Shown: positions 1 through 64,000 of the stretch, piece by piece | Layout of the letters: every line of letters starts with the position of its first letter | Numbering within the stretch: the first letter of the stretch is position 1 | DNA from: Bacteroidales bacterium | Lineage (GTDB): Bacteria > Bacteroidota > Bacteroidia > Bacteroidales > UBA12077 | NCBI GenBank assembly: GCA_016342685.1 | Contig: JAEINU010000001.1 | Location: 496,001-560,000 of the forward strand | Reading direction: 5' to 3' | Length of the DNA stretch: 64,000 nt | The notes under the pieces: model-generated | The model's database searches: none | What the model was told of the DNA's origin: nothing | Seen by the model: the letters and a program-made list of their open reading frames with translations, nothing else | Program-made: the position numbers and the translations under genes

Positions 1-1
1 A

Positions 2-1300
2 AATAAATTTAAGCAAAAAGAAATTTCTCTATCACAAAAATTTGAGGAAAACCAAAGAAGCAAAAAGGAAATAGATGCAATTAAAGACAATTTGCAAGTT
101 CAAATTGATTTGGTAGATAAACGAAGTGAGGAACTTGATAAAATGCACAAGCAGCAGGTTGAGCAATTGGAGGCCATCTCTGGTTTATCTGCAGAAGAGG
201 CAAAGGAACAACTTACAGAATCGTTAAAGGCAGAAGCTAAAACCGATGCTATGTCTGAGATTAATGAAATAATGGAAGAAGCTAGAATGACTGCAAGTAA
301 AGAAGCAAAACGAATTGTTGTGCAGACAGTTCAAAGGGTTGCTACTGAGACTGCGGTGGAAAATTCGGTTACAGTTTTTAATATTGATAATGACGAAATT
401 AAAGGACGAATAATTGGTCGTGAAGGTCGTAATATCAGAGCTCTTGAAGCTGCTACTGGAGTTGAGATTATTGTAGATGATACTCCTGAAGCAATTATAC
501 TTTCAGCATTTGATCCTGTGCGTCGCGAGATAGCAAGATTGGCTCTTCATCAATTAGTAACAGATGGACGAATTCATCCTGCTAGAATCGAAGAAGTTGT
601 TCAGAAAACACAAAAGCAAATAGAAGAAGAAATAATTGAGATAGGAAAACGCACAACCATAGACCTTGGTGTTCATGGTTTACATCCTGAAATTATTCGT
701 TTAATTGGAAAAATGAAATATCGTTCTTCTTATGGACAAAACTTATTACAGCACTCTCGTGAGGTAGCTAATCTATCGGCGATTATGGCTTCTGAGTTAG
801 GATTAAATCCTAAATTGGCTAAAAGAGCAGGTTTACTTCATGATATTGGGAAAGTTCCTGATGATGAGCCGGAATTACCTCATGCAATTCTAGGTATGAA
901 AATTGCCGAAAAATATAAAGAGAAACCAGAAGTGTGCAATGCAATAGGAGCACATCACGATGAGGTCGAAATGACATCATTAATATCTCCAATAATTCAG
1001 GTGTGTGATGCTATTTCTGGAGCTCGTCCAGGAGCAAGAAGAGAAGTCGTTGAATCCTACATTAAAAGATTGAAAGATTTAGAAGAACTTGCTTTAGCTC
1101 ATCCTGGAGTTATGAAAACATATGCTATTCAGGCAGGTAGAGAGTTGCGAGTGATTGTTGGTAGTGAGAAGGTTAGTGATGCGGATGCAGAAAAAATTTC
1201 TTTTGAAATTTCACAAAAAATCCAAAATGAAATGACTTATCCTGGGCAAATAAAGATTACTGTAATTCGAGAAACGAGAGCGATTAATTACGCAAAATAA
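2..1300 (+). CDS. rny: Ribonuclease Y, 5'-truncated by the window edge
   Basis: Membrane-anchored endoribonuclease that starts mRNA turnover. The reading frame is open to the window edge, so the N-terminal anchor and part of the coiled coil are missing; about 432 of the usual ~520 residues are visible. What remains is a charged Lys/Glu-rich coiled coil, a KH RNA-binding domain with [12 protein letters not shown], and an HD metal-dependent phosphohydrolase domain with LLHDIGK, then the typical C-terminal end. A TTG at 92 lies inside the coiled coil and is not the true start. The gene ends just before a strong terminator, so it is probably transcribed separately from the polysaccharide genes that follow. 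Family assignment is firm. Confidence 0.96.
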
Positions 1301-1317
1301 TTTAATAAATAACTTTT

Positions 1318-1350
1318 AAAAAAGCTCTAACTGTTGTTGGGGCTTTTTTT
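1318..1350 (+). terminator. Rho-independent terminator after rny
   Basis: An AAAAAAGCTC arm pairs with GGGGCTTTTTTT across a short loop. The T-run makes this a textbook intrinsic terminator separating rny from the polysaccharide locus. Confidence 0.85.
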
Positions 1351-1387
1351 ACATATCAGAATATTCTATTTTCGTAAAAAAATAAGC

Positions 1388-2515
1388 ATGAATATTAAAA
1401 TGGTCGACCTGAAAGGTCAGTACAATAAAATAAAGAGTGAAGTTGATACTGAAATTCAGAAAGTGATAGAAAATACATCCTTTATAAATGGACCTAAAGT
1501 AAAAGAGTTTTCAGAAAATCTTTCTCAGTATTTAGGAGGAATAAGTGTGGTGCCATGTGCAAATGGTACAGATGCACTTCAAATTGCTTTAATGGCTTTG
1601 GAATTAACACCTGGTGATGAAGTGATTTTGCCTGTTCATACATACGTGGCCACAGCAGAGGTTATTGCATTGCTTAAGTTAAAACCTGTTTTTGTTGATG
1701 TTCATCCCGATTTTTTCACAATTGATGTTCGACAAATTGAGAGTAAAATAACTAAAAAAACAAAAGTAATTATTCCTGTTCATCTCTATGGACAGTGTGC
1801 AGATATGGAGCCAATCATGAATATCGCAAATAAATATAACTTATTTGTTGTTGAAGATACGGCTCAAGCTATAGGAGCAGAATATTCATTTTCTGATGGG
1901 AGAAAATTTATGGCAGGAACAATTGGAGATATTGGGACTACTTCATTTTTTCCATCTAAAAACCTTGGTTGTTTTGGCGATGGTGGAGCAATGTTTGTTA
2001 ATAATAATAAGCTTGCAAACAAATGTAATATGATTGCTAATCATGGGCAACGTATTAAATATCATCACGATATAGTTGGATGCAACTCGCGGTTAGACTC
2101 AATTCAAGCTGCAGTACTAGATGTTAAATTAAAGTATCTAAACCAGTATTGTAGTGCTCGGCAGAATGCTGCAACGGTTTATGATAATCTTTTAAAAGAT
2201 ATAGATGGAATCATTACTCCAAAATTATTTAATATCTCATCTCATGTTTATCATCAATATACACTAATGCTTGATGAATCAATAAATAGAAGTGCTTTGC
2301 AAGATTATTTAAAAGATAGGAATATTCCTTCAATGATATATTATCCTGTACCATTGCACAAGCAAGTTGCATATATTCAAGCAGAAAATCAAGATAGTTA
2401 TCCTGTAACTGAAAAGTTATCTAAAACTGTTTTATCTTTGCCTATTCATACAGAAATAACACTAAAGGAACAAGAATATATTGTATCAACAATTAAGGAA
2501 TTTCTAAAAATGTAA
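1388..2515 (+). CDS. wbpE: DegT/DnrJ/EryC1 sugar aminotransferase, WbpE-like
   Basis: PLP-dependent aminotransferase, 375 residues, expected to transfer an amino group to C3 of UDP-3-keto-GlcNAcA. The aldolase-type fold I signature is clear, with the Schiff-base lysine at about residue 191 in [15 protein letters not shown] chose the ATG at 1388 because an upstream start at 1334 would lie inside the rny terminator and add 18 residues outside the family pattern. It sits two bases before a WbpD-like acetyltransferase, and a WbpB-like dehydrogenase lies downstream. That context, more than the sequence alone, points to UDP-2,3-diacetamido-2,3-dideoxyglucuronate synthesis. Other 3-aminosugar transaminases of the family are possible. 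Confidence 0.85.
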
Positions 2516-2517
2516 TT

Positions 2518-3087
2518 ATGGATTATTTTGCACATGAAACGGCTGTAATTGATAATGATTGTGAAATCGGAGATGGTACAAAAATATGGCATTTTTCTCA
2601 TGTTATGTCACATTGTACAATTGGTAATGATTGTAATATTGGACAAAACGTAGTTGTTTCTCCAGAGGTTATACTAGGGAATCAAGTAAAAGTACAAAAT
2701 AATGTTTCAATTTATACAGGTGTAATTTGTGAGGATGAAGTATTCCTTGGACCATCGATGGTTTTTACAAATATTACAAACCCACGGAGTGGTGTTATTC
2801 GTAAAAATCAATATGAAAAGACTGTGGTGAAAAAGGGAGCTTCAATTGGAGCCAATGCAACAATTGTTTGTGGACATGATATTGGAGAATACGCATTTAT
2901 AGGTGCTGGTGCGGTTGTTACAAAGAATGTAAAGCCTTACGCTTTGATCGTAGGTAATCCAGCTAAACAAATTGGGTGGATGAGTGAATATGGACATCGG
3001 TTAAATTTTAATGAAAAAGGATTGGCAATATGTCCAGAGAGTAAAGAAAATTATCAGCTAATCAATAATCAAGTGAATAAAATATAG
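2518..3087 (+). CDS. wbpD: Left-handed beta-helix N-acetyltransferase, WbpD-like
   Basis: 189-residue hexapeptide-repeat acetyltransferase expected to use acetyl-CoA to acetylate the 3-amino group made by the preceding aminotransferase. Repeated [LIV]-G-x-x hexapeptides run through most of the protein. The segment [13 protein letters not shown] followed by [11 protein letters not shown] and GNPAKQIGW is the usual C-terminal coil of sugar N-acetyltransferases. The gene starts two bases after the aminotransferase stop and ends three bases before the next gene, so translation is probably coupled. A second protein of the same family (11275-11820) serves the dTDP-sugar module. Assignment to WbpD rests on its WbpE/WbpB neighbours. 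Confidence 0.85.
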
Positions 3088-3090
3088 GTT

Positions 3091-4137
3091 ATGGCAAAAG
3101 TTCTTATTACAGGTTCTGCTGGTTTTATAGGTTTCCATTTGTCAAAAAGATTAATTTCAGAAGGATATGAAGTGGTCGGCTTAGATAATATTAACGATTA
3201 CTATGATATTAATTTAAAATATGGAAGACTGAATGAATCAGGAATAAAAAAGGAATCCATTCAATATAATAATGTAGTTGATTCATCTTTTTCTTCAAAT
3301 TACAAGTTTGTCAAGCTTAATCTGGAAGATCAAGAAAATATAAATAAATTATTTGATGCTGAAGGTTTTGATTACGTTGTTAATCTAGCAGCACAGGCAG
3401 GAGTGAGGTATAGTTTGGAAAACCCGCAAGCCTATATTAACAGTAATATTGTTGGATTTACAAATATTCTTGAGGCATGTAGGCATAATAAAATAAAACA
3501 CTTGGTTTATGCAAGTAGTTCAAGTGTTTATGGATTAAATAAAAGTATGCCATTCTCTACAAATGACAATGTAGATCATCCAATAAGCTTATATGCTGCA
3601 AGTAAAAAATCCAATGAGTTAATGGCTCATACTTATAGTTATTTGTTTAATTTACCTACTACAGGACTAAGGTTCTTTACTGTTTATGGTCCTTGGGGAC
3701 GCCCAGATATGGCTTTGTTCTTGTTTACAAAAGCAATACTTGAGAATGAAACTATAGATGTATTTAATCATGGAAAAATGTTGCGTGATTTTACATACGT
3801 TGATGATATTGTAGAGGGGGTAAAAAAAGTTTTAGAAAATAGACCAGTAGGTAAGAAAGAAATATCAGATCCATCCAGTTCCGTTGCACCATATAAAATA
3901 TATAATATTGGTAATAGTTCGCCGGTAAAGCTTATGGATTTTATAACTGTAATTGAAAATAAATTAGGAAAAATTGCTAAAAAGAATTTATTGCCAATAC
4001 AAGCTGGAGATGTTGAGAAAACATGGGCAAATGTTGATGATTTAATTTCTGATTTGAATTATAAACCTAAAACTGATATTAATGTTGGAATTGAAGAGTT
4101 TATCAATTGGTATAAAAAGTTTTATTCAGTGAATTAA
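3091..4137 (+). CDS. UDP-glucuronate 4-epimerase-like SDR (CapI/GAE type)
   Basis: Extended short-chain dehydrogenase of 348 residues, probably converting UDP-glucuronate to UDP-galacturonate with bound NAD. It has the N-terminal GSAGFIGFHL Rossmann loop, the SSSSVYG serine region, the catalytic YAASKK motif and the RFFTVYGPWGRPDMALF stretch that marks the CapI/GAE subgroup rather than GalE. Its substrate could come from the UDP-glucose dehydrogenase at 5189. It lies in the tight operon, three bases after the acetyltransferase. A UDP-GlcNAcA epimerase role is a possible alternative. Confidence 0.82.
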   Translation: MAKVLITGSAGFIGFHLSKRLISEGYEVVGLDNINDYYDINLKYGRLNESGIKKESIQYNNVVDSSFSSNYKFVKLNLEDQENINKLFDAEGFDYVVNLAAQAGVRYSLENPQAYINSNIVGFTNILEACRHNKIKHLVYASSSSVYGLNKSMPFSTNDNVDHPISLYAASKKSNELMAHTYSYLFNLPTTGLRFFTVYGPWGRPDMALFLFTKAILENETIDVFNHGKMLRDFTYVDDIVEGVKKVLENRPVGKKEISDPSSSVAPYKIYNIGNSSPVKLMDFITVIENKLGKIAKKNLLPIQAGDVEKTWANVDDLISDLNYKPKTDINVGIEEFINWYKKFYSVN

Positions 4138-4198
4138 ACCTAAAAATAGTAAGAATTAATTAACATTATTAATAGTTTTGTATTCTTAAAAATATACA

Positions 4199-5149
4199 AT
4201 GGAAGGTAAAAATTTTGCAATTATAGGAGTGGCTGGATACATTGCTGAAAGACACTTAAAGGCAATAAAAGATACAAATAATAACTTAGTTGCTTCTTTG
4301 GATAAGTTTGATAGTGTCGGTAAAATTGACTCATATTTTCCGAGTTCAGATTTTTTTACAGAATATGAAAGGTTTGATCGTCATATAGATAAACTAAAAC
4401 GCAAGGGGACGAAAATTGATTATGTAAGTATTTGTTCTCCTAACTATTTACATGATTCTCATATTCGATTTGCATTAAGACAAGGAGCTGATGCTATATG
4501 CGAAAAACCTCTGGTTTTAAATCCATGGAATGTGAATGCGCTCGAAGAAATTGAAAAAGAAACAGGTAGGAATGTATATAACGTTTTACAACTTAGACTT
4601 CATCCTTCTATAATAGCTTTAAAACAAAAAATAGAGAATGGACCAAAAGATAAAATATATGATGTTGATTTAGCTTATATTACAAGCAGAGGGAATTGGT
4701 ATTTTACTTCATGGAAAGGAAGTGAAGAGAAATCGGGAGGTGTTGCAACAAATATAGGAGTTCATTTTTATGATATGTTGTCTTGGATTTTTGGATCTGT
4801 TAAACAAAACATTGTTAATGTAAGTGAAAAAAATAAAGCAGCAGGATATTTAGAATTAGAAAGAGCCAGAGTTCGTTGGTTTTTAAGCGTAGATTATAAT
4901 GATATTCCGAAGCTTGTTAAAGAAAAGGGACAAAGAACGTATAGGTCAATTACTGTAGGGGATGAGGAAATAGAGTTTAGTGGGGGCTTTACTGATTTGC
5001 ATACTGAAACATATAAAAATATCCTAAATGGGAAGGGATTTGGTTTAGATCATGCTAAAAATGCGATTGAAATAGTGCACAATATACGAAATAAAAAACC
5101 TATAGGTTTGTATGGTGATTACCATCCATTTTGTAAGGAAAATGGTTAA
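4199..5149 (+). CDS. wbpB: Gfo/Idh/MocA oxidoreductase, WbpB-like
   Basis: 316-residue NAD-dependent dehydrogenase. The N-terminal Rossmann fold (AIIGVAGYIAERH) is followed by the family's EKPL motif near residue 100 and an alpha/beta substrate domain. WbpB oxidises C3 of UDP-GlcNAcA to the 3-keto sugar that WbpE transaminates, and in Pseudomonas the two act as a coupled pair. Here the pair flanks an epimerase instead of being adjacent, which is unusual in order but complete in content. The 61-base gap upstream is larger than its neighbours' and holds no feature I can name. Confidence 0.82.
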   Translation: MEGKNFAIIGVAGYIAERHLKAIKDTNNNLVASLDKFDSVGKIDSYFPSSDFFTEYERFDRHIDKLKRKGTKIDYVSICSPNYLHDSHIRFALRQGADAICEKPLVLNPWNVNALEEIEKETGRNVYNVLQLRLHPSIIALKQKIENGPKDKIYDVDLAYITSRGNWYFTSWKGSEEKSGGVATNIGVHFYDMLSWIFGSVKQNIVNVSEKNKAAGYLELERARVRWFLSVDYNDIPKLVKEKGQRTYRSITVGDEEIEFSGGFTDLHTETYKNILNGKGFGLDHAKNAIEIVHNIRNKKPIGLYGDYHPFCKENG

Positions 5150-5188
5150 TACTTATTATTATATTTAATCAAAATCTCAAATAGAAAG

Positions 5189-6592
5189 ATGAAGAAAATT
5201 ACAAATATCTGTTGTATTGGAGCTGGTTATGTTGGTGGACCTACTATGGCAGTAATAGCTCAAAAATGTCCTGAAATAACTGTTAATGTTGTTGATATTA
5301 ATGAACAACGCATTCGTGATTGGAATGATAGCGATTTGGACAAACTCCCAATTTATGAGCCTGGTTTAAAGGAAGTTGTTTTAGAAGCAAGAGGTAGGAA
5401 TTTATTTTTTTCAACCAATGTAGAGAAATCTATTGATGAGGCAGAAATAGTTTTTATATCTGTTAACACTCCGACGAAAACATATGGAAAAGGAAAAGGG
5501 ATGGCAGCAGATTTAAAATTTGTTGAACTTTGTGCTCGTCAAATTGCTAAAGTCTCTAAGAATGATAAAATTGTTGTAGAAAAATCGACATTGCCTGTAA
5601 GAACTGCTGAAGCTGTTAGATCTATTTTGGATAATACAGGTAATGGGGTAAAGTTTCAAATCCTTTCAAATCCTGAATTTCTAGCGGAAGGTACTGCTGT
5701 AGATGATCTTCATAATGCAGATAGAGTCTTAATTGGAGGAGAGCAATCTACAGAAGAAGGACAAGAAGCGATGGATGCTTTAACAGATATTTATGCTCAT
5801 TGGCTTCCAAAGGAAAGAATCTTACAAACAAACGTTTGGTCATCTGAATTATCAAAATTAACTGCAAATGCATTTTTGGCACAGAGAATCTCTTCAATAA
5901 ATTCGTTATCAGCACTATGCGAGGAAACTGAAGCAAACATTGAAGAAGTGGCAAGAGCTATTGGTAGTGATACGAGAATTGGAGCAAAATTCCTTAAAAC
6001 TTCTGTTGGTTTTGGAGGTTCATGTTTTCAAAAAGACATATTAAATTTAGTATATATATGCAGAAGCATGGGATTGCAAGAAGTTGCTGATTATTGGGAA
6101 CAGGTAATTCTTATGAATGACTATCAGAAACGAAGATTTGCAGACAATATAATAAAAACATTATATAATACTGTTTCAGATAAAAAGATTACCTTTTTAG
6201 GATGGGCATTTAAGAAAGATACGAATGATACAAGGGAAACAGCAGCAATGTATGTAGCAGATCATTTGATGAATGATTTAGCTAGAATTGAGGTTTATGA
6301 CCCAAAGGTAAGTTCAAAACAAATGTTCGCAGATATGAATTATTTAAATTCAAGAAGTGAAACTGAAAATGAAAAGCAACTTAAAGCTCATTCAGATCCA
6401 TATGAAGCATGTAAAAATGCGCATGCCATTGCTGTTTTGACAGAGTGGGATGAGTTTATTGATTATGATTGGCAAAAGATATATGATAATATGATGAAAC
6501 CAGCTTTTGTGTTTGATGGACGTAATATCCTTGATCGAGAGAGATTAGAAAAAATTGGCTTTAAATATTATGGAATAGGTATAAATTCATAA
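5189..6592 (+). CDS. UDP-glucose 6-dehydrogenase, eukaryote-like class
   Basis: 467-residue UDP-glucose dehydrogenase that oxidises UDP-glucose to UDP-glucuronate in two NAD-dependent steps. The Rossmann motif [12 protein letters not shown], the NPEFLAEG segment and the catalytic cysteine at residue 279 in [10 protein letters not shown] are all present. Length and spacing match the longer animal/plant-type class better than the ~390-residue bacterial class. It supplies UDP-GlcA, probably to the 4-epimerase at 3091 and to glycosyltransferases directly. It is one of two nucleotide-sugar dehydrogenases in the locus, distinct in class from the one at 6643. Confidence 0.9.
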
Positions 6593-6642
6593 ATAAATGG
6601 ATTGCATTCAGAGCTACAATTTATTATCGAAAAATTAATGTT

Positions 6643-7932
6643 ATGTATAATAAGTTAGTTAATAAAGAAGCAAAATTAGCAGTTATTGGTTTAGGGTATG
6701 TTGGATTGCCAATAGGATTAGAATTTGCAAAAAAAATATCGGTTATTGGTTTTGACATCAAACAAGATCGTGTTGAATTGATGAACAATAATATTGATCC
6801 TAGCAGAGAATTACCATTAGAAGCATTTAATGATTGTGATATAAAATTTACATCAGATATAGAGGACTTGAGGGAAGCGAATTTTTATATTGTTGCTGTC
6901 CCAACGCCAATTGATGATTATAATTTACCTGATATGGGACCAGTTTTAAAAGCTTCAGAAACTGTTGGTCGTGTACTGAAAAAAGGTGATTATGTCGTAT
7001 ATGAATCTACTGTATATCCTGGTGCAACTGAAGAAGATTGTGTTCCAGTCTTAGAAAAGGAATCAGGACTAAAATATATTGATGATTTTAAAGTGGGCTT
7101 CTCTCCTGAAAGAATCAATCCAGGAGATAAAGTTAACATTTTGACAACAATTGTTAAAGTGTCATCAGGATGTGATAAAGAATCAGCTGAAAATATAGCT
7201 AAGGTTTATGAATTGGTTATAAAGGCTGGTGTTCATAGGGCAAGTTCTATAAAAGTTGCTGAAGCTTCAAAAATTATAGAAAATACTCAACGAGATATCA
7301 ATATAGCTTTCATGAATGAACTTTCTATTATCTTTAATAGAATGAATATTAATACTTTTGAAGTATTGGAAGCCGCAGGAACTAAATGGAATTTTTTAAA
7401 ATTCTTCCCAGGTTTGGTAGGAGGCCATTGCATCGGTGTTGATCCATATTACCTTACGCACAAGGCAAAACAATTGGGTTACCACGCCCAAATGATAAAT
7501 TCAGGTCGTTTCATTAATGATTCCATGGGTGGTTATGTTGCTAAACAAATTGTTAAAAAATTAGTTAAAGCAGAAAAGCATATTCAGAATTCTAAAGTTT
7601 TAATTATGGGTATAACGTTTAAAGAAGACGTTAGCGATATCAGAAACTCAAAAGTAGTTGATGTTTATAGGGAATTACTTTCTTATGGGGTAAAGGTTGA
7701 TGTTGTTGATCCATATGCGGATATAGAAGAAGTTAATGAAGAGTATAATTTTAAAATGGCAACTAAGATTTCAGATGATTACGATGTCGTTATCGCTGCA
7801 GTTAGCCATGATAAATATTTAAGTTTATCTGAAGATTACTTTAAGTCTATAACTACTGAAAATGCTTTATTTGTAGATATTAAAGGCAATTATCGTAATA
7901 AAATTAAAAATTTAACTTATTGGAGTTTATAA
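6643..7932 (+). CDS. UDP-N-acetylhexosamine 6-dehydrogenase, TviB/WbpO type
   Basis: 429-residue nucleotide-sugar dehydrogenase. An N-terminal [16 protein letters not shown]-binding loop is followed by the IDPSRE stretch typical of the Vi-antigen TviB group, and the catalytic cysteine is at residue 263 in [11 protein letters not shown]. TviB-type enzymes oxidise UDP-GlcNAc (or UDP-GalNAc) to the uronic acid. Here that product would be the input for the WbpB/E/D-like steps, replacing the differently branched WbpA enzyme found in Pseudomonas. Substrate is inferred from context and subgroup. Confidence 0.87.
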
Positions 7933-7933
7933 T

Positions 7934-8806
7934 ATGAAAGGTATTGTATTAGCAGGTGGTTCAGGAACGAGACTATATCCCATAACAAAAGGTGTTTCAA
8001 AACAGATGTTGCCAATTTATGATAAGCCAATGATTTATTATCCAATTTCTGTATTAATGCTCGCAGGTATTAGGGAAATTTTAATAATATCAACTCCTCA
8101 TGATTTACCTCATTTTAAACGACTATTAGGAGATGGGAAAGAATTGGGGATTTCATTTTCTTATGAGGAGCAACCATTTCCTGATGGCTTAGCACAGGCG
8201 TTTATCATTGGAGAAAAATTTATTGGAGAAGATGATGTATGTTTAGTATTAGGTGATAATATTTTCTATGGACATGGCTTTTCAGAGTTATTGGCGAGAT
8301 CAATAAAAAATGTAGAGAAAGAAAATACAGCAACTGTCTTTGGATATTGGGTGAGAGATCCTGAAAGATATGGTGTAGCTGAATTTAATGAAGATGGTAA
8401 AGTTATTAGCATTGAAGAGAAACCGCAATTTCCTAAGTCAAACTATGCAGTTGTAGGTTTATATTTTTATACGAATGAAGTTATTGATATAGCAAAAAAC
8501 ATAACACCTTCTGCTAGAGGAGAACTTGAGATTACAACCGTAAATCAAGAGTATTTAAAGAGAAATAGGTTAAAAGTGGAGTTGATGGGGCGTGGATTTG
8601 CCTGGTTAGATACAGGGACTCATGAATCCTTATTGGATGCAAGTAGATATGTTGAAACTATTGAGACAAGGCAAGGGTTAAAAATAGCTTGTTTGGAGGA
8701 AATTGCATATACAATGGAGTATATTAATAGAAACCAGCTATTGAAATTAGCAGAACCATTAAAGAAAAATCAATATGGACAATATTTAATTAATATTGCA
8801 AAATAA
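7934..8806 (+). CDS. rmlA: Glucose-1-phosphate thymidylyltransferase
   Basis: 290 residues, joining dTTP and glucose-1-phosphate to give dTDP-glucose. The N-terminal [11 protein letters not shown] nucleotide loop, the [15 protein letters not shown] segment and [10 protein letters not shown] are diagnostic for RmlA. It starts one base after the preceding stop and is followed two bases later by rmlC. Its product is needed by RmlB and the 3-amino-3,6-dideoxyhexose enzymes downstream. Confidence 0.97.
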
Positions 8807-8808
8807 AT

Positions 8809-9375
8809 ATGAATTTTATAAAGACTGAAATTCCTGAAGTTATAATAATTGAACCTAATATTTTTGGTGACGAAAGGGGTTATTTCTTTGAATCTTTCAA
8901 GGAGGAAGTATTCAACGAAAAAGTAATTAAAACTAATTTTATTCAGGATAATGAAGCTAAATCATCGTATGGTGTTTTAAGAGGTTTGCATTATCAATTG
9001 CCCCCATTTGCTCAATCTAAATTGGTGAGAGTTATAAAAGGTGAAGTATTAGATGTTGCTGTTGATATTCGTAAAGGCTCACCAACATTTATGCAACATG
9101 TAGCTGTTGTTTTATCTGAAGATAATAAGAAACAATTGTTTGTTCCAAGAGGATTTGCTCATGGTTATGTAGTTTTAAGTGATGAAGTAATTTTTTCCTA
9201 TAAGGTTGATAATAAATATGCTCCAGAGTGTGAGGGAAGTATTGCGTATAATGATCCATCTTTAAATATTGATTGGAAGTTGAAAGATGATGAAGTTTTA
9301 TTATCTGAAAAAGATAAATATTGCAATTCTATTGATAAAATAAATGTTTTTAATTATAATGAAAAATTATATTAG
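8809..9375 (+). CDS. rmlC: dTDP-4-dehydrorhamnose 3,5-epimerase
   Basis: 188-residue cupin epimerase acting on dTDP-4-keto-6-deoxyglucose to give the 4-keto-rhamnose intermediate. DERGYFFES, VLRGLHYQ and the FVPRGFAHGYVVLS motif around the catalytic His/Asp pair are typical of RmlC. There is no RmlD reductase in the window, so dTDP-rhamnose synthesis would need a distant rmlD. The gene abuts rmlB with no spacer. Confidence 0.95.
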   Translation: MNFIKTEIPEVIIIEPNIFGDERGYFFESFKEEVFNEKVIKTNFIQDNEAKSSYGVLRGLHYQLPPFAQSKLVRVIKGEVLDVAVDIRKGSPTFMQHVAVVLSEDNKKQLFVPRGFAHGYVVLSDEVIFSYKVDNKYAPECEGSIAYNDPSLNIDWKLKDDEVLLSEKDKYCNSIDKINVFNYNEKLY

Positions 9376-10380
9376 ATGAAAAGTATTTTAGTAACTGGAG
9401 GAGCTGGATTTATTGGGTCTAATTTCATACCATATTTTATAGAAAAGTATAGTGAATATATGATTGTAAATATGGATAAACTTACTTATGCCGGAGATTT
9501 GTCAAACCTATCTGAAGTTGAAGGTAATCCTAGATATAAGTTTATAAAAGGCGATATTTGCAACAGAGAGTTGGTTGAATATATTTTTAATGAATATGAT
9601 GTTCGCGGTGTAATTCACTTTGCAGCAGAATCGCATGTAGATAATTCTATTGAAGGACCAGAAGTGTTTATTCAAACAAATATTAACGGAACATTTACAC
9701 TTTTGGATGTTGCCAGGAAACAATGGATGGAGTCTCCATTTACTTACAAAAAAGAATATGAAGGATGTAGATTCCATCATATATCGACAGATGAGGTTTA
9801 TGGTACTCTTGGCGAGACTGGTTTGTTTGAAGAAATAACCCCTTATGCACCTAACTCTCCATATTCAGCTGCAAAAGCTTCGTCTGATTTTTTAGTTAGA
9901 GCATATTATCATACATATGGAATGAATGTAACTACTAGTAATTGTTCAAATAATTACGGGTCAAAACAGCATAATGAAAAATTGATACCTGTTATTATTC
10001 GTAAGGCAATAAATGGAGAGAATATACCTATCTATGGAGATGGTAAAAATATTCGGGACTGGTTGTACGTATTGGATCATTGTACTGGTATTGATTTAGT
10101 TTATCATAAGGGTATCTCAGGTGAAACTTATAATATTGGTGGGCGAAATGAAAAAACAAACATGGACATTGTGAGCCATATTTGTGAATATTTGGATAAA
10201 AAACAACCCAAAGCACAAGGTTCTTTCAAAGAACAAATTATCTTTGTGGAAGATAGAGCAGGGCACGACAGGCGCTATGCTATTGATGCTACCAAGATTG
10301 AAAAAGAATTGGGTTGGAAAGCAGATGAGAATTTTGAAAGCGGAATCGAGAAGACTATAGAATGGTATTTAAACAAATAG
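9376..10380 (+). CDS. rmlB: dTDP-glucose 4,6-dehydratase
   Basis: 334-residue extended SDR that makes dTDP-4-keto-6-deoxyglucose, the branch point for both rhamnose and the 3-acetamido sugar. GGAGFIGSNF, HFAAESHVDNSI, STDEVYG, YSAAKASSD (catalytic Tyr/Lys) and RDWLYV are all in place. The start codon follows the rmlC stop directly. The next 90 bases hold no gene before the ketoisomerases begin. Confidence 0.96.
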   Translation: MKSILVTGGAGFIGSNFIPYFIEKYSEYMIVNMDKLTYAGDLSNLSEVEGNPRYKFIKGDICNRELVEYIFNEYDVRGVIHFAAESHVDNSIEGPEVFIQTNINGTFTLLDVARKQWMESPFTYKKEYEGCRFHHISTDEVYGTLGETGLFEEITPYAPNSPYSAAKASSDFLVRAYYHTYGMNVTTSNCSNNYGSKQHNEKLIPVIIRKAINGENIPIYGDGKNIRDWLYVLDHCTGIDLVYHKGISGETYNIGGRNEKTNMDIVSHICEYLDKKQPKAQGSFKEQIIFVEDRAGHDRRYAIDATKIEKELGWKADENFESGIEKTIEWYLNK

Positions 10381-10470
10381 GGAATATTGAAGTATATAAT
10401 AATTAAAAATACTTTATTTATTATTGTCAAAAGTGAAATTGGGATGGTAATCTAATAATTTAGGGCTAAT

Positions 10471-10869
10471 ATGAAAAATGTAAAGTTAATAGAACTTCCT
10501 AAAATTCTGGATGAACGAGGCAATCTATCTTTTATAGAAGGGGAGAATCACATCCCGTTTCAAATAAAGCGTACTTATTGGATTTATGACGTGCCTGGAG
10601 GTGAGATTCGTGGAGGTCATGCTTATAAAGAGCTTTATGAGTTAATTGTTGCACTTTCTGGAAGTTTCGATGTTGTTTTGGATAATGGAATAAACAAACA
10701 AACTTTCTCACTTAACCGATCCTACTACGGTTTGTATATACCTAAAATGGTATGGCGTCGTATGGAGAATTTTTCTACCAATTCATTGGCATTAGTTTTA
10801 GCCTCAGAGATTTTCGATCAAAGAGATTATATTCGAGATTATGAACAGTTTAAATTAATGATAAAATGA
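10471..10869 (+). CDS. WxcM/FdtA-like cupin, first copy, with His-to-Tyr change
   Basis: 132-residue cupin of the dTDP-4-keto-6-deoxyglucose 3,4-ketoisomerase family (FdtA/QdtA, C-terminal domain of WxcM). The family active-site segment normally reads GGHAHK; here it is GGHAYK, so His50 is kept but residue 52 is Tyr. Otherwise the fold is intact (VPGGEIRGG, final DYIRDYEQF). It overlaps the second copy by four bases (ATGA), so the two are probably made together. It may be a subunit, an altered-specificity isomerase or an inactive partner; the sequence cannot decide. Confidence 0.8.
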   Translation: MKNVKLIELPKILDERGNLSFIEGENHIPFQIKRTYWIYDVPGGEIRGGHAYKELYELIVALSGSFDVVLDNGINKQTFSLNRSYYGLYIPKMVWRRMENFSTNSLALVLASEIFDQRDYIRDYEQFKLMIK

Positions 10870-11282
10870 AACAAAACACTGTTTATAATTGCTCTGTTAT
10901 TGAATTACCAAAAATACATAATAGGGCTGGGAATATCACCCCACTACAAAGTAATATTGAAGCCCCATTTGATATAAAAAGAATTTATTATCTATATGAT
11001 GTGCCGGGAGGAGAAGGAAGAGGGGGGCATGCCCATAAAGAATTACAACAATTTTTGGTGGCTGCTAGTGGGTCATTTGATGTGATTATCGATGATGGAA
11101 GAACAAAACGCACCATACATCTATGCCGTCCCTATATTGCACTGCATATTGTACCTGGCATCTGGAGGGATCTGACAAATTTTTCTTCTGGATCGATATG
11201 TTTGGTGCTAGCTTCTCTCAACTATGATGAGAAAGATTATATTCGAGATTACACTAAATTTTCATTGTTAAAAAATGAATAA
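10866..11282 (+). CDS. dTDP-4-keto-6-deoxyglucose 3,4-ketoisomerase, FdtA/QdtA-like, second copy
   Basis: 138-residue cupin with both conserved histidines present (His55 and His57 in GGHAHK), preceded by VPGGEGR and ending in DYIRDYTKF as in the family. It should move the keto group from C4 to C3 so that the aminotransferase at 11817 can act. Whether it gives the galacto (FdtA) or gluco (QdtA) product cannot be read reliably from sequence. It overlaps the acetyltransferase gene by eight bases. Confidence 0.87.
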
Positions 11283-11820
11283 AATACATCCAAGTGCCGA
11301 TGTTCAAACTCAAAATGTAGGAAAAGGCACACAAGTTTGGCAAAATAGTATAATTTTAAAGGGTGCTGTTATAGGCAAAGACTGTAATATAAATTGCCAA
11401 GTTTTTATTGAGAATGATGTGATTATTGGAGACAATGTTACTATAAAACCGGGAGTGCAAATTTGGGATGGTTTGCGCATAGCGAATGATGTTTTTATCG
11501 GACCTAATGTAACCTTTACAAATGATTTGGTTCCACGTTCAAAGCAATATCCCAAAGTTTTTGAAAAAACAATAATCGAGAGAGGATCATCAATTGGTGC
11601 AAATGCTACCATAATATCTGGGAATACCATAGGTGAATACGCGATGATTGGAGCGGGTAGTTTGGTCACAAAAAACATTCCCTCGTTTACTTTGTGGTAT
11701 GGTAATCCGGCTATGCATAAAGGTTACATTACCAAACAGGGAAAAATAATTGGCATGGATTTAAAAGATAAAGATGGATGTAATTATATATTAGTTAACA
11801 ATGAACCTATTATTCAATGA
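11275..11820 (+). CDS. Hexapeptide N-acetyltransferase, FdtC/QdtC-like
   Basis: 181-residue left-handed beta-helix acetyltransferase expected to acetylate dTDP-3-amino-3,6-dideoxyhexose. Hexapeptide repeats run from about residue 15 to 145, with [13 protein letters not shown] and [11 protein letters not shown] near the end. It resembles the N-terminal half of WxcM, whose C-terminal half matches the two preceding cupins, so here the functions are split over separate genes. It overlaps both neighbours (eight bases upstream, four downstream). Confidence 0.86.
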
Positions 11821-12920
11821 TTAAATTTCTAGACTTACAGAAAATTAATGCTCAATATGAAGAAGAGCTAAAACAAGCAGCAGTTCAGGTTATTGAAAGT
11901 GGATGGTATTTACTAGGAGAAAGAGTTGAGCATTTTGAACGAAATTTATCTAACTATACCGGAAGTTCAAATTCTATAGCGGTTGCGAATGGACTTGACG
12001 CATTGCGCTTAATCTTACGAGGATATATTGAGTTGGAAGTAATGACAATAGGCGATGAAGTAATCGTTCCTGCAAATACCTATATTGCATCGGTTATGGC
12101 TATATCAGATAATGGATTGAAACCTGTTTTTATTGAACCAGATTTGGACTCATATAATATTAACATAAAAAAAATTGAAGAGAATATTACTTCACGTACA
12201 AAAGCCATTATGGTAGTTCACCTATATGGACGAGTTTGTTGGAGTAAAGAGATTTCACAAATTGCGAAAAAGTATAATCTTAAGATTATTGAAGATAATG
12301 CTCAAGCAATTGGGGCAGATTGGAATGGTATTAAGACTGGAAATTTAGGTGATGCTGCAGGATTTAGTTTTTATCCAGGGAAGAATTTAGGCGCTTTAGG
12401 TGATTCAGGAGCGGTTACAACCAATGATGATAAGTTATCTGAAATAATTCGTGCATTAGGAAATTATGGATCTAAAAAGAAATATATAAATGAATATAAA
12501 GGATTGAATTCTAGAATGGATGAAATTCAGGCGGCTTTTTTAGATGTTAAATTAAAATACCTTGATAAGGAAAATCAAACAAGACGTGAATTCGCGAAAT
12601 TCTATGTTTCCAATATTAAGAATAAAAAAATATTATTGCCAGAAATTCCAACAAATGAATTAGAACATGTTTGGCATCTTTTTGTAATTAGAACAGAAAA
12701 TAGAGAAAAGTTACAAGAATACCTTTTAATTAACGGCATTCAAACCCTTATCCATTATCCAATTCCGCCACACAAACAACTGGCATACAGGGAGTGGGGT
12801 AACTTGAATTGCCCCATAACAGAGCAAATCCACAATGAAGTATTGAGCTTACCGATTAGCCCAACAATGACTGATGGGGAAGCAAAAAAGGTGGTTGAGA
12901 TTCTAAATCAATTCAAATAG
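11817..12920 (+). CDS. dTDP-3-amino-3,6-dideoxyhexose aminotransferase, FdtB/QdtB-like
   Basis: 367-residue DegT/DnrJ/EryC1 family PLP enzyme with the Schiff-base lysine at residue 189 in [15 protein letters not shown]. Placed directly after ketoisomerases and an acetyltransferase, it most likely aminates C3 of dTDP-3-keto-6-deoxyhexose. It is a distant paralogue of the WbpE-like enzyme at 1388. Start overlaps the upstream stop as ATGA. The module as a whole yields dTDP-Fuc3NAc or dTDP-Qui3NAc. Confidence 0.88.
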
Positions 12921-12925
12921 ACGAA

Positions 12926-14257
12926 ATGATTGAAAAAATTACAAAGAATTTGAAAAATATTCTGACTGGATTCTTGTACAACGGAATAAAGGTTATTTAC
13001 AAGTGGTTAAAATTACTTTCCAAACCACTTTATAATATCTATTTTAATATTAAATTAAAAAAAGTTCAGGCAAACCATAAAAAGGCACTGGAAATAGTGT
13101 GTAAAAAAGAAAAAATAAAGGTTGCTTTTTTTCTTATTCATGAATCTGTTTGGAAATATAATGGTTTATACCGTATAATGGAAGCTGACGAAGGTTTTGA
13201 GCCTATTGTTGTTGTATGTCCTTTTATAAAGGATGGAGAAGAACAAATGTTAAGGGATTTAGATAAAGCATTTGATTTATGTATTGAAAAAGGATACAAT
13301 GTTGTAAGTACATTAAATAAAGAAACTAACACTTGGCTTGATATAAATAAAGAAATCAAACCTGATATAATATTTTTTACAAATCCGCGTCAATTGACAA
13401 AACCAGAATATTATATTACTAATTTTTCCGATTCAGTATTGACTTGTTACTCTCCTTATGCACCAGGTATTTGTAATCTCCCATTTTCGCAGTACAATCA
13501 GATATTTCATAATCTATTATGGCGCTTTTTTGTCGAAACAGATGTAAATCTTCAAATGTCTAAAAAATATGCAGATAATAAAGGAGTAAACACCATAGTA
13601 ACTGGATCTCCTGCATTCGATCATGCTTTTGGAATATCAAAGAGTACATTTGTTAAAAGGTCAACACGAAAAAAGATAATTTGGGCACCTCATCATACAA
13701 TTGATAACAGAGAAAATCTTTGGCTTTCAAATTTCATTGAAATCAGCGGGACGATGGTTGATTTAGCAATAAAATATGCATCAAATGTTGATTTTGTTTT
13801 TAAGCCACACCCATTGTTAAAATCTAAGTTATATAAACTTGATAATTGGGGAAAGCTAAAAACTGATGAATATTATATTAAATGGGATAACATGCCAAAT
13901 ACAAGTGTTCAATTGGGAGATTATATTAAGCTTTTTGATGAATCTGACGCAATGATTTTGGATAGTGTTTCTTTTATTGTAGAATATATGATTACTAGAA
14001 AACCTATTTTATTTACAATGAGAAATAAAGATGTTTACGCTCTTTTTAACGATCTGGGACAAAAAATGCTTGAATCCTTGGAGCATTCATATACTCTGAA
14101 TGACATTGATCAGTTCATTATTAATGTTATAGAAAATAACAGTTTTCAAAAACAAATAAAACGAGAAGATTTAGTTGATAATTTTATTAAACCGCCATTT
14201 AATAAATCAGCTTCTGAAAATATTTTTAATTATTTAGTAACTACCTTAAATAAATAA
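12926..14257 (+). CDS. CDP-glycerol glycerophosphotransferase-like protein
   Basis: 443-residue protein that resembles the TagB/TagF-type CDP-polyol phosphotransferases. The signs are IWAPHHTI near the middle, FVFKPHP about 40 residues later and ILDSVSFIVEYM in the C-terminal part, the positions where these GT-B-like enzymes carry substrate-binding motifs. The first ~50 residues are basic and hydrophobic, fitting peripheral membrane binding. It ends two bases before a gene for a cytidylyltransferase fused to a PLP enzyme. I infer that it transfers a CDP-activated phospho-alcohol made by that fusion to the glycan. True CDP-glycerol use is the alternative, but no TagD is seen here. Confidence 0.7.
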   Translation: MIEKITKNLKNILTGFLYNGIKVIYKWLKLLSKPLYNIYFNIKLKKVQANHKKALEIVCKKEKIKVAFFLIHESVWKYNGLYRIMEADEGFEPIVVVCPFIKDGEEQMLRDLDKAFDLCIEKGYNVVSTLNKETNTWLDINKEIKPDIIFFTNPRQLTKPEYYITNFSDSVLTCYSPYAPGICNLPFSQYNQIFHNLLWRFFVETDVNLQMSKKYADNKGVNTIVTGSPAFDHAFGISKSTFVKRSTRKKIIWAPHHTIDNRENLWLSNFIEISGTMVDLAIKYASNVDFVFKPHPLLKSKLYKLDNWGKLKTDEYYIKWDNMPNTSVQLGDYIKLFDESDAMILDSVSFIVEYMITRKPILFTMRNKDVYALFNDLGQKMLESLEHSYTLNDIDQFIINVIENNSFQKQIKREDLVDNFIKPPFNKSASENIFNYLVTTLNK

Positions 14258-14259
14258 TA

Positions 14260-16071
14260 ATGCAAGTACTTATTTTAGCTGCTGGTATGGGCAAAAGATT
14301 AGCGGACCTCACTGAACAAACTACAAAATGTATGGTTCATGTAAATGGTGTTCCACTAATAAATAGAGCCTTAGACGTATTAACTGATTTTGATTTATCA
14401 AGAATAGTAATCGTAGTTGGTTATAAAGGAGAAAAGTTGAAAGAACATCTAGGAGATACGTATAATAATGTGCCAATTGAATATGTTGAGAATCCAATAT
14501 ATGATATAACCAACAATATTTACTCTCTATTTTTAGCGAAAGATTTGCTGGATGAAGATGATACATTGCTGGTAGAGAGTGATTTAATTTTTAATAGGTC
14601 TATTATTGAAAAAGCTCTTGCATATCCAGAAAATGAAAATGCAATAGTTGTAGACAAATATCAAGCCTGGATGGAAGGTACTGTGGCAGAAATTGATAAA
14701 AATAAACAAGTTACTAGGTTTCTTTCTAAAAATGAATTTAAATTTCGTGATGTAGAGGATTATTATAAAACAGTAAATATTTATAGGTTTAGTAAGGAGT
14801 TTTCTAAAAAGCATTATTCTCCATTTTTAGAAGCGTACTGTAAATCTGTTGGTCATAATGAGTATTATGAGAATGTTCTTAAAGTATTAGCATTTCTTGA
14901 TTCTACTAAGTTGAATGCTTGTGTTTTAAGTGAAGAAGATAAGTGGTATGAAATTGATGATAAGCAAGATCTACATAATGCAGAAACTCTTTTTTCTGAT
15001 GATATTATGAAATATCAACATCGTTATGGAGGATACTGGCGATTTCCTTTTTTGAAGGATTTTTGCTATTTAGTTAATCCTTATTTCCCTCCCAAAAAGA
15101 TGGTAGATGAGTATAAAGCCTATTTTGAAATCTTACTTCATGACTATCCATCAACAGGGAGTGTTCAAAACATGCTGGCAGCTAAGATGTTTAATTGTGA
15201 GCAAGAGAATATTATTGTTGGAAACGGTGCTGCTGAATTAATTTCAAATTTAATGTCAAGCTTTGGTAACGAAACTATTGGTGTAATAACACCAACTTTT
15301 CATGAATATGTGGCCAGAACTCCAAAAGATAAAATAAGAACATTTACCCCTGTAAATGATGACTTTAGTTATACAGCTGGCAACTTGAAGACATTTAGTA
15401 AAGAAATTGACACATTACTTTTAATAAATCCCGATAATCCATCAGGAAATTTCATCCCTAAAGATTTAGTATTAGAACTTATTTCTGATTTAAAAGAAAG
15501 TGGAAAGAAACTAATATTAGATGAAAGTTTTGTAGATTTCTCTTCAGAGAATGATAAAAATACACTGATTGAAAAAGATGTTATTAGTAAGTATGATAAT
15601 TTGATTATTATTAAGAGTGTAAGTAAAAGCTATGGTGTTCCTGGAATTAGATTAGGAGTTATGGTTAGTTCGAATTTAGAAATTTTGAAAGTTGTAAAGG
15701 AGAAACTGCCAGTTTGGAATATAAATTCCTTTGGAGAATTCTTTTTTCAAATTTATGGTAAATACGAATCTTCATATAAAGATGCATGTAAAAATATAGC
15801 CAGCGAAAGAGATAGACTTTACAATGAACTAAAAAGTATTTCTTTTTTACGACCAATCTATTCACAAGCAAACTATTTTTTATGTGAAGTTATAGGGATA
15901 TCTGCATCGAGTCTTACTAGTAGACTGATGAAACATTTTAATGTTCTTTTAAAAGATTGTACAGGGAAAACAGGATTTGAGGATAAAGAATTTATTAGAA
16001 TTGCCGTTAGAGATTATAGTGATAATGAATATTTATTAGATTCATTGAGAAGGGTATGGCAGAAAAATTAA
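14260..16071 (+). CDS. Bifunctional sugar/phosphocholine-type nucleotidyltransferase fused to HisC/CobD-like PLP enzyme
   Basis: 603 residues in two domains. Residues 1 to about 245 form an NTP transferase like LicC-type phosphocholine cytidylyltransferases (AAGMGKRLADLT loop, VESDLIF metal-binding region). Residues about 255 to 600 form a fold-type I PLP enzyme like HisC and the threonine-phosphate decarboxylase CobD: NPDNPSGN, ILDESFVDF, and Lys456 in SVSKSYGVPGIRLG as the PLP lysine. Similar fusions are known for aminoethylphosphonate (PntC), and HisC-like serine-phosphate decarboxylases occur in Campylobacter capsule loci. I infer synthesis of a CDP-activated amino-alcohol or aminophosphonate. 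No PEP mutase is present, which argues against a phosphonate made locally. The exact substrate is unknown. Confidence 0.78.
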   Translation: MQVLILAAGMGKRLADLTEQTTKCMVHVNGVPLINRALDVLTDFDLSRIVIVVGYKGEKLKEHLGDTYNNVPIEYVENPIYDITNNIYSLFLAKDLLDEDDTLLVESDLIFNRSIIEKALAYPENENAIVVDKYQAWMEGTVAEIDKNKQVTRFLSKNEFKFRDVEDYYKTVNIYRFSKEFSKKHYSPFLEAYCKSVGHNEYYENVLKVLAFLDSTKLNACVLSEEDKWYEIDDKQDLHNAETLFSDDIMKYQHRYGGYWRFPFLKDFCYLVNPYFPPKKMVDEYKAYFEILLHDYPSTGSVQNMLAAKMFNCEQENIIVGNGAAELISNLMSSFGNETIGVITPTFHEYVARTPKDKIRTFTPVNDDFSYTAGNLKTFSKEIDTLLLINPDNPSGNFIPKDLVLELISDLKESGKKLILDESFVDFSSENDKNTLIEKDVISKYDNLIIIKSVSKSYGVPGIRLGVMVSSNLEILKVVKEKLPVWNINSFGEFFFQIYGKYESSYKDACKNIASERDRLYNELKSISFLRPIYSQANYFLCEVIGISASSLTSRLMKHFNVLLKDCTGKTGFEDKEFIRIAVRDYSDNEYLLDSLRRVWQKN

Positions 16072-17159
16072 ATATACTAGTTGTTGGGGGGGGCAATTTG
16101 GGGCATGCGATATATGGTAAAGCAGCTCAAAATAAATATATAAATGTCTCATTGCTAACTTCAAGGCCTAATTTGTGGGCAAGTGAACTTAAAGTTTATG
16201 AAGAAGATGGTTCTTTTTCAAAAGTTAAAATGTTAAATGTTTCTGATTCAGCTGAGGAAATTGTTCCAAATGCCGATTTAATTATTCTAACAATTCCTAG
16301 TTTTTTAATTAGAAATACTTTAATTGAAATAGAACCTTTAATAAAAACAGGAGCTTGGGTTGGATCTATACAGTGTTCAGGCGGTTACTTTTGGATGGCA
16401 CAATCAATATTACCAAAAGGCACTAAGATTTTTGGCTTTCAGAGGGTTCCATTTATATCTAGAATTAGAGAATATGGATCTTCTGTGAACATTAAAGGCT
16501 ATAAAAAGCAACTAAAGATTGCAACAAACAAAAGCTCTGATAATGATCATACAATTATTAATAATTTAAAGAAAATATTTAATACCCCAACAATTAAATT
16601 AAAATCTTTTTTAGAGGTTACATTAACCAACTCTAATCCAATTTTACACCCATCTCGATTATATGATTTGTTTAAAAACATTAGTTTAAATAAGAATTTT
16701 AGAGATGAACCTTTATTTTATGAGGAGTGGAGTGATAATGCTTCTAATATTCTTATTAAATGTGATGATGAGTTAGCTGATATAGTTAGGGCATTAAATA
16801 ATAAAATGGATCCAATTCCTTCAATATTGAAACATTATGGAGTGGATGATTCTTTATCGTTAACGATAAAATTGAGAAGTATAGCAGCATTTAAAGGAAT
16901 ACGATTGGGCTTGTCTAAAGTATCTGAGAATACATTTCGCATAGATTTGAATAATCGATATTTTACAGAAGATATTCCATTTGGACTTTTAATTATAAAA
17001 GGATTTGCGGAACAATTGAAAATTGAAACTCCTATGATTGATGAGATAATCTTATGGGCTCAAAATTTGATGGGAAAAGAATATCTCATCGATAATAGAT
17101 TGATAGGAAAGGATGTTTGTGAAACCGGAATTCCTCAAAACTTTGATTTCAAAGTTTAA
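16056..17159 (+). CDS. Opine (octopine/nopaline) dehydrogenase-family protein with a G8 tract
   Basis: 367-residue NAD(P)-dependent protein. The N-terminal VVGGGNLGHAIYG Rossmann loop and a C-terminal helical domain with a conserved HPSRLYD-like segment (residues near 207) match the octopine/nopaline dehydrogenase family, which reductively condenses a 2-oxo acid with an amino acid. N-(1-carboxyethyl)-amino acids are known decorations of some O-antigens, so a similar role is plausible. It overlaps the preceding fusion gene by 16 bases. The glycine loop is encoded by a run of eight G at 16086-16093, out of character for this AT-rich DNA and a possible slippage site. Confidence 0.72.
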   Translation: MAEKLNILVVGGGNLGHAIYGKAAQNKYINVSLLTSRPNLWASELKVYEEDGSFSKVKMLNVSDSAEEIVPNADLIILTIPSFLIRNTLIEIEPLIKTGAWVGSIQCSGGYFWMAQSILPKGTKIFGFQRVPFISRIREYGSSVNIKGYKKQLKIATNKSSDNDHTIINNLKKIFNTPTIKLKSFLEVTLTNSNPILHPSRLYDLFKNISLNKNFRDEPLFYEEWSDNASNILIKCDDELADIVRALNNKMDPIPSILKHYGVDDSLSLTIKLRSIAAFKGIRLGLSKVSENTFRIDLNNRYFTEDIPFGLLIIKGFAEQLKIETPMIDEIILWAQNLMGKEYLIDNRLIGKDVCETGIPQNFDFKV

Positions 17160-17299
17160 TAAAATATTTTTTGGGTATAATCTAAGAAGATGGTTGCTTT
17201 TTTAAAGGGAAGCATAAAGAATATTGGATAGAAGATTAAAGTTTAATATTTCATATAAAAACAAATGAGTAGGTTAGTTTTTGAGATTATATATTTTAT

Positions 17300-18760
17300 A
17301 TGATGGTAAATAATAATTCTTTAAAATCCGCTGCCACCAAAGGCATGTTATGGAGCGCTGTTGAAAAAATTCTATTGCGTTTTGGCCAGTTTGCAATTCA
17401 TATAATACTTGCTAGGCTTTTACTGCCCAAGGATTTTGGGTTAATTGGGATGCTAACAATTTTCATTGCCTTATCCCAGATTTTTGTTGATAGTGGAATG
17501 GAGTCAGGCTTAATACAAAAGCAGAAACGTACTGACCGGGATTTTTCAACAGTACTAATTTTTAATTTTGGAATCAGTGTTCTTTTTTATTTTATTCTTT
17601 TTCTCCTTGCTCCATTTATTGCTGAGTTTTATTCAAAACCTGAGTTGACAATGCTCACGAGAGTATTGGGATTAAACGTAATCATCAATTCATTGGCTGT
17701 TGTACAGCGAACAATATTTAAAATTGAGCTTGATTTTAAAACTCTTGCTAAGGTCAATGTGCTTTCAATTATTGTTAGTGGTGTAATCGCAATTTTGTCT
17801 GCATATTATGGAGCGGGCGTTTGGGCGCTTGTAATACAAAATTTAGTACAAGCAACAATAACCACAATAATGTTTTGGGGATTCAGTAAATGGAGACTAA
17901 GTATTCATTTTTCAAGAGACTCTTTTAAACATTTATTTGGATTTGGTTCTAAATTACTTTTAGCTGGTTTATATTCAAAATCTTTACAGGAAGTTTATAA
18001 TGTTGTTATTGGTAAATTTTATAATGCTTCTGAATTAGGTTTTTATTACAATGGAAAGAAATTAACAGAAGTATTAACGGGGATTGTTTCTAGCGTGATA
18101 CAACAGGTAAGTTATCCAATATTGGCTTCTGTTCAAGATGATAAAAAACGAATGATTAGCATTTATAGTCAAACTTTACGGATGACTGCATTTTTAATTA
18201 TACCTTCTATGACATTATTGGCATTGCTTGCAGACCCTTTAATAAGGCTCTTATTAACTGATGAATGGCTGCCTGTTATTGTCCTTCTTCAATGGTTAAG
18301 TTTTGCAACGATGTTCAGACCAATTAGTGTTATAAACATGAATATATTAAATGCTATTGGTCGTTCTGACCTTTTTTTAAAGACCGATCTTTCAAAACTA
18401 CCTTTTATTGTAATAGCCTTAATTATTACAGTCCCAATTGGACTTGAAGCTATTGTTATTGGGAGTCTTATTACTTCTTTGATTTCTTTTTTTATAAACG
18501 CATATATGCCGGGAAAACTTTTTGATTATGGTGCCATCAAACAATTGAAAGAAATGATTCCAGTTTTTCTTGCAACAGGCTTTATGGCATTATTTGTATA
18601 TTTGGGAACTCTTTGGATTAATTCTAATATTATAAAGATAATGGCAGGAAGTATTTTAGGAATTTTTACTTACTTATTACTTTGTCATATTTTTAAAATC
18701 CAAGAATTAAAAGAAATTCATAATATAGTACACAATTTTAGAAATAAAAGAAAAGATTAA
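17300..18760 (+). CDS. Wzx-type polysaccharide flippase (MOP superfamily)
   Basis: 486-residue integral membrane protein with about 12 to 14 hydrophobic segments and the N-terminal pattern of WzxC-like flippases (ATKGMLWSAVEKI, then LLPKDFGLIGM). It would move undecaprenyl-linked repeat units across the inner membrane. A second ATG lies one codon downstream and could equally be used. The 140-base gap before it contains no gene; it is the first clear break in the tight operon, so an internal promoter is possible. Confidence 0.9.
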   Translation: MMVNNNSLKSAATKGMLWSAVEKILLRFGQFAIHIILARLLLPKDFGLIGMLTIFIALSQIFVDSGMESGLIQKQKRTDRDFSTVLIFNFGISVLFYFILFLLAPFIAEFYSKPELTMLTRVLGLNVIINSLAVVQRTIFKIELDFKTLAKVNVLSIIVSGVIAILSAYYGAGVWALVIQNLVQATITTIMFWGFSKWRLSIHFSRDSFKHLFGFGSKLLLAGLYSKSLQEVYNVVIGKFYNASELGFYYNGKKLTEVLTGIVSSVIQQVSYPILASVQDDKKRMISIYSQTLRMTAFLIIPSMTLLALLADPLIRLLLTDEWLPVIVLLQWLSFATMFRPISVINMNILNAIGRSDLFLKTDLSKLPFIVIALIITVPIGLEAIVIGSLITSLISFFINAYMPGKLFDYGAIKQLKEMIPVFLATGFMALFVYLGTLWINSNIIKIMAGSILGIFTYLLLCHIFKIQELKEIHNIVHNFRNKRKD

Positions 18761-18827
18761 TATATCAACTAAAATCTTATAGTATAAAATATTACATTAT
18801 CCTTTTTAAATAGGGGACAAATAAATT

Positions 18828-19832
18828 ATGAAAAAAAACAATCCACTTGTTAGCGTTTGTATTATTTCTTATAATTCTTCAAATGTTATTGTCGAAACAC
18901 TGGAAAGTATAAAGAATCAAACGTATAAAAATATAGAATTAATTATTTCTGACGATTGTTCAACTGATAATACAGTTGAAGTTTGTGAAAAATGGTTAGA
19001 TAAAAATAAATACCGTTTTAGTAATGGAGAAATTATTACATCTCCAATAAATACTGGCACTTCAATTAATCTTAACAGGGGGCTAAAACAATCAAATGGT
19101 ATATGGGTAAAAATTATGGCGGCAGATGATTTATTATTTCCTCATTCCATAGATGCATTTTTAAAGTACTCAACTGAAAATAATAAGAAAGCTTGTGTTA
19201 GTAAACTTGACTATTTTGGTAATGTCAATAAAGCAAAGCAAAAAGAATATTCGTATGATTTGTTTTACAATAGATATTCAAAATTAGATGTTTCGGGAAA
19301 ATATAAAATGTTGCTAAGTGAATGTCTATTACCAATGCCGGGATTATTCATTTTAAAAGAATTGTTGGTAGCTATTGATTATATTGATGAGAAATATACA
19401 TTTGGTGAAGAGTGGCCAACATATATGAAAATACTTGAGAGAAATATAGATTTGGCATATTTTGATGAAAAACTAGTTAGCTATCGTAGTTCTGAAGATA
19501 GTCTTAGTGGGAAAAAATATGTTAATACAGATAAAGGTGTTGCCTATACTCCTGCAAAGAGAAAAGTATTTAGCGATTCATTGAAATTCTTTAATGACTA
19601 CCGGAAGCCACAATTGAAAAAGAGGAGAATGTATCTACAAATCTGGAGTCAAATTTTAGGTTATAAAATGGCTGATTTAAGATTTGAATCAAAACTTTCT
19701 GTAGGAGATAAAATAAAATTAACTTTAATGCAATTAATTTATCCTGTAACTTATACTAGGATTTTTCAATATATACATAGTGGGAGGGTGCATTATATTT
19801 TTTTTAGACTTAAAAATATTTTTAAATTTTAA
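18828..19832 (+). CDS. Glycosyltransferase family 2
   Basis: 334-residue GT-A transferase. It opens with VSVCIISYNSSNVI, then ISDDCSTDNT, and has a DXD-type AADD near residue 102 for metal and nucleotide-sugar binding. The C-terminal third is basic and probably membrane-associated. It should add one sugar of the repeat unit on the cytoplasmic side. Donor and acceptor cannot be inferred from the sequence. Confidence 0.87.
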   Translation: MKKNNPLVSVCIISYNSSNVIVETLESIKNQTYKNIELIISDDCSTDNTVEVCEKWLDKNKYRFSNGEIITSPINTGTSINLNRGLKQSNGIWVKIMAADDLLFPHSIDAFLKYSTENNKKACVSKLDYFGNVNKAKQKEYSYDLFYNRYSKLDVSGKYKMLLSECLLPMPGLFILKELLVAIDYIDEKYTFGEEWPTYMKILERNIDLAYFDEKLVSYRSSEDSLSGKKYVNTDKGVAYTPAKRKVFSDSLKFFNDYRKPQLKKRRMYLQIWSQILGYKMADLRFESKLSVGDKIKLTLMQLIYPVTYTRIFQYIHSGRVHYIFFRLKNIFKF

Positions 19833-19883
19833 ATGCTACCTATAAAATTATCAACTGACTATGTTTAATTTAAATTATAGAAG

Positions 19884-21107
19884 ATGAAAGCATTTTTATT
19901 ATTAATGCTCTTTTTTGTAAATATCTACAATCCTTTTTCAGTGTTTCTAACTGCAGGGTTCAATTTATTTGTGTTGTTGTTGTTACTTAGGATTGAGTTA
20001 ATTAATAAAAGAGAATTTCTAAATTTAATGATTTTTTCTATTATCATAATTATATGGCAAGTATTTGTTTTCATACTAAACATCAACTTTTCAGGATTTC
20101 TTTTGGGAAAGTATTTTAGGATTGTTTTGTCAACATTTTTTTTGGGCTTAATAATTCCAAACTTTTCTTTCTCTGCAAAAAAAATAATTAATATAATCTC
20201 AATAATATTGTTTTTACATCTTTTGGCGATTGCTGTTCAAATTTTATTCCCCTCTATAGTAAATCCTATGGCAGGTTTTTTTAATTTTGATAGGGATACT
20301 GAGCTATTAGATCGTTTAACCATAAGGAATTTGGGATTAGCAGGTTCATTTGATTTTGCAGCTTTATTGTCAGTATTTGGTATATATGTATTTTATCTTC
20401 AATACAAAAATACCAAAAAAATAATGTTCTTAATACTATTTTTACTTGCGTTTCTCAGCTGTTTTAGAATATCGAGAATGGCAATGATTCTTGGGTTTTT
20501 CGTATTTATTTCAATTTCATTTATTCTGCTAAAGAACTTATCATTATTTAAGAAAATACTTATTACACCCATACTTGTTGGGGTATTTATTGTAGTATTT
20601 AATTTTGCATTTCCTATATTAGTTGGATCTCTTTCTTTTTTACAAAAAACTTCACTTAACAAAGGTTATGTTATAGATAGAGCAGAATACAGTACATCAG
20701 ATAAGACTTTATTGGACAGGCATTTATTTTTTCCTGAATCGACTTATAAGAGTATAATTGGTGAGGGTGTTAAAATTAGTGGTACAGATATTGGCTATGT
20801 CAAAACAATATTTTCTATAGGAATTATAGGACTTTTGTTAATTATTATGCAATATTTATACATGATAAGGCGAGTTAGGAAAATTAAGAAAAGAAAAACA
20901 TCAACTGAATTAGTGCAACTCTGTAATTATTTTATTTTTTTTACTATAATGCTATTTGTTGTGAATTTGAAAATTTTGTTGCTTTACAGTAGAGGAGCTC
21001 ATGAATTTGTATTGCTTATGTTCTTCACAATTTTGACTTTACATAACATGGCTGATACGAATGATAATAAAATAGAGAATTTTAATGTTCGAGAGACTAC
21101 ATTTTAA
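19884..21107 (+). CDS. O-antigen polymerase-like membrane protein (Wzy candidate)
   Basis: 407-residue protein made almost entirely of hydrophobic segments (about 10 to 12) with a longer polar loop around residues 250 to 310, the general plan of Wzy polymerases. Wzy proteins share little sequence, so the call rests on topology and position between flippase and glycosyltransferases. The ligase-like protein at 26609 is the other candidate for polymerisation, but that one has the Wzy_C/WaaL-type motif. A loop Arg/His-rich segment (RLTIRNLG) may be functional. Confidence 0.68.
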   Translation: MKAFLLLMLFFVNIYNPFSVFLTAGFNLFVLLLLLRIELINKREFLNLMIFSIIIIIWQVFVFILNINFSGFLLGKYFRIVLSTFFLGLIIPNFSFSAKKIINIISIILFLHLLAIAVQILFPSIVNPMAGFFNFDRDTELLDRLTIRNLGLAGSFDFAALLSVFGIYVFYLQYKNTKKIMFLILFLLAFLSCFRISRMAMILGFFVFISISFILLKNLSLFKKILITPILVGVFIVVFNFAFPILVGSLSFLQKTSLNKGYVIDRAEYSTSDKTLLDRHLFFPESTYKSIIGEGVKISGTDIGYVKTIFSIGIIGLLLIIMQYLYMIRRVRKIKKRKTSTELVQLCNYFIFFTIMLFVVNLKILLLYSRGAHEFVLLMFFTILTLHNMADTNDNKIENFNVRETTF

Positions 21108-21146
21108 ACTGAATTGAGTAAATTATTAATATAACTATATCCAGCT

Positions 21147-21977
21147 ATGAATAAATCTATTTCTATATTATTTGCGTGTGTAAACTATAACACTAATGAT
21201 AAATTAAATGATTTGCTCGATTCGATTAATAAAGCATATTTAAAAACAAATAAGAACTTAAATATTGATATACTAATCGGTGATAATTCAAAAAAATTTC
21301 AACTAATTCCGGAAATATTAGAAAAGAATATTAAAATTACTCATGTTGAAAATCGAGCTAATTTAGGATATATAGGTGGAGTTGTAAATTCATTAAATGA
21401 ATCAAAAACTAATATTTCTAATTATGATTATTTTATAATTTCGAATGTTGATTTGAAGTTAGACGATAACTTTTTTAATGAATTAATCGAATTAGAACAA
21501 GATTCCTCCGTAGGTTGGTATGCGCCTAGTATAATCTCTGAAAAAGAAGGAAGAGATAGAAATCCTAAGATATTATACAGACCATCACTAAAAAAAATGA
21601 AACTTACAATCCTAATGTATAAATTTCCAATATTTTATTACTTGTATCTAAAATTCATTTATGTATTAAGATCAAAAAAAATCCAATCAAATAATCTAAA
21701 CAACGAAATATATGCTGGCCATGGATCATTTATGATATTTACAAAGAATTTTAATGATAAAAACGAAGATTTTAGTTTTCCCAGTTTTTTATTTGGGGAA
21801 GAAATTTACTTTGCAGAACAAGTTAAAAATTCAAAGCTTAAAACAGTTTATATTCCTAAACTCAGGATATATGATTTTGATCATGCTAGTACAAGTAAAA
21901 TTAAAAAAAGGAAATATTTTAAATTAAATTATCAATCAATGAAGATTATAACTCAAAAATACTTTACTAATGAATAA
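21147..21977 (+). CDS. Glycosyltransferase family 2, rhamnosyltransferase-like
   Basis: 276-residue GT-A transferase with ACVNYNTNDKL at the N-terminus, an ANLGYIGGVV donor-binding segment and a NVDL metal site near residue 98, the arrangement seen in rhamnosyltransferase-like GT2 enzymes. Position 190-200 (YAGHGSFMIF) matches the acceptor-side motif of this group. It overlaps the next gene by eight bases. Since RmlD is not visible, rhamnose as donor is only a family-based guess. Confidence 0.82.
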   Translation: MNKSISILFACVNYNTNDKLNDLLDSINKAYLKTNKNLNIDILIGDNSKKFQLIPEILEKNIKITHVENRANLGYIGGVVNSLNESKTNISNYDYFIISNVDLKLDDNFFNELIELEQDSSVGWYAPSIISEKEGRDRNPKILYRPSLKKMKLTILMYKFPIFYYLYLKFIYVLRSKKIQSNNLNNEIYAGHGSFMIFTKNFNDKNEDFSFPSFLFGEEIYFAEQVKNSKLKTVYIPKLRIYDFDHASTSKIKKRKYFKLNYQSMKIITQKYFTNE

Positions 21978-23217
21978 AATTGAAAAAGTAGTTTATAATA
22001 TTGTTAAAAATAATGTGAAGGTTAAGATAGTTATTAAAAGGATTTATCAGTCTTTCTTTTTAATATTTAAGCCCAAACGTTTAGAAACAAAATATGATGT
22101 AAAAATAGCTGAAGGATATTTTTTTGGTTTTCACGATAAAAACCCTTGGTCAAATAATGATTATTTATTAGCACACAAAATAGATAGTTCAGTGCAAGGA
22201 GTCCCAACTAAAGAAGATTGTGTTGAAATAGGTTATTTTAAAGACACTGAACTAAAAGAGTTTAAGACAATCGATAAAACAAAATCTTGGAACTGGCAGC
22301 AAGGAGCTATGCTTCAGTGGATTGGAAACAGGGATCAGATAATGTTTAATTATTGGGATGGTAATCAGAATGTTGGTAAGATAGTTGATTTAAACGGCAA
22401 ACGTATAAAATTTTTACCCTATGCTGTAGGAGCAGTTAGCAATGATAGTAATTATATTGCTAGTTATGATTTTGAAAGGCTTAATAGAGGTATGTATGGG
22501 TATGGATATGCTAATGAAAATAAAAATATTAAAACTTTGGATGATAATATCCCATTAGATTCAGGATTTAGGATTTTCAGTATTAAAGAAAATCAGGAGA
22601 TGCTTAATATATCTATTAATGAAATTAACAATCTTTTAGGTGAAAGAAAGCTAAATGGATACTTATTTGTTACACATTTCTTATTTTCTCCTAACAATGA
22701 AAGATTCTTATTCTTAATTAGATCATACATAAAGAATAGAAGATTAACTTCAAGAATGATTTCGTGTGATATTCACGGTGAAAATATACATATTTTTCCA
22801 TGCGGAAATATGGTTTCTCATATAACTTGGGTTGGGTCAGATAAAGTTTTAGCTTATTGTTCAGATATTAATGAAAAGGATGGGTATTATTTATTTAATG
22901 ATCAAGATGAAGGATATAAGAAAGTCGGAGAAAAAGAATATACATTTGATGGGCATCCGCAATTTAATGAAATTGTCAATTCAATTATAACGGATAGTTA
23001 CCCTAACCGAAAAAGATTACAGGAATTAAGTATTTATAATTTTAATTTAAATGAAAAAAGATTAATAGGTCAATTTTATTCGCCAGTGAAATTTAGTAAT
23101 GAATTTAGATGTGATTTGCATCCAAGATGGAATAAAGATGGGACAAAAATATGCATCGATACAACATACACAGGTAAGAGAGCATTAGGTGTAATTTATT
23201 TAAATAAACAAATATGA
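21970..23217 (+). CDS. Unknown beta-propeller-like protein in the glycan locus
   Basis: 415 residues; I cannot assign a function. After a basic N-terminus with a short hydrophobic stretch (residues about 20 to 33), the rest is a series of beta-rich units. Several have the shape 'sequence-position, D/N, G/N, aromatic' that TolB-like and oligogalacturonate-lyase-like propellers show; the C-terminal unit reads LHPRWNKDGTKICIDTT. There is no signal peptide of standard form. It overlaps glycosyltransferase genes on both sides (eight and four bases), so it is translated with them. It could be a glycan-modifying or scaffolding enzyme of the inner membrane face. Confidence 0.6.
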   Translation: MNKIEKVVYNIVKNNVKVKIVIKRIYQSFFLIFKPKRLETKYDVKIAEGYFFGFHDKNPWSNNDYLLAHKIDSSVQGVPTKEDCVEIGYFKDTELKEFKTIDKTKSWNWQQGAMLQWIGNRDQIMFNYWDGNQNVGKIVDLNGKRIKFLPYAVGAVSNDSNYIASYDFERLNRGMYGYGYANENKNIKTLDDNIPLDSGFRIFSIKENQEMLNISINEINNLLGERKLNGYLFVTHFLFSPNNERFLFLIRSYIKNRRLTSRMISCDIHGENIHIFPCGNMVSHITWVGSDKVLAYCSDINEKDGYYLFNDQDEGYKKVGEKEYTFDGHPQFNEIVNSIITDSYPNRKRLQELSIYNFNLNEKRLIGQFYSPVKFSNEFRCDLHPRWNKDGTKICIDTTYTGKRALGVIYLNKQI

Positions 23218-23969
23218 AGAATCTTGTATCCATAATAACCCCATCATACAATTCGACCAGTTTTATTTCAGAAACAATAGAATCTGTTTTAGCACAAACA
23301 TATGATAACTGGGAAATGACTATTATAGATGATGCTTCTCAGGATAATTCCGTAGATATTATTGAGAATTTTGTTAAAGCTGATGCAAGAATAACATTGA
23401 TTAAATTAGATAAAAATGTTGGAGCTGGTGATGCAAGAAATAGGGGTATTGAAAAAGCACGGGGAAAATATATTGCTTTTTTAGATAGTGATGATGTATG
23501 GCATGAAGAGAAGCTTGAAATACAAATAAAATTAATGGAAGATTCTCAAACTCCAATAAGTTTTACTGGATATACTATAATGGATGAACCCTTAATCAAA
23601 TCGAAATCCATAATTAATGTACCTCAATCCGTTGATTTAAAGGAGTATCTAAAAACGACTATTATTGGTATGTCTACGGCTATTATTAATAGAGATATAG
23701 TAGGGGAGTTTAAATTAAGTTCAATACGAACGAGGCAAGATGGAGTATTGTGGATTGAATTGTTAAAAAAAGGTTATACAGCAATTGGATTGAATATGCA
23801 ATTGACAAAGTATAGATCAAGAAAGAATTCTATATCAGCAAATAAATTAAAAGCTATAAAAAGAATTTGGTATATCTATAGAAAGTATGCTGGACTTAAC
23901 CTATTTTATACTTTTTATTATTTTATGTTTTATATTATAAACAATATTCAAAGAAGATATTTTCAATAA
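23214..23969 (+). CDS. Glycosyltransferase family 2, TuaG/WcaA-like
   Basis: 251-residue GT-A transferase with VSIITPSYNSTSFI, IDDASQDNS, GAGDARNRGIE and the LDSDDVW metal motif, all canonical. The hydrophobic aromatic-rich tail (from about residue 225) resembles TuaG, a teichuronic-acid glycosyltransferase. It overlaps the upstream gene as ATGA. Donor is unknown; uronic-acid donors are available in this locus. Confidence 0.88.
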   Translation: MKNLVSIITPSYNSTSFISETIESVLAQTYDNWEMTIIDDASQDNSVDIIENFVKADARITLIKLDKNVGAGDARNRGIEKARGKYIAFLDSDDVWHEEKLEIQIKLMEDSQTPISFTGYTIMDEPLIKSKSIINVPQSVDLKEYLKTTIIGMSTAIINRDIVGEFKLSSIRTRQDGVLWIELLKKGYTAIGLNMQLTKYRSRKNSISANKLKAIKRIWYIYRKYAGLNLFYTFYYFMFYIINNIQRRYFQ

Positions 23970-24022
23970 TATATAGATTTATACCATAATTAGAAAATAT
24001 CAATGAAATAATTAAATAAAAA

Positions 24023-24232
24023 ATGTTACAAGATAAGGTTCATATTAATTATAGGAATATTAATTTTTGGTTTATAATTTGTGTTTTTTTATTTATTTTT
24101 AGAACAGTAATCCCTTTTTTCTTTTCTTTTTTTAGTACAAATATTCCCTTTAATCCCTGGGTTATGGGATTATTCATGATATTACCTTTTTTTCTTGAAT
24201 ATATACATAGGAGAGATAAATCAGAAAAATAA
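24023..24232 (+). CDS. Small two-helix membrane protein of unknown function
   Basis: 69-residue protein with two hydrophobic segments (about residues 14-36 and 43-58) separated by a short turn with Pro, and a charged C-terminus (HRRDKSEK). I do not recognise the family. It fills the space between a glycosyltransferase and the reductase at 24237, ending five bases before it, so it fits the operon. Its compact membrane plan resembles small accessory proteins, but no function can be assigned. Confidence 0.5.
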   Translation: MLQDKVHINYRNINFWFIICVFLFIFRTVIPFFFSFFSTNIPFNPWVMGLFMILPFFLEYIHRRDKSEK

Positions 24233-24236
24233 TTTT

Positions 24237-25109
24237 ATGGTTAAAATACTTGTTACGGGAAAAAATAGCTTTGTTGGTAAAAATTTTATCAAACAATCGA
24301 AATACGACCAAATTGATGAGATTTCGTTAATAGAGAACAAACCGGAAGAAATTAATTTTAGCGATTATGATGTTGTTTTACATTTGGTTGCTATTGTTCA
24401 TCAGTCTAAGCAAATTGAGGAAAAGGAATACTTTCGAGTAAATAGGGATTTATGTTTGCGAACAGCACAAGAAGCAAAAAAAGCAGGAGTAAAACAGTTT
24501 GTATTTCTTAGTACAGTTAAAGTTTATGGTTCGTATAATCCTGAAATAGGCACATGGAATGAATCTTCTATTTGTGAGCCGGATGATTCATATGGAAAAA
24601 GTAAGTTTGCAGCAGAAAAAGAATTAGAAAAACTAGTTGATAAAGATTTTACTGTATCTATTGTTCGTACTCCATTGGTCTACGGGGAGGATGTTAAAGC
24701 AAATATGCTAAGCTTGATTAATCTGGTAGAAAAATTTCCAATCTTACCTTTAGGAAATTCTAATAATAGAAGAAGTTTTACCTCCGTTCAGAATCTAGTT
24801 GCATTTATTGATAGGATCATTGAAAAGAGATTGTCAGGTGTTTTTATAGCAAAGGATAATAGAGATTTATCAACTACTGAATTAGTTACGTATATTTCCA
24901 AGTTTCTTAAAAAGAAATTATTTTTATTATCAATCCCAAGGTTTATTATTTATTTTGGTAAGAGAATTTATCCCAAAATATTTGATCGCTTGTATGGTTC
25001 ATTGGAATTTGAAAATAAAGAAACTCTAGAGAGGTTAGACTTTAGTCCTCCATTAAGTATTGATGAAGGATTGAGAAAAATGATAAAAGCATATCAAAAA
25101 AATAAATAA
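24237..25109 (+). CDS. NAD-dependent epimerase/reductase, WbpV-like
   Basis: 290-residue SDR with VTGKNSFVGKNF at the N-terminus, LSTVKVYG and the catalytic SYGKSKFAAE tyrosine/lysine. Members that sit directly before a WbpL-type initiating transferase, as here, commonly reduce UDP-4-keto-6-deoxy-GlcNAc to UDP-QuiNAc. No WbpM-type 4,6-dehydratase is seen in the window, so the substrate supply would be elsewhere. The ATG at 24237 is chosen over an upstream one at 24195, which overlaps the small membrane protein and adds 14 residues outside the family. Confidence 0.78.
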   Translation: MVKILVTGKNSFVGKNFIKQSKYDQIDEISLIENKPEEINFSDYDVVLHLVAIVHQSKQIEEKEYFRVNRDLCLRTAQEAKKAGVKQFVFLSTVKVYGSYNPEIGTWNESSICEPDDSYGKSKFAAEKELEKLVDKDFTVSIVRTPLVYGEDVKANMLSLINLVEKFPILPLGNSNNRRSFTSVQNLVAFIDRIIEKRLSGVFIAKDNRDLSTTELVTYISKFLKKKLFLLSIPRFIIYFGKRIYPKIFDRLYGSLEFENKETLERLDFSPPLSIDEGLRKMIKAYQKNK

Positions 25110-25130
25110 CCAACTAAAAAGTAACATGCT

Positions 25131-26114
25131 ATGCAGTCTGAAATTTTAATTGGTATAATACTTATTTTTTCTTTTATATCTACATATTTTGTTAAAAGAA
25201 TTGCGCAGAAATACCAAATTGTGGATATTCCAAATCAACGTAGTTCTCATAATGAAATAACCCCGAGAGGAGGAGGCTTAGCAATTGTTATAAGCTGGTT
25301 TCTTGGGATCTCTGTATTGTTTTATTTAGGACAAATAGAATCCCATTTGTATTATGCTTTGATGTGTGGTACTGTTTTAGCAGTAATTAGTTTATTGGAT
25401 GACATAATAAACCTGTCGCCAAAGATTCGGTTGTTAACCCAGGTTTTAGTCGCTGTAGGAGCATTAATGTTTTTAAAAGGGATTAATCCTATTTTTCATA
25501 TTGGTTATAAGCAAGAACTAAAATATATTTTATATCCGATTACTATTATCGGTATTGTCTGGTTTATTAATTTGTATAATTTTTTGGATGGCATTGATGC
25601 TTATATTTCCATTGAAACTATATTTTTAGCGTTGTGCTTTTATTTATTTACAGGAAATCTCATTGCTTTGATTTTGATTGTATCTGTTATTGGTTTCTTA
25701 TATTGGAATTGGCCAAAAGCAAAAATATTTATGGGTGATGTTGGAAGTACACAGTTAGGTTTTATTATAGTTGTATTGGGAATCTATTTTCATAATGAAA
25801 ATGAATTATCTATTTTAAATTGGATTTTGTTAACTTCTCCTTTTTGGTTTGATGCAACATTTACATTATACCGAAGGTGGCGAAACAAAGAAAAATTAAG
25901 TATTGCGCATAAAAAACATGCTTATCAGCGAATTGTCCAAGCAGGATTTACTCATTTAAAAACAGATATATATCTTATTGTTATTAATATAATTCTTTTA
26001 GTTAGTGTTTTTATTGTACGAAGATTTGAATTTTTATATTTCTTAGTTTTATTAATGGTTCTAGCAATTTTGTATATTCTTACAAGGCAAATAGACAAAC
26101 GAAAGTCGTTTTAA
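25131..26114 (+). CDS. Undecaprenyl-phosphate sugar-1-phosphate transferase, WecA/WbpL family
   Basis: 327-residue polytopic GT4 enzyme that starts repeat-unit synthesis by moving a HexNAc- or QuiNAc-1-phosphate from UDP onto undecaprenyl phosphate. It has about ten membrane segments, the PRGGG loop, SLLDDIINL and NFLDGIDA aspartates, MGDVGST and the cytoplasmic HKKHAYQRIV motif of the WbpL group. With a WbpV-like partner just upstream, QuiNAc or GlcNAc is the likely first sugar. It is the last clearly intact biosynthetic gene before a decayed region. Confidence 0.92.
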   Translation: MQSEILIGIILIFSFISTYFVKRIAQKYQIVDIPNQRSSHNEITPRGGGLAIVISWFLGISVLFYLGQIESHLYYALMCGTVLAVISLLDDIINLSPKIRLLTQVLVAVGALMFLKGINPIFHIGYKQELKYILYPITIIGIVWFINLYNFLDGIDAYISIETIFLALCFYLFTGNLIALILIVSVIGFLYWNWPKAKIFMGDVGSTQLGFIIVVLGIYFHNENELSILNWILLTSPFWFDATFTLYRRWRNKEKLSIAHKKHAYQRIVQAGFTHLKTDIYLIVINIILLVSVFIVRRFEFLYFLVLLMVLAILYILTRQIDKRKSF

Positions 26115-26148
26115 AATTCTATTTGTGACTGAAATTAGAATAATATAA

Positions 26149-26341
26149 ATAGAAGAACAACTAAAAATTGTGCAGGGAAAATTGAATAATTGGCTAAGAA
26201 AGGTTCTTGAATTTAAGACCCCAAATTAAATGATGGCCCTAGAATATTCTTGGTAAAGTTCCAAAAAATAGCGATTTTTAAAAGGAAAAAAGTGACTTTG
26301 ATTCAAAATTAAACTTCGTTGCATTAAGGTCTTGTATATAG
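26149..26341 (+). pseudogene. Decayed C-terminal fragment of an IS30-like transposase
   Basis: The frame from 26149 reads EEQLKIVQGKLNNWLRKVLE and then FKTPN before a stop at 26227. This matches the 'KLNNRPRKxLxFKTPNE' block near the C-terminus of IS30-family transposases. About 70 bases further, another frame reads KLNFVALR and a stop at 26339, resembling the final residues of such proteins. No intact transposase or inverted repeats can be seen. It explains part of the 494-base gene-free stretch; 26342-26608 holds only a short untitled open frame (26351-26475) that I do not recognise. Confidence 0.45.
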
Positions 26342-26608
26342 TTTTTTTTTAGATCATAGTGAGGACATAGACAAAGTCAATAAATTAATAATTGTTGAGA
26401 ATTTAATTGATTCTGGCAAAAAGACTAAAATATTAAACATTGTATTTATAGACAGTATCGAATTTGCAAAAGAATGAAGCTTTAAGGATCATCGTGGGTA
26501 AAAAGGCAAGAAAAGCTTTTGAAAAATAATACAACAGAACATATCGCAAAATTATATATTTGTTAATAGATTAATTCAATTTTAATAATAAGGATCAATA
26601 GTCTTCAG

Positions 26609-27910
26609 ATGAGTAGATTTAAAATGTATAAGCCCATATTATTTTTTATTAAAAATGATTTTCAATTTTATATTTTCATTATATTTTCGATTCTATTACC
26701 CTTTTCTAAGCAATATTTACCACTTATAACTTTTGCCTGGGTTGTTTCGGCTATTTTTTCTATTCGTAAGGTGAAAAGAGAATCATTTCAAAATATAATT
26801 TTATTAGCTTTTCCGACAATCTTCTATTTGATCCATATATTGGGATTATTTTATTCTGAGAATATAGGGAATGGCATGTTTAATCTTGAAAAAAAGCTGT
26901 CAATATTATTTATTCCCTTGGTAGTAATATTTATAACTGAAAAAATAAAACTTAATTATCGAATTATTTTAAAGGTTTTTGTATTGGCTAATTTTATAGC
27001 TGGTATTATTTGTTTACTCTATGCCTTTAATAATAGCATTGGAGTAAACGAATTAGGAGAATGTTATTTTGAAAGTTCTTATTTGCCTAAATTTAATGAA
27101 AGGTTTAGGTTTATTCAGTTAATAAATCATCGATATAGTTATTTCTCGTATGCTTTTTTAAGCATATTTCAGCATCCTTCATATTTTTCCACATATATTT
27201 TATTTTCAATAATAATATTGATTTATTTAATTCGATCAAGCAAAAAAAGACAAATAGGATACTATGGATTGATATTGTATTTTACTATTTTTATTTGGTT
27301 ACTTGGAAGTAGAGCAGCATATCTTACTTACCTTATTAGTCTCTTTAGCTTCTTTTTAATTCTGATTCTGAAATATAAAAAATACTGGATTGCAGTGACC
27401 ATATTGGGAGTAGGAATCTTAATTTCAATAATTGCAATTTCCAATGAGCAATTAAACAAAAATATTAAAGAAACTATCTCTTTCGTAGATAATAAACCAC
27501 TCAATAAGGATTCCGATATAAGGTTGTGGTTATGGAAATCAGGATTTGAAGTTTTAAAAGATAATTTATGGTTTGGGGTTGGAATAGGGGATGCTGATGA
27601 GAAATTGAAAGAGAAGTATATAAAATACGATTTAGATGTAGCCCAAGAACATAACTATAATGTTCATAATCAATATCTAGATATTGCTGTTAAATTAGGA
27701 CTCGTAGGCTTTCTTGTTTTAACAGGATGGATTATAATTACTTTACTGATTACGATAAAAAGAAAGCAGTTTTTATTTTTTTATTTCATGTTAATATTAA
27801 GTATTAACTTTTTCTTTGAAGCAATGTTAAATACAATAGCAGGTATTTCATTTTTTGTTTTTTTTTATAGTTTACTTGTAACTATTTCTATAAAGAAAGA
27901 GAAAACATAA
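26609..27910 (+). CDS. O-antigen ligase/polymerase family protein (WaaL-like)
   Basis: 433-residue polytopic membrane protein with about 11 hydrophobic segments. The large periplasmic loop contains GVGIGDADE and then HNVHNQYLDI-type residues (actual: EHNYNVHNQYLDIAVKLG), the Wzy_C/O-antigen ligase signature. LGSRAAYLTYLISL upstream of the loop is also typical. It would join the finished glycan to lipid A-core. It is bounded by transposase remnants on both sides (26149 and 28641), so it may have been acquired or left behind as a unit. Confidence 0.84.
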   Translation: MSRFKMYKPILFFIKNDFQFYIFIIFSILLPFSKQYLPLITFAWVVSAIFSIRKVKRESFQNIILLAFPTIFYLIHILGLFYSENIGNGMFNLEKKLSILFIPLVVIFITEKIKLNYRIILKVFVLANFIAGIICLLYAFNNSIGVNELGECYFESSYLPKFNERFRFIQLINHRYSYFSYAFLSIFQHPSYFSTYILFSIIILIYLIRSSKKRQIGYYGLILYFTIFIWLLGSRAAYLTYLISLFSFFLILILKYKKYWIAVTILGVGILISIIAISNEQLNKNIKETISFVDNKPLNKDSDIRLWLWKSGFEVLKDNLWFGVGIGDADEKLKEKYIKYDLDVAQEHNYNVHNQYLDIAVKLGLVGFLVLTGWIIITLLITIKRKQFLFFYFMLILSINFFFEAMLNTIAGISFFVFFYSLLVTISIKKEKT

Positions 27911-27936
27911 TATTTGGTAATGCTGAAAATAAAAAT

Positions 27937-28341
27937 ATGAAAGATAATTTTTTAGTAATAATGGCAGGTGGAGTTGGAAATCGTTTCTGGCCAGTTAGTA
28001 TTCCTGAACAACCAAAACAATTTATTGATATTTTAGGGATTGGTAAAACATTAGTTCAATCTAATGTAGAACGTTTTAGTGTAATTTGTAAAGATGAAAA
28101 CATTTATATAGTGATGAATGAACAATATAAGGATGTAGTTAATGAACAACTTCCTTTTATGTTGGATGAACAGATTCTTTTAGAACCTTATATGCTTATT
28201 ACTTCGCCATGCATTGCTTATGCTATGAATAAAATATATTCACAGAATCCGGATGCTAATATTGTAGTCTCACCGACAGATCACTGTATTAAGGATGAGA
28301 ATGAAATTCTCAAAACAATTTCAGCAGTTCCCATAATTTAA
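27937..28341 (+). pseudogene. Truncated mannose-1-phosphate guanylyltransferase
   Basis: 134 residues that match only the N-terminal third of ManC/GMP-type enzymes, which are usually about 350 residues. The nucleotide loop MAGGVGNRFWPVS, EQPKQFID and SPTDHCI are well preserved, then the frame changes to ISAVPII and stops. No continuation is found in the 580 bases downstream. The fragment lacks the sugar-phosphate-binding half and is probably non-functional. Its good N-terminal conservation suggests recent loss. Confidence 0.82.
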
Positions 28342-28640
28342 GTAAGACATAAGATTATTTTCAATAACAGAAAGTGTAGAAAAATCTTGAATAATTGTTA
28401 TTGGTTCAGTTATTTAACTCAAGAGTTTCTTTTAATTTCTACTTTTCTTTATATAAGGCTATTATTGGTGGCGATATAGCTGTGTTTTAGATTCTCTTTT
28501 CTTTGTCAAATTCCCTTTTTTTAAACTATCATGATTCAATAAACTAGTGCAACAGATTTATAATTAATAAACTTGTTGTATTTTGGCTTAATAAGTAATT
28601 TTTTTTCCAAAGGATTGAGATTTTAATACAGTATTAAGGT
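28342..28640. other. Gene-free stretch after truncated ManC
   Basis: About 300 AT-rich bases without a recognisable gene or RNA. All frames are broken by frequent stops. It may be the decayed rest of the ManC region, but I cannot align it to the enzyme by eye. Confidence 0.5.
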
Positions 28641-28759
28641 ATAGGTTCACTTAAGAAAGTACAAGACTTGTTAAATGAGAGACCTAGGAAGGTAATGGTA
28701 AATCTCCACAGTAGCTATACTGAATATTATCTGCTTAATATTCTTTCTGTAAACTTTTA
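28641..28759 (+). pseudogene. Second IS30-like transposase remnant
   Basis: The frame reads IGSLKKVQDLLNERPRKVMV before losing similarity and stopping at 28757. 'LLNERPRK' corresponds to the conserved LNNRPRK block close to the C-terminus of IS30-family transposases. No catalytic DDE residues or inverted repeats are visible. Evidence is limited to this short block. The 28760-28923 stretch holds nothing else I can name. Confidence 0.38.
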
Positions 28760-28923
28760 AATACACACAAAAAAGGTTCAGTCAAGGGGGTTTGTTTGTA
28801 TATTAAATTTGCTGATAGAAAGAAAATTAAAAAAAATAAAATGTGTTTTGTTAACTTCGTTCTGAAAGAGTAATGAGATTGATAACTGTTGCAATAGAAA
28901 TTTGAAACTAAGCACTTACTAGA

Positions 28924-29748
28924 CTAATCTATATTCTTAATTCTTCTATTTATTTGTTTTATTAGTAAATAAAATAATGCAATAAAACCAAACAAGAGTC
29001 CACTGGTTAAAGTATATGTAACCGTCCTTTTAATTGGTGTTTGGTATATTATAAAGTCATCTATAACTCGAAAAGGAATAGCAAAATTTAGTTCTTTTTG
29101 TATTTTTTGTTTTTCTTTAATTAAGCCTAGTATATCTTTGTGAAATGAGTTTTGATCATTGTAAATATTTACACCTGTTTTATTATTTGTATTGCTTTTA
29201 ATGTTTTTTCTTTGCAATTCCTCCAGAAATAATATCTCTGAGTTAATATTTTCAATTAGAGAAAGGTTTTGCTCTTTAAATATTTCTAATTCTTCAGTAA
29301 TATAGACTTCTTTATTTAAATATGATTGGAGATTATCACTTAGATTATTGTACAATTTATTATTATTTGTTTTTACAATAATCTTTATATAATTAAGCTC
29401 TTTTTTACTTTTTTCGTCAATAATTTTTGATGCATTAATTTCCTTTAAATCTATTATTTCAAGTTCACTTAAGCCAAACTTATTGCTTAGATAAGAATAA
29501 TTCTTATCATTAATTACACGTTGTATATTGTTAATATATTCAACCAGAATTTCGTCCTTTAAAGTGTAGGATTCAATTATCATTGAAGATTCATAGTGTT
29601 CTTTTTCTATGTATCTTGTAGAGTAACCTACAGCGCTACCCACAATAAGACTTGCAAATAAAACCCAGAAATGTTTATGAAAAAATTTATAAGCATTAAT
29701 AAAAACCTCGATTAAATCGATTTCATTTGTATTGTTTTCAGAATTCAT
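28924..29748 (-). CDS. Wzz-like chain-length determinant protein
   Basis: 274-residue protein with the Wzz plan: a short cytoplasmic N-terminus (NEIDLIEVF), a membrane helix at about residues 28-46, a coiled-coil-rich periplasmic domain, and a second helix near residues 243-263 (TSGLLFGFIALFYLLI). It lacks the tyrosine kinase domain of Wzc. It is a paralogue of the protein encoded just upstream (30847-29879), sharing the EIDLIEVF start. It probably sets O-antigen length. A 130-base gap with a hairpin separates the two genes. Confidence 0.83.
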   Translation of the reverse strand: MNSENNTNEIDLIEVFINAYKFFHKHFWVLFASLIVGSAVGYSTRYIEKEHYESSMIIESYTLKDEILVEYINNIQRVINDKNYSYLSNKFGLSELEIIDLKEINASKIIDEKSKKELNYIKIIVKTNNNKLYNNLSDNLQSYLNKEVYITEELEIFKEQNLSLIENINSEILFLEELQRKNIKSNTNNKTGVNIYNDQNSFHKDILGLIKEKQKIQKELNFAIPFRVIDDFIIYQTPIKRTVTYTLTSGLLFGFIALFYLLIKQINRRIKNID

Positions 29749-29820
29749 AATAAATTAGATTGGTGTAAGATGGTTTTAAAAATACAAGAACCTTTAACTA
29801 CAAAAATTATTGTATAACAA

Positions 29821-29844
29821 AGCACTTATTTTACAATAAGTGCT
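29821..29844 (-). terminator. Hairpin between the two wzz-like genes
   Basis: A perfect 10-bp inverted repeat, AGCACTTATT and AATAAGTGCT, with a 4-base loop. On the minus strand a partly T-rich stretch follows, so it may terminate or attenuate transcription after the first wzz-like gene. Confidence 0.6.
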
Positions 29845-29878
29845 AACGTACTATGATACAAAAATAATATTTATGTTG

Positions 29879-30847
29879 TTATCTTTTAGAATCGGAAATA
29901 ATGTTTTTAATTCCTTTGATATTTTCGATTAAAAAAGATACGAATGTACCAAGAATAAAAAATAGTATTCCATAAGATTTAATATAAGAAATAAGATCAT
30001 TTTCAATCTGGGAGAGCGATGAAAACTCTTGAATTACGGTTATCGCTTCTGTTCTTAATTGTAATGTCTTTTCTAATTCTTGTTTTTGAATGTACAAAGA
30101 AATAATCTGCTCATGATATAATTGAGTTTGTCTTTCATTCATAACAAGTAATTGACCAGCTTGGGGCTCTAACTTTTCTTTTTTCTCAAAATACTCAGCA
30201 TTTTTTAAACTTTCCAAGGAAATTATCTCTTCGTTTAATTTTGCAATTAACTGATTTAATTGTTTTTCACGTATAACTTTTAAATTGTTAATGTATTGAT
30301 TTTTACCAATATAATTCAAGATACTTTCTTGAATTATTGGAAAAACTGTTTGATCGTAAACTTCAACTTTTATTACAAACCGATTTTTCGAAATAGTTGT
30401 GTCAGAAGTTTCGTAACTTTCGTCAAAATCTATAAAATCTGCGATATCATCATTATTTACATCAATTACTTTAAAGGCTTTTACATCTTTAATCATGCCT
30501 AGAACATTTTCATCTATGTCTAACTGTTGCTCCAATCCTTCATTGTTATCAGCATAAAATAATTCATGAATATTATTAATGTAATTGATCATATCAATAC
30601 TGGACATTGCATTTGAATATGCTTCCAAACTTGAAGAATAAAATCTTTGTGAAGTTTTAAATTGATAAAAACCAATGATAAGCCCAATTGTCATAACTAT
30701 TGAGATCAAAATTGACCGTCTAACAAAGAAAAGAAATATTGAATATAAAAATTTAAAGAATTTAATCGTTATTTGACTCATCCACGAAGTAATTTTTTGA
30801 AATACTTCTATTAAATCAATTTCATCATTTCTTTTATCTGTACTCAT
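29879..30847 (-). CDS. Wzz-like chain-length determinant protein, larger paralogue
   Basis: 322-residue Wzz-family protein. NDEIDLIEVF at residues 7-16 is followed by an amphipathic stretch, a membrane helix at about 46-64, a periplasmic coiled coil (residues about 185 to 275) and a last helix near 293-312. The N-terminal cytoplasmic part is longer than in its paralogue and carries an extra aromatic helix (about 28-43). It starts five bases after the SirB1-like gene, so it is probably in one operon with it. Together the two Wzz proteins may give bimodal chain length. Confidence 0.83.
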   Translation of the reverse strand: MSTDKRNDEIDLIEVFQKITSWMSQITIKFFKFLYSIFLFFVRRSILISIVMTIGLIIGFYQFKTSQRFYSSSLEAYSNAMSSIDMINYINNIHELFYADNNEGLEQQLDIDENVLGMIKDVKAFKVIDVNNDDIADFIDFDESYETSDTTISKNRFVIKVEVYDQTVFPIIQESILNYIGKNQYINNLKVIREKQLNQLIAKLNEEIISLESLKNAEYFEKKEKLEPQAGQLLVMNERQTQLYHEQIISLYIQKQELEKTLQLRTEAITVIQEFSSLSQIENDLISYIKSYGILFFILGTFVSFLIENIKGIKNIISDSKR

Positions 30848-30852
30848 CTTAT

Positions 30853-31716
30853 TTAGTTAAATATATTATACAATTGTTTCATTGATTCTACCTTATCAGG
30901 ATAGCCCAATTTTTCATACGAATATACTAAGTTTAAAATTAATTTCTTAATGACTTCAATATTTGTACAAGGTTTATAGTAGGATTCTTTAGGTTCCATT
31001 TTTTGTTGCTTCAAGAAATAGTCAATTTCTCTTTTTCCTAATACCGTTCCTTTATTGTAAGGATTAATATAAAATAAAACTTCATCATCGTATGGATTAT
31101 CTGTATTAAATATATCTAAATACGATAATATAAAGTTTCTGGGCATACTAACCCCATAAATTGGGATATCTAGTTCTTGGGCTAAAGCAATGTAAATTAT
31201 TCCAAGTGTTAAAGGATTTCCTTTTTTCGATTCAAATACATGGTTTAAAAAGGAATTCTGTGGGGCAAAAAAATTTGTACTGTTCCCCGAAAAACCATGA
31301 ATCTCAAAAAAGATGTGATTTAGTACTCTAACTTTCTCAAGAGCTGTAAGATTCTCACTTATTTCGAGCCAGGCATCTTGTTTTATTTTGTCAAAAGTAC
31401 TGGCGATTGTATCAAATTTAAGATCAGGGTATTGATATTTAGCGATTAAAAAAGCTCCTTGCAATAGATTGGTTGAGTTGTTTTCTTTCCAGTCAAATAA
31501 TTGCTTTTGTGTTGAAGTAAATTGGATTTCTTGAATAAGATTCTCGATGCGCTCCTGAAGAACCTCATTTAAAGAAGTTTCCCAGGCTCGTTCAAGTTCA
31601 GGTATAATGTCTTCACCTTCTATGAGGATTCTTTGAGAAACCTGCATGAAAATTTCATTATTAGGGTCATCTAACAATTGTAAAAGAGCTTTTATTTCAC
31701 TGTTTTTATTCGTCAT
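30853..31716 (-). CDS. SirB1/transglutaminase-like family protein
   Basis: 287-residue cytoplasmic protein with a helical N-terminal half and the SirB1-type core: FLNHVFESKKGNPLTLGIIY followed by ALAQELDIPIYGVSMPRNF. This family has a transglutaminase-like fold of unclear activity. No signal peptide or membrane helix is present. It lies seven bases after the nucleoside phosphorylase gene and five before wzz, so the three are probably co-transcribed, an odd grouping. A direct role in glycan synthesis is not supported by sequence. Confidence 0.8.
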   Translation of the reverse strand: MTNKNSEIKALLQLLDDPNNEIFMQVSQRILIEGEDIIPELERAWETSLNEVLQERIENLIQEIQFTSTQKQLFDWKENNSTNLLQGAFLIAKYQYPDLKFDTIASTFDKIKQDAWLEISENLTALEKVRVLNHIFFEIHGFSGNSTNFFAPQNSFLNHVFESKKGNPLTLGIIYIALAQELDIPIYGVSMPRNFILSYLDIFNTDNPYDDEVLFYINPYNKGTVLGKREIDYFLKQQKMEPKESYYKPCTNIEVIKKLILNLVYSYEKLGYPDKVESMKQLYNIFN

Positions 31717-31723
31717 TCTAAGT

Positions 31724-32596
31724 TTAAGCAGTTAATCTCTCAAGAACAGTTTTAATTAATTCTTTAATAACAGGTTTATAATCTTTACTATACTCACCTT
31801 TAGGGCGATTTGCAATTATAGCACAAATTGTAATGGCATTATGTCCCATAAGTTTAGAAAGTCCAAAGATTGCAGAGCTTTCCATTTCGTAATTTGTAAT
31901 TTTTTGACCTTCAAAATCAAAAGCTTCAATTTTATCATTAATTTCAGGATCAACAATTGGCAAACGCAATTTTCTTCCTTGCGGTCCATAGAATCCAGAA
32001 GCAGAAATAGTGATTCCTTTTGTAATATTATCACCATCGAGTTTTTGAACCAAATCTACTGATGCATCAACAACATAAGGTGATGGTAACAATTCGTTCC
32101 AGTTTACATGTTTCTTGAAAGCTGCTTCAAAAGCTAAATCAGAAACAGAATTTCTATTCTGATAGTAATTAAGTAAACCATCAAATCCTATAGATCTCTT
32201 ACTCATTAAGAAAGAATCTACATTTATATCCTCTTGCAGCGAACCTGATGTTCCAATACGAACTAAATTTAAAGTTTTATGTTCTTTATTTTTAGTTCTG
32301 GTTTTTAAATTGATATTTGCAATGGCATCTAGCTCATTTACAACTATATCTATATTGTCAGTACCAATACCAGTAGAAATAACACTTATTCGTTTTCCAT
32401 TTTTATAACCAGTAATGGTACAAAATTCTCTATTTTGCTTTTTTAATTCGATTTTATCAAAAAAGGACGCAACAATCTCAACTCTTCCCGGATCTCCAAC
32501 TAGAATAATATCATTTTCAATATCTTCAGGATGAAGGTGTAAGTGGAATATGCTGCCATCTTTGTTAATTATTAGTTCCGATTCTCTAAATTCCAT
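31724..32596 (-). CDS. Nucleoside phosphorylase (uridine phosphorylase-like)
   Basis: 290-residue PNP/UDP-family phosphorylase that splits nucleosides with phosphate. VGDPGRVEIVA near the N-terminus binds phosphate; VRIGTSGSLQ and YEMESSAIFGLSKLMG (ribose-binding Met-Glu) are the family signatures. I chose the ATG at 32596 because an AGGAAGG element lies just upstream; a TTG start 11 codons earlier is possible but less likely. Substrate preference (uridine versus purine nucleosides) is not settled by sequence. Confidence 0.88.
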   Translation of the reverse strand: MEFRESELIINKDGSIFHLHLHPEDIENDIILVGDPGRVEIVASFFDKIELKKQNREFCTITGYKNGKRISVISTGIGTDNIDIVVNELDAIANINLKTRTKNKEHKTLNLVRIGTSGSLQEDINVDSFLMSKRSIGFDGLLNYYQNRNSVSDLAFEAAFKKHVNWNELLPSPYVVDASVDLVQKLDGDNITKGITISASGFYGPQGRKLRLPIVDPEINDKIEAFDFEGQKITNYEMESSAIFGLSKLMGHNAITICAIIANRPKGEYSKDYKPVIKELIKTVLERLTA

Positions 32597-32825
32597 ATTT
32601 CCTTCCTTTCTTATTGTTTGGGACTCCAAATCTATTCAAAATAAATTAAAAGCGCAATAAAGAAAAATCAACACAACCATAATAATTTCGAGCCTTGTAT
32701 GTTGATAACAGAATATTTTCCCTTGAATCAAAAATAAAAAATGTATAAAATCTGAATGTTTTCATATATAGTATTAATGTTATACCTTTATTCTCTCAGA
32801 AAATTAATAATTCAAAAACTAAATT

Positions 32826-33644
32826 ATGAAAAAAATAACAACAACATTTTGGATTGCTACAGCGGTAATATTTTTAGTTATCATATTGATTAGCAGTTCA
32901 TCATTTATTACTCTTAAACCAGGAGAACGAGGAGTGATTTTTAGAAAATTTACAAGTGGGTTAGATAAGGAAAATATTTTTCAACCAGGATTTCATGTTA
33001 TCGCTCCTTGGAATGAAATTTATGTTTACAATGTAAAAGAGCAAAATAGTGAAGAAGGAATGGATGTTTTAGATAAGAGTGGACTTTCAATAAATATGGA
33101 TATTTCTATTCGTTTTAATCCTAAGTATGATCGTATTGGTTATTTACATGAAAAATTTGGGGTTGATTATATCAGAACATTAATTGTTCCTGAAGCACGA
33201 TCTACCGTTCGTAGAGTTGCTGGACGTTATACTGCAGAGGAAATTTATTCAACTAAACGTAGCGAATTGGAAAGTGCAATAATAGTTGAAACCGCAGAAG
33301 TACTAGGTGTAAATGACATTGAGATGAAAGCATTACTTATTCGTTCAATTAACTTACCTGACCAAATTAAGGTAGCTATTGAAAATAAATTGAAGCAAGA
33401 ACAGGAAGCTTTAGCATATAAGTACAAATTGGAAAAAGAACAGTCTGAAGCAGAACGAAAAAGAATAGCTGCTGAAGGTGAAGCGCGAGCAAATAAAATT
33501 ATAAATAGTAGTTTAACTCAAGCGTTATTAAAAATGCGTGGAATTGAAGCTACTATCAAGTTATCAGAATCTCCAAATTCAAAAGTTGTAGTAATTGGAA
33601 GTGGTAAAGATGGCTTACCATTAATACTTGGTGGTAATAATTAA
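32826..33644 (+). CDS. Prohibitin/SPFH-domain membrane protein
   Basis: 272 residues: an N-terminal membrane helix (about 9-27), then an SPFH/prohibitin domain starting at LKPGERGVIFRKF, and a charged coiled coil (KLKQEQEALAYKYKLEKEQ). Such proteins form membrane ring assemblies that organise proteases and lipid domains. The gene stands alone in orientation, followed by palindromic repeats. It has its own upstream region of about 200 bases shared with the divergent phosphorylase operon. Confidence 0.92.
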   Translation: MKKITTTFWIATAVIFLVIILISSSSFITLKPGERGVIFRKFTSGLDKENIFQPGFHVIAPWNEIYVYNVKEQNSEEGMDVLDKSGLSINMDISIRFNPKYDRIGYLHEKFGVDYIRTLIVPEARSTVRRVAGRYTAEEIYSTKRSELESAIIVETAEVLGVNDIEMKALLIRSINLPDQIKVAIENKLKQEQEALAYKYKLEKEQSEAERKRIAAEGEARANKIINSSLTQALLKMRGIEATIKLSESPNSKVVVIGSGKDGLPLILGGNN

Positions 33645-33650
33645 TTAAAC

Positions 33651-33715
33651 ACTTCGACAAGCTCAGTGTGACATATGTTAATAAGAAATAGTTGTCATAC
33701 TGAGTTTATCGAAGT
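33651..33715. repeat. Dispersed palindromic element, copy 1
   Basis: Arms ACTTCGACAAGCTCAGTG(TGACA) and the near-complement of (TGTCA)TACTGAGTTTATCGAAGT enclose about 19 bases; about 20 of 23 positions pair. A second copy lies at 47040-47105. Such elements are common between genes in Bacteroidota. Confidence 0.8.
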
Positions 33716-33736
33716 ATAGTCAACTATTTTTTTATT

Positions 33737-33843
33737 TGTCATCTCCAATTTGATTGGAGATTTCATACTAGGAATTTCTAAAATCAACTAAGAGATTCCC
33801 TTTTTCAAGGGAACTATTCTCACGAACAAAGTAAGTAATGACA
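33737..33843. repeat. Compound inverted-repeat region
   Basis: Bounded by TGTCAT and ATGACA, with inner hairpins CTCCAATTTGATTGGAG and TTCCCTTTTTCAAGGGAA. It looks like a degenerate intergenic palindrome related in ends to copy 1 and could also end transcription from both sides. Confidence 0.5.
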
Positions 33844-33870
33844 TTTTTTGGATTTTCGACAGTTACTTTA

Positions 33871-34986
33871 TTATAAGTCTTTTTGGAAGATTCTGTAGCG
33901 TTTGTATACTTTTCCACCGAGTTTTTCTACTTCTGCTCTCATTTTAGTATTGGTCTCCATTACAACATGACTATCAATTAATTTAAGACCACGTTCATTA
34001 GCAGAATTTAACATTGCTTCTGCAAGTATTGTATCTAATCCAATATTTCTTAAATCGTCTCTAACAGCTCCTAAAAGTAAATCTAGTTGTTTTGTTTTTT
34101 TCATTGATCTAAGGATTTTTATAAAGCCAAACGGGAATAAACGGCCATTAGCATTTCTGATCCCATCGCTAATGCTTGGCATTCCAATTACATAAGCAAC
34201 AACATCTTCATTCGTATCAACTATAACTTTTATAAATTTAGGATCTAGAATGGGAATATATCTTTTTGCAAAGTCGTCCATTTCTTCATCGCTAAATGGA
34301 ACATAACCAAAAATATCTGTGTACGTTTTATTTGTAAGTCCAAGTACCGGTCTAATAAATGGTTTAAGTTGTTTTCTCTTGGTAAATTCTACTAAACTAT
34401 AACCATTCTTTTTTGTTCTTTGAGCAACTCGTTTATACAATGTTGGTACTTCCTTTGGTGTATTAACTTTGTATTGCACAAAATCCATTTTCTTATCATA
34501 ACCATTTTCTAATATCATTTGAGCCATGAAAGGTAAACTGCAGTTTGTTATCATTACAGTTGGTTGATCAAATCCTTCAACAAGAAAACCTTGAGGGTCT
34601 TCATCTGAGAAACCAAAAGGACCAACCATTTTATTCATTCCTTTATGTTTAGCCCATTGTTCCACAAATGAAATTAGAGTTTGGAAAACTTCATGATTAT
34701 TCCATGTTTCCATGAAACAGAATCGACCAAAGTTTTCTTTGTTTATTTCGTTGTATCGATGGTTAATAATGCCCATAATTCGGCCAACTACTTTTCCATT
34801 TTCTTTAGCAATTGCCAGAACGGTATCACAATAATTGAATGCTTTATTTTTTTTCGAATCAAATAATATCCATTCATCTGAATATAATGGTGGCAGCCAA
34901 TTCTTATGGTCTTTGTGAATTTTTTCAGGTAAGTATATAAATTTTTTAAGATCAGATTTGGTCTTAATTTCTATAATTTCGATCAT
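33871..34986 (-). CDS. GNAT-superfamily N-acetyltransferase-like protein
   Basis: 371-residue protein whose N-terminal third has a GNAT-like acetyl-CoA region (VGRIMGIINHRYNE) and whose second half repeats a GNAT-like fold (residues about 245-350, with VAYVIGMPS). It is a conserved Bacteroidota hypothetical family; the acceptor is not known. No signal peptide. It precedes a PAP2 protein gene on the same strand with about 60 bases between. Acetyltransferase fold is fairly sure, activity is not. Confidence 0.7.
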   Translation of the reverse strand: MIEIIEIKTKSDLKKFIYLPEKIHKDHKNWLPPLYSDEWILFDSKKNKAFNYCDTVLAIAKENGKVVGRIMGIINHRYNEINKENFGRFCFMETWNNHEVFQTLISFVEQWAKHKGMNKMVGPFGFSDEDPQGFLVEGFDQPTVMITNCSLPFMAQMILENGYDKKMDFVQYKVNTPKEVPTLYKRVAQRTKKNGYSLVEFTKRKQLKPFIRPVLGLTNKTYTDIFGYVPFSDEEMDDFAKRYIPILDPKFIKVIVDTNEDVVAYVIGMPSISDGIRNANGRLFPFGFIKILRSMKKTKQLDLLLGAVRDDLRNIGLDTILAEAMLNSANERGLKLIDSHVVMETNTKMRAEVEKLGGKVYKRYRIFQKDL

Positions 34987-35047
34987 TTAGATTTTCGTTT
35001 ATTAATTTTTTGTTAAGATATAAATAATAATAAATATTGTAGATATA

Positions 35048-35914
35048 TCAATGGTTTTGTTTATTAACTAGCTTGTATAAGCGGATTGATATCAGATAAA
35101 ATATATATCCACTAATTGCACCGGCAAAAATATCAATTGCATAATGAGCTTTTAAGTAAACAGTAGAAAATATTAAGAGAATTGCAGGAGTAAGTAAGAT
35201 CCTAAAATAATATTTAAAGTTTTTCCATATTAATATTAGAAAAATAACGGTCATTCCAACATGAGAGCTCGGAAAAGCACCTGTTTCTGTTTCTCCATAT
35301 TCTGTGATAAGATGCATTATTTTATCAAATAAATAACCTTCCGGCACAAGAGTTTGATTTATCTGAAAATAGAATTGAGGTCCGATTGATGGGAAAATAA
35401 TAAAGAATAAGTAGTAGATGCTAAATGAGGATATGATTATAAACAATGCTTTCTCAAATTGTTCTGGTTTATGGATGTAAAATAACAAAGGGACACCAAA
35501 TGTAAATAGGTAGTACGAAAAATAGCCAAAATGCATGACCTCACTAAACCAATTTGAAGCAATATATTCTGAAAATTTTAACGAAGGTTGTAATCCAAAT
35601 AGAAACTGATCAATGTTTACTAAAACACTATCTAGGTTGTTGAAAATGAGATTATTTAAATAATCTGTTTCTCCATAAAAAAAACTTAAAAATAGGAGAG
35701 GATAAAAATTTCGAAAGAAAAGTAAGGTTCTATTTTCTCTTCTTTCAAGATAAATGAGAAAAAAAATGATTGAAATAAATATAAATCTTATTAATAAGTG
35801 GGGAAGTATATTTTGTAATTTATTATATCCCACCATAATAATAAGTGCAGTAATAATGCTATACAGAATTATTACATGATCGAAAGACTTTAGTTTTAAT
35901 ATAAGCTTATTCAT
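35048..35914 (-). CDS. PAP2-family membrane phosphatase/phosphotransferase
   Basis: 288-residue polytopic protein with about seven hydrophobic segments and PAP2 motifs GAFPSSHVGM and HYAIDIFAGAISG, giving the two catalytic histidines. The arrangement is like Aur1/inositol-phosphorylceramide-type members, which act on lipid phosphates. Substrates could be undecaprenyl or sphingolipid phosphates; sequence does not decide. It is followed by a terminator belonging to the upstream iorAB operon, so it has its own promoter. Confidence 0.85.
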   Translation of the reverse strand: MNKLILKLKSFDHVIILYSIITALIIMVGYNKLQNILPHLLIRFIFISIIFFLIYLERRENRTLLFFRNFYPLLFLSFFYGETDYLNNLIFNNLDSVLVNIDQFLFGLQPSLKFSEYIASNWFSEVMHFGYFSYYLFTFGVPLLFYIHKPEQFEKALFIIISSFSIYYLFFIIFPSIGPQFYFQINQTLVPEGYLFDKIMHLITEYGETETGAFPSSHVGMTVIFLILIWKNFKYYFRILLTPAILLIFSTVYLKAHYAIDIFAGAISGYIFYLISIRLYKLVNKQNH

Positions 35915-35938
35915 TGTATAATATGAGAATACGAATAT

Positions 35939-35969
35939 AAAAAAAGTGCCATGAAAAAATCCATGGCAC
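35939..35969 (-). terminator. Terminator of the iorAB operon
   Basis: On the minus strand GTGCCATG pairs with CATGGCAC across an 8-base loop and is followed by seven T. Strong intrinsic terminator. Confidence 0.88.
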
Positions 35970-35992
35970 CTGATTTATTTTAATAGAATAAT

Positions 35993-36574
35993 CTATCTAT
36001 TTTTTTCAGCAAATTCTCTTCCTGCTCTTAAGGCTTTTAGATTTGTATTTACAATATCTTCGCCTTTTCGTCCAAAAATCTGACGAATTCCTTCTTCGAA
36101 ACTCTCGAAAGACATCTCGAAAAATGGAGAAGCTGCACCTAGCATAACAATGTTTGATGACCTTTTTGAACCAAGTTCTGAAGCAATTTTATCTGCATCA
36201 ATTGCAATAAAGTTTTTTTGCTTTTTTATCTCAGCCATTATTTCTTCAGCTTCCGGATAATCAGGAATGTTAATAAATGGTGTAGTATTTGTAACCAACC
36301 ATCCTCCTTTTTTTAAGAAAGGTAAATAACGTAACGATTCCATTGGTTCAACAGAAAGAATAATGTCTGCAGCGCCCATTGGAATAAGATCCGATGCAAT
36401 TTCTTTATCAGAAATTCTCATGTTAGATTGAACAGCGCCGCCACGTTGACTCATTCCGTGTACTTCTGCTTGTTTTAAATGTAAATCATTATGTAAAGCT
36501 GCCATTCCAATTGTAGCTGCAATTGATAAAATTCCTTGACCGCCTACACCAGCTAATATGATATCTGTTTTCAT
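35993..36574 (-). CDS. iorB: Indolepyruvate oxidoreductase subunit beta
   Basis: 193-residue gamma-type domain of 2-oxoacid:ferredoxin oxidoreductases, which pairs with IorA to oxidise aryl pyruvates to aryl-acetyl-CoA with reduction of ferredoxin. LAGVGGQGILSIA and EVHGMSQRGGAVQSN are the family signatures. It lies 39 bases after iorA and is followed by a terminator, so the two form a two-gene operon for aromatic amino acid fermentation. Confidence 0.95.
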   Translation of the reverse strand: MKTDIILAGVGGQGILSIAATIGMAALHNDLHLKQAEVHGMSQRGGAVQSNMRISDKEIASDLIPMGAADIILSVEPMESLRYLPFLKKGGWLVTNTTPFINIPDYPEAEEIMAEIKKQKNFIAIDADKIASELGSKRSSNIVMLGAASPFFEMSFESFEEGIRQIFGRKGEDIVNTNLKALRAGREFAEKNR

Positions 36575-36613
36575 AATTTTTGTCTTTTAATTTTGTTTGT
36601 TAACTAATGTAGA

Positions 36614-38230
36614 TTATTTAAGATTTAAATTAATTAACTGCTGAGCAAGTTTCTTGTTTTTCATTGTTTGAACACATTGACGACGCGGTATAATTACAGA
36701 AACTCCATTGTAAGCTAATTCTTCTTTCATGATTTGTACCATTTCGTCCATATTTTTCTTCAATGGCTTAAGTACACGAATATGATCTGGTTCAACGCCG
36801 ATACCTCTACAAATATCTTCAATTTTACCTAGAGCTTTAGAATCTTGACCACCTGTCATTCCTGTAGTAAAGTTATCAGAGATGATAATTGTTACAGGAC
36901 TTTTTTCATAAACACAGTCAATTAAGCCTGTCATTCCAGAGTGAGTAAATGTAGAATCGCCAATAACAGCAACCGAAGGAACTAATCCTGCATCAGCAGC
37001 ACCTTTAGCCATAGTTATTGATGCTCCCATATCAACGCAAGAGTTAATTGCATTATACGGAGGTAAAGCACCTAAAGTGTAACATCCAATATCAGCGAAA
37101 ACTCTTCCAACACCATAATCAGCTATAGCTAGATTTAATGCTTCGTAAGCATCAATATGTCCACAACCAACACACATTGATGGTGGTCTGTTTTTAACTA
37201 ATTCAGGAATTGTTCCATCCAAAATAGTTTCATGGCCTAAAGCTTTTGCAACAAGGTTAGGATTTAATTCACCATCGCGAGGTAAAGTTCCATCTAAACG
37301 ACCCACGATTGGTGTTCCTGCTTCTTGATATCCTTTTAAAGATTCTTCAATTATAGGAGCTCCTTCTTCAATAACTAATATCTTATCGCATTCTTCAACC
37401 ATCTTCATAACCATATTTCTTGGTATTGGATATTGACAGATTTTGATAACAGGATTGTTTAATTCTTTATCCTGAAAGTTTTCCATTAAGTAGTTATAAG
37501 CAATACCAGTTGTAATAACACCTATTTTTTTATCACTACCATCTATGTATTTATTGTATTTTGATTGTTCAGAAGCTTCTTCAATACCAGCTTGATTTGC
37601 TAAAAGTGTTTTGTAGTTTTTTCTAGCAATTGCAGGTAATAATACGAACTGACGTAAGTTTGAAGGTAAAGAAACCTCATTTTGTTTTTTTAACTCAAGA
37701 GTTTCAACTCCGGCACGAGAGTGTGCTAATCGAGTTGTGATTCTTATCATTACAGGTAATTTGAATTTTTCCGATAATTCAAATCCATAATAAGCCATTT
37801 CGTAAGCTTCTTGCTGATTTGATGGCTCTAAGACTGGAATCATAGCAAAGTTTGCATAGAAACGAGAATCTTGTTCATTTTGAGATGAGTGCATTGAAGG
37901 ATCATCAGCTGACACGATAATCAAGCCACCATTAACACCTGTAATTGAAGAGTTTACAAAAGCATCAGCGGCAACATTTAAACCAACGTGTTTCATACAA
38001 ACCATTGAACGCTTACCTGCATAAGACATTCCTAATGCCGATTCCATTGCTGTTTTTTCATTTGCCGACCATTGACTGTGAATATTCTTTTCAGTCGCAA
38101 ATTTTGATCCTTGAACATATTCAGTAATTTCAGTCGATGGTGTTCCCGGATAAGCATATATTCCAGACATTCCGCCATCTAATGCTCCTTGAGCTATAGC
38201 TTCATCACCTAATAATAATAGTTTTTGCAT
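36614..38230 (-). CDS. iorA: Indolepyruvate oxidoreductase subunit alpha, short form without ferredoxin domain
   Basis: 538-residue thiamine-diphosphate enzyme. The N-terminal pyrimidine-binding domain (MSGIYAYPGTPSTEI) is followed by the TPP domain with CVGCGH and GDSTFTHSGMTGL. Many IorA proteins carry a C-terminal 2[4Fe-4S] ferredoxin-like domain; here the chain ends at RRQCVQTMKNKK without the CxxCxxC clusters. The short form also occurs in other Bacteroidota, so an external ferredoxin probably takes the electrons. About 450 bases upstream (38231-38684) contain no gene, only AT-rich leader DNA. Confidence 0.93.
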   Translation of the reverse strand: MQKLLLLGDEAIAQGALDGGMSGIYAYPGTPSTEITEYVQGSKFATEKNIHSQWSANEKTAMESALGMSYAGKRSMVCMKHVGLNVAADAFVNSSITGVNGGLIIVSADDPSMHSSQNEQDSRFYANFAMIPVLEPSNQQEAYEMAYYGFELSEKFKLPVMIRITTRLAHSRAGVETLELKKQNEVSLPSNLRQFVLLPAIARKNYKTLLANQAGIEEASEQSKYNKYIDGSDKKIGVITTGIAYNYLMENFQDKELNNPVIKICQYPIPRNMVMKMVEECDKILVIEEGAPIIEESLKGYQEAGTPIVGRLDGTLPRDGELNPNLVAKALGHETILDGTIPELVKNRPPSMCVGCGHIDAYEALNLAIADYGVGRVFADIGCYTLGALPPYNAINSCVDMGASITMAKGAADAGLVPSVAVIGDSTFTHSGMTGLIDCVYEKSPVTIIISDNFTTGMTGGQDSKALGKIEDICRGIGVEPDHIRVLKPLKKNMDEMVQIMKEELAYNGVSVIIPRRQCVQTMKNKKLAQQLINLNLK

Positions 38231-38684
38231 TTTATATTAATTTTAGATTTTTAATATGATTGTTAAGCTTATAAGTTATGAAATTTCAGAAACTTATAAA
38301 AATATATTGATTTTGATAATAAAGTAGGAGGGTATTAAAGGCCACCAAAACGTTTTAGGAAGCCTACTTGAATTGCAATTACGTAATAATAAATAACTTT
38401 ACTTACTTTCAAAATAATGATAATTTATCATTAATTATATTCTTAAGCAAATGTAGCATTATTTTTAATAATTAAATAATAGAAGTGCATTTTTAATAAC
38501 ATATTTTTAGTAAAATACTACATATAGTTACAAATTGAAAGTTTTTAATTGAAATTAATTACCTATCTTAATTGGTTGATTATAAGCGCTAAGTTATTTG
38601 TAAAGTTTTTTTTTAAGTTGTAGAAATCAGAATAGTCTAAAAAAAACGATTTTATTCTTTTAAATATTAAGTTTTAAGAATGTA
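38231..38684. other. Gene-free AT-rich region upstream of iorA
   Basis: I see no gene. There is a small inverted repeat TTATAAGTT/AACTTATAA just upstream of iorA and a short AATGATAA/TTATCATT palindrome near 38415. The region probably carries the iorA promoter and the end of the yjbQ transcript, but no conserved element can be named. Confidence 0.5.
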
Positions 38685-39095
38685 TTAGTAATAAATTGTT
38701 ATCACCAATTTTCTGTTTCCTCCCTGATTTCTGAATTCACACAAGTAAATACCTTGCCAAATGCCTAAATTGATCTTATTGTTTGTAATAGGAATTGTTA
38801 AGGATTGTCCAATATTTGAAGATTTTATATGTGCAGCCATATCGTCAGGACCTTCCATTGTGTGTTTGTAAATAGGATCGTCATCCGGAATTAACTTATT
38901 CATAAAACGTTCAAAATCTTCTGTAACTGTTGGATCTGCATTTTCATTTATTGTTATTGCAGCCGATGTGTGTTTTATAAATAGGTTAACCAAGCCGTTT
39001 TTTGGTAAATCTTTTAACTCAGCTTTAATTAAATTTGTAATAATATGATATCCTCGTTTATAGGCTGGTAATGTAAGTTCTATTTGTTTAATCAT
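38685..39095 (-). CDS. YjbQ/UPF0047 family protein
   Basis: 136-residue single-domain protein of the YjbQ family. FIKHTSAAITINENAD, HTMEGPDDMAAHIKSS and LGIWQGIYLCEFR are the conserved blocks; the histidines cluster in a metal-like site. Members have weak thiamine-phosphate synthase activity, but the physiological role is unsettled. It is transcribed alone, diverging from the TonB-dependent receptor at 39246. Confidence 0.93.
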   Translation of the reverse strand: MIKQIELTLPAYKRGYHIITNLIKAELKDLPKNGLVNLFIKHTSAAITINENADPTVTEDFERFMNKLIPDDDPIYKHTMEGPDDMAAHIKSSNIGQSLTIPITNNKINLGIWQGIYLCEFRNQGGNRKLVITIYY

Positions 39096-39245
39096 ATCGA
39101 TATATTTTTAAAAGATATTTTCAGGAAATAAATTTATTGTTTTTTTTCTAATCTAAACAGAATGAATTAGTTTTGAGTTTCTTTAAAATAGTAAAATATT
39201 TTCCTGTTTTTCCTGTTTATAGCATAGTTACATTAAGATTTGCAG

Positions 39246-41672
39246 ATGAATTTAAAAATATATTTTTCCGTTATTCTATTTATTATTGTTTTTTCGGTTC
39301 AGGCACAGAATGTTGTTTCGTTGGAAGGTAAGGTAGTTGATAAAAAAGGTGAACCAATCGAAGCTGCTCATATTCGAAATATGTCGAACAATACAGGAGT
39401 TATTTCGGAAAATGATGGCAGTTATTCTCTTAAAATTCCAAAAGATAAAAAGGTTTTAGTTCAAGCATCTTGCATTGGATATAAACCTACGAGTTTTACC
39501 ATTAATACCAAAACGGATAAAATAACAAACCATACTATTACATTGGAAGTTGATGTTAGCGATATAGAAGAGGTATCTGTTGTTGGCAAGTTGTCTCCAG
39601 AAAGTAATTTGGTAAAAATTAATGCAAAACATATTGAAATTAATCCTGATATTTCTGGAAATGTAGAATCCATCATAAAAACATTACCGGGAGTTTCATC
39701 AAATACAGAGTTAAGTTCGCAGTACTCAGTAAGAGGTGGTAGTTATGATGAGAATATGGTTTATGTAAATGATATTGAGATTTATAAGCCCTTATTGATT
39801 CGCTCGGGACAGCAAGAGGGATTAAGTTTTTTAAATTCAGACATGGTTTCTTCCATTCATTTTTCTTCTGGAGGATTTGAATCAATATATGGCGATAAAA
39901 TGTCGTCGGTGTTGGATATTCGATACAATAAACCAATTGATTTTTCGGGTAAAGTATCATTGAGTTTATTAGGAGGTACGGCCCAATTAGAAGATGTATC
40001 TAAAAATAATAAGTTTACTTACAACACGGGATTTAGATATAAAACATCGCAATATGTGCTTAATTCATTAGAAACAAAAGGTGATTACAATCCTAGTTTT
40101 TACGATTTTCAAACCTATTTAACATATAAAGTAAATAACAAACTGGATTTTGATTTTTTGGGATATTATGCCTTAAACAGTTATGAGTTTGTGCCAAAAA
40201 ATAGAGAAACATCTTTCGGTACAATTAACGAAGCTTTAAATTTGAAAATCTATTACGATGGACAAGAAAAGGATAAGTTTGAGACATTTATGGGGGCTTT
40301 TACTACAAATTATAATCCCAATGATAAGGTTTTTCTAAAACTAATTTTTTCTGCCTATCAAACAGTCGAAGAGGAAACATATGATATTCGTGGTCAGTAT
40401 TATTTAAACGAACTCGATAATACTATTGGTTCAGATACCTATGGAGATAGTATTTTGAATATTGGAGTAGGTGAGTTTCATAATCACGCTAGAAATTATT
40501 TAACTGCAAATGTTTATTCAGTAGCATTTAAAGGTGGGTTTTATTCAAAACGTAATAAACTACGTTGGGGAGCTAAGTATAATTTCGAAATGATCGATGA
40601 TGAGTTGAGCGAATGGGAGCGAATTGATTCTGCTGGATATTCTATTCCATATAATGGCGAAACAATTGAGTTGCATAAATCTGTAAGAGCCAAAAATGAC
40701 ATTAGCTCAAATAGAATAACAGCATTTATACAAGATACCTACAATAAAAAATTTATTAATAGTTCAGATTTATTTTTGAATATTGGAGTGCGTGCACACT
40801 ACTGGGATTTCAATAATGAATTTATTGTATCTCCAAGAATGTCAGTGTCTTATAAACCAAGTTGGGAAAAGAATATGCTGTTCAGATTTTCGTCGGGATT
40901 TTATTATCAACCTCCATTTTATAAAGAAATGAAGAATCCAGAAGGACAATTAAATGAAAGAATTAAATCACAAAAATCATATCATTTTGTTTTAGGAAGC
41001 GATTATATTTTTAGAGCTTGGAGCCGACCTTTTAAAGTTACAACCGAAATATATTATAAAATTCTGGACGATTTAATTCCGTATAAAATTGATAATGTAC
41101 AAATTGAATATTCGGGTTTTAATTTAGCTCATGGTTATGCGATGGGAATAGATTTTAAAGTGAACGGTGAATTTGTTGAAGGGATAGAGTCTTGGGCTAG
41201 TTTATCATTAATGCAAACCAAAGAAGATATTGATGGCGATGGAATTGGTTATTATGCGCGTCCAACAGATCAGTTGGTTAATTTTAGTCTGTTTTTCCAG
41301 GATTATTTACCAATGAATCCATCCTATAGAATGAATCTTAGTTTACATTTTGGAACAGGACTTCCTTTTTCTTCTCCCGAAGTTGGAGAGTATGATGAAG
41401 CTTTTAGAATGCGATCATACAAACGTGTCGATTTAGGATTCTCGAAGGTTATAATAGATAAAGAGAAAGAGTTTGAAAAAGCAAAATGGCTTAATGTATT
41501 TGAAGATATGTGGATTAGTTTCGAAGTCTTTAATTTGCTCGATATCAATAATACTATATCGTACATGTGGATTAAGACGGTTAATAATCAGGCAGGTGAG
41601 GCTTCGCAATATGCAGTTCCAAATTATTTAACATCTCGAAGAATTAATCTTAAACTAACTGCAAAGTTTTAA
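39246..41672 (+). CDS. TonB-dependent outer-membrane receptor
   Basis: 808-residue receptor with a signal peptide ending near VQAQ, a carboxypeptidase-regulatory-like domain (about residues 22-105), a plug domain (about 110-230) and a beta-barrel ending in an aromatic residue (LTAKF). Not a SusC type: it lacks the SusC signature and has no SusD neighbour. I chose ATG 39246 over the in-frame TTG at 39240. Ligand is unknown. The DUF4301 gene starts 21 bases after its stop, suggesting co-transcription. Confidence 0.88.
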   Translation: MNLKIYFSVILFIIVFSVQAQNVVSLEGKVVDKKGEPIEAAHIRNMSNNTGVISENDGSYSLKIPKDKKVLVQASCIGYKPTSFTINTKTDKITNHTITLEVDVSDIEEVSVVGKLSPESNLVKINAKHIEINPDISGNVESIIKTLPGVSSNTELSSQYSVRGGSYDENMVYVNDIEIYKPLLIRSGQQEGLSFLNSDMVSSIHFSSGGFESIYGDKMSSVLDIRYNKPIDFSGKVSLSLLGGTAQLEDVSKNNKFTYNTGFRYKTSQYVLNSLETKGDYNPSFYDFQTYLTYKVNNKLDFDFLGYYALNSYEFVPKNRETSFGTINEALNLKIYYDGQEKDKFETFMGAFTTNYNPNDKVFLKLIFSAYQTVEEETYDIRGQYYLNELDNTIGSDTYGDSILNIGVGEFHNHARNYLTANVYSVAFKGGFYSKRNKLRWGAKYNFEMIDDELSEWERIDSAGYSIPYNGETIELHKSVRAKNDISSNRITAFIQDTYNKKFINSSDLFLNIGVRAHYWDFNNEFIVSPRMSVSYKPSWEKNMLFRFSSGFYYQPPFYKEMKNPEGQLNERIKSQKSYHFVLGSDYIFRAWSRPFKVTTEIYYKILDDLIPYKIDNVQIEYSGFNLAHGYAMGIDFKVNGEFVEGIESWASLSLMQTKEDIDGDGIGYYARPTDQLVNFSLFFQDYLPMNPSYRMNLSLHFGTGLPFSSPEVGEYDEAFRMRSYKRVDLGFSKVIIDKEKEFEKAKWLNVFEDMWISFEVFNLLDINNTISYMWIKTVNNQAGEASQYAVPNYLTSRRINLKLTAKF

Positions 41673-41693
41673 GTGTACCCAAATTTTGATACC

Positions 41694-43202
41694 ATGTTTA
41701 CCGAGAAAGATATACAGCAAATAAAATCAAAGAATATTACTATTGAGGATATTGAAATTCAATTACAGAATTTTAAGAATGGGTTTCCATTTGTAAATAT
41801 TAGCCGGCCAGCAACAAAAAATGATGGCATGCTTGTTTTAAGCAATGAAGAAGTTGAAGCTTATCAAAAGCTTTACGAAGATTTATTACCATCGTCATTA
41901 AAATTTGTTCCAGCATCAGGAGCGGCAACAAGGATGTTTAAGTTTTTATTTGAATTTTATCAAATAGCGCAGAAGCAATATAATTGCATTGAAGATGTTG
42001 ATGATCTAGAAGTAATAACGTTTTTTAAAGGACTTAAAGATTTCGCATTTTATAATGGTTTAACAAGTATTCTCAAACAAAATAATCTGCAAATAGATAT
42101 ACTTATTGCAGAGGGTAGATATAAAGAAATACTTAAATTCTTTTTATTTGAATCCGGACTGAATTATGGACAAAAACCAAAGGGCGTATTGGCGTTTCAT
42201 AAATATGGAAAGAATGTTCGAACTGCTTTTGAGGAGCATTTGATTGAGGGTGCAAATTATGCAAAATCGGCAGATGGAAAAGTGAGTATACATTTCACTA
42301 TATCGGAAGAGCATTCCGACTTATTTAAGAATATCCTAATCGAAAAGAAGAATGCAATTGAAAAAGAATACAATGTAAGTTTTGATATTTCATTTTCGCA
42401 ACAAAAATCGTCAACGGATATAATTGCCGTAAATTTAAATAATGATCTTTTTAGAAATATCGATGGATCATTATTGTTCCGACCTGGTGGTCATGGTGCT
42501 TTAATAGAAAATTTAAATGAGCTAAAAGCCAATGTGATTTTTATTAAAAATATCGATAATGTTGTATCCGATAAGTTACAACAAACAACGATTGAATATA
42601 AAAAAGTCTTGGCTGGAATTCTTGTATCTTTTCAAGAAAAGATTTTCAATTATTTAAATGCAATTGAAAATGATGAGATAACACCAGATATGATTCCTGA
42701 AATAGTTCTTTTTATCGAAAAAGATTTGTGCTGCAATTTTAGTTCTGAACCTACTTTGAACGATTTATTTAATATTTTGAACAGACCGATTCGTGTTTGT
42801 GGGATGGTAAAAAATGAGGGGGAACCTGGTGGAGGTCCATTTTGGGTGAAACAAAAAACAGGAGTAGAAAATTTACAGATTGTTGAGTCTGCTCAAATAA
42901 ATCACTCAAATTCTGAAGTTATAAAAATAGTTCAATCAGCAACATATTTTAATCCCGTCGATTTAGTTTGTTCTACAATCGATTATAAAGGCAATAAATT
43001 CGATTTGCTTAATTTTCGTGATTCAAGTACTGGGTTTATTTCAAAAAAGTCGAAGGACGGTAAAGAGTTAAAAGCTCAAGAATTACCGGGCTTGTGGAAT
43101 GGAGCTATGGCAAATTGGAATACGATATTCGTAGAAGTACCAATTCTTACTTTTAACCCTGTTAAAACGGTAAATGATTTATTAAGACCTGCTCATCAAT
43201 AA
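41694..43202 (+). CDS. DUF4301 family protein
   Basis: 502-residue cytoplasmic protein of a family known mainly from Bacteroidota. The VPASGAATRMFK block near residue 70, RPGGHGALIENLNEL in the middle and CGMVKNEGEPGGGPFW near residue 370 are its conserved blocks. The first resembles the nucleotide-binding loop of sugar nucleotidyltransferases, so a nucleotidyltransferase-like activity is possible, but none is established to my knowledge. ATG 41694 is preferred to an in-frame GTG seven codons earlier. Confidence 0.8.
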   Translation: MFTEKDIQQIKSKNITIEDIEIQLQNFKNGFPFVNISRPATKNDGMLVLSNEEVEAYQKLYEDLLPSSLKFVPASGAATRMFKFLFEFYQIAQKQYNCIEDVDDLEVITFFKGLKDFAFYNGLTSILKQNNLQIDILIAEGRYKEILKFFLFESGLNYGQKPKGVLAFHKYGKNVRTAFEEHLIEGANYAKSADGKVSIHFTISEEHSDLFKNILIEKKNAIEKEYNVSFDISFSQQKSSTDIIAVNLNNDLFRNIDGSLLFRPGGHGALIENLNELKANVIFIKNIDNVVSDKLQQTTIEYKKVLAGILVSFQEKIFNYLNAIENDEITPDMIPEIVLFIEKDLCCNFSSEPTLNDLFNILNRPIRVCGMVKNEGEPGGGPFWVKQKTGVENLQIVESAQINHSNSEVIKIVQSATYFNPVDLVCSTIDYKGNKFDLLNFRDSSTGFISKKSKDGKELKAQELPGLWNGAMANWNTIFVEVPILTFNPVKTVNDLLRPAHQ

Positions 43203-43224
43203 AGGAAATGGAAATAGAATAAGA

Positions 43225-43268
43225 TGTCCCGAAGGTTTATATATGACTTTCGGGACATTTCGTTTTTA
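43225..43268. terminator. Bidirectional terminator between DUF4301 gene and lipoprotein gene
   Basis: TGTCCCGAA pairs with TTCGGGACA across a 14-base loop, followed by T-rich DNA on the plus strand. It lies between convergent genes and may serve both. Confidence 0.8.
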
Positions 43269-43285
43269 TTGCAGTTCTATTGTTC

Positions 43286-44641
43286 TTAATTTATTTTCCC
43301 TGATTCACTTAAAAGAGACCATCCAAATAACCAATTTTCTCCATTAGGATTAACTGCGCCTTTATAAGTCACTGTTTCGAACCATTCTTCTGGATATAGT
43401 GCTAAATTGCTTTCGACATCTCCAGTTGGAGTTATATTGTAATTGTTTTCGGTAATAATAATTCCCGGATTGTAGGTCTCGTTTTCAGCGCTAAATAAAT
43501 AATTTTGCAACACTATTTGTTGCGCAGATAATGGCTCGCCGGCTTCGTTATACGCAGAAAGGATTAGAGAATTATTATTTCCTTCGATCTTATAAAAAAT
43601 ATTATTTCCTAAGATTAGATTCTCGTTTTCAAATTGAGAATAACTGTTGTTAGAACCATTCGTATATTCAATTTCAGTTCCACCTAGCTGGTTTGTAAAT
43701 ATTGAGTTGTAGTATTTACCTGCTCCATTGTCAGAAAAAACCATTAGGTTTGAAGATGTTAGTTGCCCATTTCCAATATACGTAGCATTATATATTTCAG
43801 GTATTGAAAAAGGTTCTCCATATACAGGATCGGTTCCTCCATCGTGTTCTGCTAAATTATCTCCTAAAGAGGGAGCCTGAATAGCAAGCCAAAATTGACC
43901 TTTGCCATTATATCCTTCGTCGAAATCAAAAGCATCATCGCCACAAAATGCCGACGCTAAATACTTGCAATTTACAGAACCTCCAAAAAATTCAAAACCA
44001 TCATCTTCATTCGAAATTACCTCAACATATTCAATAGTTGTCCCAGATCCAACGCCACCCAAGGTTAGTCCATTTATTTCGTTTCCTTCGCCAATATTTG
44101 TGCCCCCATGGCGAATAGAAACGTATTTTAACACACCTGAGTTATCGTTATTTACAGATCCTCCATAAATTCCTCGCGACTCTGATAATGGAATTCCTTC
44201 AATTTTTGATTCGTTAAACTCACTGTTTAATTGAGCGTTTCCTAATATAATTAATCCACCCCACAAGCCACGAGCTTCAACAGGAATTGATCCTTTAAGA
44301 TCATCACCTTCAACGGTAAATATGATAGGCTCATCGGCTGTTCCTTCGGCAATAATTTTGGCGCCTCGGGAAACAATTAAAGCACTCGCATTTTCTCCTT
44401 GGCCTGTTTTTGCACGAATAACTGTACCGGCTTCAATGGTTAAAGTTTGTCCAGGATTAACAAAAACAAATCCCTCTAAAAGGTATTCTTCACCTTTTTC
44501 CCATGTTGTTGTTCCCGTTCCGCTACCATCGTCTGATACGGAGGTGTATATTTCTACTACCATATCGCTTTTTCTGCATGAGAATGATAAAACCATCAAG
44601 AGAATTAGTAAAATGGAGATGTTTAATTTATTTGAAATCAT
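43286..44641 (-). CDS. Repeat-rich surface lipoprotein, beta-helix-like (copy A)
   Basis: 451-residue lipoprotein; signal peptide with lipobox LSFSC, so Cys22 is the likely lipid site. The body has glycine-rich repeating units (GLWGGLIILGNAQLN, YVSIRHGGTNIGEGNEINGLTLGG, VISNEDDGFEFFGG) that look like a right-handed parallel beta-helix. Its paralogue at 51364 shares all these blocks. The family has no known function to me. It begins 11 bases after the stop of the porin gene upstream, so they form an operon downstream of a Pho-box-like site. Confidence 0.78.
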   Translation of the reverse strand: MISNKLNISILLILLMVLSFSCRKSDMVVEIYTSVSDDGSGTGTTTWEKGEEYLLEGFVFVNPGQTLTIEAGTVIRAKTGQGENASALIVSRGAKIIAEGTADEPIIFTVEGDDLKGSIPVEARGLWGGLIILGNAQLNSEFNESKIEGIPLSESRGIYGGSVNNDNSGVLKYVSIRHGGTNIGEGNEINGLTLGGVGSGTTIEYVEVISNEDDGFEFFGGSVNCKYLASAFCGDDAFDFDEGYNGKGQFWLAIQAPSLGDNLAEHDGGTDPVYGEPFSIPEIYNATYIGNGQLTSSNLMVFSDNGAGKYYNSIFTNQLGGTEIEYTNGSNNSYSQFENENLILGNNIFYKIEGNNNSLILSAYNEAGEPLSAQQIVLQNYLFSAENETYNPGIIITENNYNITPTGDVESNLALYPEEWFETVTYKGAVNPNGENWLFGWSLLSESGKIN

Positions 44642-44652
44642 GATAAATAATT

Positions 44653-45669
44653 TTAGAATTTAAACTCAAGATTTAAATAAAAATAGGACTCATTGTCCAG
44701 ATTTTTGGCAGATGGATACCAGTCTTGGTAATTTGCTGCAATTTTAATCTTCTTATGCGGACTGTATTGAATACCTCCTATAATCGCACTGCCATCTTTA
44801 TTAAGATTCCAGCTATTTTCTTCGCCTTTTAATTTATTTGACCATAATTTGTCGTATCGTCCAAAAAGTTCCCATTTTTCATTTAAATTATACGATGCAT
44901 AAGTCGATATTCCATAAATATTTTGGTCTGCCTTATACTTATTATTCATCTGATAATTGTACTCTACTCCAATTTTACCGAGTTTCTTTAACTGATATCC
45001 TAAAAATGCAACTAGGGAGGTTTGTATTTCGTCTTGTTCGGTATAATCAGCATAAAAACGGGCAGTTAGATTTTTTATAGGTTTTAAAGTTAAACCTAAA
45101 CCAGTTTTGTAGGCATTATCGCTTTGAAGCTGATTGTAACCTTCACCATTCATTACAGTTAGATCTGCAGAAATAAAATCATTAAACTTATAAGCTAAGG
45201 ATGCTCCCAAATCGGCACTACTCCCAAATTTATGTTCATCCTGAAGCGATTTATAAACGTATCGATGACCCCAGAATTTTTCTTGTACTTTAAATTGATA
45301 TAAATCGATTAAACCAAAACGTAAGGATAAATTATCCTTAGTGTAAATTAATTCAGCATTTTTAAAATAAGCATATCGCTTTAATATATCATACTGAGAG
45401 TCTTGGTTTGGACTCCCAATATCTAATTTTAGATTTACTGTAAACTCTGAAGAAAGATTATATTCATATCCAAAATAGGCTCTGTCTACTGCAAACGCAG
45501 ATTCCTGTTTGTCGGAGAATAATTGGTAATGGAAATTGCTAAATACTTTTCCGTAAGCTTTACCCGATGGTTTAAATATTTCTTCTTTCTGATTTTGAGA
45601 AAATGCATTGTTAGAGAAAAACAACACATATGCAATAAATACTAGAAGAATTTGCCGATTTGTCTTCAT
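44653..45669 (-). CDS. Phosphate-selective porin-like outer-membrane protein (OprO/OprP family)
   Basis: 338-residue protein with signal peptide (cleavage near AFSQ) and alternating beta-strand pattern across its length, ending in LEFKF as outer-membrane barrels do. FAVDRAYFGYEY and RYAYFKNAELIY recall the OprO/OprP porins. These are anion channels often induced by phosphate shortage. The intergenic region upstream contains the TTAA-rich direct repeat at 45730. Anion selectivity is inferred from family only. Confidence 0.75.
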   Translation of the reverse strand: MKTNRQILLVFIAYVLFFSNNAFSQNQKEEIFKPSGKAYGKVFSNFHYQLFSDKQESAFAVDRAYFGYEYNLSSEFTVNLKLDIGSPNQDSQYDILKRYAYFKNAELIYTKDNLSLRFGLIDLYQFKVQEKFWGHRYVYKSLQDEHKFGSSADLGASLAYKFNDFISADLTVMNGEGYNQLQSDNAYKTGLGLTLKPIKNLTARFYADYTEQDEIQTSLVAFLGYQLKKLGKIGVEYNYQMNNKYKADQNIYGISTYASYNLNEKWELFGRYDKLWSNKLKGEENSWNLNKDGSAIIGGIQYSPHKKIKIAANYQDWYPSAKNLDNESYFYLNLEFKF

Positions 45670-45729
45670 CTTTTTATTGTTATTAGAAATTATTTACGCC
45701 TGCAATATTACATAGAATTAATATAGCTA

Positions 45730-45747
45730 ATATTAAGTTAATGTTAA
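45730..45747 (-). promoter_or_regulatory. Candidate Pho box upstream of the porin gene
   Basis: Minus strand TTAACATTAACTTAATAT: two TTAA-type hexamers with 11-base period. It lies about 60-80 bases upstream of the porin start and 19 bases upstream of TAATATTG (45703-45710), close to the Bacteroidota -7 consensus TAnnTTTG. Seventeen of 18 bases match the site at 56128. Confidence 0.55.
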
Positions 45748-45796
45748 ATTAACGGAATGATTATTCTGAGATAATATATAAATCATATTGCAAACT

Positions 45797-45804
45797 TACA
45801 TTTG
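45797..45804 (+). promoter_or_regulatory. Candidate -7 promoter element for the small secreted protein
   Basis: TACATTTG fits the Bacteroidota -7 consensus TAnnTTTG and lies about 38 bases before the ATG at 45843. No good -33 TTTG is visible. Confidence 0.4.
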
Positions 45805-45842
45805 TATTGTAATTAATTAGCAAATAAAAAAAACAATATAAA

Positions 45843-46199
45843 ATGAAAAAAGTAGCAATATTACTCGTAAGTTTCTTATTCTTCTCAGTAAGTTTTGTAA
45901 ATGCAACAAACGAAGAAACAGCAACAGTAGAAAATGCTGTGATGACAACTTCAATTTCTGGTAAAGTATTCGATAAAATTACCGGAGAAGCTTTGGCTGG
46001 TGTTAAATTAACAGTTGCTGGTTCAGAAAAAAGTGTTTATTCTGATTTCGATGGAAATTTTGAAATTGATGGTGTTCAGCAAGGAAATTTAGAATTAGCT
46101 GCATCTTACATTTCTTATAAGAATAAAGTAGAATTAATTAACATCGATTTGTCGAAATCCAATACAGTAAATATAAAAATTGAGAGTATTTCGGAGTAA
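45843..46199 (+). CDS. Small secreted protein with a stand-alone carboxypeptidase-regulatory-like domain
   Basis: 118 residues: signal peptide (cleavage after SFVNA), a short linker, and one beta-sandwich domain (about residues 38-105) of the kind found at the N-terminus of TonB-dependent receptors. Its SISGKVFDKITGEALAGV and DFDGNFEIDGV match the same segments in the receptor at 48489. There is no plug or barrel. It may bind a partner in the periplasm; function unknown. A terminator follows, so it is a single-gene unit. Confidence 0.8.
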   Translation: MKKVAILLVSFLFFSVSFVNATNEETATVENAVMTTSISGKVFDKITGEALAGVKLTVAGSEKSVYSDFDGNFEIDGVQQGNLELAASYISYKNKVELINIDLSKSNTVNIKIESISE

Positions 46200-46220
46200 A
46201 TTAATATTTGAAATAATTAG

Positions 46221-46250
46221 GAGTCCGTACAATTTGTGCGGACTCTTTTG
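46221..46250 (+). terminator. Terminator after the small secreted protein gene
   Basis: GAGTCCGTAC pairs with GTGCGGACTC over a 5-base loop, followed by TTTTGC. Strong stem, short T-run. Confidence 0.82.
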
Positions 46251-46305
46251 CGTCTATAAACTTTACTTTGAACTCGTATTTCATTAACTTACCAAAAACA
46301 ATCAA

Positions 46306-47004
46306 ATGGAAAAGTCAAATCATATAATAAAGATTCTTGCAGAGAATAGAGATTTTTTCTCTCGTATTGTAGATGTTGAGTTCAGCGATAAGAATGTTTT
46401 TGTTTTTGATTTCTCAGAAAACAATAAAGCGCTTTTTGAAATTGATTTGGATGATACAAATGTATTAAACAATTATGTTTTTAAAACGCTCGAAAAAGAG
46501 AAAAAAGAAGTGGGTGTTGGAGGATATTTCGAAGATCGTCTAATTTACAAACGGAGCAAGCATTTCGATAATGATGGAGAGCCGCGCAGTATTCACTTAG
46601 GAATTGATATTTGGTTGAAAGCTGGTGAGCCAATATATTCACCTTTGCCTGGTGTTGTGCACAGCTTTAAAAACAATCAACGTTTTGGTGATTACGGACC
46701 TACTTTAATTCTTGAGCATTTAATAGAAGGGGAAACTTTTTACACTCTTTATGGGCATTTAAGTTTAGAATCTGTTCAAAATAAAACAAAGGGTACTCAA
46801 ATTAGAAGGGGAGATATAATTGCTGAAATTGGTGATAGTAATATAAACGGTGGATGGCCACCTCATATACATTTTCAGGTCATTACCGATATGTTAGGAA
46901 ACGAGGGTGATTTTCCGGGAGTTGCACCACCATCCGCAAAGGAATACTTTCATAAGCTCTGCATTGATCCAAATTTAATTTTAAAAGTAAATAAGCTTAA
47001 ATAA
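46306..47004 (+). CDS. M23-type metallopeptidase-like domain protein without signal peptide
   Basis: 232 residues. The C-terminal two thirds is an M23/LytM-like domain: His97 and Asp101 in HLGID, YGHLS, and HIHFQV provide the zinc-ligand pattern. The N-terminal 65 residues are a small beta domain. No signal peptide or membrane helix is seen, so it may be cytoplasmic; the same domain occurs inside large cytoplasmic fusions with kinase and class III aminotransferase domains. Activity on peptidoglycan is thus uncertain. Confidence 0.8.
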   Translation: MEKSNHIIKILAENRDFFSRIVDVEFSDKNVFVFDFSENNKALFEIDLDDTNVLNNYVFKTLEKEKKEVGVGGYFEDRLIYKRSKHFDNDGEPRSIHLGIDIWLKAGEPIYSPLPGVVHSFKNNQRFGDYGPTLILEHLIEGETFYTLYGHLSLESVQNKTKGTQIRRGDIIAEIGDSNINGGWPPHIHFQVITDMLGNEGDFPGVAPPSAKEYFHKLCIDPNLILKVNKLK

Positions 47005-47143
47005 AAACGAGACTGTTTCAACGATAAGTTTTAACAGAAACACTTCGACAGGCTCAGTGTGACAAATTGATGAGCAAATTACTGTCATCTTGAGCCTGTC
47101 GAAAGATTTATGAATTAAAAACTTTTGAAACAGTCTCGTTTTT
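47003..47143. repeat. Long hairpin with an embedded dispersed palindrome (copy 2)
   Basis: Perfect 19-bp outer arms (47003-47021 and 47125-47143, core ACGAGACTGTTTCAA) with T-run ends look like a bidirectional terminator. Inside them at 47040-47105 sits the palindrome CTTCGACAGGCTCAGTGTGACA and its complement, the same element as at 33651. Short AAGTTTTAA/TTAAAAACTT arms lie in between. Confidence 0.85.
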
Positions 47144-47158
47144 TAGATTATAGAAAGG

Positions 47159-47629
47159 TTATTTATCCGTATAGACTTTTTCATTAATTAAGTTTCCTGA
47201 ATCGCTATACATTTTCCATACACCAGACTTTTCACCTTTTTTATATTCCATTTCGTATCGTAAAGTCCCGTTCTCGTCCCAAATAAACCACTTACCGTGT
47301 TTCTTGCCCATATTGTAGTTTGCCTCTGCAAGTTTCACCTCTAAATCGTTCCAGGTAATCCATGTCCCGTGCATTTTACCTTTTTTATACGAGCGTTGTT
47401 CATTTTTAATCCCATTTTCGAAATAGATATTGGTAATTCCATTCTGGATGCCATCTTCTAAATTCATTTCAACACGAATATTTCCATTTTCAAAATATTC
47501 ATTATAAACGCCTGAATAAGGAATCTCCTTTTCATCTAAATAAATACCCTTTTCGTTTTGTTTAATTTGAGCAAATGAATTTATTGTAAATACAAGTAGT
47601 ATTGCTGATAATATAGTTATATGTTTCAT
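47159..47629 (-). CDS. Secreted MORN-2 repeat protein (YwqK-like)
   Basis: 156 residues: signal peptide (to about residue 20, INSFAQ), then about five repeats of the type YxNGxxxxExxxxxGxxxG (for example YFENGNIRVEMN, WDENGTLRYEME). These are MORN-2/YwqK repeats, often labelled antitoxin in databases, but no toxin is here and the protein is exported. Role unknown. It follows the LRR lipoprotein gene by 71 bases. Confidence 0.82.
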   Translation of the reverse strand: MKHITILSAILLVFTINSFAQIKQNEKGIYLDEKEIPYSGVYNEYFENGNIRVEMNLEDGIQNGITNIYFENGIKNEQRSYKKGKMHGTWITWNDLEVKLAEANYNMGKKHGKWFIWDENGTLRYEMEYKKGEKSGVWKMYSDSGNLINEKVYTDK

Positions 47630-47700
47630 AGTTGTATTGTTTTAAAATTCTAAATATAAGGTGTTTATTACAATGCAATAAATTTAGAATGATGTTCTTT

Positions 47701-48486
47701 TTAATATCTGATTGTTGTATTTGGTAAAAGTTTTTTTAATGTAATCTCAATATAATTTTGTGTGAAAATATTTCCCTCAAGTTCCAATTTTTCCAGTTGC
47801 GTTAATTCAGCAATCTCTTCGGGTAAAATACTTAATTGATTATGCGATAGATCTAATTTTCGTAGATTTTTTAATCCTCTAATATCAATTGGGATGTTTT
47901 TTATCTGATTATTAGATAATACTAAAACTTTTAATTGATCTAATAAAAACAAATTCATATTTAAACTGTTTAACGAATCCTTCTTTAATTTAAGCTCTTC
48001 CAATTTTGATAAATTATGAATGTCATTGGGAATTTGGACTAATGAATTATTTGAAAGATCTAATCGTTTAAGATTTTTTAATTTGAATATTTCTTTTGGC
48101 CAATGTATGAATAGGTTTTCCGAAAGATATAAACTTTGCAGAGCGTCCAACTTCATAATATTAGAAGGAAGCGTTGTGAGTTTATTTCTCGTTAATTCTA
48201 AGCTATTTAAGTTTATAAGCTTATTTATTTTTGCTGGCAAAGAAACATATCCCTGATTAAAAAGCACTAGTTTATAAACATCATTGGAGTTTTTAAATGC
48301 CTCATCAATAGATTCATATCTTTTAGCAATACGTAGTTCTTCAAAAGAAAGCAATTTTCGGGAATCGGCACCCGAAAATTGCTTGGTAGCCTGATTATTG
48401 TCCTTACAAGCAATTCCCAAAAGTAAAATTGCAGAAAGAATTACAAACGAGCAGACTATTTTTATATATGATTTATGATTTGTCAT
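47701..48486 (-). CDS. Leucine-rich-repeat lipoprotein
   Basis: 261 residues. Signal peptide with lipobox LLGIAC (lipid Cys about residue 27), then about seven leucine-rich repeats of 23 residues (LKNLKRLDLSNNSLVQIPND pattern) to the C-terminus. Probably a surface or periplasmic protein-binding scaffold. Its start is two bases from the stop of the TonB-dependent receptor gene, so they are co-transcribed and may act together. Confidence 0.88.
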   Translation of the reverse strand: MTNHKSYIKIVCSFVILSAILLLGIACKDNNQATKQFSGADSRKLLSFEELRIAKRYESIDEAFKNSNDVYKLVLFNQGYVSLPAKINKLINLNSLELTRNKLTTLPSNIMKLDALQSLYLSENLFIHWPKEIFKLKNLKRLDLSNNSLVQIPNDIHNLSKLEELKLKKDSLNSLNMNLFLLDQLKVLVLSNNQIKNIPIDIRGLKNLRKLDLSHNQLSILPEEIAELTQLEKLELEGNIFTQNYIEITLKKLLPNTTIRY

Positions 48487-48488
48487 GA

Positions 48489-51284
48489 TTATTTGATTAA
48501 GTATTTAAGCGATACACCAAAATTACGACCTCTACTATATTTTGTATAATATTCATCACCAGAATCAAAATGATGTGTAATAGCATAATCAGAATCGAGT
48601 ATGTTTTTTACTGAAAGTTCAATGTTGAATTTCTTACCAATGCCTTTCGAGATGTTAAAATTTAATGATGGTTGTGGTTGTTCGTAACCATAAGGTGTTC
48701 CTTTTTGGGTAATTAATACAAGTTTTTCGCCAGATACATTGTAACCAATATTGGTGTTTATTTTCGATTTTTCGTGATTGTAATTTAAATACACATTTAC
48801 AATATAAGGAGCTTGGCCTTGCATTGGACGAGTATCTTTACCATCGGGAGAAATTTCACCTTCAGGAATTTTATAAACTGATTTGATATATGTAAAGTTA
48901 CCACCTAAAGTAAAATCTTTAAGCATTGCTAAAAAGTCCAGTTTTTTTCTAAATTCTAACTCAGCGCCATACAAGGTAATTTCATCAGAGTTCTGAGACT
49001 TAAACTCGCGATTGTTAACTTCTACCGACAACTTCTTTTCAATCGGATTGGTAAAGTATTTATAAAATCCACTAACGGCAATTTTTTCACCCTGAGAGAA
49101 GAAATATTCCCATCTTAAATCAATATTGTCAATACTGGTTCTTTTTAAGTCAGGGTTGCCTTCTACACGCTCACTTGTTTTATAATCGTAATATGCTGGC
49201 CCTATTTCCTTAAAAGTAGGACGTGCAATGGTTTTTGAATATGCCATTCGTAGATTCATATTATCTACTAATGTGTAAGTTAAATTTAAAGAAGGAAGCA
49301 CATCAAAGTAATTTGAAGTTGTACTTACTCTTAAATTATTTCCCTCTGGTGACTTATTTTCGGTATGCAATTCACTAGATTCAACTCTGGCTCCCGTAAC
49401 AATTCTAAATTTGTTTGTAATAGGAAGATCAATCATAGCATAACCAGCAGCAACAGATAAATATGCATCTTGACCATAGCTAAGATTTGTAAAGTGATCT
49501 GTAGTATAAAAGTACCCATCTAAATTATCAGCACTTATAATTTCGTTCGCCAAATAATCATTGATATTATCGTTTGGTAAGTAAGTTTTATAACTAGAAA
49601 CATCAAATTTAATGTCATCTAAGTCTCTCGATTTATAATCGTAACTGCTACCAATTTTTACTTTAGCTGACTTTGAGAATAAGTCAACTGGAATTTCAAG
49701 ATCAATTTTATTACTAAAATTAATTTCATTCATATTCCTGAAATACCTCGCAGGTTTATCGTTGGTTTTAGTTCTGTAATTAATGGTGTCGCCATTTTCA
49801 ATATCATAAAGATTTTCGAAGAAACGTAAGTCAGGTTCGTCCTGATTCATGTTTGTGTATGAACTTTGCCATTTTAGGGTACTGTTGTTTAATATAGGAA
49901 GCACATGTTTTCCATGTAATTGAAAATTGTCAAATTTTCGCTCAACATAAGCTAAGATTCTGTCTTGATCGTAGCTGTTTTCGTAACTAAAAAAGCCATC
50001 TCTGTATCTGGCCTGACTTTTACCACTTTGATTGTGGAAATATCTAAAACCGACTTTATTGTTGTTATTTAATTTATAACTAAAGTTAGCCAGTGCTGCT
50101 ATCTTATTATTTTTTTCTCCTTTAGTATCATTCAATTTCCTTTTTGGAGCATTGGTAGCATCTTCATATTCAGCAAATATTCCATCATCATAAAATTCGT
50201 ACGACATTTCGTAACTTAAAGCTAGGTTATAGCCTAATGGTTTGCCTAGGAAACTAACCTGATCGCCAACAGAAATCTTTTCACTATTGTTTAAAAATGA
50301 TTTCTCTTTTATTGGCTCCATTTGAGTAGAAAACGATTTTGTTAAATTGTTTAACTCCGTTTCGCTATAGTATACTTGATTAATCTGATTGTAATCATTT
50401 TGAACCATTCGAGTTAGTTCCGATTTCATCGAAGAAGGAATTGCTCTTGTTCCATCGTCTAAACCTAGCCAGTCGGTACTTCCACCTTCATAAGTAAGAA
50501 AGTCTTCGTTTAAGTTTGCTTGTGGATTGTAAGAGAACGATGTTGAAAATTGGAATGTAAATTTTTCTGGAAAATCTTTTGTAATAATATCTACTTGACC
50601 TCCGGTCGATTCTCCCGGCATATCTGGTGTGAAGGTTTTATTTACAACAATATTCTCGATTATATTGCTTGGAAAAATATCAAGTTGAACCGTATTTTTC
50701 TCTGGATCTAAGGCGGGAACTTCTGCTCCGTTGAATGTAACCTTAGTATATCGTTCGCTTAATCCGCGCACAAAAACATATTTACCATCCTGCACCGAAA
50801 CTCCGGTAACGCGTTTTAATGCTTGTGCCGCATTGCTATCACCTAATTTAGAAATTTGTTCTGCCGATATACCATCCATTACCTTAGGCGCTTTTTTCTG
50901 CATAACCTGCAAAGCATTTTCGGTTTTTTGAGCTGATTTAGCCGTTACAACAACAGCTTCAATGTCAAGTGTAGCTTCACCTAACGATACGTTTTGTATT
51001 GTTACTTCATTACTTTTAATGTTAATATCAGAGATAGTTGTTTTTTCGTAAGATATATATGAAAAAGAAATCTCATGTACTCCAACAGGAAGTGTTAAAC
51101 TATAATTTCCATCAAAGTCGGTAGAAACACCAATAGTTGTGCCTGGTAAAACAACGGTAGCTCCAATTAGTGTTTCTCTTGTATTTTTATCAAATACTTG
51201 TCCCTTTAAAATACCTGTTTGCGAGAATATCTGATTGGAAAATATTAAAATAACGCCGATTATTAAAATTATTTTTCTGCTCAT
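48489..51284 (-). CDS. TonB-dependent outer-membrane receptor with RGLSERY plug
   Basis: 931-residue receptor: signal peptide (to FSQ), a carboxypeptidase-regulatory-like domain (about 22-105), a plug with FVRGLSERYTKVTFNGAEVP and FPSNIIENIVVNKTFTPDMP, and a large barrel ending in LKYLIK. It belongs to the non-SusC class with the RGLGERY motif. It follows the beta-helix-like lipoprotein gene in the same direction and precedes the LRR lipoprotein. I infer that the lipoproteins are its surface or periplasmic partners in a phosphate-related uptake role; the substrate is unknown. Confidence 0.87.
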   Translation of the reverse strand: MSRKIILIIGVILIFSNQIFSQTGILKGQVFDKNTRETLIGATVVLPGTTIGVSTDFDGNYSLTLPVGVHEISFSYISYEKTTISDINIKSNEVTIQNVSLGEATLDIEAVVVTAKSAQKTENALQVMQKKAPKVMDGISAEQISKLGDSNAAQALKRVTGVSVQDGKYVFVRGLSERYTKVTFNGAEVPALDPEKNTVQLDIFPSNIIENIVVNKTFTPDMPGESTGGQVDIITKDFPEKFTFQFSTSFSYNPQANLNEDFLTYEGGSTDWLGLDDGTRAIPSSMKSELTRMVQNDYNQINQVYYSETELNNLTKSFSTQMEPIKEKSFLNNSEKISVGDQVSFLGKPLGYNLALSYEMSYEFYDDGIFAEYEDATNAPKRKLNDTKGEKNNKIAALANFSYKLNNNNKVGFRYFHNQSGKSQARYRDGFFSYENSYDQDRILAYVERKFDNFQLHGKHVLPILNNSTLKWQSSYTNMNQDEPDLRFFENLYDIENGDTINYRTKTNDKPARYFRNMNEINFSNKIDLEIPVDLFSKSAKVKIGSSYDYKSRDLDDIKFDVSSYKTYLPNDNINDYLANEIISADNLDGYFYTTDHFTNLSYGQDAYLSVAAGYAMIDLPITNKFRIVTGARVESSELHTENKSPEGNNLRVSTTSNYFDVLPSLNLTYTLVDNMNLRMAYSKTIARPTFKEIGPAYYDYKTSERVEGNPDLKRTSIDNIDLRWEYFFSQGEKIAVSGFYKYFTNPIEKKLSVEVNNREFKSQNSDEITLYGAELEFRKKLDFLAMLKDFTLGGNFTYIKSVYKIPEGEISPDGKDTRPMQGQAPYIVNVYLNYNHEKSKINTNIGYNVSGEKLVLITQKGTPYGYEQPQPSLNFNISKGIGKKFNIELSVKNILDSDYAITHHFDSGDEYYTKYSRGRNFGVSLKYLIK

Positions 51285-51311
51285 TTGAATTTTATTATTT
51301 CTAATTAAAGA

Positions 51312-51338
51312 GACTGGCAGTACAAATAACCGCCAGTC
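51312..51338 (-). terminator. Intercistronic hairpin between lipoprotein B and receptor genes
   Basis: GACTGGC pairs with GCCAGTC around a 12-13 base loop. There is no proper T-run on the minus strand, so it may be an attenuator or stability element giving different levels of the two proteins. Confidence 0.5.
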
Positions 51339-51363
51339 TTGTAATGTATTTAATCCCTAAAAT

Positions 51364-52779
51364 TTATTTTGTTGACCCAAAAGTCAAAGACCATCCTGCA
51401 GCCCAGTTGCTTCCAGCAGGTTCAAATGCACCTTGATAAGTTACACTTTCGAACCAAGAATCAGTAGCTACAACGCCAGATCCAGCTTCGCCAGATGCAG
51501 GAATTAATAAATGATCACCATCATTAAATCCAACAGTAGCTAAATCAGAAATAGCATTGTTATTTGTATTAAAATGCGCTAATAAATCTGTTGCAGTAGA
51601 AGCAGGAGCAGTTCCTTTTTCTTCCGATACTTTTAATGCTGCATCGGCAGTTGCATTAGCAACAGAATTGAATAAGTTGTTCTTAAGAATTAAGTTGTTG
51701 TCTGTAACCATCTGATCAAGGCTATTGTGCTTGTCTTCACGATATTCAACATCGATGCCTTTAGCTTGAGAAGCAAAGATTGAGTTTGCGTAAGTTCCAC
51801 CAGCATTGTCGCGGAAGGTAATTACTCTACCATTACCATTGCCAATATAAGTAGCATTGTAAATCATTGGTTTTGCATAAGGCTCAGCGGTTTCATCGTT
51901 GCCGTCTCCACCATCATGTTCACCTAAACGGTCGCCGGAATTTTCACCTTGAATAGTCACCCAAAATTGACCTTTACCGTGAAATCCTTCATCGTAATCG
52001 TAAGAATCATCACCACAATAAGCAACTAAGATATTTTTTAGGTTTGGTGAACCACCAAAGAATTCAACACCATCATCAACGTTTGAAACAACTTCGATGT
52101 ATTCGATTGTAGTTCCACTACCAACGCCACCTAAAGTTAAACCATTGATTTCGTTACCAGCTCCAATATCTGTACCTCCATGACGGATAGACACATATTT
52201 TAATGAACCAGAGTTGTCTGCATCATTACTTCCACCATAATAAGCAGCATATTGCTCAGGAACGCCTTCAATTCTTTTTTGAATAGTGTTGTTAGTTGTC
52301 GCTTTTCCTAATATAATTATACCACCCCATAAGCCTTGCACTTGAGTCATATAACCAGTTCCATTGTAAGTGTCGCCTAATCCTGTAAAAACAATTGGAA
52401 GAGCCGCAGTGCCTTCAGCCATTAATTTCCCACCTTGTTTTACTATTAATGCACTAGCATTTTCTGCTTGTCCGGGTTTACCTTGAACCATTGTTCCTGG
52501 TTCAATTGTTAAAGTTTGTCCGTTTTCAACAAAAACAAATCCATCAAGAATCCAAGTAGTATCAGCCGAAAGAGTTTTAGTTCCAGTTCCTTCGCCTTTA
52601 TCATTAATAGTAACAGTTTTTTCGTCTTCGTCGATTGTATAAATAGTTGTTCCAATAGAGTAGATAGTTTGATTTTCTCCTGGGATTGGATCATCTTTTT
52701 CGTCATCGCTACAAGATGAAAATCCGATTGTTAAAGCTGCGAATAGAGCTACTGTTACTTTTAAATAATTTTTTTTCAT
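51364..52779 (-). CDS. Repeat-rich surface lipoprotein, beta-helix-like (copy B)
   Basis: 471-residue lipoprotein with signal peptide and lipobox FSSC, then an acidic linker (DDEKDD). The repeat body shares blocks with copy A (43286): WILDGFVFVENGQTLTIEPG, GQAENASALIV, GLWGGIIILG, YVSIRHGGTDIGAGNEI. Copy A is paired with a porin; this one is followed by a TonB-dependent receptor, so both seem to work with an outer-membrane transporter. The upstream region shared with the response regulator has Pho-box-like repeats. Confidence 0.8.
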   Translation of the reverse strand: MKKNYLKVTVALFAALTIGFSSCSDDEKDDPIPGENQTIYSIGTTIYTIDEDEKTVTINDKGEGTGTKTLSADTTWILDGFVFVENGQTLTIEPGTMVQGKPGQAENASALIVKQGGKLMAEGTAALPIVFTGLGDTYNGTGYMTQVQGLWGGIIILGKATTNNTIQKRIEGVPEQYAAYYGGSNDADNSGSLKYVSIRHGGTDIGAGNEINGLTLGGVGSGTTIEYIEVVSNVDDGVEFFGGSPNLKNILVAYCGDDSYDYDEGFHGKGQFWVTIQGENSGDRLGEHDGGDGNDETAEPYAKPMIYNATYIGNGNGRVITFRDNAGGTYANSIFASQAKGIDVEYREDKHNSLDQMVTDNNLILKNNLFNSVANATADAALKVSEEKGTAPASTATDLLAHFNTNNNAISDLATVGFNDGDHLLIPASGEAGSGVVATDSWFESVTYQGAFEPAGSNWAAGWSLTFGSTK

Positions 52780-52882
52780 TGCAATCTTTTGTTTTAGTTT
52801 ATTAAAGTTTTTAATTGTTTATTTTTTATAAAAATTTATACTGCAAAGAAAGTTTGACTTGTGTTAAAACTTATTATCAGTA

Positions 52883-52901
52883 GTTTAACCTTTCGTTAAA
52901 T
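52883..52901 (-). promoter_or_regulatory. Second Pho-box-like repeat, facing lipoprotein B
   Basis: Minus strand reads TTAACG, five bases, TTAAAC: two TTAA hexamers with 11-base period, about 105-120 bases upstream of the lipoprotein start. Match to the consensus is weaker than for the other three sites. Confidence 0.4.
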
Positions 52902-52922
52902 AACCCGACATAATTTTTTTTA

Positions 52923-52940
52923 TTAACTTTAACTTAATGT
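52923..52940 (+). promoter_or_regulatory. Candidate Pho box upstream of the response regulator
   Basis: TTAACTTTAACTTAATGT on the plus strand, 16 of 18 bases equal to the site upstream of the porin. It lies 80 bases before the response-regulator ATG and 16 bases before TATTCTTG, a near match to the -7 consensus. Confidence 0.52.
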
Positions 52941-53019
52941 TGATTTAAAAATTAGTTATTCTTGTGTAATTAATATAGTTGTACATTAGCACTTTAAGAA
53001 TCGTTAAAAAAATGTTAAG

Positions 53020-53715
53020 ATGAATACTAAAGATTTTAAAATATTACTTGTTGATGACGAGCCTGATATAATTGAGTTTCTTAGTTATAATATAAATAAG
53101 GAAGGATTTGAGGTTTTTACAGCGCAAAATGGCAAAGAAGCTATTCAAGTTGCAAAAAAGGTTAATCCACATTTAATTTTATTGGATGTTATGATGCCAG
53201 AAATGGATGGTATTGAAACGTGTGAGGTTTTACGACAAGATAAGAATCTTCAAAATACGGTAATTGCATTTTTAACTGCTCGTGGAGAAGATTATTCGCA
53301 AATTGCGGGTTTTGATGCGGGGGGTGATGATTATATTGCAAAGCCTGTTAAGCCTAAGGTGCTTGTTAGTAGAATAAAAGCATTGTTAAAAAGATTTAAA
53401 GTAACTAATGGTGATTCTATCGACGAGAATTTGATAATTAAACAATCAAATTTAATTATAGATAGAGAAAAATATGTTGTTACGAAAGATGAAGAAGAAT
53501 TAGTGCTTCCGAAAAAGGAATTTGAGCTTTTAGTATTATTAATTAATAAGCCAGACAGGGTTTTTACTCGCGACGAAATATTTAGTGCTGTGTGGGGAGA
53601 TAACATTATTGTTGGAGATAGAACAATTGATGTTCATATTAGAAAATTAAGAGAAAAGATTGGAGAAAATCATATTAAAACAATAAAAGGAGTAGGATAC
53701 AAATTTGTAAATTAA
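53020..53715 (+). CDS. OmpR/PhoB-family response regulator
   Basis: 231 residues. Receiver domain with acidic pocket (VDDEPD), phospho-acceptor Asp56 in LLDVMMPEMDG and Lys108; then a winged-helix DNA-binding domain with GDRTIDVHIRKLREKIGE and GVGYKF. No sensor kinase gene adjoins. PhoB-type regulators bind direct repeats with an 11-base period, and such repeats lie upstream of this gene, the porin and the PiT transporter, so I infer a phosphate-starvation role. A strong terminator follows. Confidence 0.9.
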   Translation: MNTKDFKILLVDDEPDIIEFLSYNINKEGFEVFTAQNGKEAIQVAKKVNPHLILLDVMMPEMDGIETCEVLRQDKNLQNTVIAFLTARGEDYSQIAGFDAGGDDYIAKPVKPKVLVSRIKALLKRFKVTNGDSIDENLIIKQSNLIIDREKYVVTKDEEELVLPKKEFELLVLLINKPDRVFTRDEIFSAVWGDNIIVGDRTIDVHIRKLREKIGENHIKTIKGVGYKFVN

Positions 53716-53734
53716 TCTACATACAGATCAAAAT

Positions 53735-53764
53735 AAAAAAGCTCGGAAATTCCGAGCTTTTTTT
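53735..53764. terminator. Bidirectional terminator between response regulator and PiT transporter
   Basis: GCTCGG/CCGAGC stem with a 5-base loop, flanked by six A and seven T, between convergent genes. Works on both strands. Confidence 0.9.
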
Positions 53765-53782
53765 ATGAATTAAATCAGAGGA

Positions 53783-56041
53783 TTATCCTTTGCTTTTTAT
53801 TTGATATTCTACAAAGTCTCTTTGCGACTTCACAAGATTTATCGATTGCAATAAGAAGTTCTTAATTTCATTTAAGATTCCTAGATATAGAATACTATTT
53901 CTAGTTCCAGCTTCTTCTTTCTTAATACGTTTAATTTGATTCTTTCTTCCAGAACCAAGTCTATCGAGAATAATTTGTTGTTTTTCAATTAATTCAGGAA
54001 TATTACTAAATGCATTCTGCTCAATTGTTAAAATAATCGAATCGAATAAGTCGGTTACACTATCTCTAAAATCATTAAGCTCATCAATTTGCATTTGTAA
54101 TAATGGTTTATGATTATTGTCAACATGATCGTAGCTAGGGTTAGATATAAAAGATAGAGCATGTGCCATTTCTCTTAAATAATCAATAACCTGAACGTAA
54201 TAGTGCCCTGTTTCACCATCTTCTTCTTGAAGTTTTAGTAAGGTATTATGTACATTGTTCTTAAGATATTTAGCATCGGTATTTAAATCATCTACCTTTT
54301 TACATACACTCTTTAATGATTTGCGATCTTCATTTGTTAATCCAACAACCGTTTCGTTAAAAATTAGAACAACAGATTTAAGCATGTTTCGAACCTCTAA
54401 AGAACAACGATTCATTATATTTTCATTGCGTAAATCATCATCTGCTAATCTTCTGACTTTCTGTTTTTCATTTTCTTTCTTATGAAAAGAGATATGAGTT
54501 CTTAATACAACAAATAAAGCTAACAATACAAATATTACGATGGCTATAATTCCTCCCCAACTTATAACTAGGGCAATTAGGAATGCAACTGTAAATGCCG
54601 TTATTGCTGTCATAAACCAACCGCCAATAACGGTAACAACACCTGTAATTCTGTATACTGCACTTTCTCGGCCCCAAGCTTTATCGGCAAGAGATGTTCC
54701 CATAGCTACCATAAACGTAACGTAAGTTGTCGATAAAGGAAGTTTCATAGATGTTGCGAACGAAATAAGAATACTTGCTACTGTTAAGTTTACAGATGCT
54801 CTTACCATATCAAAAGATGGTGCATCAGCACGATTCTTAATACTTTCTCTATATTCTGTATCGTCAAAACGGTTACTAATTCCCAATTTCATCGATTTTG
54901 GAGTGATTTTATCAATTGCATTACTAACATCCATAGCACCTCGAACAAGCGTTCTTGATAACATGCTTGATCCAAATCTTTCGCTACCAGCACTCTGGCG
55001 ACTTAGGTTTAACTCAGTTTCAGTAACTTTCCGAGCTTTCTTTGATAACCACAAGGTAATTACCATTACCATTCCAGCAATTAATAACAAGTAAGTATTA
55101 GCTACTGCTTTTCCTGTTAAGGCAACCATTAAGAATCCATCCGGATCGGTACTAGGATCAGCAATAAATGCTTGGAACGATTTTAATCCTGCTAAAGGAA
55201 CACCAATAAAGTTTACCAAATCGTTACCAGCAAAAGCCATTGCTAAAGCAAAAGTTCCAACTAACACAATCATCTTAAGGATGTCTAATCGAATGATCCA
55301 ATATAAAAACTGTAATAAAATTGTCCAACCTATAAAACTATATATTATAATTAAGGTAGAATTACTCTTAATCCAGTCAGTTGTGTCACTTGTTAAAAAC
55401 GACGATCCTTTGGCTCCTTTTATTAGGATAAAATAAGTGATAGCAGTAATTGCAATTCCACCCCAAATAGCACCAAAATATTTAAATGTTTTTTTGTAGT
55501 TGAATGAAAATACTAAACGGGTTAAATACATAACTACCGATCCCACAGTAAATGCGACGACCACCGAAAGCAGAATTCCTGAAATAATTGCTAATGCTTT
55601 TCCTGAGTTAATGTAGGTTCCTAAATCACCTGCACTTTGTCCAAGATGCTTAATTTTAATTAAGGCAACAGCAACAGCCGAACCTAATAATTCAAATACA
55701 ATTGAAACCGTTGTTGAGGTTGGTAATCCAAGTGTGTTAAAAATGTCAAGTAACACAACGTCGGTAAGCATTACCGCGAGGAATATGACCATTATTTCGG
55801 AGAAATAGAACTGATCAGGATGAAAGATTCCTTTTCGGGCAACTTCCATCATTCCACTTGAAAATGTTGTTCCAACCAAAATACCAACACTAGCTATAAT
55901 CATAATTACATAGCGAGGTGCAACTTTAGAACCAATTGCTGAATTTAAAAAGTTTACAGCATCGTTGCTTACTCCAACTATTAGATCGGAAATAGCTAAA
56001 GCAAAAAGTATTACAACAAGAATAATGTAAAAATTTTCCAT
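53783..56041 (-). CDS. PiT-family inorganic phosphate transporter with PhoU-like C-terminal domain
   Basis: 752-residue fusion. Residues 1 to about 535 form a PiT permease with the two inverted signature repeats (GVSNDAVNFLNSAIGS near residue 23 and FAGNDLVNFIGVP near 270) and about 12 membrane helices. The last ~200 residues are a helical PhoU-like domain, which may regulate uptake. Usual PiT proteins are 400-500 residues, so the fusion form is longer, but such forms are common in Bacteroidota. A candidate Pho box lies about 90-105 bases upstream of the start. Confidence 0.92.
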   Translation of the reverse strand: MENFYIILVVILFALAISDLIVGVSNDAVNFLNSAIGSKVAPRYVIMIIASVGILVGTTFSSGMMEVARKGIFHPDQFYFSEIMVIFLAVMLTDVVLLDIFNTLGLPTSTTVSIVFELLGSAVAVALIKIKHLGQSAGDLGTYINSGKALAIISGILLSVVVAFTVGSVVMYLTRLVFSFNYKKTFKYFGAIWGGIAITAITYFILIKGAKGSSFLTSDTTDWIKSNSTLIIIYSFIGWTILLQFLYWIIRLDILKMIVLVGTFALAMAFAGNDLVNFIGVPLAGLKSFQAFIADPSTDPDGFLMVALTGKAVANTYLLLIAGMVMVITLWLSKKARKVTETELNLSRQSAGSERFGSSMLSRTLVRGAMDVSNAIDKITPKSMKLGISNRFDDTEYRESIKNRADAPSFDMVRASVNLTVASILISFATSMKLPLSTTYVTFMVAMGTSLADKAWGRESAVYRITGVVTVIGGWFMTAITAFTVAFLIALVISWGGIIAIVIFVLLALFVVLRTHISFHKKENEKQKVRRLADDDLRNENIMNRCSLEVRNMLKSVVLIFNETVVGLTNEDRKSLKSVCKKVDDLNTDAKYLKNNVHNTLLKLQEEDGETGHYYVQVIDYLREMAHALSFISNPSYDHVDNNHKPLLQMQIDELNDFRDSVTDLFDSIILTIEQNAFSNIPELIEKQQIILDRLGSGRKNQIKRIKKEEAGTRNSILYLGILNEIKNFLLQSINLVKSQRDFVEYQIKSKG

Positions 56042-56127
56042 TTTTTAAGTTAATTTAAATTTATGGTAAAAATAGCTATACAAATCATAGGTAAAATCTA
56101 GTTTGTGATTATCATTTTATTAAATCA

Positions 56128-56145
56128 ATGTTAAGTTAATGTTAA
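56128..56145 (-). promoter_or_regulatory. Candidate Pho box upstream of the PiT transporter
   Basis: Minus strand TTAACATTAACTTAACAT: exact TTAACA, five bases, TTAACA repeats, as in the Bacillus PhoP consensus. One base differs from the porin site. Confidence 0.55.
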
Positions 56146-56220
56146 GTAATTAGAAATGCAATTAACGCAATATTTTAAATATTTTGAATGATGGTTATTC
56201 TTAATTCGTTATCTGATAAA

Positions 56221-56355
56221 ATGTTAAGAATAAAGTATGCGGTTATTTTTGTTTTCTCATTAATAACAGTATTTTTATGTTATTATTCGATCAAGAGTAA
56301 ATTGAAATATCAAGTGGCTTTATTTGTTTATGAAAAACTACGATGTTGTTATTAA
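56221..56355 (+). CDS. Possible 44-residue membrane peptide before siaB
   Basis: An ATG-initiated frame encoding a single hydrophobic helix (about residues 6-23) and a basic tail (IKSKLKYQ). It overlaps the siaB start by 26 bases. No family is recognised and no good ribosome-binding site is visible. It may be only chance. Confidence 0.2.
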   Translation: MLRIKYAVIFVFSLITVFLCYYSIKSKLKYQVALFVYEKLRCCY

Positions 56356-56845
56356 TCATAAAGGGGCGGTTAGCTTAAGTGTTGTTGATTCTATTTTACA
56401 TCAATTAAAAAGCTATATCAATCATAAGGTGCACGATAAAATTACTCGAAAAAGGATTTATACTCTATCGGTAGAATGCCTAGAGAATATTTTCAGGCAT
56501 GCAGATGTAAATGATGAAAAGAATTCTCTCATTAAAGATTATCCGCCAAGGTTTATTATCGAAAAAATATCTGAAAGTTTCATTATTCATACAGGCAATA
56601 TCTTATTAAATGCGCATATTAGTAATTTGAGTGATAGAATCGAAAAACTAAATTCTTTAGAATTAGAAGGTATTAATTTACTTTATAAGGAGTCTTTATC
56701 AAATGCCGAAATTTCGGAAAAAGGAGGGGCTGGTCTTGGACTTATTGTTATGGCAAAGACTACAGGGCAAAAAATTAGATATGATTTTGAGAAAATTAAT
56801 GATAAGTTTTCTTATTTTGCAATGCAATTAAATTTAAAAAGGTAA
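56330..56845 (+). CDS. siaB: SiaB-family protein kinase
   Basis: 171-residue GHKL-type ATPase/kinase with ECLENIFRHAD (N-box equivalent) and GGAGLGLIVMAK (G-box). SiaB phosphorylates SiaC in Pseudomonas, controlling binding to a diguanylate cyclase (SiaD). SiaC is encoded seven bases downstream. I chose ATG 56330 over TTG 56324. No SiaA phosphatase or SiaD cyclase is in the window, so the output partner is elsewhere or different. Confidence 0.87.
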   Translation: MKNYDVVINHKGAVSLSVVDSILHQLKSYINHKVHDKITRKRIYTLSVECLENIFRHADVNDEKNSLIKDYPPRFIIEKISESFIIHTGNILLNAHISNLSDRIEKLNSLELEGINLLYKESLSNAEISEKGGAGLGLIVMAKTTGQKIRYDFEKINDKFSYFAMQLNLKR

Positions 56846-56852
56846 GTTCAAA

Positions 56853-57251
56853 ATGAATGTAATAAATATAGCTGCTACTGAAAAATCGCCAAGGGTAATC
56901 TTAAACTCTGATAGTAATGTTTTTGAAATGCAGGGAAATTCAAGACCTGAAAATGTACGAGATTTTTTTTACCCAATAATTGATGATTTAAAAAAGTATT
57001 TTGAGAGTTTAAATATTACAGAATATAAGGAGAAAGCTATAAAGTTTAATTTCAAATTAGATTATTTTAACTCATCATCGGCTAAATTTATTTCGGATAT
57101 CTTGGTTATTGTCCAAACATTTGCGAAAAAAGGATTTGATATTAAAATATATTGGTATTTTGACGATGGCGATGAGGATATGAAAGAAGTAGGTGAGGAT
57201 TTTCAAGAAATGATTTCATATCCATTTAACTTCATAATGGTACAGAGATAA
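56853..57251 (+). CDS. siaC: SiaC-family regulatory phosphoprotein (DUF1987)
   Basis: 132-residue STAS-like fold protein. The segment YFNSSSAKFISDIL (Ser74-Ser76) corresponds to the phosphorylation site of SiaC, where Pseudomonas has Thr68; here only serines are available. It forms a kinase-substrate pair with the preceding SiaB. Expected output is control of a diguanylate cyclase or another target. The SDR gene starts eleven bases after it. Confidence 0.87.
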   Translation: MNVINIAATEKSPRVILNSDSNVFEMQGNSRPENVRDFFYPIIDDLKKYFESLNITEYKEKAIKFNFKLDYFNSSSAKFISDILVIVQTFAKKGFDIKIYWYFDDGDEDMKEVGEDFQEMISYPFNFIMVQR

Positions 57252-57262
57252 AATCAAAAGAA

Positions 57263-58057
57263 ATGTTTTTTAAAGAAAAAGTAGTTTGGATAACAGGGGC
57301 GTCTTCTGGAATCGGAAAAGCGTTAGCTATTGAATTTGCAAAGCAAGGAGCTGATTTAATTATATCTTCGAATAATTTAGAAGATTTAAATTTTGTTCAA
57401 AAGGAATGCCTTGGTTATGGTGTTGAGTGTATGGTTCAGTATTTAGACGTTACTGATATGGACAAAATGCAGACAATTGTTGAGAATTTAGTTTCTCAGT
57501 TTGGTAAAATTGATGTGCTTGTTAATAATGCAGGAATTAGTCAGCGATCTTTGGTTGAGGAAACACCACTTGAGGTTGACCGGAAGATTATGGAAATTGA
57601 TTATTTTGGGACAATTGCATTAACTAAAACAGTTTTACCTTATATGATTAAAAATGGAGGTGGATATATTGCAGCAACAAGCAGCATCTCTGGAAAGTTT
57701 GGTTTTCCTTTAAGATCGGCATACTCGGCGGCGAAACATGCCTTACATGGATTTTTTGAAACGCTTAGGGCAGAAACGTACAAGCAAAATATAAAAGTGC
57801 TTATTGCTTTTCCTGGACGAATAAAAACAGATATTTCATTGCACGCCTTAACAAAAGATGGTACCGCTCACGGTAAAATGGATGAAGGTCAAAATACAGG
57901 CATTACTGCTGAAAAGTGTGCAAAACAATATGTTAACGCAATTCGAAAAGATAAGAAAGAGATTTTAATTGGGGCTAGTGAATTATTAATGGTATATATC
58001 CATAAATTTTTACCCAAATTATTTTATAAATTAGCACGAAAAATTAATCCGACATAA
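57263..58057 (+). CDS. SDR-family oxidoreductase (DHRS7B-like)
   Basis: 264-residue classical short-chain dehydrogenase: TGASSGIGKA cofactor loop, NNAG, catalytic serine in ATSSISG and Tyr154/Lys158 in YSAAKHAL. The sequence resembles the DHRS7B group with a hydrophobic C-terminus (LLMVYIHKFLPKLFYKLA), suggesting membrane association and a lipid-like substrate. It follows siaC closely and is 11 bases from a VOC-family gene; a shared operon is likely. Confidence 0.9.
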   Translation: MFFKEKVVWITGASSGIGKALAIEFAKQGADLIISSNNLEDLNFVQKECLGYGVECMVQYLDVTDMDKMQTIVENLVSQFGKIDVLVNNAGISQRSLVEETPLEVDRKIMEIDYFGTIALTKTVLPYMIKNGGGYIAATSSISGKFGFPLRSAYSAAKHALHGFFETLRAETYKQNIKVLIAFPGRIKTDISLHALTKDGTAHGKMDEGQNTGITAEKCAKQYVNAIRKDKKEILIGASELLMVYIHKFLPKLFYKLARKINPT

Positions 58058-58068
58058 AAAATTCTAAA

Positions 58069-59130
58069 ATGAGTAAATTAATAAGTGGTATCCAACAAAT
58101 TGGAATAGGTGTACCGAATGTTTATGAAGCATGGAAATGGTACAAAGAAAATTTCGGAATGGATATCCGAATTTTTGAAGATGATACTGTTGCAGAATTA
58201 ATGCTTCCATATACAGGAGGAAAACCACATAAAAGACATGCAGCCCTAGCTATGAATATGTCTGGTGGTGGTGGGTTCGAAATCTGGAACTACACAAGTC
58301 GCACCCCTGTTGGTCCTGATTTTGAAATCCAACTTGGCGATTTAGGTATTAATATTGCAAAGATAAAGAGCCCGAATGCAAAAAAGGCATTCGATAATTT
58401 TAAAGAAAGAAAATTAGAGATTCTTGGCGATTTTTATGAGAATCATTTTTTTGTTAAAGATCTTTATGGAAATGTATTTCAGGTTGTTCAACAAGAAGAT
58501 TATTTTAAAAACACTGGAAAACTTACAGGAGCTGTTGCAGGAGCAATTATTGGCGTTACAAATATAGAGAATGCAAGAACGGTTTATAGTGATATCTTAG
58601 GGTATGATGAGATTGTTTATGACAAAGAAGAGGTTTTTAGTGATTTCTTGAATCTGCCAGGTGGAGATAAAAAGTTCAGAAGAGTTTTATTAAAATCAAG
58701 TAAAAAGAGAGAAGGAAGTTTTAGTGAACTTTTAGGTGAAAGCTCAATTGAATTGATTCAAGTGCTAGATCGCGAAGCTAAAAAGATTTTTGATGGTCGA
58801 TTTTGGGGCGATTTAGGTTTTATACATTTATGCTACGACATGAGTGGAATGAAAGATCTTAAAGAAGAATGCGAAGCTAAAGGTTTTCCTTTTACTGTAG
58901 ATAGTTCGGTAAAACACAATCAGGATAATAGTTTTGATATGGGTGAAGCTGCAGGTCATTTTACATATATTGAAGATCCTGATGGAACATTAATAGAGTT
59001 TGTGGAGACTCATAAAGTGCCAATTTTAAAGAAGTTTGGATGGTATTTGAATATGAAAAAACGAGATCCTAAGAAACCGCTTCCAAAGTGGATGCTTAGT
59101 GCACTAGGATTAAATAAAGTTAAATTCTAA
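58069..59130 (+). CDS. Two-domain VOC (glyoxalase/bleomycin-resistance) protein
   Basis: 353-residue protein with two VOC domains (about 7-140 and 153-325). The first starts GIQQIGIGVPNVYEAWKWY; the second starts GAIIGVTNIENARTVYSDIL and contains a His and a Glu typical of metal ligands (FIHLCYD, GTLIEFVE). Activity unknown; VOC proteins include dioxygenases and isomerases. It is coupled to an SDR gene upstream, so both may act on one metabolite. A terminator follows. Confidence 0.85.
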   Translation: MSKLISGIQQIGIGVPNVYEAWKWYKENFGMDIRIFEDDTVAELMLPYTGGKPHKRHAALAMNMSGGGGFEIWNYTSRTPVGPDFEIQLGDLGINIAKIKSPNAKKAFDNFKERKLEILGDFYENHFFVKDLYGNVFQVVQQEDYFKNTGKLTGAVAGAIIGVTNIENARTVYSDILGYDEIVYDKEEVFSDFLNLPGGDKKFRRVLLKSSKKREGSFSELLGESSIELIQVLDREAKKIFDGRFWGDLGFIHLCYDMSGMKDLKEECEAKGFPFTVDSSVKHNQDNSFDMGEAAGHFTYIEDPDGTLIEFVETHKVPILKKFGWYLNMKKRDPKKPLPKWMLSALGLNKVKF

Positions 59131-59138
59131 ATATATGA

Positions 59139-59161
59139 GCCTCGATTTATCGAGGCTTTTT
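59139..59161 (+). terminator. Terminator after the VOC gene
   Basis: GCCTCGA and TCGAGGC with a 4-base loop and a run of T. Its right arm overlaps the last codons and the stop of the convergent histidine-kinase gene. Confidence 0.85.
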
Positions 59162-60637
59162 GTTTAATGGAAGTGTAAAAATGAAATCGCTACCTTTTCC
59201 CAATGTGCTTTTTGCCCAGAGTTCACCATTGTTTTTTTCGATAAACTCTTTACAAAGAATTAATCCCAAACCTGTACCTCTTTCTTTATCGGTTCCTGGT
59301 GTAGAATAGCTTTCGTCTATTTTAAATAATTTCTGAATATTGTTTTGTGAAATTCCTATACCATTATCAGAAATTATTATCATACATTTATTATCCAAAT
59401 AAGATATTTTTATTTCAATAATTCCGTTGGGATTAGTATACTTTATTGCATTCGAAATTAGATTCCTGATTACAGTACGAATCATGTTTTTATCGGCGAA
59501 AGCAAAAAAGTCATCATTAATATCACTTAGGATTTTAAGATTTTTAGTTTTTGAAGTTGATTCAAGTAATTCAATATTCTCTTTAATTAAATCATTTATA
59601 AGTATTTTCTCAGGTCTAAATTTTAATACTCCCGTTTGTGATCTCGACCAATCGAGTAAATTTTCCAGAAGATTGTATGCTAATTTTGAACTCTGATGAA
59701 TTATATTAACAAATTGTTTTATTTTCTGATTATCGTATTTTTCTATATTTAAATCAAGTAATTGAGAAAAACCCATTAAATCATTAAATGGATTTTTTAA
59801 ATCATGTGCAATTATTGAAAAGAATTTATCCTTGGTTGCATTCAGATCCCTTAATTGTTTCTCCGATTTCTTTAAGGTTTTCTCGGCTAATTTCTGAGCA
59901 GTAATGTCGTTAAAAACACAGTGTGTTCGAAGGAATTCATTATTTTCGGAAAACTCTACTTTGCCATTGTAATTAACCAGTATCTCAGATCCAGATTTAT
60001 TTTTTAAGCTAAATTGAATATTATTTATTTCACCCTTTTCTATAAAATTGGCATATTCAATATCAAAATCTTTAGTGTGTTGAATCGCTAATAAATTAGA
60101 AAATTTTATACCCAGAACATCTCTTTTGTCGTATCCAAGAATTTTTTCCCAAGCAGGATTTACATCAAGAATTTTACCTTGAATATCTAATGACTGATAA
60201 GGTATAGGTGAATTCTGAAATATTAATCGATAGTGCTTTTCTTGCGTAGTTAAATTTTGACGTTTGGCTTCTTTTTTAGTAATATCAATCGCAATTGTTC
60301 TTAAGCCTGATATTTCACCATTAGTTTTAATCAAGCTATTATATACTTCTAGAGTTAAAATCTCGCCTTTGGCATTATATATTCTATAATTGTTTCCAGA
60401 AGAGGGCAATCCATTAAAAGCATTTTTTATATTTTGAGTTAATCGTGGAATGTCTTCAGAAACAACTAGTTTATTAATTGGAATCGGTTTATTTAGAAAC
60501 GCTTCTTTTTCATATCCTAGAACTTTTTTGCAAGATTTATTCAGGAATCTTACATTAAGATTGGTATCAATCTCAAAAACTATTTCTGGCAAGAAATCTA
60601 AAAACTCTGAAGTATCACTGCTCTGGTCAATTTCCAT
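59147..60637 (-). CDS. PAS-PAS sensor histidine kinase, cytoplasmic
   Basis: 496 residues: PAS domains at about 10-120 and 135-252, HisKA with His278 in FFSIIAHDLKNPFND, and HATPase with RNLISNAIKYTNPNG (N), ISDNGIGIS (G1) and GTGLGLILCKEF (G2). There is no transmembrane segment, so it probably senses an internal signal (ligand or redox) through the PAS domains. No response regulator adjoins; it is not obviously the partner of the regulator at 53020. It stops inside the VOC terminator. Confidence 0.92.
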   Translation of the reverse strand: MEIDQSSDTSEFLDFLPEIVFEIDTNLNVRFLNKSCKKVLGYEKEAFLNKPIPINKLVVSEDIPRLTQNIKNAFNGLPSSGNNYRIYNAKGEILTLEVYNSLIKTNGEISGLRTIAIDITKKEAKRQNLTTQEKHYRLIFQNSPIPYQSLDIQGKILDVNPAWEKILGYDKRDVLGIKFSNLLAIQHTKDFDIEYANFIEKGEINNIQFSLKNKSGSEILVNYNGKVEFSENNEFLRTHCVFNDITAQKLAEKTLKKSEKQLRDLNATKDKFFSIIAHDLKNPFNDLMGFSQLLDLNIEKYDNQKIKQFVNIIHQSSKLAYNLLENLLDWSRSQTGVLKFRPEKILINDLIKENIELLESTSKTKNLKILSDINDDFFAFADKNMIRTVIRNLISNAIKYTNPNGIIEIKISYLDNKCMIIISDNGIGISQNNIQKLFKIDESYSTPGTDKERGTGLGLILCKEFIEKNNGELWAKSTLGKGSDFIFTLPLNKKPR

Positions 60638-60792
60638 CTTTTCGCCGCAATTTGTTTTAATTCTATAGAACGAATTAACTTTAAAACGTATTAATAAATA
60701 AAAAATTATTAAGGATTTTAAAGGTATAAAAAGAGATTTGATTCTCTTAATTAAGAAGCTGATATTTTGACGAATATTTTATAGCAACGAAA

Positions 60793-62121
60793 TTATTTTT
60801 TTGCTAATTCTATTTTTAAGATTGATGTGGTTTTATTAGTGATTTTAAATCGATTGTCGATTCTATGTCCAATAATCCATACTATTTTGCCAGCAGATTC
60901 TAAGATCCAAGTATTCTCTTTGTCCGAAATAGAAAATTTATTATCAATAAAGAAATCGCTTAGCTTTTTTAGATTTCCCATTCCTAAAGGTATAAAATAA
61001 TCGCCATTTTGCCATTTTCGTATTGTTAATGGAAATTCTAGGATTTCAGAATCAAAGAATCCAATGTTTTTATTTTTATCCAGTTTAAATTGCTCATCAT
61101 TTTCAATTTTAGTGATTTTAAGAAACAGTGGATTCTCAATAAATTCATCGGAAGAATTAATTATGTAGTTATTTAAATTTTTAGACTTTATTTCTTCAAT
61201 AATTAGTTCTATTCTATCTTTTATTAATCTGTGTGTTGGGGAATTAAACTTTTTACCCGAAGGGCCATTTAAGGATTTATAAATATCGTTAATTTGAGTA
61301 CTTGAGAATCCAATTGGATTCAGAAGTTCGTGTAAATAAGTTAATGTTGATTCGAGTTGGGTAAGTTTCTTAATATTGACATATTTGATTTGATTTTTTT
61401 CTTCAGAAATTAAGCTGAGATTTTGTTTCACAACCGAAGAATAAATATTTTCAACTTGATTTAATCGGTCAATATTTTCAATCATTGTTTCTCTAAACCG
61501 AGGATTGATGCTTTCAAATAAATGTACAACCTCATGCCTAATAATATTTCGACTATATTTTAGTGAAGCGTTCGATGAATCTTCTCTATATCCAAATCCA
61601 TTTCTTGAAATATAATTTTCTATTTTTTTTCGAGATGCAAATAATAAGGGCCTAATAATGTTTCCAGATTTTGGTTTTATTCCTGTAAAACCCTTTATTC
61701 CAGATCCACGGCTTAAATTTATTAAGAAAGTTTCTATAATGTCGTCACTATTATGAGCAATAGATATATGATCGTAATCGTATTTGTTCTGTATTTCACG
61801 AAACCAATCATACCTTAGATCACGAGCAGCCATTTGTATGGAAATACCTTCTGATTTAGCAATAGCCTCTGTGTTAAATCTAGTTGAAAAATAAGGAATG
61901 CTGTGTTTTTCAGCTAATGATTTTACAAAAAGCTCATCTTTATCAGACTCATCACCTCTTAGTTGAAAGTTGCAATGAGCAACACTAAATTGATACCCCT
62001 CTTGTTTAAACAAGTGAAATAAACAAACAGAATCTATTCCGCCACTAATACCTAATAGAATTTTATCGGATTTAGTGCATAAGTTTTGTTCTTTAATGTA
62101 TTTTGAAAATTCAGTTTGCAT
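60793..62121 (-). CDS. tilS: tRNA(Ile)-lysidine synthetase
   Basis: 442-residue N-type ATP pyrophosphatase that changes C34 of tRNA-Ile(CAU) to lysidine. LLGISGGIDSVCLF (PP-loop), HNSDDIIETFLINLSRGSG and RPLLFASRKKIE are conserved; the C-terminal domain WQNGDYFIPLGM is typical. The gene is in one direction with pabB (six bases apart), so probably co-transcribed. Length is normal. Confidence 0.96.
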   Translation of the reverse strand: MQTEFSKYIKEQNLCTKSDKILLGISGGIDSVCLFHLFKQEGYQFSVAHCNFQLRGDESDKDELFVKSLAEKHSIPYFSTRFNTEAIAKSEGISIQMAARDLRYDWFREIQNKYDYDHISIAHNSDDIIETFLINLSRGSGIKGFTGIKPKSGNIIRPLLFASRKKIENYISRNGFGYREDSSNASLKYSRNIIRHEVVHLFESINPRFRETMIENIDRLNQVENIYSSVVKQNLSLISEEKNQIKYVNIKKLTQLESTLTYLHELLNPIGFSSTQINDIYKSLNGPSGKKFNSPTHRLIKDRIELIIEEIKSKNLNNYIINSSDEFIENPLFLKITKIENDEQFKLDKNKNIGFFDSEILEFPLTIRKWQNGDYFIPLGMGNLKKLSDFFIDNKFSISDKENTWILESAGKIVWIIGHRIDNRFKITNKTTSILKIELAKK

Positions 62122-62127
62122 AATTTT

Positions 62128-63435
62128 TTATTTAAGAACTTCTATCATGGCTTTGGCTTTTATCATACATTCTTCATATTCCTTTTCTGGAATAGCCAAA
62201 CTAGTAATTGCCCCACCAACGGTAAAAGATACATATTTTTTAATTTCGTTGTATAATATACTCCGAATTACAACATTAAAATCGAAGTCTTTATTAGGAG
62301 TAATAAACCCAACGGCTCCAGAATAAATTCCTCGAAGTGATTTTTCATAGTATTCAATAAGCTCCATAGCTTTTACTTTTGGAGCACCGGTCATTGAGCC
62401 CATAGGAAAGGCTTTTTCAATAACTTCAATAATATCAATATCGTTCGAAATTTCTGAAACAACAGTTGATATTAATTGATGAACTTGTTTAAAAGAGTAT
62501 ACCCCGAAAAGTTCCTCTACTTTAACTGATCCTTTGAGTGCAGTTTTCGACAAATCATTTCTAACTAAATCTACAATCATCACATTTTCTGCTCTTTCCT
62601 TTGGGTCTGTATAAAGTTCCTTTTTTAAGATGGAATCTTCAAGTTCTGTTGAACCTCTTTTTTTAGTTCCTTTTATAGGTTGCGAAATAATCTTATTGTC
62701 TTTCTTTTTAAGAAATCTTTCAGGACTAGCCGATATCAAATAATGATTTAAATTTTTGTAATAGCAGGAAAAGGGAGTAGGGGAAATTTCTCGTAATTTA
62801 AGATATGTATCAAGTGGATTAATTCCTGTTTCACTATAAAATTCCTGACAAAAATTTATTTCGTATACATCGCCAATTTGTATGTGACTTTTTAATTGCT
62901 CGACTGTTTCGATATATTCTTTCTTTGTGTATCTCTGCTTTAATTTTAATTGATGATTTTTATTTTTTTCTTTAGAGATAGTCTGTGATTTTATTTTTTC
63001 TAAAAAGAGTTTAATTTCTTTTTCTGAAATATAGTTCTGGTTATAAAATGCCGAAATAGATTGGTTCTTTGAAACTATCGTGAGTTTTGGAATAAAAAAA
63101 TACAATTCAGGAAAAGCTAACTGATCCTCATTTAAAGAAGCCAAGTTTTCGGTCTCATTTTTTAAATCGTAAGAAAGATAACCAAAAATCCAATCTTTAT
63201 GTGCTTGGTTGAACTCTGAAAGATTTTCAAAATTGGATGCATCACTTGCTTTTAATTCTTTAGCAACTCCTATTGCTCCAATAAAATCATATTCAAAATA
63301 ATTATATTCAGAGGAAGTTTTATTGTAGTTACAAGTATCAAGAAAAATAAATTGATCGAACTTGTTTCCAAAATTTAATAGTTTCTTCTTAAAAGACTCT
63401 AAGTTGTTTATTTCAACCTTTATTTCTTTCAACAT
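62128..63435 (-). CDS. pabB: Aminodeoxychorismate synthase component I
   Basis: 435-residue chorismate-binding enzyme for p-aminobenzoate (folate) synthesis. The C-terminal chorismate-binding domain has QPIKGTKKRG (with the Lys of PabB rather than Ala of TrpE) and PMGSMTGAPKVKAMELI. The N-terminal part is the shorter regulatory-like domain. It lies directly upstream of tilS in transcription order. Confidence 0.92.
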   Translation of the reverse strand: MLKEIKVEINNLESFKKKLLNFGNKFDQFIFLDTCNYNKTSSEYNYFEYDFIGAIGVAKELKASDASNFENLSEFNQAHKDWIFGYLSYDLKNETENLASLNEDQLAFPELYFFIPKLTIVSKNQSISAFYNQNYISEKEIKLFLEKIKSQTISKEKNKNHQLKLKQRYTKKEYIETVEQLKSHIQIGDVYEINFCQEFYSETGINPLDTYLKLREISPTPFSCYYKNLNHYLISASPERFLKKKDNKIISQPIKGTKKRGSTELEDSILKKELYTDPKERAENVMIVDLVRNDLSKTALKGSVKVEELFGVYSFKQVHQLISTVVSEISNDIDIIEVIEKAFPMGSMTGAPKVKAMELIEYYEKSLRGIYSGAVGFITPNKDFDFNVVIRSILYNEIKKYVSFTVGGAITSLAIPEKEYEECMIKAKAMIEVLK

Positions 63436-63513
63436 CTGACAAAAGTATAAAAAGGCAAGCTATATTGAAAGCCTTAAATAAATTAAAGATACTTAAAGGA
63501 AATGTTTGGGATG

Positions 63514-64000
63514 CTATTTATAATCAATCGTGTAAGGAGCTGATGGCTCGAAATTAATAGGCTTTTGATAGTTTTCACCCGAAAGCAAGAAGTAAAACTG
63601 ATCACTATCGGCAGGAACTTTTGGATAAAATGCTAAACGTATCTGAAAAGTTTTGAAAACAAGGTTTTCATTTCGAACTCGAAAACCTAAGCCAATGCCA
63701 GAATATAACTCTTGTTTAAAAATGGAGTGATTTTCTGGGCCGACCAATCCAAGATCTGCAAATCCGAAAAATAAAAAACGAAAATTGTAAATGTGAATAT
63801 TAGTAAATGCAACCATTTCTGAATTAAAGGATAGTTTTTGCAGACCAAATAAATATTCACTTTCTAATCCCCAAATATTGGTGGTGTTTAAATAAACTCT
63901 TTCGTCGGGGAAGCGATTAATACCGCGGGTATAATTAATGCTCAGAAAATCACGAAGTTTGAGCTTGTTGTAATAGAGTAAATTGCTAATTGCTTGGGCT
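63514..64000 (-). CDS. Outer-membrane beta-barrel protein, C-terminal part, cut by window edge
   Basis: The frame is open from 64000 to the stop at 63514, giving 162 C-terminal residues with alternating beta-strand pattern (for example FRFLFFGFADLGLVG and GIGLGFRVRNENLVF). This resembles surface-antigen barrel proteins of the BamA/TamA-like Pfam group. The final residues PYTIDYK are not the standard aromatic end. The start lies outside the window, so the domain structure cannot be completed. An ATG at 63816 is internal, not the start. Confidence 0.7.
   Translation of the reverse strand, partial: AQAISNLLYYNKLKLRDFLSINYTRGINRFPDERVYLNTTNIWGLESEYLFGLQKLSFNSEMVAFTNIHIYNFRFLFFGFADLGLVGPENHSIFKQELYSGIGLGFRVRNENLVFKTFQIRLAFYPKVPADSDQFYFLLSGENYQKPINFEPSAPYTIDYK

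Follow-up and report, generated by a model that had tools for sequence, protein, structure and literature searches.

The Lic1 pathway works on imported choline, using LicA, a CTP cytidylyltransferase (LicC, for phosphocholine) and the transferase LicD. In Campylobacter, PLP enzymes feed phospho-amino-alcohols to a surface glycan: Cj1436 decarboxylates serine phosphate and Cj1437 is the transaminase making serinol phosphate for the C. jejuni capsule, where the amine is joined to GlcA through an amide bond and loses its phosphate, and neither CDP activation nor an opine enzyme takes part (PMC12409886). SMUL_1544 (PDB 6oux, entitled "Structure of SMUL_1544, a decarboxylase"; its homologue in Sulfurospirillum carries the annotation norcobamide serine-O-phosphate decarboxylase) is free-standing and serves cobamide synthesis, and PntC-AEPT (PDB 6pd1 and 6pd2) carries a cytidylyltransferase N-terminal to a fused class V transaminase and needs the PEP mutase pathway. 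Two enzyme families of unrelated folds, octopine dehydrogenase and OCD/mu-crystallin, form N-carboxyalkyl amines, with octopine dehydrogenase-type enzymes yielding an (R)-1-carboxyethyl centre. Octopine dehydrogenase (PDB 3c7a) reductively condenses an amine with pyruvate, and tauropine (N-carboxyethyl-taurine) dehydrogenase, acting on taurine, an analogue of phosphoethanolamine, is an OCD/mu-crystallin homologue (PMC3840593, PMC4113996).

Here we analyze a three-gene cassette in a 64,000-nucleotide stretch of Bacteroidales DNA (the window) that resembles each of these systems in part. As in Lic1, its second protein (P0002) has a LicC-type cytidylyltransferase, but a PLP decarboxylase fused to it apparently makes the phospho-amino-alcohol de novo, the amine is apparently N-carboxyalkylated, and a GT-B transferase (P0001) replaces LicD at the window locus. 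The closest solved relative of the PLP domain is SMUL_1544, from which it differs in being fused to the cytidylyltransferase and lying in glycan loci; the domain order is that of PntC-AEPT, but the PLP half belongs to Aminotran_1_2 and is CobD-like. The third protein, P0003, keeps the catalytic H/R/D of octopine dehydrogenase, whereas its predicted amine is (CDP-)phosphoethanolamine and R130 and K272 are specific to its family. We know of no described system in which a CDP-activated phospho-amino-alcohol decoration receives an opine-type modification. Our main reading, to which we assign a probability of roughly one half (0.52), is that the cassette makes and attaches N-carboxyalkylated phosphoethanolamine.

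Locus layout and the three proteins

The three genes are co-directional and, as the initial annotation had described, nearly touch (2-nt gap between P0001 and P0002) or overlap (16 nt between P0002 and P0003); they are flanked by a dTDP-amino-sugar block upstream and a Wzx flippase downstream (Table 1). These surroundings are a Wzx/Wzy surface glycan cluster. Pfam upholds the families that had been assigned to all three proteins.

Table 1. Features of the cassette and its surroundings, in window coordinates
Feature	Position	Strand	Content	Basis
Diamino-uronic-acid-type block	1334..7932	+	DegT aminotransferase, hexapeptide acyltransferase, epimerase, GFO/IDH oxidoreductase, two UDP-sugar dehydrogenases	Pfam
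dTDP-3-amino-3,6-dideoxyhexose block	7934..12920	+	RmlA, RmlC, RmlB-like dehydratase, two FdtA-type isomerases, hexapeptide acyltransferase, FdtB-type aminotransferase	Pfam
P0001	12926..14257	+	443 aa; GT-B transferase of TagF/TarL (CDP-polyol phosphotransferase) type, predicted attachment of the CDP-activated group	PF04464, model fold
P0002	14260..16071	+	603 aa; NTase-PLP fusion	
P0002 residues 1-249	14260..15006	+	LicC-like cytidylyltransferase domain	PDB match, model fold, motifs
P0002 residues 250-603	15007..16068	+	O-phosphoserine-decarboxylase-like PLP domain; PLP lysine K456	PDB match, motifs, clade, model
P0003	16056..17159	+	367 aa; octopine-dehydrogenase-family enzyme, predicted N-carboxyalkylation of (CDP-)phosphoethanolamine amine	PF02317, PDB 3c7a, catalytic residues
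Downstream block with glycosyltransferases	17300..28338	+		Pfam
Wzx flippase	17300-18760	+		Pfam
Glycos_transf_4-type glycosyltransferase	25131-26114	+		Pfam
Wzy_C protein	26609-27910	+		Pfam

The N-terminal half of P0002 (NTP_transferase, residues 4-241; Pfam) finds its best PDB match in LicC (1jyk, E = 1.4e-12), with PntC (6pd1) weaker at 2e-7, and the P0002 AlphaFold model (mean pLDDT 81) superposes on LicC with Z 27.2 and an rmsd of 1.9 Å over 225 aligned residues. Nearly all of 95 fusions keep the motifs TNNIYSL, ESD, and YEID, and the LicC-type motif NNxYSL is present in P0002 and absent from PntC. It is by motif and domain class that we set PntC apart; VIA-align rows without a close PntC match were not used as an exclusion. 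By fold and sequence kinship the domain is LicC-type, and its predicted substrate is phosphoethanolamine rather than phosphocholine. The initial annotation had cited PntC-type fusions as a known parallel; for this domain LicC is the nearer relative.

The C-terminal half contains an Aminotran_1_2 domain (residues 301-596; Pfam) that scores below the curated NCBIfam cut-offs of both CobD (threonine-phosphate decarboxylase, TIGR01140; 172.5 vs. 290.55 bits) and HisC (histidinol-phosphate transaminase, TIGR01141; 143.1 vs. 276.55 bits), nearer to the former. Its best PDB match is 6oux (E = 1.1e-39), followed by CobD (1lc5, 1e-24) and HisC (2e-23). The motifs it carries, DESF, WNIN, and RxAxR, are those of the O-phosphoserine decarboxylase SMUL_1544, not of CobD (DEAF, WSVN) or HisC (DEAY, YNVS, RxxxG). 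In a phylogenetic tree, the fusions, their unfused paralogues, and the serine phosphate decarboxylase (6oux) form one clade with support of 0.999, apart from CobD and HisC; the model of the domain gives Z scores of 33.0 against CobD, 32.7 against 6oux, and about 30 against HisC, and the active site is intact in nearly all of the 95 fusions. The initial annotation had left open whether this domain decarboxylates a phospho-amino acid or transaminates a keto-phosphate: motifs, tree, and fold suit decarboxylation of O-phosphoserine best and transamination less well, a choice that draws on motifs and kinship to one characterized enzyme. Cj1437 belongs to the same superfamily, which counts against a firm decarboxylase call; no tandem Cj1436/Cj1437 pair was recognizable among 298 Campylobacteria genomes.

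P0003 matches Octopine_DH (PF02317) with 118.8 bits against a cut-off of 30 (E = 2.6e-34; Pfam) and aligns over its full length with octopine dehydrogenase 3c7a (1.3e-38), its H198, R301, and D306 falling on H212, R324, and D329 and being invariant across 47 homologues. Also invariant in the family are R130 and K272, positions occupied by T and A in octopine dehydrogenase and by other residues in siderophore-type relatives, a pattern consistent with an anionic, phosphate-bearing amine as substrate.

For P0001, the match to CDP-glycerol glycerophosphotransferase (PF04464, Glyphos_transf) is partial (residues 247-377; 24.4 bits, cut-off 22.1), and the AF2 model (pLDDT 80, pTM 0.79) has a GT-B fold whose best Foldseek match is S. 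aureus TarL with CDP-ribitol (E = 1.3e-11). Because of these two matches P0001 is likely to be of CDP-polyol phosphotransferase type; the assignment is not secure, since the Pfam score is marginal and UDP-GlcNAc 2-epimerases, which have the same GT-B fold, match the model as well or better (VIA-align Z 21-23 vs. 19.5-20.6 for TarL/TagF). PH256 and PH295P are invariant.

Co-conservation of the fusion and opine-forming enzymes

An alignment query retrieved 80 named loci, 79 of them readable. Most of these loci are from Bacteroidota, with further records from Fibrobacter, Akkermansia, Treponema, Lachnospiraceae, Sumerlaeota, Planctomycetaceae, and Campylobacterales; cultured carriers include Hoylesella timonensis, Bacteroides cellulosilyticus, and Ancylomarina. 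An opine dehydrogenase is encoded directly 3' of the fusion in 36 of the 79 loci (median gap -4 nt) and no more than three genes away in 40; an OCD/mu-crystallin enzyme takes the directly 3' position in 13 and lies within three genes in 14, and the two enzymes never occur together near one fusion (0/79). About a quarter of the fusion loci, some of which end at a contig edge, have neither; L121 and L134 have an unassigned gene where the opine dehydrogenase would be expected. The OCD label switches at least nine times on the fusion tree, with sister taxa differing. Three loci forming one clade (L077, L098, and L101) encode NTase, PLP, and opine dehydrogenase as a single protein of 943-946 amino acids; Pfam, run on L101, identifies NTP_transferase, Aminotran_1_2, and Octopine_DH in its chain, and L077 and L098, at 945-946 amino acids, were called by matching length and clade.

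LicD is the commonest neighboring transferase, within three genes of the fusion in 51/79 loci, a count that has no null model, LicD being common in such loci generally. Homologues of P0001 lie equally close in five, flanking the fusion in L071, L109, L110, L114, and L132, and share its locus in L051. Methyltransferases accompany fusion and LicD in three loci (L010, L043, and L065), which would fit an ethanolamine-type amine as the shared product. The window genome has a serC-serA-DUF1015 operon, and DUF1015 adjoins the fusion in L040 (Fusobacterium) and L088, a circumstantial link of the fusion to phosphoserine; a literature search on DUF1015 as a serine kinase gave no usable paper.

Among 295 genomes of the order, 11 carry the full fusion (split in one), and a P0003-type enzyme (at least 216 bits, the next score being 129 bits) is found in 6, all of which also carry the fusion (hypergeometric p = 5e-10); in two genomes, G683 and G585, the fusion and opine dehydrogenase genes are on separate contigs. 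The co-conservation on which the initial annotation had staked its grouping is strong. The gene arrangement is not due to chance, as fusion and opine dehydrogenase recur in dozens of genomes and are one protein in three loci, and the cassette is a real, widely co-conserved biosynthetic unit.

Opine dehydrogenases also occur in SbnA/SbnI-type siderophore loci. The Staphylococcus siderophore locus uses an OCD enzyme, SbnB, and its replacement by an opine dehydrogenase in NGR234, and probably in Proteus, parallels the exchange in the fusion loci. The Proteus mirabilis opine dehydrogenase (L154) was considered as an O-antigen gene and rejected, its locus being SbnA/SbnI-like and siderophore-type; the fusion is absent from the strain that carries it.

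A predicted pathway and alternative readings

From the domains, intact active sites, fold, co-conservation, fusion, and co-occurrence described above, we infer the substrates, products, order of steps, keto acid, and acceptor sugar of a pathway. The PLP domain would decarboxylate O-phospho-L-serine to phosphoethanolamine, which the LicC-like domain would convert with CTP to CDP-ethanolamine. P0003 would condense an alpha-keto acid (most likely pyruvate) with the free amine of either phosphoethanolamine or CDP-ethanolamine and reduce the resulting imine with NAD(P)H. P0001 would then transfer 2-(1-carboxyethylamino)ethyl phosphate to the O-unit, a step for which LicD or a CDP-alcohol phosphotransferase would stand in its place elsewhere. 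The earlier idea of activation with CTP followed by attachment is supported. The exchange of opine dehydrogenase and OCD, together with the triple fusion, points by analogy to N-carboxyalkylation of the amine of the fusion product, and the exchange bears on the amine of phosphoethanolamine because taurine resembles it.

Perepelov et al. reportedly found in 1999 that the O-antigen of Proteus mirabilis O14 contains 2-[(R)-1-carboxyethylamino]ethyl phosphate. This substituent is identical to the predicted product, and its R configuration matches that of octopine dehydrogenase-type products, which counts in favor of the pathway. We know of no description of the genes for its biosynthesis; a literature search on the Proteus O14 constituent gave no usable paper, and a paper on Proteus O-antigen clusters names O14 with no mention of genes of the cassette type.

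The PLP domain could alternatively transaminate dihydroxyacetone phosphate (or glycolaldehyde phosphate), with the later steps alike and an N-carboxyalkylated CDP-serinol-type donor as the outcome. Its superfamily includes the serinol phosphate maker Cj1437 (PMC12409886) and HisC-like transaminases match it structurally, but its motifs fit the serine phosphate decarboxylase rather than HisC and it falls in the clade of 6oux, and we regard this route as unlikely. A different chemistry would make the fusion a PntC analogue that yields CMP-2-aminoethylphosphonate through transamination of phosphonoacetaldehyde or decarboxylation of phosphonoalanine. The domain layout resembles that of PntC-AEPT, and in two Campylobacteria genomes a fusion about 40% identical to P0002 has PEP mutase/phosphonopyruvate decarboxylase genes on one side and a formyltransferase on the other, where its role is possibly that of a transaminase or phosphonoalanine decarboxylase; these phosphonate operons make decarboxylation by P0002 less certain. 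However, PEP mutase was not found in the window genome (100% complete), is lacking in 14 of 16 other fusion-bearing genomes and encoded elsewhere in the genome in the remaining 2, and is near the fusion in no other surveyed locus, and the NNxYSL motif is LicC-type. We therefore rejected a PEP mutase route in the window genome, where the missing enzyme makes a phosphonate unlikely and leaves the aminophosphonate alternative of the initial annotation unsupported; overall, we consider it quite improbable.

Two separate decorations would also account for the gene content, the fusion and P0001 adding plain phosphoethanolamine and the opine dehydrogenase making an N-carboxyalkyl amino acid (such as alanopine or carboxyethyl-lysine) that is amide-linked to a sugar. 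Opine amino acids of this kind occur in Providencia O-antigens (references in PMC10609480), and part of the loci have the fusion without opine dehydrogenase. Yet the opine dehydrogenase is fused to NTase-PLP on one chain in some loci and, in the 295 genomes, is always accompanied by the fusion, even where unlinked, so that a separate free amino acid, which had been one option for this enzyme, is less likely; the swap with OCD at one position and the invariant basic R130 and K272, which suit a phosphate-bearing amine, likewise argue against it, and we give this reading a small chance, on a par with serinol formation. Least probable, in our view, is a role for the CDP-activated product in the head groups of phospholipids or sphingolipids: a CDP-alcohol phosphatidyltransferase follows both the unfused paralogue pair of the window genome and the fusion in L041 (in L041 a member of that family), but the cassette is part of a Wzx/Wzy glycan cluster, and the partner is a TagF/TarL-like soluble transferase or LicD.

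Implications for surface glycans

More tentatively than for N-carboxyalkylated phosphoethanolamine at the window locus, and at somewhat less than even odds, we propose a widespread, undescribed donor pathway in which O-phosphoserine, CTP, and pyruvate would give CDP-N-(1-carboxyethyl)ethanolamine, sometimes on one three-domain polypeptide. The product would be an exchangeable surface-glycan decoration, its amine being modified alternatively by opine-forming enzymes, which belong to two unrelated folds, by N-methyltransferases, and possibly by formyltransferases. The cassette pathway is testable with three purified enzymes. If true, it would extend opine chemistry beyond free amino acids to a nucleotide-activated head group, would be a choline-independent CDP-ethanolamine route for glycan decoration, and would provide the first known genetic candidate for the synthesis of an established O-antigen component, 2-(1-carboxyethylamino)ethyl phosphate. 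Glycan loci of gut Bacteroidales and Prevotella commonly contain the cassette, and zwitterionic or charged groups on such glycans influence how they are recognized by the immune system and bound by phages.

Relatives of the cassette enzymes in other loci

The cytidylyltransferase-PLP fusion also occurs in phosphonate operons of Campylobacteria, which encode radical SAM, phosphonopyruvate decarboxylase and APS-kinase-like proteins, a formyltransferase, and a PEP mutase that is itself fused to a cytidylyltransferase. Distant fusions lie within natural-product-like clusters with ATP-grasp proteins on a Rahnella plasmid (L041), together with CDP-alcohol phosphotransferase and HAD proteins, and on Priestia megaterium pBM700 (L042), together with a DXR-like enzyme.

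SbnB of Staphylococcus is an enzyme of the ornithine-cyclodeaminase (OCD) type. L154 and L156 are siderophore-type loci in which an octopine-dehydrogenase-family enzyme replaces this SbnB, in Proteus mirabilis only probably so.

Features of the surveyed loci, the Bacteroidales genome (G000) and the window
Feature	Position	Organism or content
SbnA-like, opine dehydrogenase and ParB-domain (SbnI-like) genes	L154:10907-15877	Proteus mirabilis
SbnA-like, opine dehydrogenase and ParB-domain (SbnI-like) genes	L156:2132-9177	Sinorhizobium fredii NGR234
Phosphonate operons	L201:8501-15910; L202:2543-11158	Campylobacteria
Unfused paralogue operon	G000:C9:1342894-1345518 (= L011:8894-11518)	LicC-like NTase, Ser-P-decarboxylase-like PLP protein, CDP-alcohol phosphatidyltransferase
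Consecutive serC, serA-like and DUF1015 genes	L172:5116-8985 (G000:C23)
134-aa ORF	window 27937-28341	NTP_transferase match, first half of domain only
Tandem pair of neighboring FdtA-type isomerase genes	window 10471-11282	Within dTDP-amino-sugar block

Other genes of the window and genome

The 134-aa ORF is probably a truncated nucleotidyltransferase. DUF1015 also neighbors the fusion in L040 and L088, which, together with its row with serC and serA-like genes in G000, hints at a phosphoserine-related role.

The unfused paralogue operon

The unfused NTase-PLP pair, followed by a gene of 210-218 aa, is kept in several Bacteroidales (L055-L060). Because genomes with the unfused operon already have phosphatidylserine decarboxylase, this operon may produce a distinct ethanolamine head group, such as that of a sphingolipid.

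Follow-up and report, generated by a model that had tools for sequence, protein, structure and literature searches.

Described phosphate regulators and the locus

The PhoP box of Bacillus subtilis is built of TT(A/T)ACA repeats spaced about 5 bp apart. The Pho box of E. coli consists of two 11-nt direct repeats (PMC4415409). Within the Bacteroidota, PhoB of Bacteroides fragilis binds the promoter of pstC and is an activator of pst and of a phosphate permease, and no box sequence for it was found in the accessible part of the report (PMC3547664). In Flavobacterium johnsoniae, phoB lies in a PhoBR operon with TonB-dependent receptor and lipoprotein genes that is induced by phosphate (Pi) depletion; a term search of the accessible text returned no Pho box or motif (PMC8115612). 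For PhoP of Riemerella anatipestifer, a TTTAACA motif was obtained by DAP-seq, together with binding to its own promoter, and the accessible text neither defines an 11-bp repeat nor gives a set of phosphate genes or a phasing to the promoter (PMC9603813).

The repeated sites described here are chromosomal; they lie in a 64,000-nucleotide stretch of a Bacteroidales genome (the window) and are best explained as Pho boxes of a phosphate-starvation regulon, a reading that we consider highly probable. The genes concerned are as follows:

43286..44641, - strand: lipoprotein behind the porin, of the same family as the 51364-52779 protein (48% identical)
44653..45669, - strand: porin with a barrel of 16 predicted strands; identity to the porin opening the pst operon in the relative G003 is 46%
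45843..46199, + strand: small CarboxypepD_reg-like exported protein, divergent from the porin
48489..51284, - strand: TonB-dependent receptor with a CarboxypepD_reg domain, domain make-up as in Pi-induced Fjoh_0545
51364..52779, - strand: outer-membrane lipoprotein, 31% identical to the same-position lipoprotein of Flavobacterium akiainvivens
53020..53715, + strand: response regulator of the OmpR/PhoB family, orthologous to the one in phoBR-type loci of Flavobacterium
53783..56041, - strand: phosphate transporter of the PiT (PHO4) type, carrying a PhoU-like domain at its C-terminus

The 53020 regulator carries the receiver (PF00072) and Trans_reg_C (PF00486) domains of PhoB and was the best PhoB match in its genome, in which several other OmpR-family regulators obtained lower PhoB scores. 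Against the curated PhoB equivalogs NF053854 (217.3 bits, cut-off 270) and TIGR02154 (207.2 bits, cut-off 296.2), it remained below both cut-offs. The same was observed for its ortholog in a Flavobacterium phoBR-type locus, indicating that these models do not cover this clade. By synteny, the regulator corresponds to Flavobacterium PhoB: its orthologs adjoin a PhoR-like kinase, a receptor and a lipoprotein, and in the window it likewise lies beside receptor and lipoprotein genes. This arrangement of the orthologs is the one induced by Pi depletion in F. johnsoniae, according to the accessible text (PMC8115612). The neighbor of the kinase is a glycosyltransferase in F. akiainvivens, as with Fjoh_0541 in F. 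johnsoniae.

In contrast to F. johnsoniae, no kinase gene adjoins the regulator in the window, where PiT and a BBP2/OmpL-like porin flank it. B. fragilis PhoRB resembles the present case in that PhoB drives pst and a phosphate permease within the Bacteroidota, whereas its kinase and regulator bear consecutive gene numbers (BF1575, BF1576) in the part of the report available (PMC3547664). The orthologous kinase (up to 57% identity) was located on contig C4, and the partner is most likely the orphan 349-aa histidine kinase encoded at C4:36779-37828.

The porin showed 16 strands in a moderate-confidence model, as in OprP-type porins, and its fold matches comprised many 16-strand porins, OprP among them. 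Its candidate phosphate selectivity is supported by the pst-operon context of its homologs. The PiT assignment was clear (PF01384, 91 bits against a cut-off of 33.7).

Repeat arrays and their occurrence in the genome

Three intergenic 18-mers, noted in a sequence-only reading of this DNA, were read exactly at 45730-45747 (-), 52923-52940 (+) and 56128-56145 (-), two of them sharing 16/18 and 17/18 bases with the first and each facing its assigned gene (porin, response regulator and PiT, respectively). The sites were longer than first noted, forming a 27-bp array, TTAACnTTAAyTTAAynTTnaTTTAA, with one TTAAY unit per 11 bp. A weaker fourth repeat toward the lipoprotein-receptor operon also proved to be real, with TTAA repeats at 11 bp:

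45721..45747, - strand: Pho-box-like array TTAACATTAACTTAATATTAGCTATAT, facing the porin operon
52873..52899, - strand: TTAACGAAAGGTTAAACTACTGATAAT, the weaker fourth repeat, directed at the lipoprotein-receptor operon, with a -7-like element at a distance of 48 bp
52923..52949, + strand: Pho-box-like array TTAACTTTAACTTAATGTTGATTTAAA, facing the response regulator (putative autoregulation)
56119..56145, - strand: Pho-box-like array TTAACATTAACTTAACATTGATTTAAT, directed at PiT and stronger than any other site of the genome

The porin array also matched on the opposite strand (45727-45753, +), facing the CarboxypepD_reg gene. The boxes of B. subtilis and E. coli are likewise head-to-tail direct repeats with an 11-bp period, and the third site reads TTAACA-N5-TTAACA; in contrast, the unit here is TTAAC(A/T)T and not CTGTCAT, and the promoter is of the Bacteroidota -7 type (TAnnTTTG). 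The proposed 11-base direct-repeat geometry, evident in the sites themselves, was also borne out in 65 regions upstream of regulator orthologs in the Bacteroidota. In these regions, TTAA[CT] pairs at period 11 numbered 43, compared with 2.6 in shuffles, while period 10 yielded 2 and period 12 yielded 0.

At 31% GC, TTAA-rich words are common, and coincidence was therefore weighed as an explanation. In its favor, the 18-mer at up to three mismatches occurred 6 times in the window against 3.8 expected, an excess that was not significant, so that the signal resides in the exact and extended site. At up to one mismatch, a reversed control pattern gave 15 matches in the bacterium's own genome and the motif 4. 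However, the exact TTAACNTTAACTTAANNT pattern was found in only these three places in the 4.77 Mb genome by pattern search, with one more site at one mismatch, and gave 0 matches in a simulated order-3 genome of 4.77 Mb. The random scatter through an AT-rich genome that the sequence-only reading had named as one form of counter-evidence was thus not observed.

Profile searches argued in the same direction. A profile built from relatives' sites only ranked PiT first (E 1.9e-5), the response regulator second (E 1.2e-3) and the porin fourth (E 0.14) in the own genome, and when each gene class was left out in turn, the window site of that class still exceeded every position of a simulated genome. 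Upstream of PiT (14 genomes) and of the response regulator (9 genomes), no 24-column stretch was better conserved than the box; upstream of the porin (6 genomes), the box fell within the best-conserved stretch. With the specificity for period 11 and the helical phase described below, coincidence can be regarded as refuted.

Boxes at phosphate genes of relatives

Held-out boxes were found about 71 bp before the porin-pstSCAB-phoU-phoR operon of the same-genus genomes G003 and G006, the PhoR of which scored 678 bits (cut-off 500), and also before the pst operon of G028, a member of another family. In 80 loci, 26 profile matches of at least 16 bits were obtained, compared with 0-1 in simulated sequence, and these included sites before NptA and a TonB-dependent receptor gene. 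Within the genus and order, 26 of 30 matches at E ≤ 0.03 lay at PiT, response regulator, porin/CarboxypepD, pst or NptA genes, many of them being training sites. A box of the regulator's own was present in about half of the tested upstream regions across the phylum.

The suggested motif scan at pst genes was positive for relatives, with a profile built without those sites, but the own PstSCAB-like operon (contig C23), where a box was expected, had none. Elsewhere in the own genome, on a different contig, a site before a marC gene is likely to be a fourth strong one. This box was not seen at marC in relatives, which makes marC a likely, not a demonstrated, member of the regulon. The local phosphate regulon claimed earlier was accordingly upheld as a regulon, though not as a strictly local one. 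No claim is made for a box near NptA (C4), which had a weak score and faced a prenyl-synthase gene.

The GTTAA direct repeats bound by ArcA also have an 11-bp period. The arrays could be operators of another OmpR-family regulator or signal, such as ArcA-like redox control, with the phosphate genes forming part of a broad regulon. The further OmpR-family regulators of the genome fit this explanation, as do the likening of the Riemerella motif to E. coli ArcA and the 583 sites of Riemerella PhoP; from this broader role, as given in the accessible text, an orthologous regulator need not be phosphate-specific everywhere (PMC9603813). However, the predominance of phosphate genes among the genus and order matches (training sites included), the held-out sites before pst operons and the regulator's own box across the phylum argue against it, and we consider it unlikely.

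Pho boxes are favored by the absence of scatter, the conservation at PiT, response regulator and porin orthologs, the pst boxes, the best-PhoB regulator and the phoBR-type loci. The repeated sites are very probably binding sites of the PhoB-like regulator.

Promoter spacing and the proposed regulon

Each box was followed by an element of the Bacteroidota -7 type:

45703..45710, - strand: TAATATTG, -7-like element of the porin promoter, conserved in the alignment and at a distance of 37 bp from the start of the box
45797..45804, + strand: perfect -7 element TACATTTG of the divergent gene 45843-46199, at a distance of 70 bp from position 45727, where the porin array matches on the + strand
52844..52851, - strand: -7-like element TTTCTTTG of the lipoprotein-receptor operon
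52982..52989, + strand: TACATTAG, -7-like element of the regulator promoter, at a distance of 59 bp from the start of the box
56067..56074, - strand: TATTTTTA, -7-like element of the PiT promoter, at a distance of 71 bp from the start of the box

The distance from box to TAnnTTTG kept a helical phase of about 37, 48, 59 or 70 bp, and in 14/19 cases an exact TAnnTTTG element was separated from the box by 48-49 or 69-71 bp. For the fourth repeat, the 48-bp offset to a -7-like TTTG element was present in 7/8 orthologous intergenic regions, counting the window and only regions in which the TTTG element could be placed. Boxes thus precede the core promoters of phosphate acquisition genes, namely PiT, porin and response regulator here and pst in G003, G006 and G028. 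The 45843-46199 gene is probably also controlled by the box common to the porin.

The direction of control was read from promoter position, with offsets that vary by gene (37, 59, 71), and the regulator might bind the boxes yet act as a repressor at some promoters, for example with PiT repressed and porin induced under starvation. This appears improbable, as every box lies upstream of the -7 element, an activator-like position with near-constant phase, and in F. johnsoniae the corresponding receptor and lipoprotein were strongly induced, according to the accessible text (PMC8115612).

From the sites, their conservation and spacing, the promoter phase and the gene partners, all directly visible in the sequence, we infer that the regulator binds and activates, that phosphate is the signal and that the kinase is its partner. 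Under low phosphate, the histidine kinase, most likely that on C4, would phosphorylate the 53020 regulator, which would then bind head to tail on the 11-bp TTAAC repeats and activate the TAnnTTTG promoter, which lies downstream on the same face of the helix at a distance of 3 to 6 turns. Outer-membrane phosphate entry (porin), the outer-membrane receptor-lipoprotein system, inner-membrane uptake (PiT) and the regulator's own synthesis would be raised, and feedback through the PhoU-like domain fused to PiT is possible.

A broader generalization is offered tentatively, at somewhat less than even confidence. Throughout the Bacteroidota, PhoB-type activators may use TTAAC 11-bp repeats obligatorily at whole helical turns (about 37, 48, 59, 70 bp) from TAnnTTTG; in this genus, phosphate signaling may do without a separate PhoU protein and pass through PiT, to which a PhoU-like domain is fused, and through a kinase whose gene is distant from that of the regulator.

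The sequence had earlier been described as not commonly documented for Bacteroidota. Riemerella PhoP, itself a Bacteroidota PhoP/PhoB-type regulator, shares the TTTAACA core and own-promoter binding, so that the sequence is not entirely undocumented for the phylum. Its published form, in contrast, is a core of 7 bases that was compared with ArcA; as far as the accessible text goes, that study counted 583 peaks and centered on virulence and redox (PMC9603813). New here are the definition of the site as an 11-bp repeat, its phasing to the promoter and its spread across the phylum.

Bacteroidota are important in organic phosphorus turnover, and their transcription factors are poorly mapped. For phosphate control in this phylum, the present results provide a concrete operator sequence together with a rule for its spacing, and the rule would allow phosphate-regulated genes (porins, receptors, lipoproteins, MarC, NptA) to be predicted from sequence only. 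The sites being very probably regulator-bound, a phylum-conserved Pho box of fixed spacing appears to be the means by which this bacterium turns on phosphate uptake.

Arrays and genes of the locus

The three 18-mers that the sequence-only reading had reported at 45730-45747 (-), 52923-52940 (+) and 56128-56145 (-) were all present. Exact matches of their common pattern were confined to these three window sites in the whole assembly (4.77 Mb, 54 contigs), and none was found in a genome simulated with matching composition (sample GC 31.5%), so the motif is not randomly scattered. One additional match, with one mismatch, was located outside the window. When up to one mismatch was allowed in this assembly, a reversed control pattern yielded 15 matches versus 4 for the motif; the bare pattern with mismatches is therefore weak evidence, and the evidential weight rests on the exact and extended site being unique. 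Beyond the 18 bases, each site was an array of TTAAY units with two interleaved 11-bp periods, spanning about 27 bp.

TTAAY-unit arrays in the window
56119..56145 (-), PiT array, TTAACATTAACTTAACATTGATTTAAT
52923..52949 (+), regulator array, TTAACTTTAACTTAATGTTGATTTAAA
45721..45747 (-), porin array, TTAACATTAACTTAATATTAGCTATAT

The window genes comprised a PiT transporter (PF01384) with a PhoU-like domain at its C-terminus, a PhoB/OmpR-type regulator, a barrel porin, a TonB-dependent receptor and two related lipoproteins. Two Na/Pi cotransporter proteins carried the remaining PhoU domains of this genome, in which a stand-alone PhoU was not found. A SiaB/SiaC-like kinase-phosphoprotein pair (window 56324-57251), divergent from PiT, was kept in synteny across the genus.

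Conservation and profile matches

The PiT box was retained about 90 bp 5' of the start codon in same-genus genomes and two other families, and the regulator and porin boxes were likewise conserved in relatives. In upstream alignments, no 24-column stretch was better conserved than the box for PiT and the regulator; for the porin, the box fell within the best conserved stretch.

Twenty-four sites, all from relatives, were used to construct a profile. Its best matches in this genome were the PiT (E 1.9e-5) and regulator (E 1.2e-3) boxes, followed by a marC site on contig 38 (E 0.08) and the porin box (E 0.14). With the gene classes left out of the profile one at a time, the window site of the omitted class still exceeded every position of the simulated genome. 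Across the genus and order, 26 of 30 matches at E ≤ 0.03, many of them training sites of the profile, were located at PiT, regulator, porin/CarboxypepD, pst or NptA genes.

Boxes upstream of pst genes were also observed in relatives. In two same-genus genomes (G003 and G006), held-out boxes lay about 71 bp 5' of a porin-pstS-pstC-pstA-pstB-phoU-kinase operon, whose porin showed 45-46% identity to the window porin and whose kinase scored over the Bacteroides PhoR cut-off; the best PhoB-type regulator of both genomes was the ortholog of the window regulator. In a genome of another family (G028), boxes were placed ahead of pst genes and a distantly related porin-like gene (26%). A box was also located 5' of a TonB-receptor/SusD-type pair (G006:C18, L177:6865-11440), which may be an uptake system under phosphate control, comparable to the Pus systems of Flavobacterium.

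The marC site, a fourth strong box (23.6 bits; G000:C38:232411-232437, L068:7411-7437, +), was located 79 bp 5' of a marC (NAAT family) gene, with an exact -7 element, TAGCTTTG, 48 bp downstream. The marC ortholog of G003, G006 and G001 directly followed a second PstSCAB-like operon, a position linking MarC to phosphate. The genome's own PstSCAB-like transporter (G000:C23:28998-33961, L092:8998-13961), adjoining an Alginate_exp-type barrel, carried neither box nor PhoU, and a high-scoring PstB was absent from several near-complete genomes of the genus. Repetitive sequence preceding this operon resembled an inverted-repeat element at window 47010-47130 containing 'cttcgacaggctcagtgtga'.

Promoter geometry

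Measured from the box start, exact TAnnTTTG elements 3' of strong boxes clustered at distances of 48-49 and 69-71 bp, and 13 of 19 offsets fell in two adjacent residues modulo 11 (binomial tail 2e-6, assuming an independence that orthologs do not have). For the window sites, the distances to -7-like elements, which were picked by conservation in alignments and each carried one mismatch, were 37, 59 and 71 bp. The weaker fourth repeat said to face the lipoprotein operon was borne out, at 48 bp from a -7-like element in 7 of the 8 regions with an element found, the window included. The porin/CarboxypepD intergenic box probably serves both genes, since it matched on both strands and a TACATTTG element lay 70 bp away on the CarboxypepD side.

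Probable kinase partner and spread in the phylum

Among 80 named regulator orthologs (59-71% identity; Plebeiobacterium, Marinifilum, Flavobacterium, Aquimarina, Maribacter and others), most loci had a PhoR-like kinase adjoining the regulator. No kinase gene adjoined the window regulator. An orphan PhoR-like histidine kinase (349 aa; G000:C4:36779-37828, L171:6779-7828), adjoining a large tRNA-synthetase-like gene, was orthologous (up to 57%) to the kinase that adjoins the regulator in other Bacteroidota; the simplest reading is that the two would form a split two-component pair.

In many Flavobacteriaceae, a receptor and lipoprotein lay divergently upstream of the regulator. In F. akiainvivens a glycosyltransferase also adjoined the kinase, an arrangement shared with the phoBR operon of F. 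johnsoniae; there, Pi depletion induces phoB and the receptor and lipoprotein genes (PMC8115612). In 65 regulator-upstream regions, 43 TTAA[CT] pairs of period 11 were counted, spread over 33 regions and not amounting to 43 independent events because the regions are related by descent; shuffles gave 2.6 (maximum 7), and periods 10 and 12 gave 2 and 0. Many of these pairs were oriented to the receptor operon.

The proposal that the sequence is not commonly documented in Bacteroidota is tempered by R. anatipestifer PhoP, for which PMC9603813 reports the core TTTAACA from DAP-seq and binding to its own promoter. In B. fragilis, PhoB binds the promoter of pstC, with no motif found in the accessible text of PMC3547664, and putative Pho boxes were predicted bioinformatically for plcP clusters of marine bacteria including flavobacteria, the accessible text giving no sequence (PMC4796936). 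For the 11-bp repeat and promoter phasing, a literature search of incomplete coverage found no published definition in the phylum. Taken as sequence tests, conservation, the relatives' profile, the period of 11 and promoter geometry support the interpretation of these arrays as putative Pho boxes.
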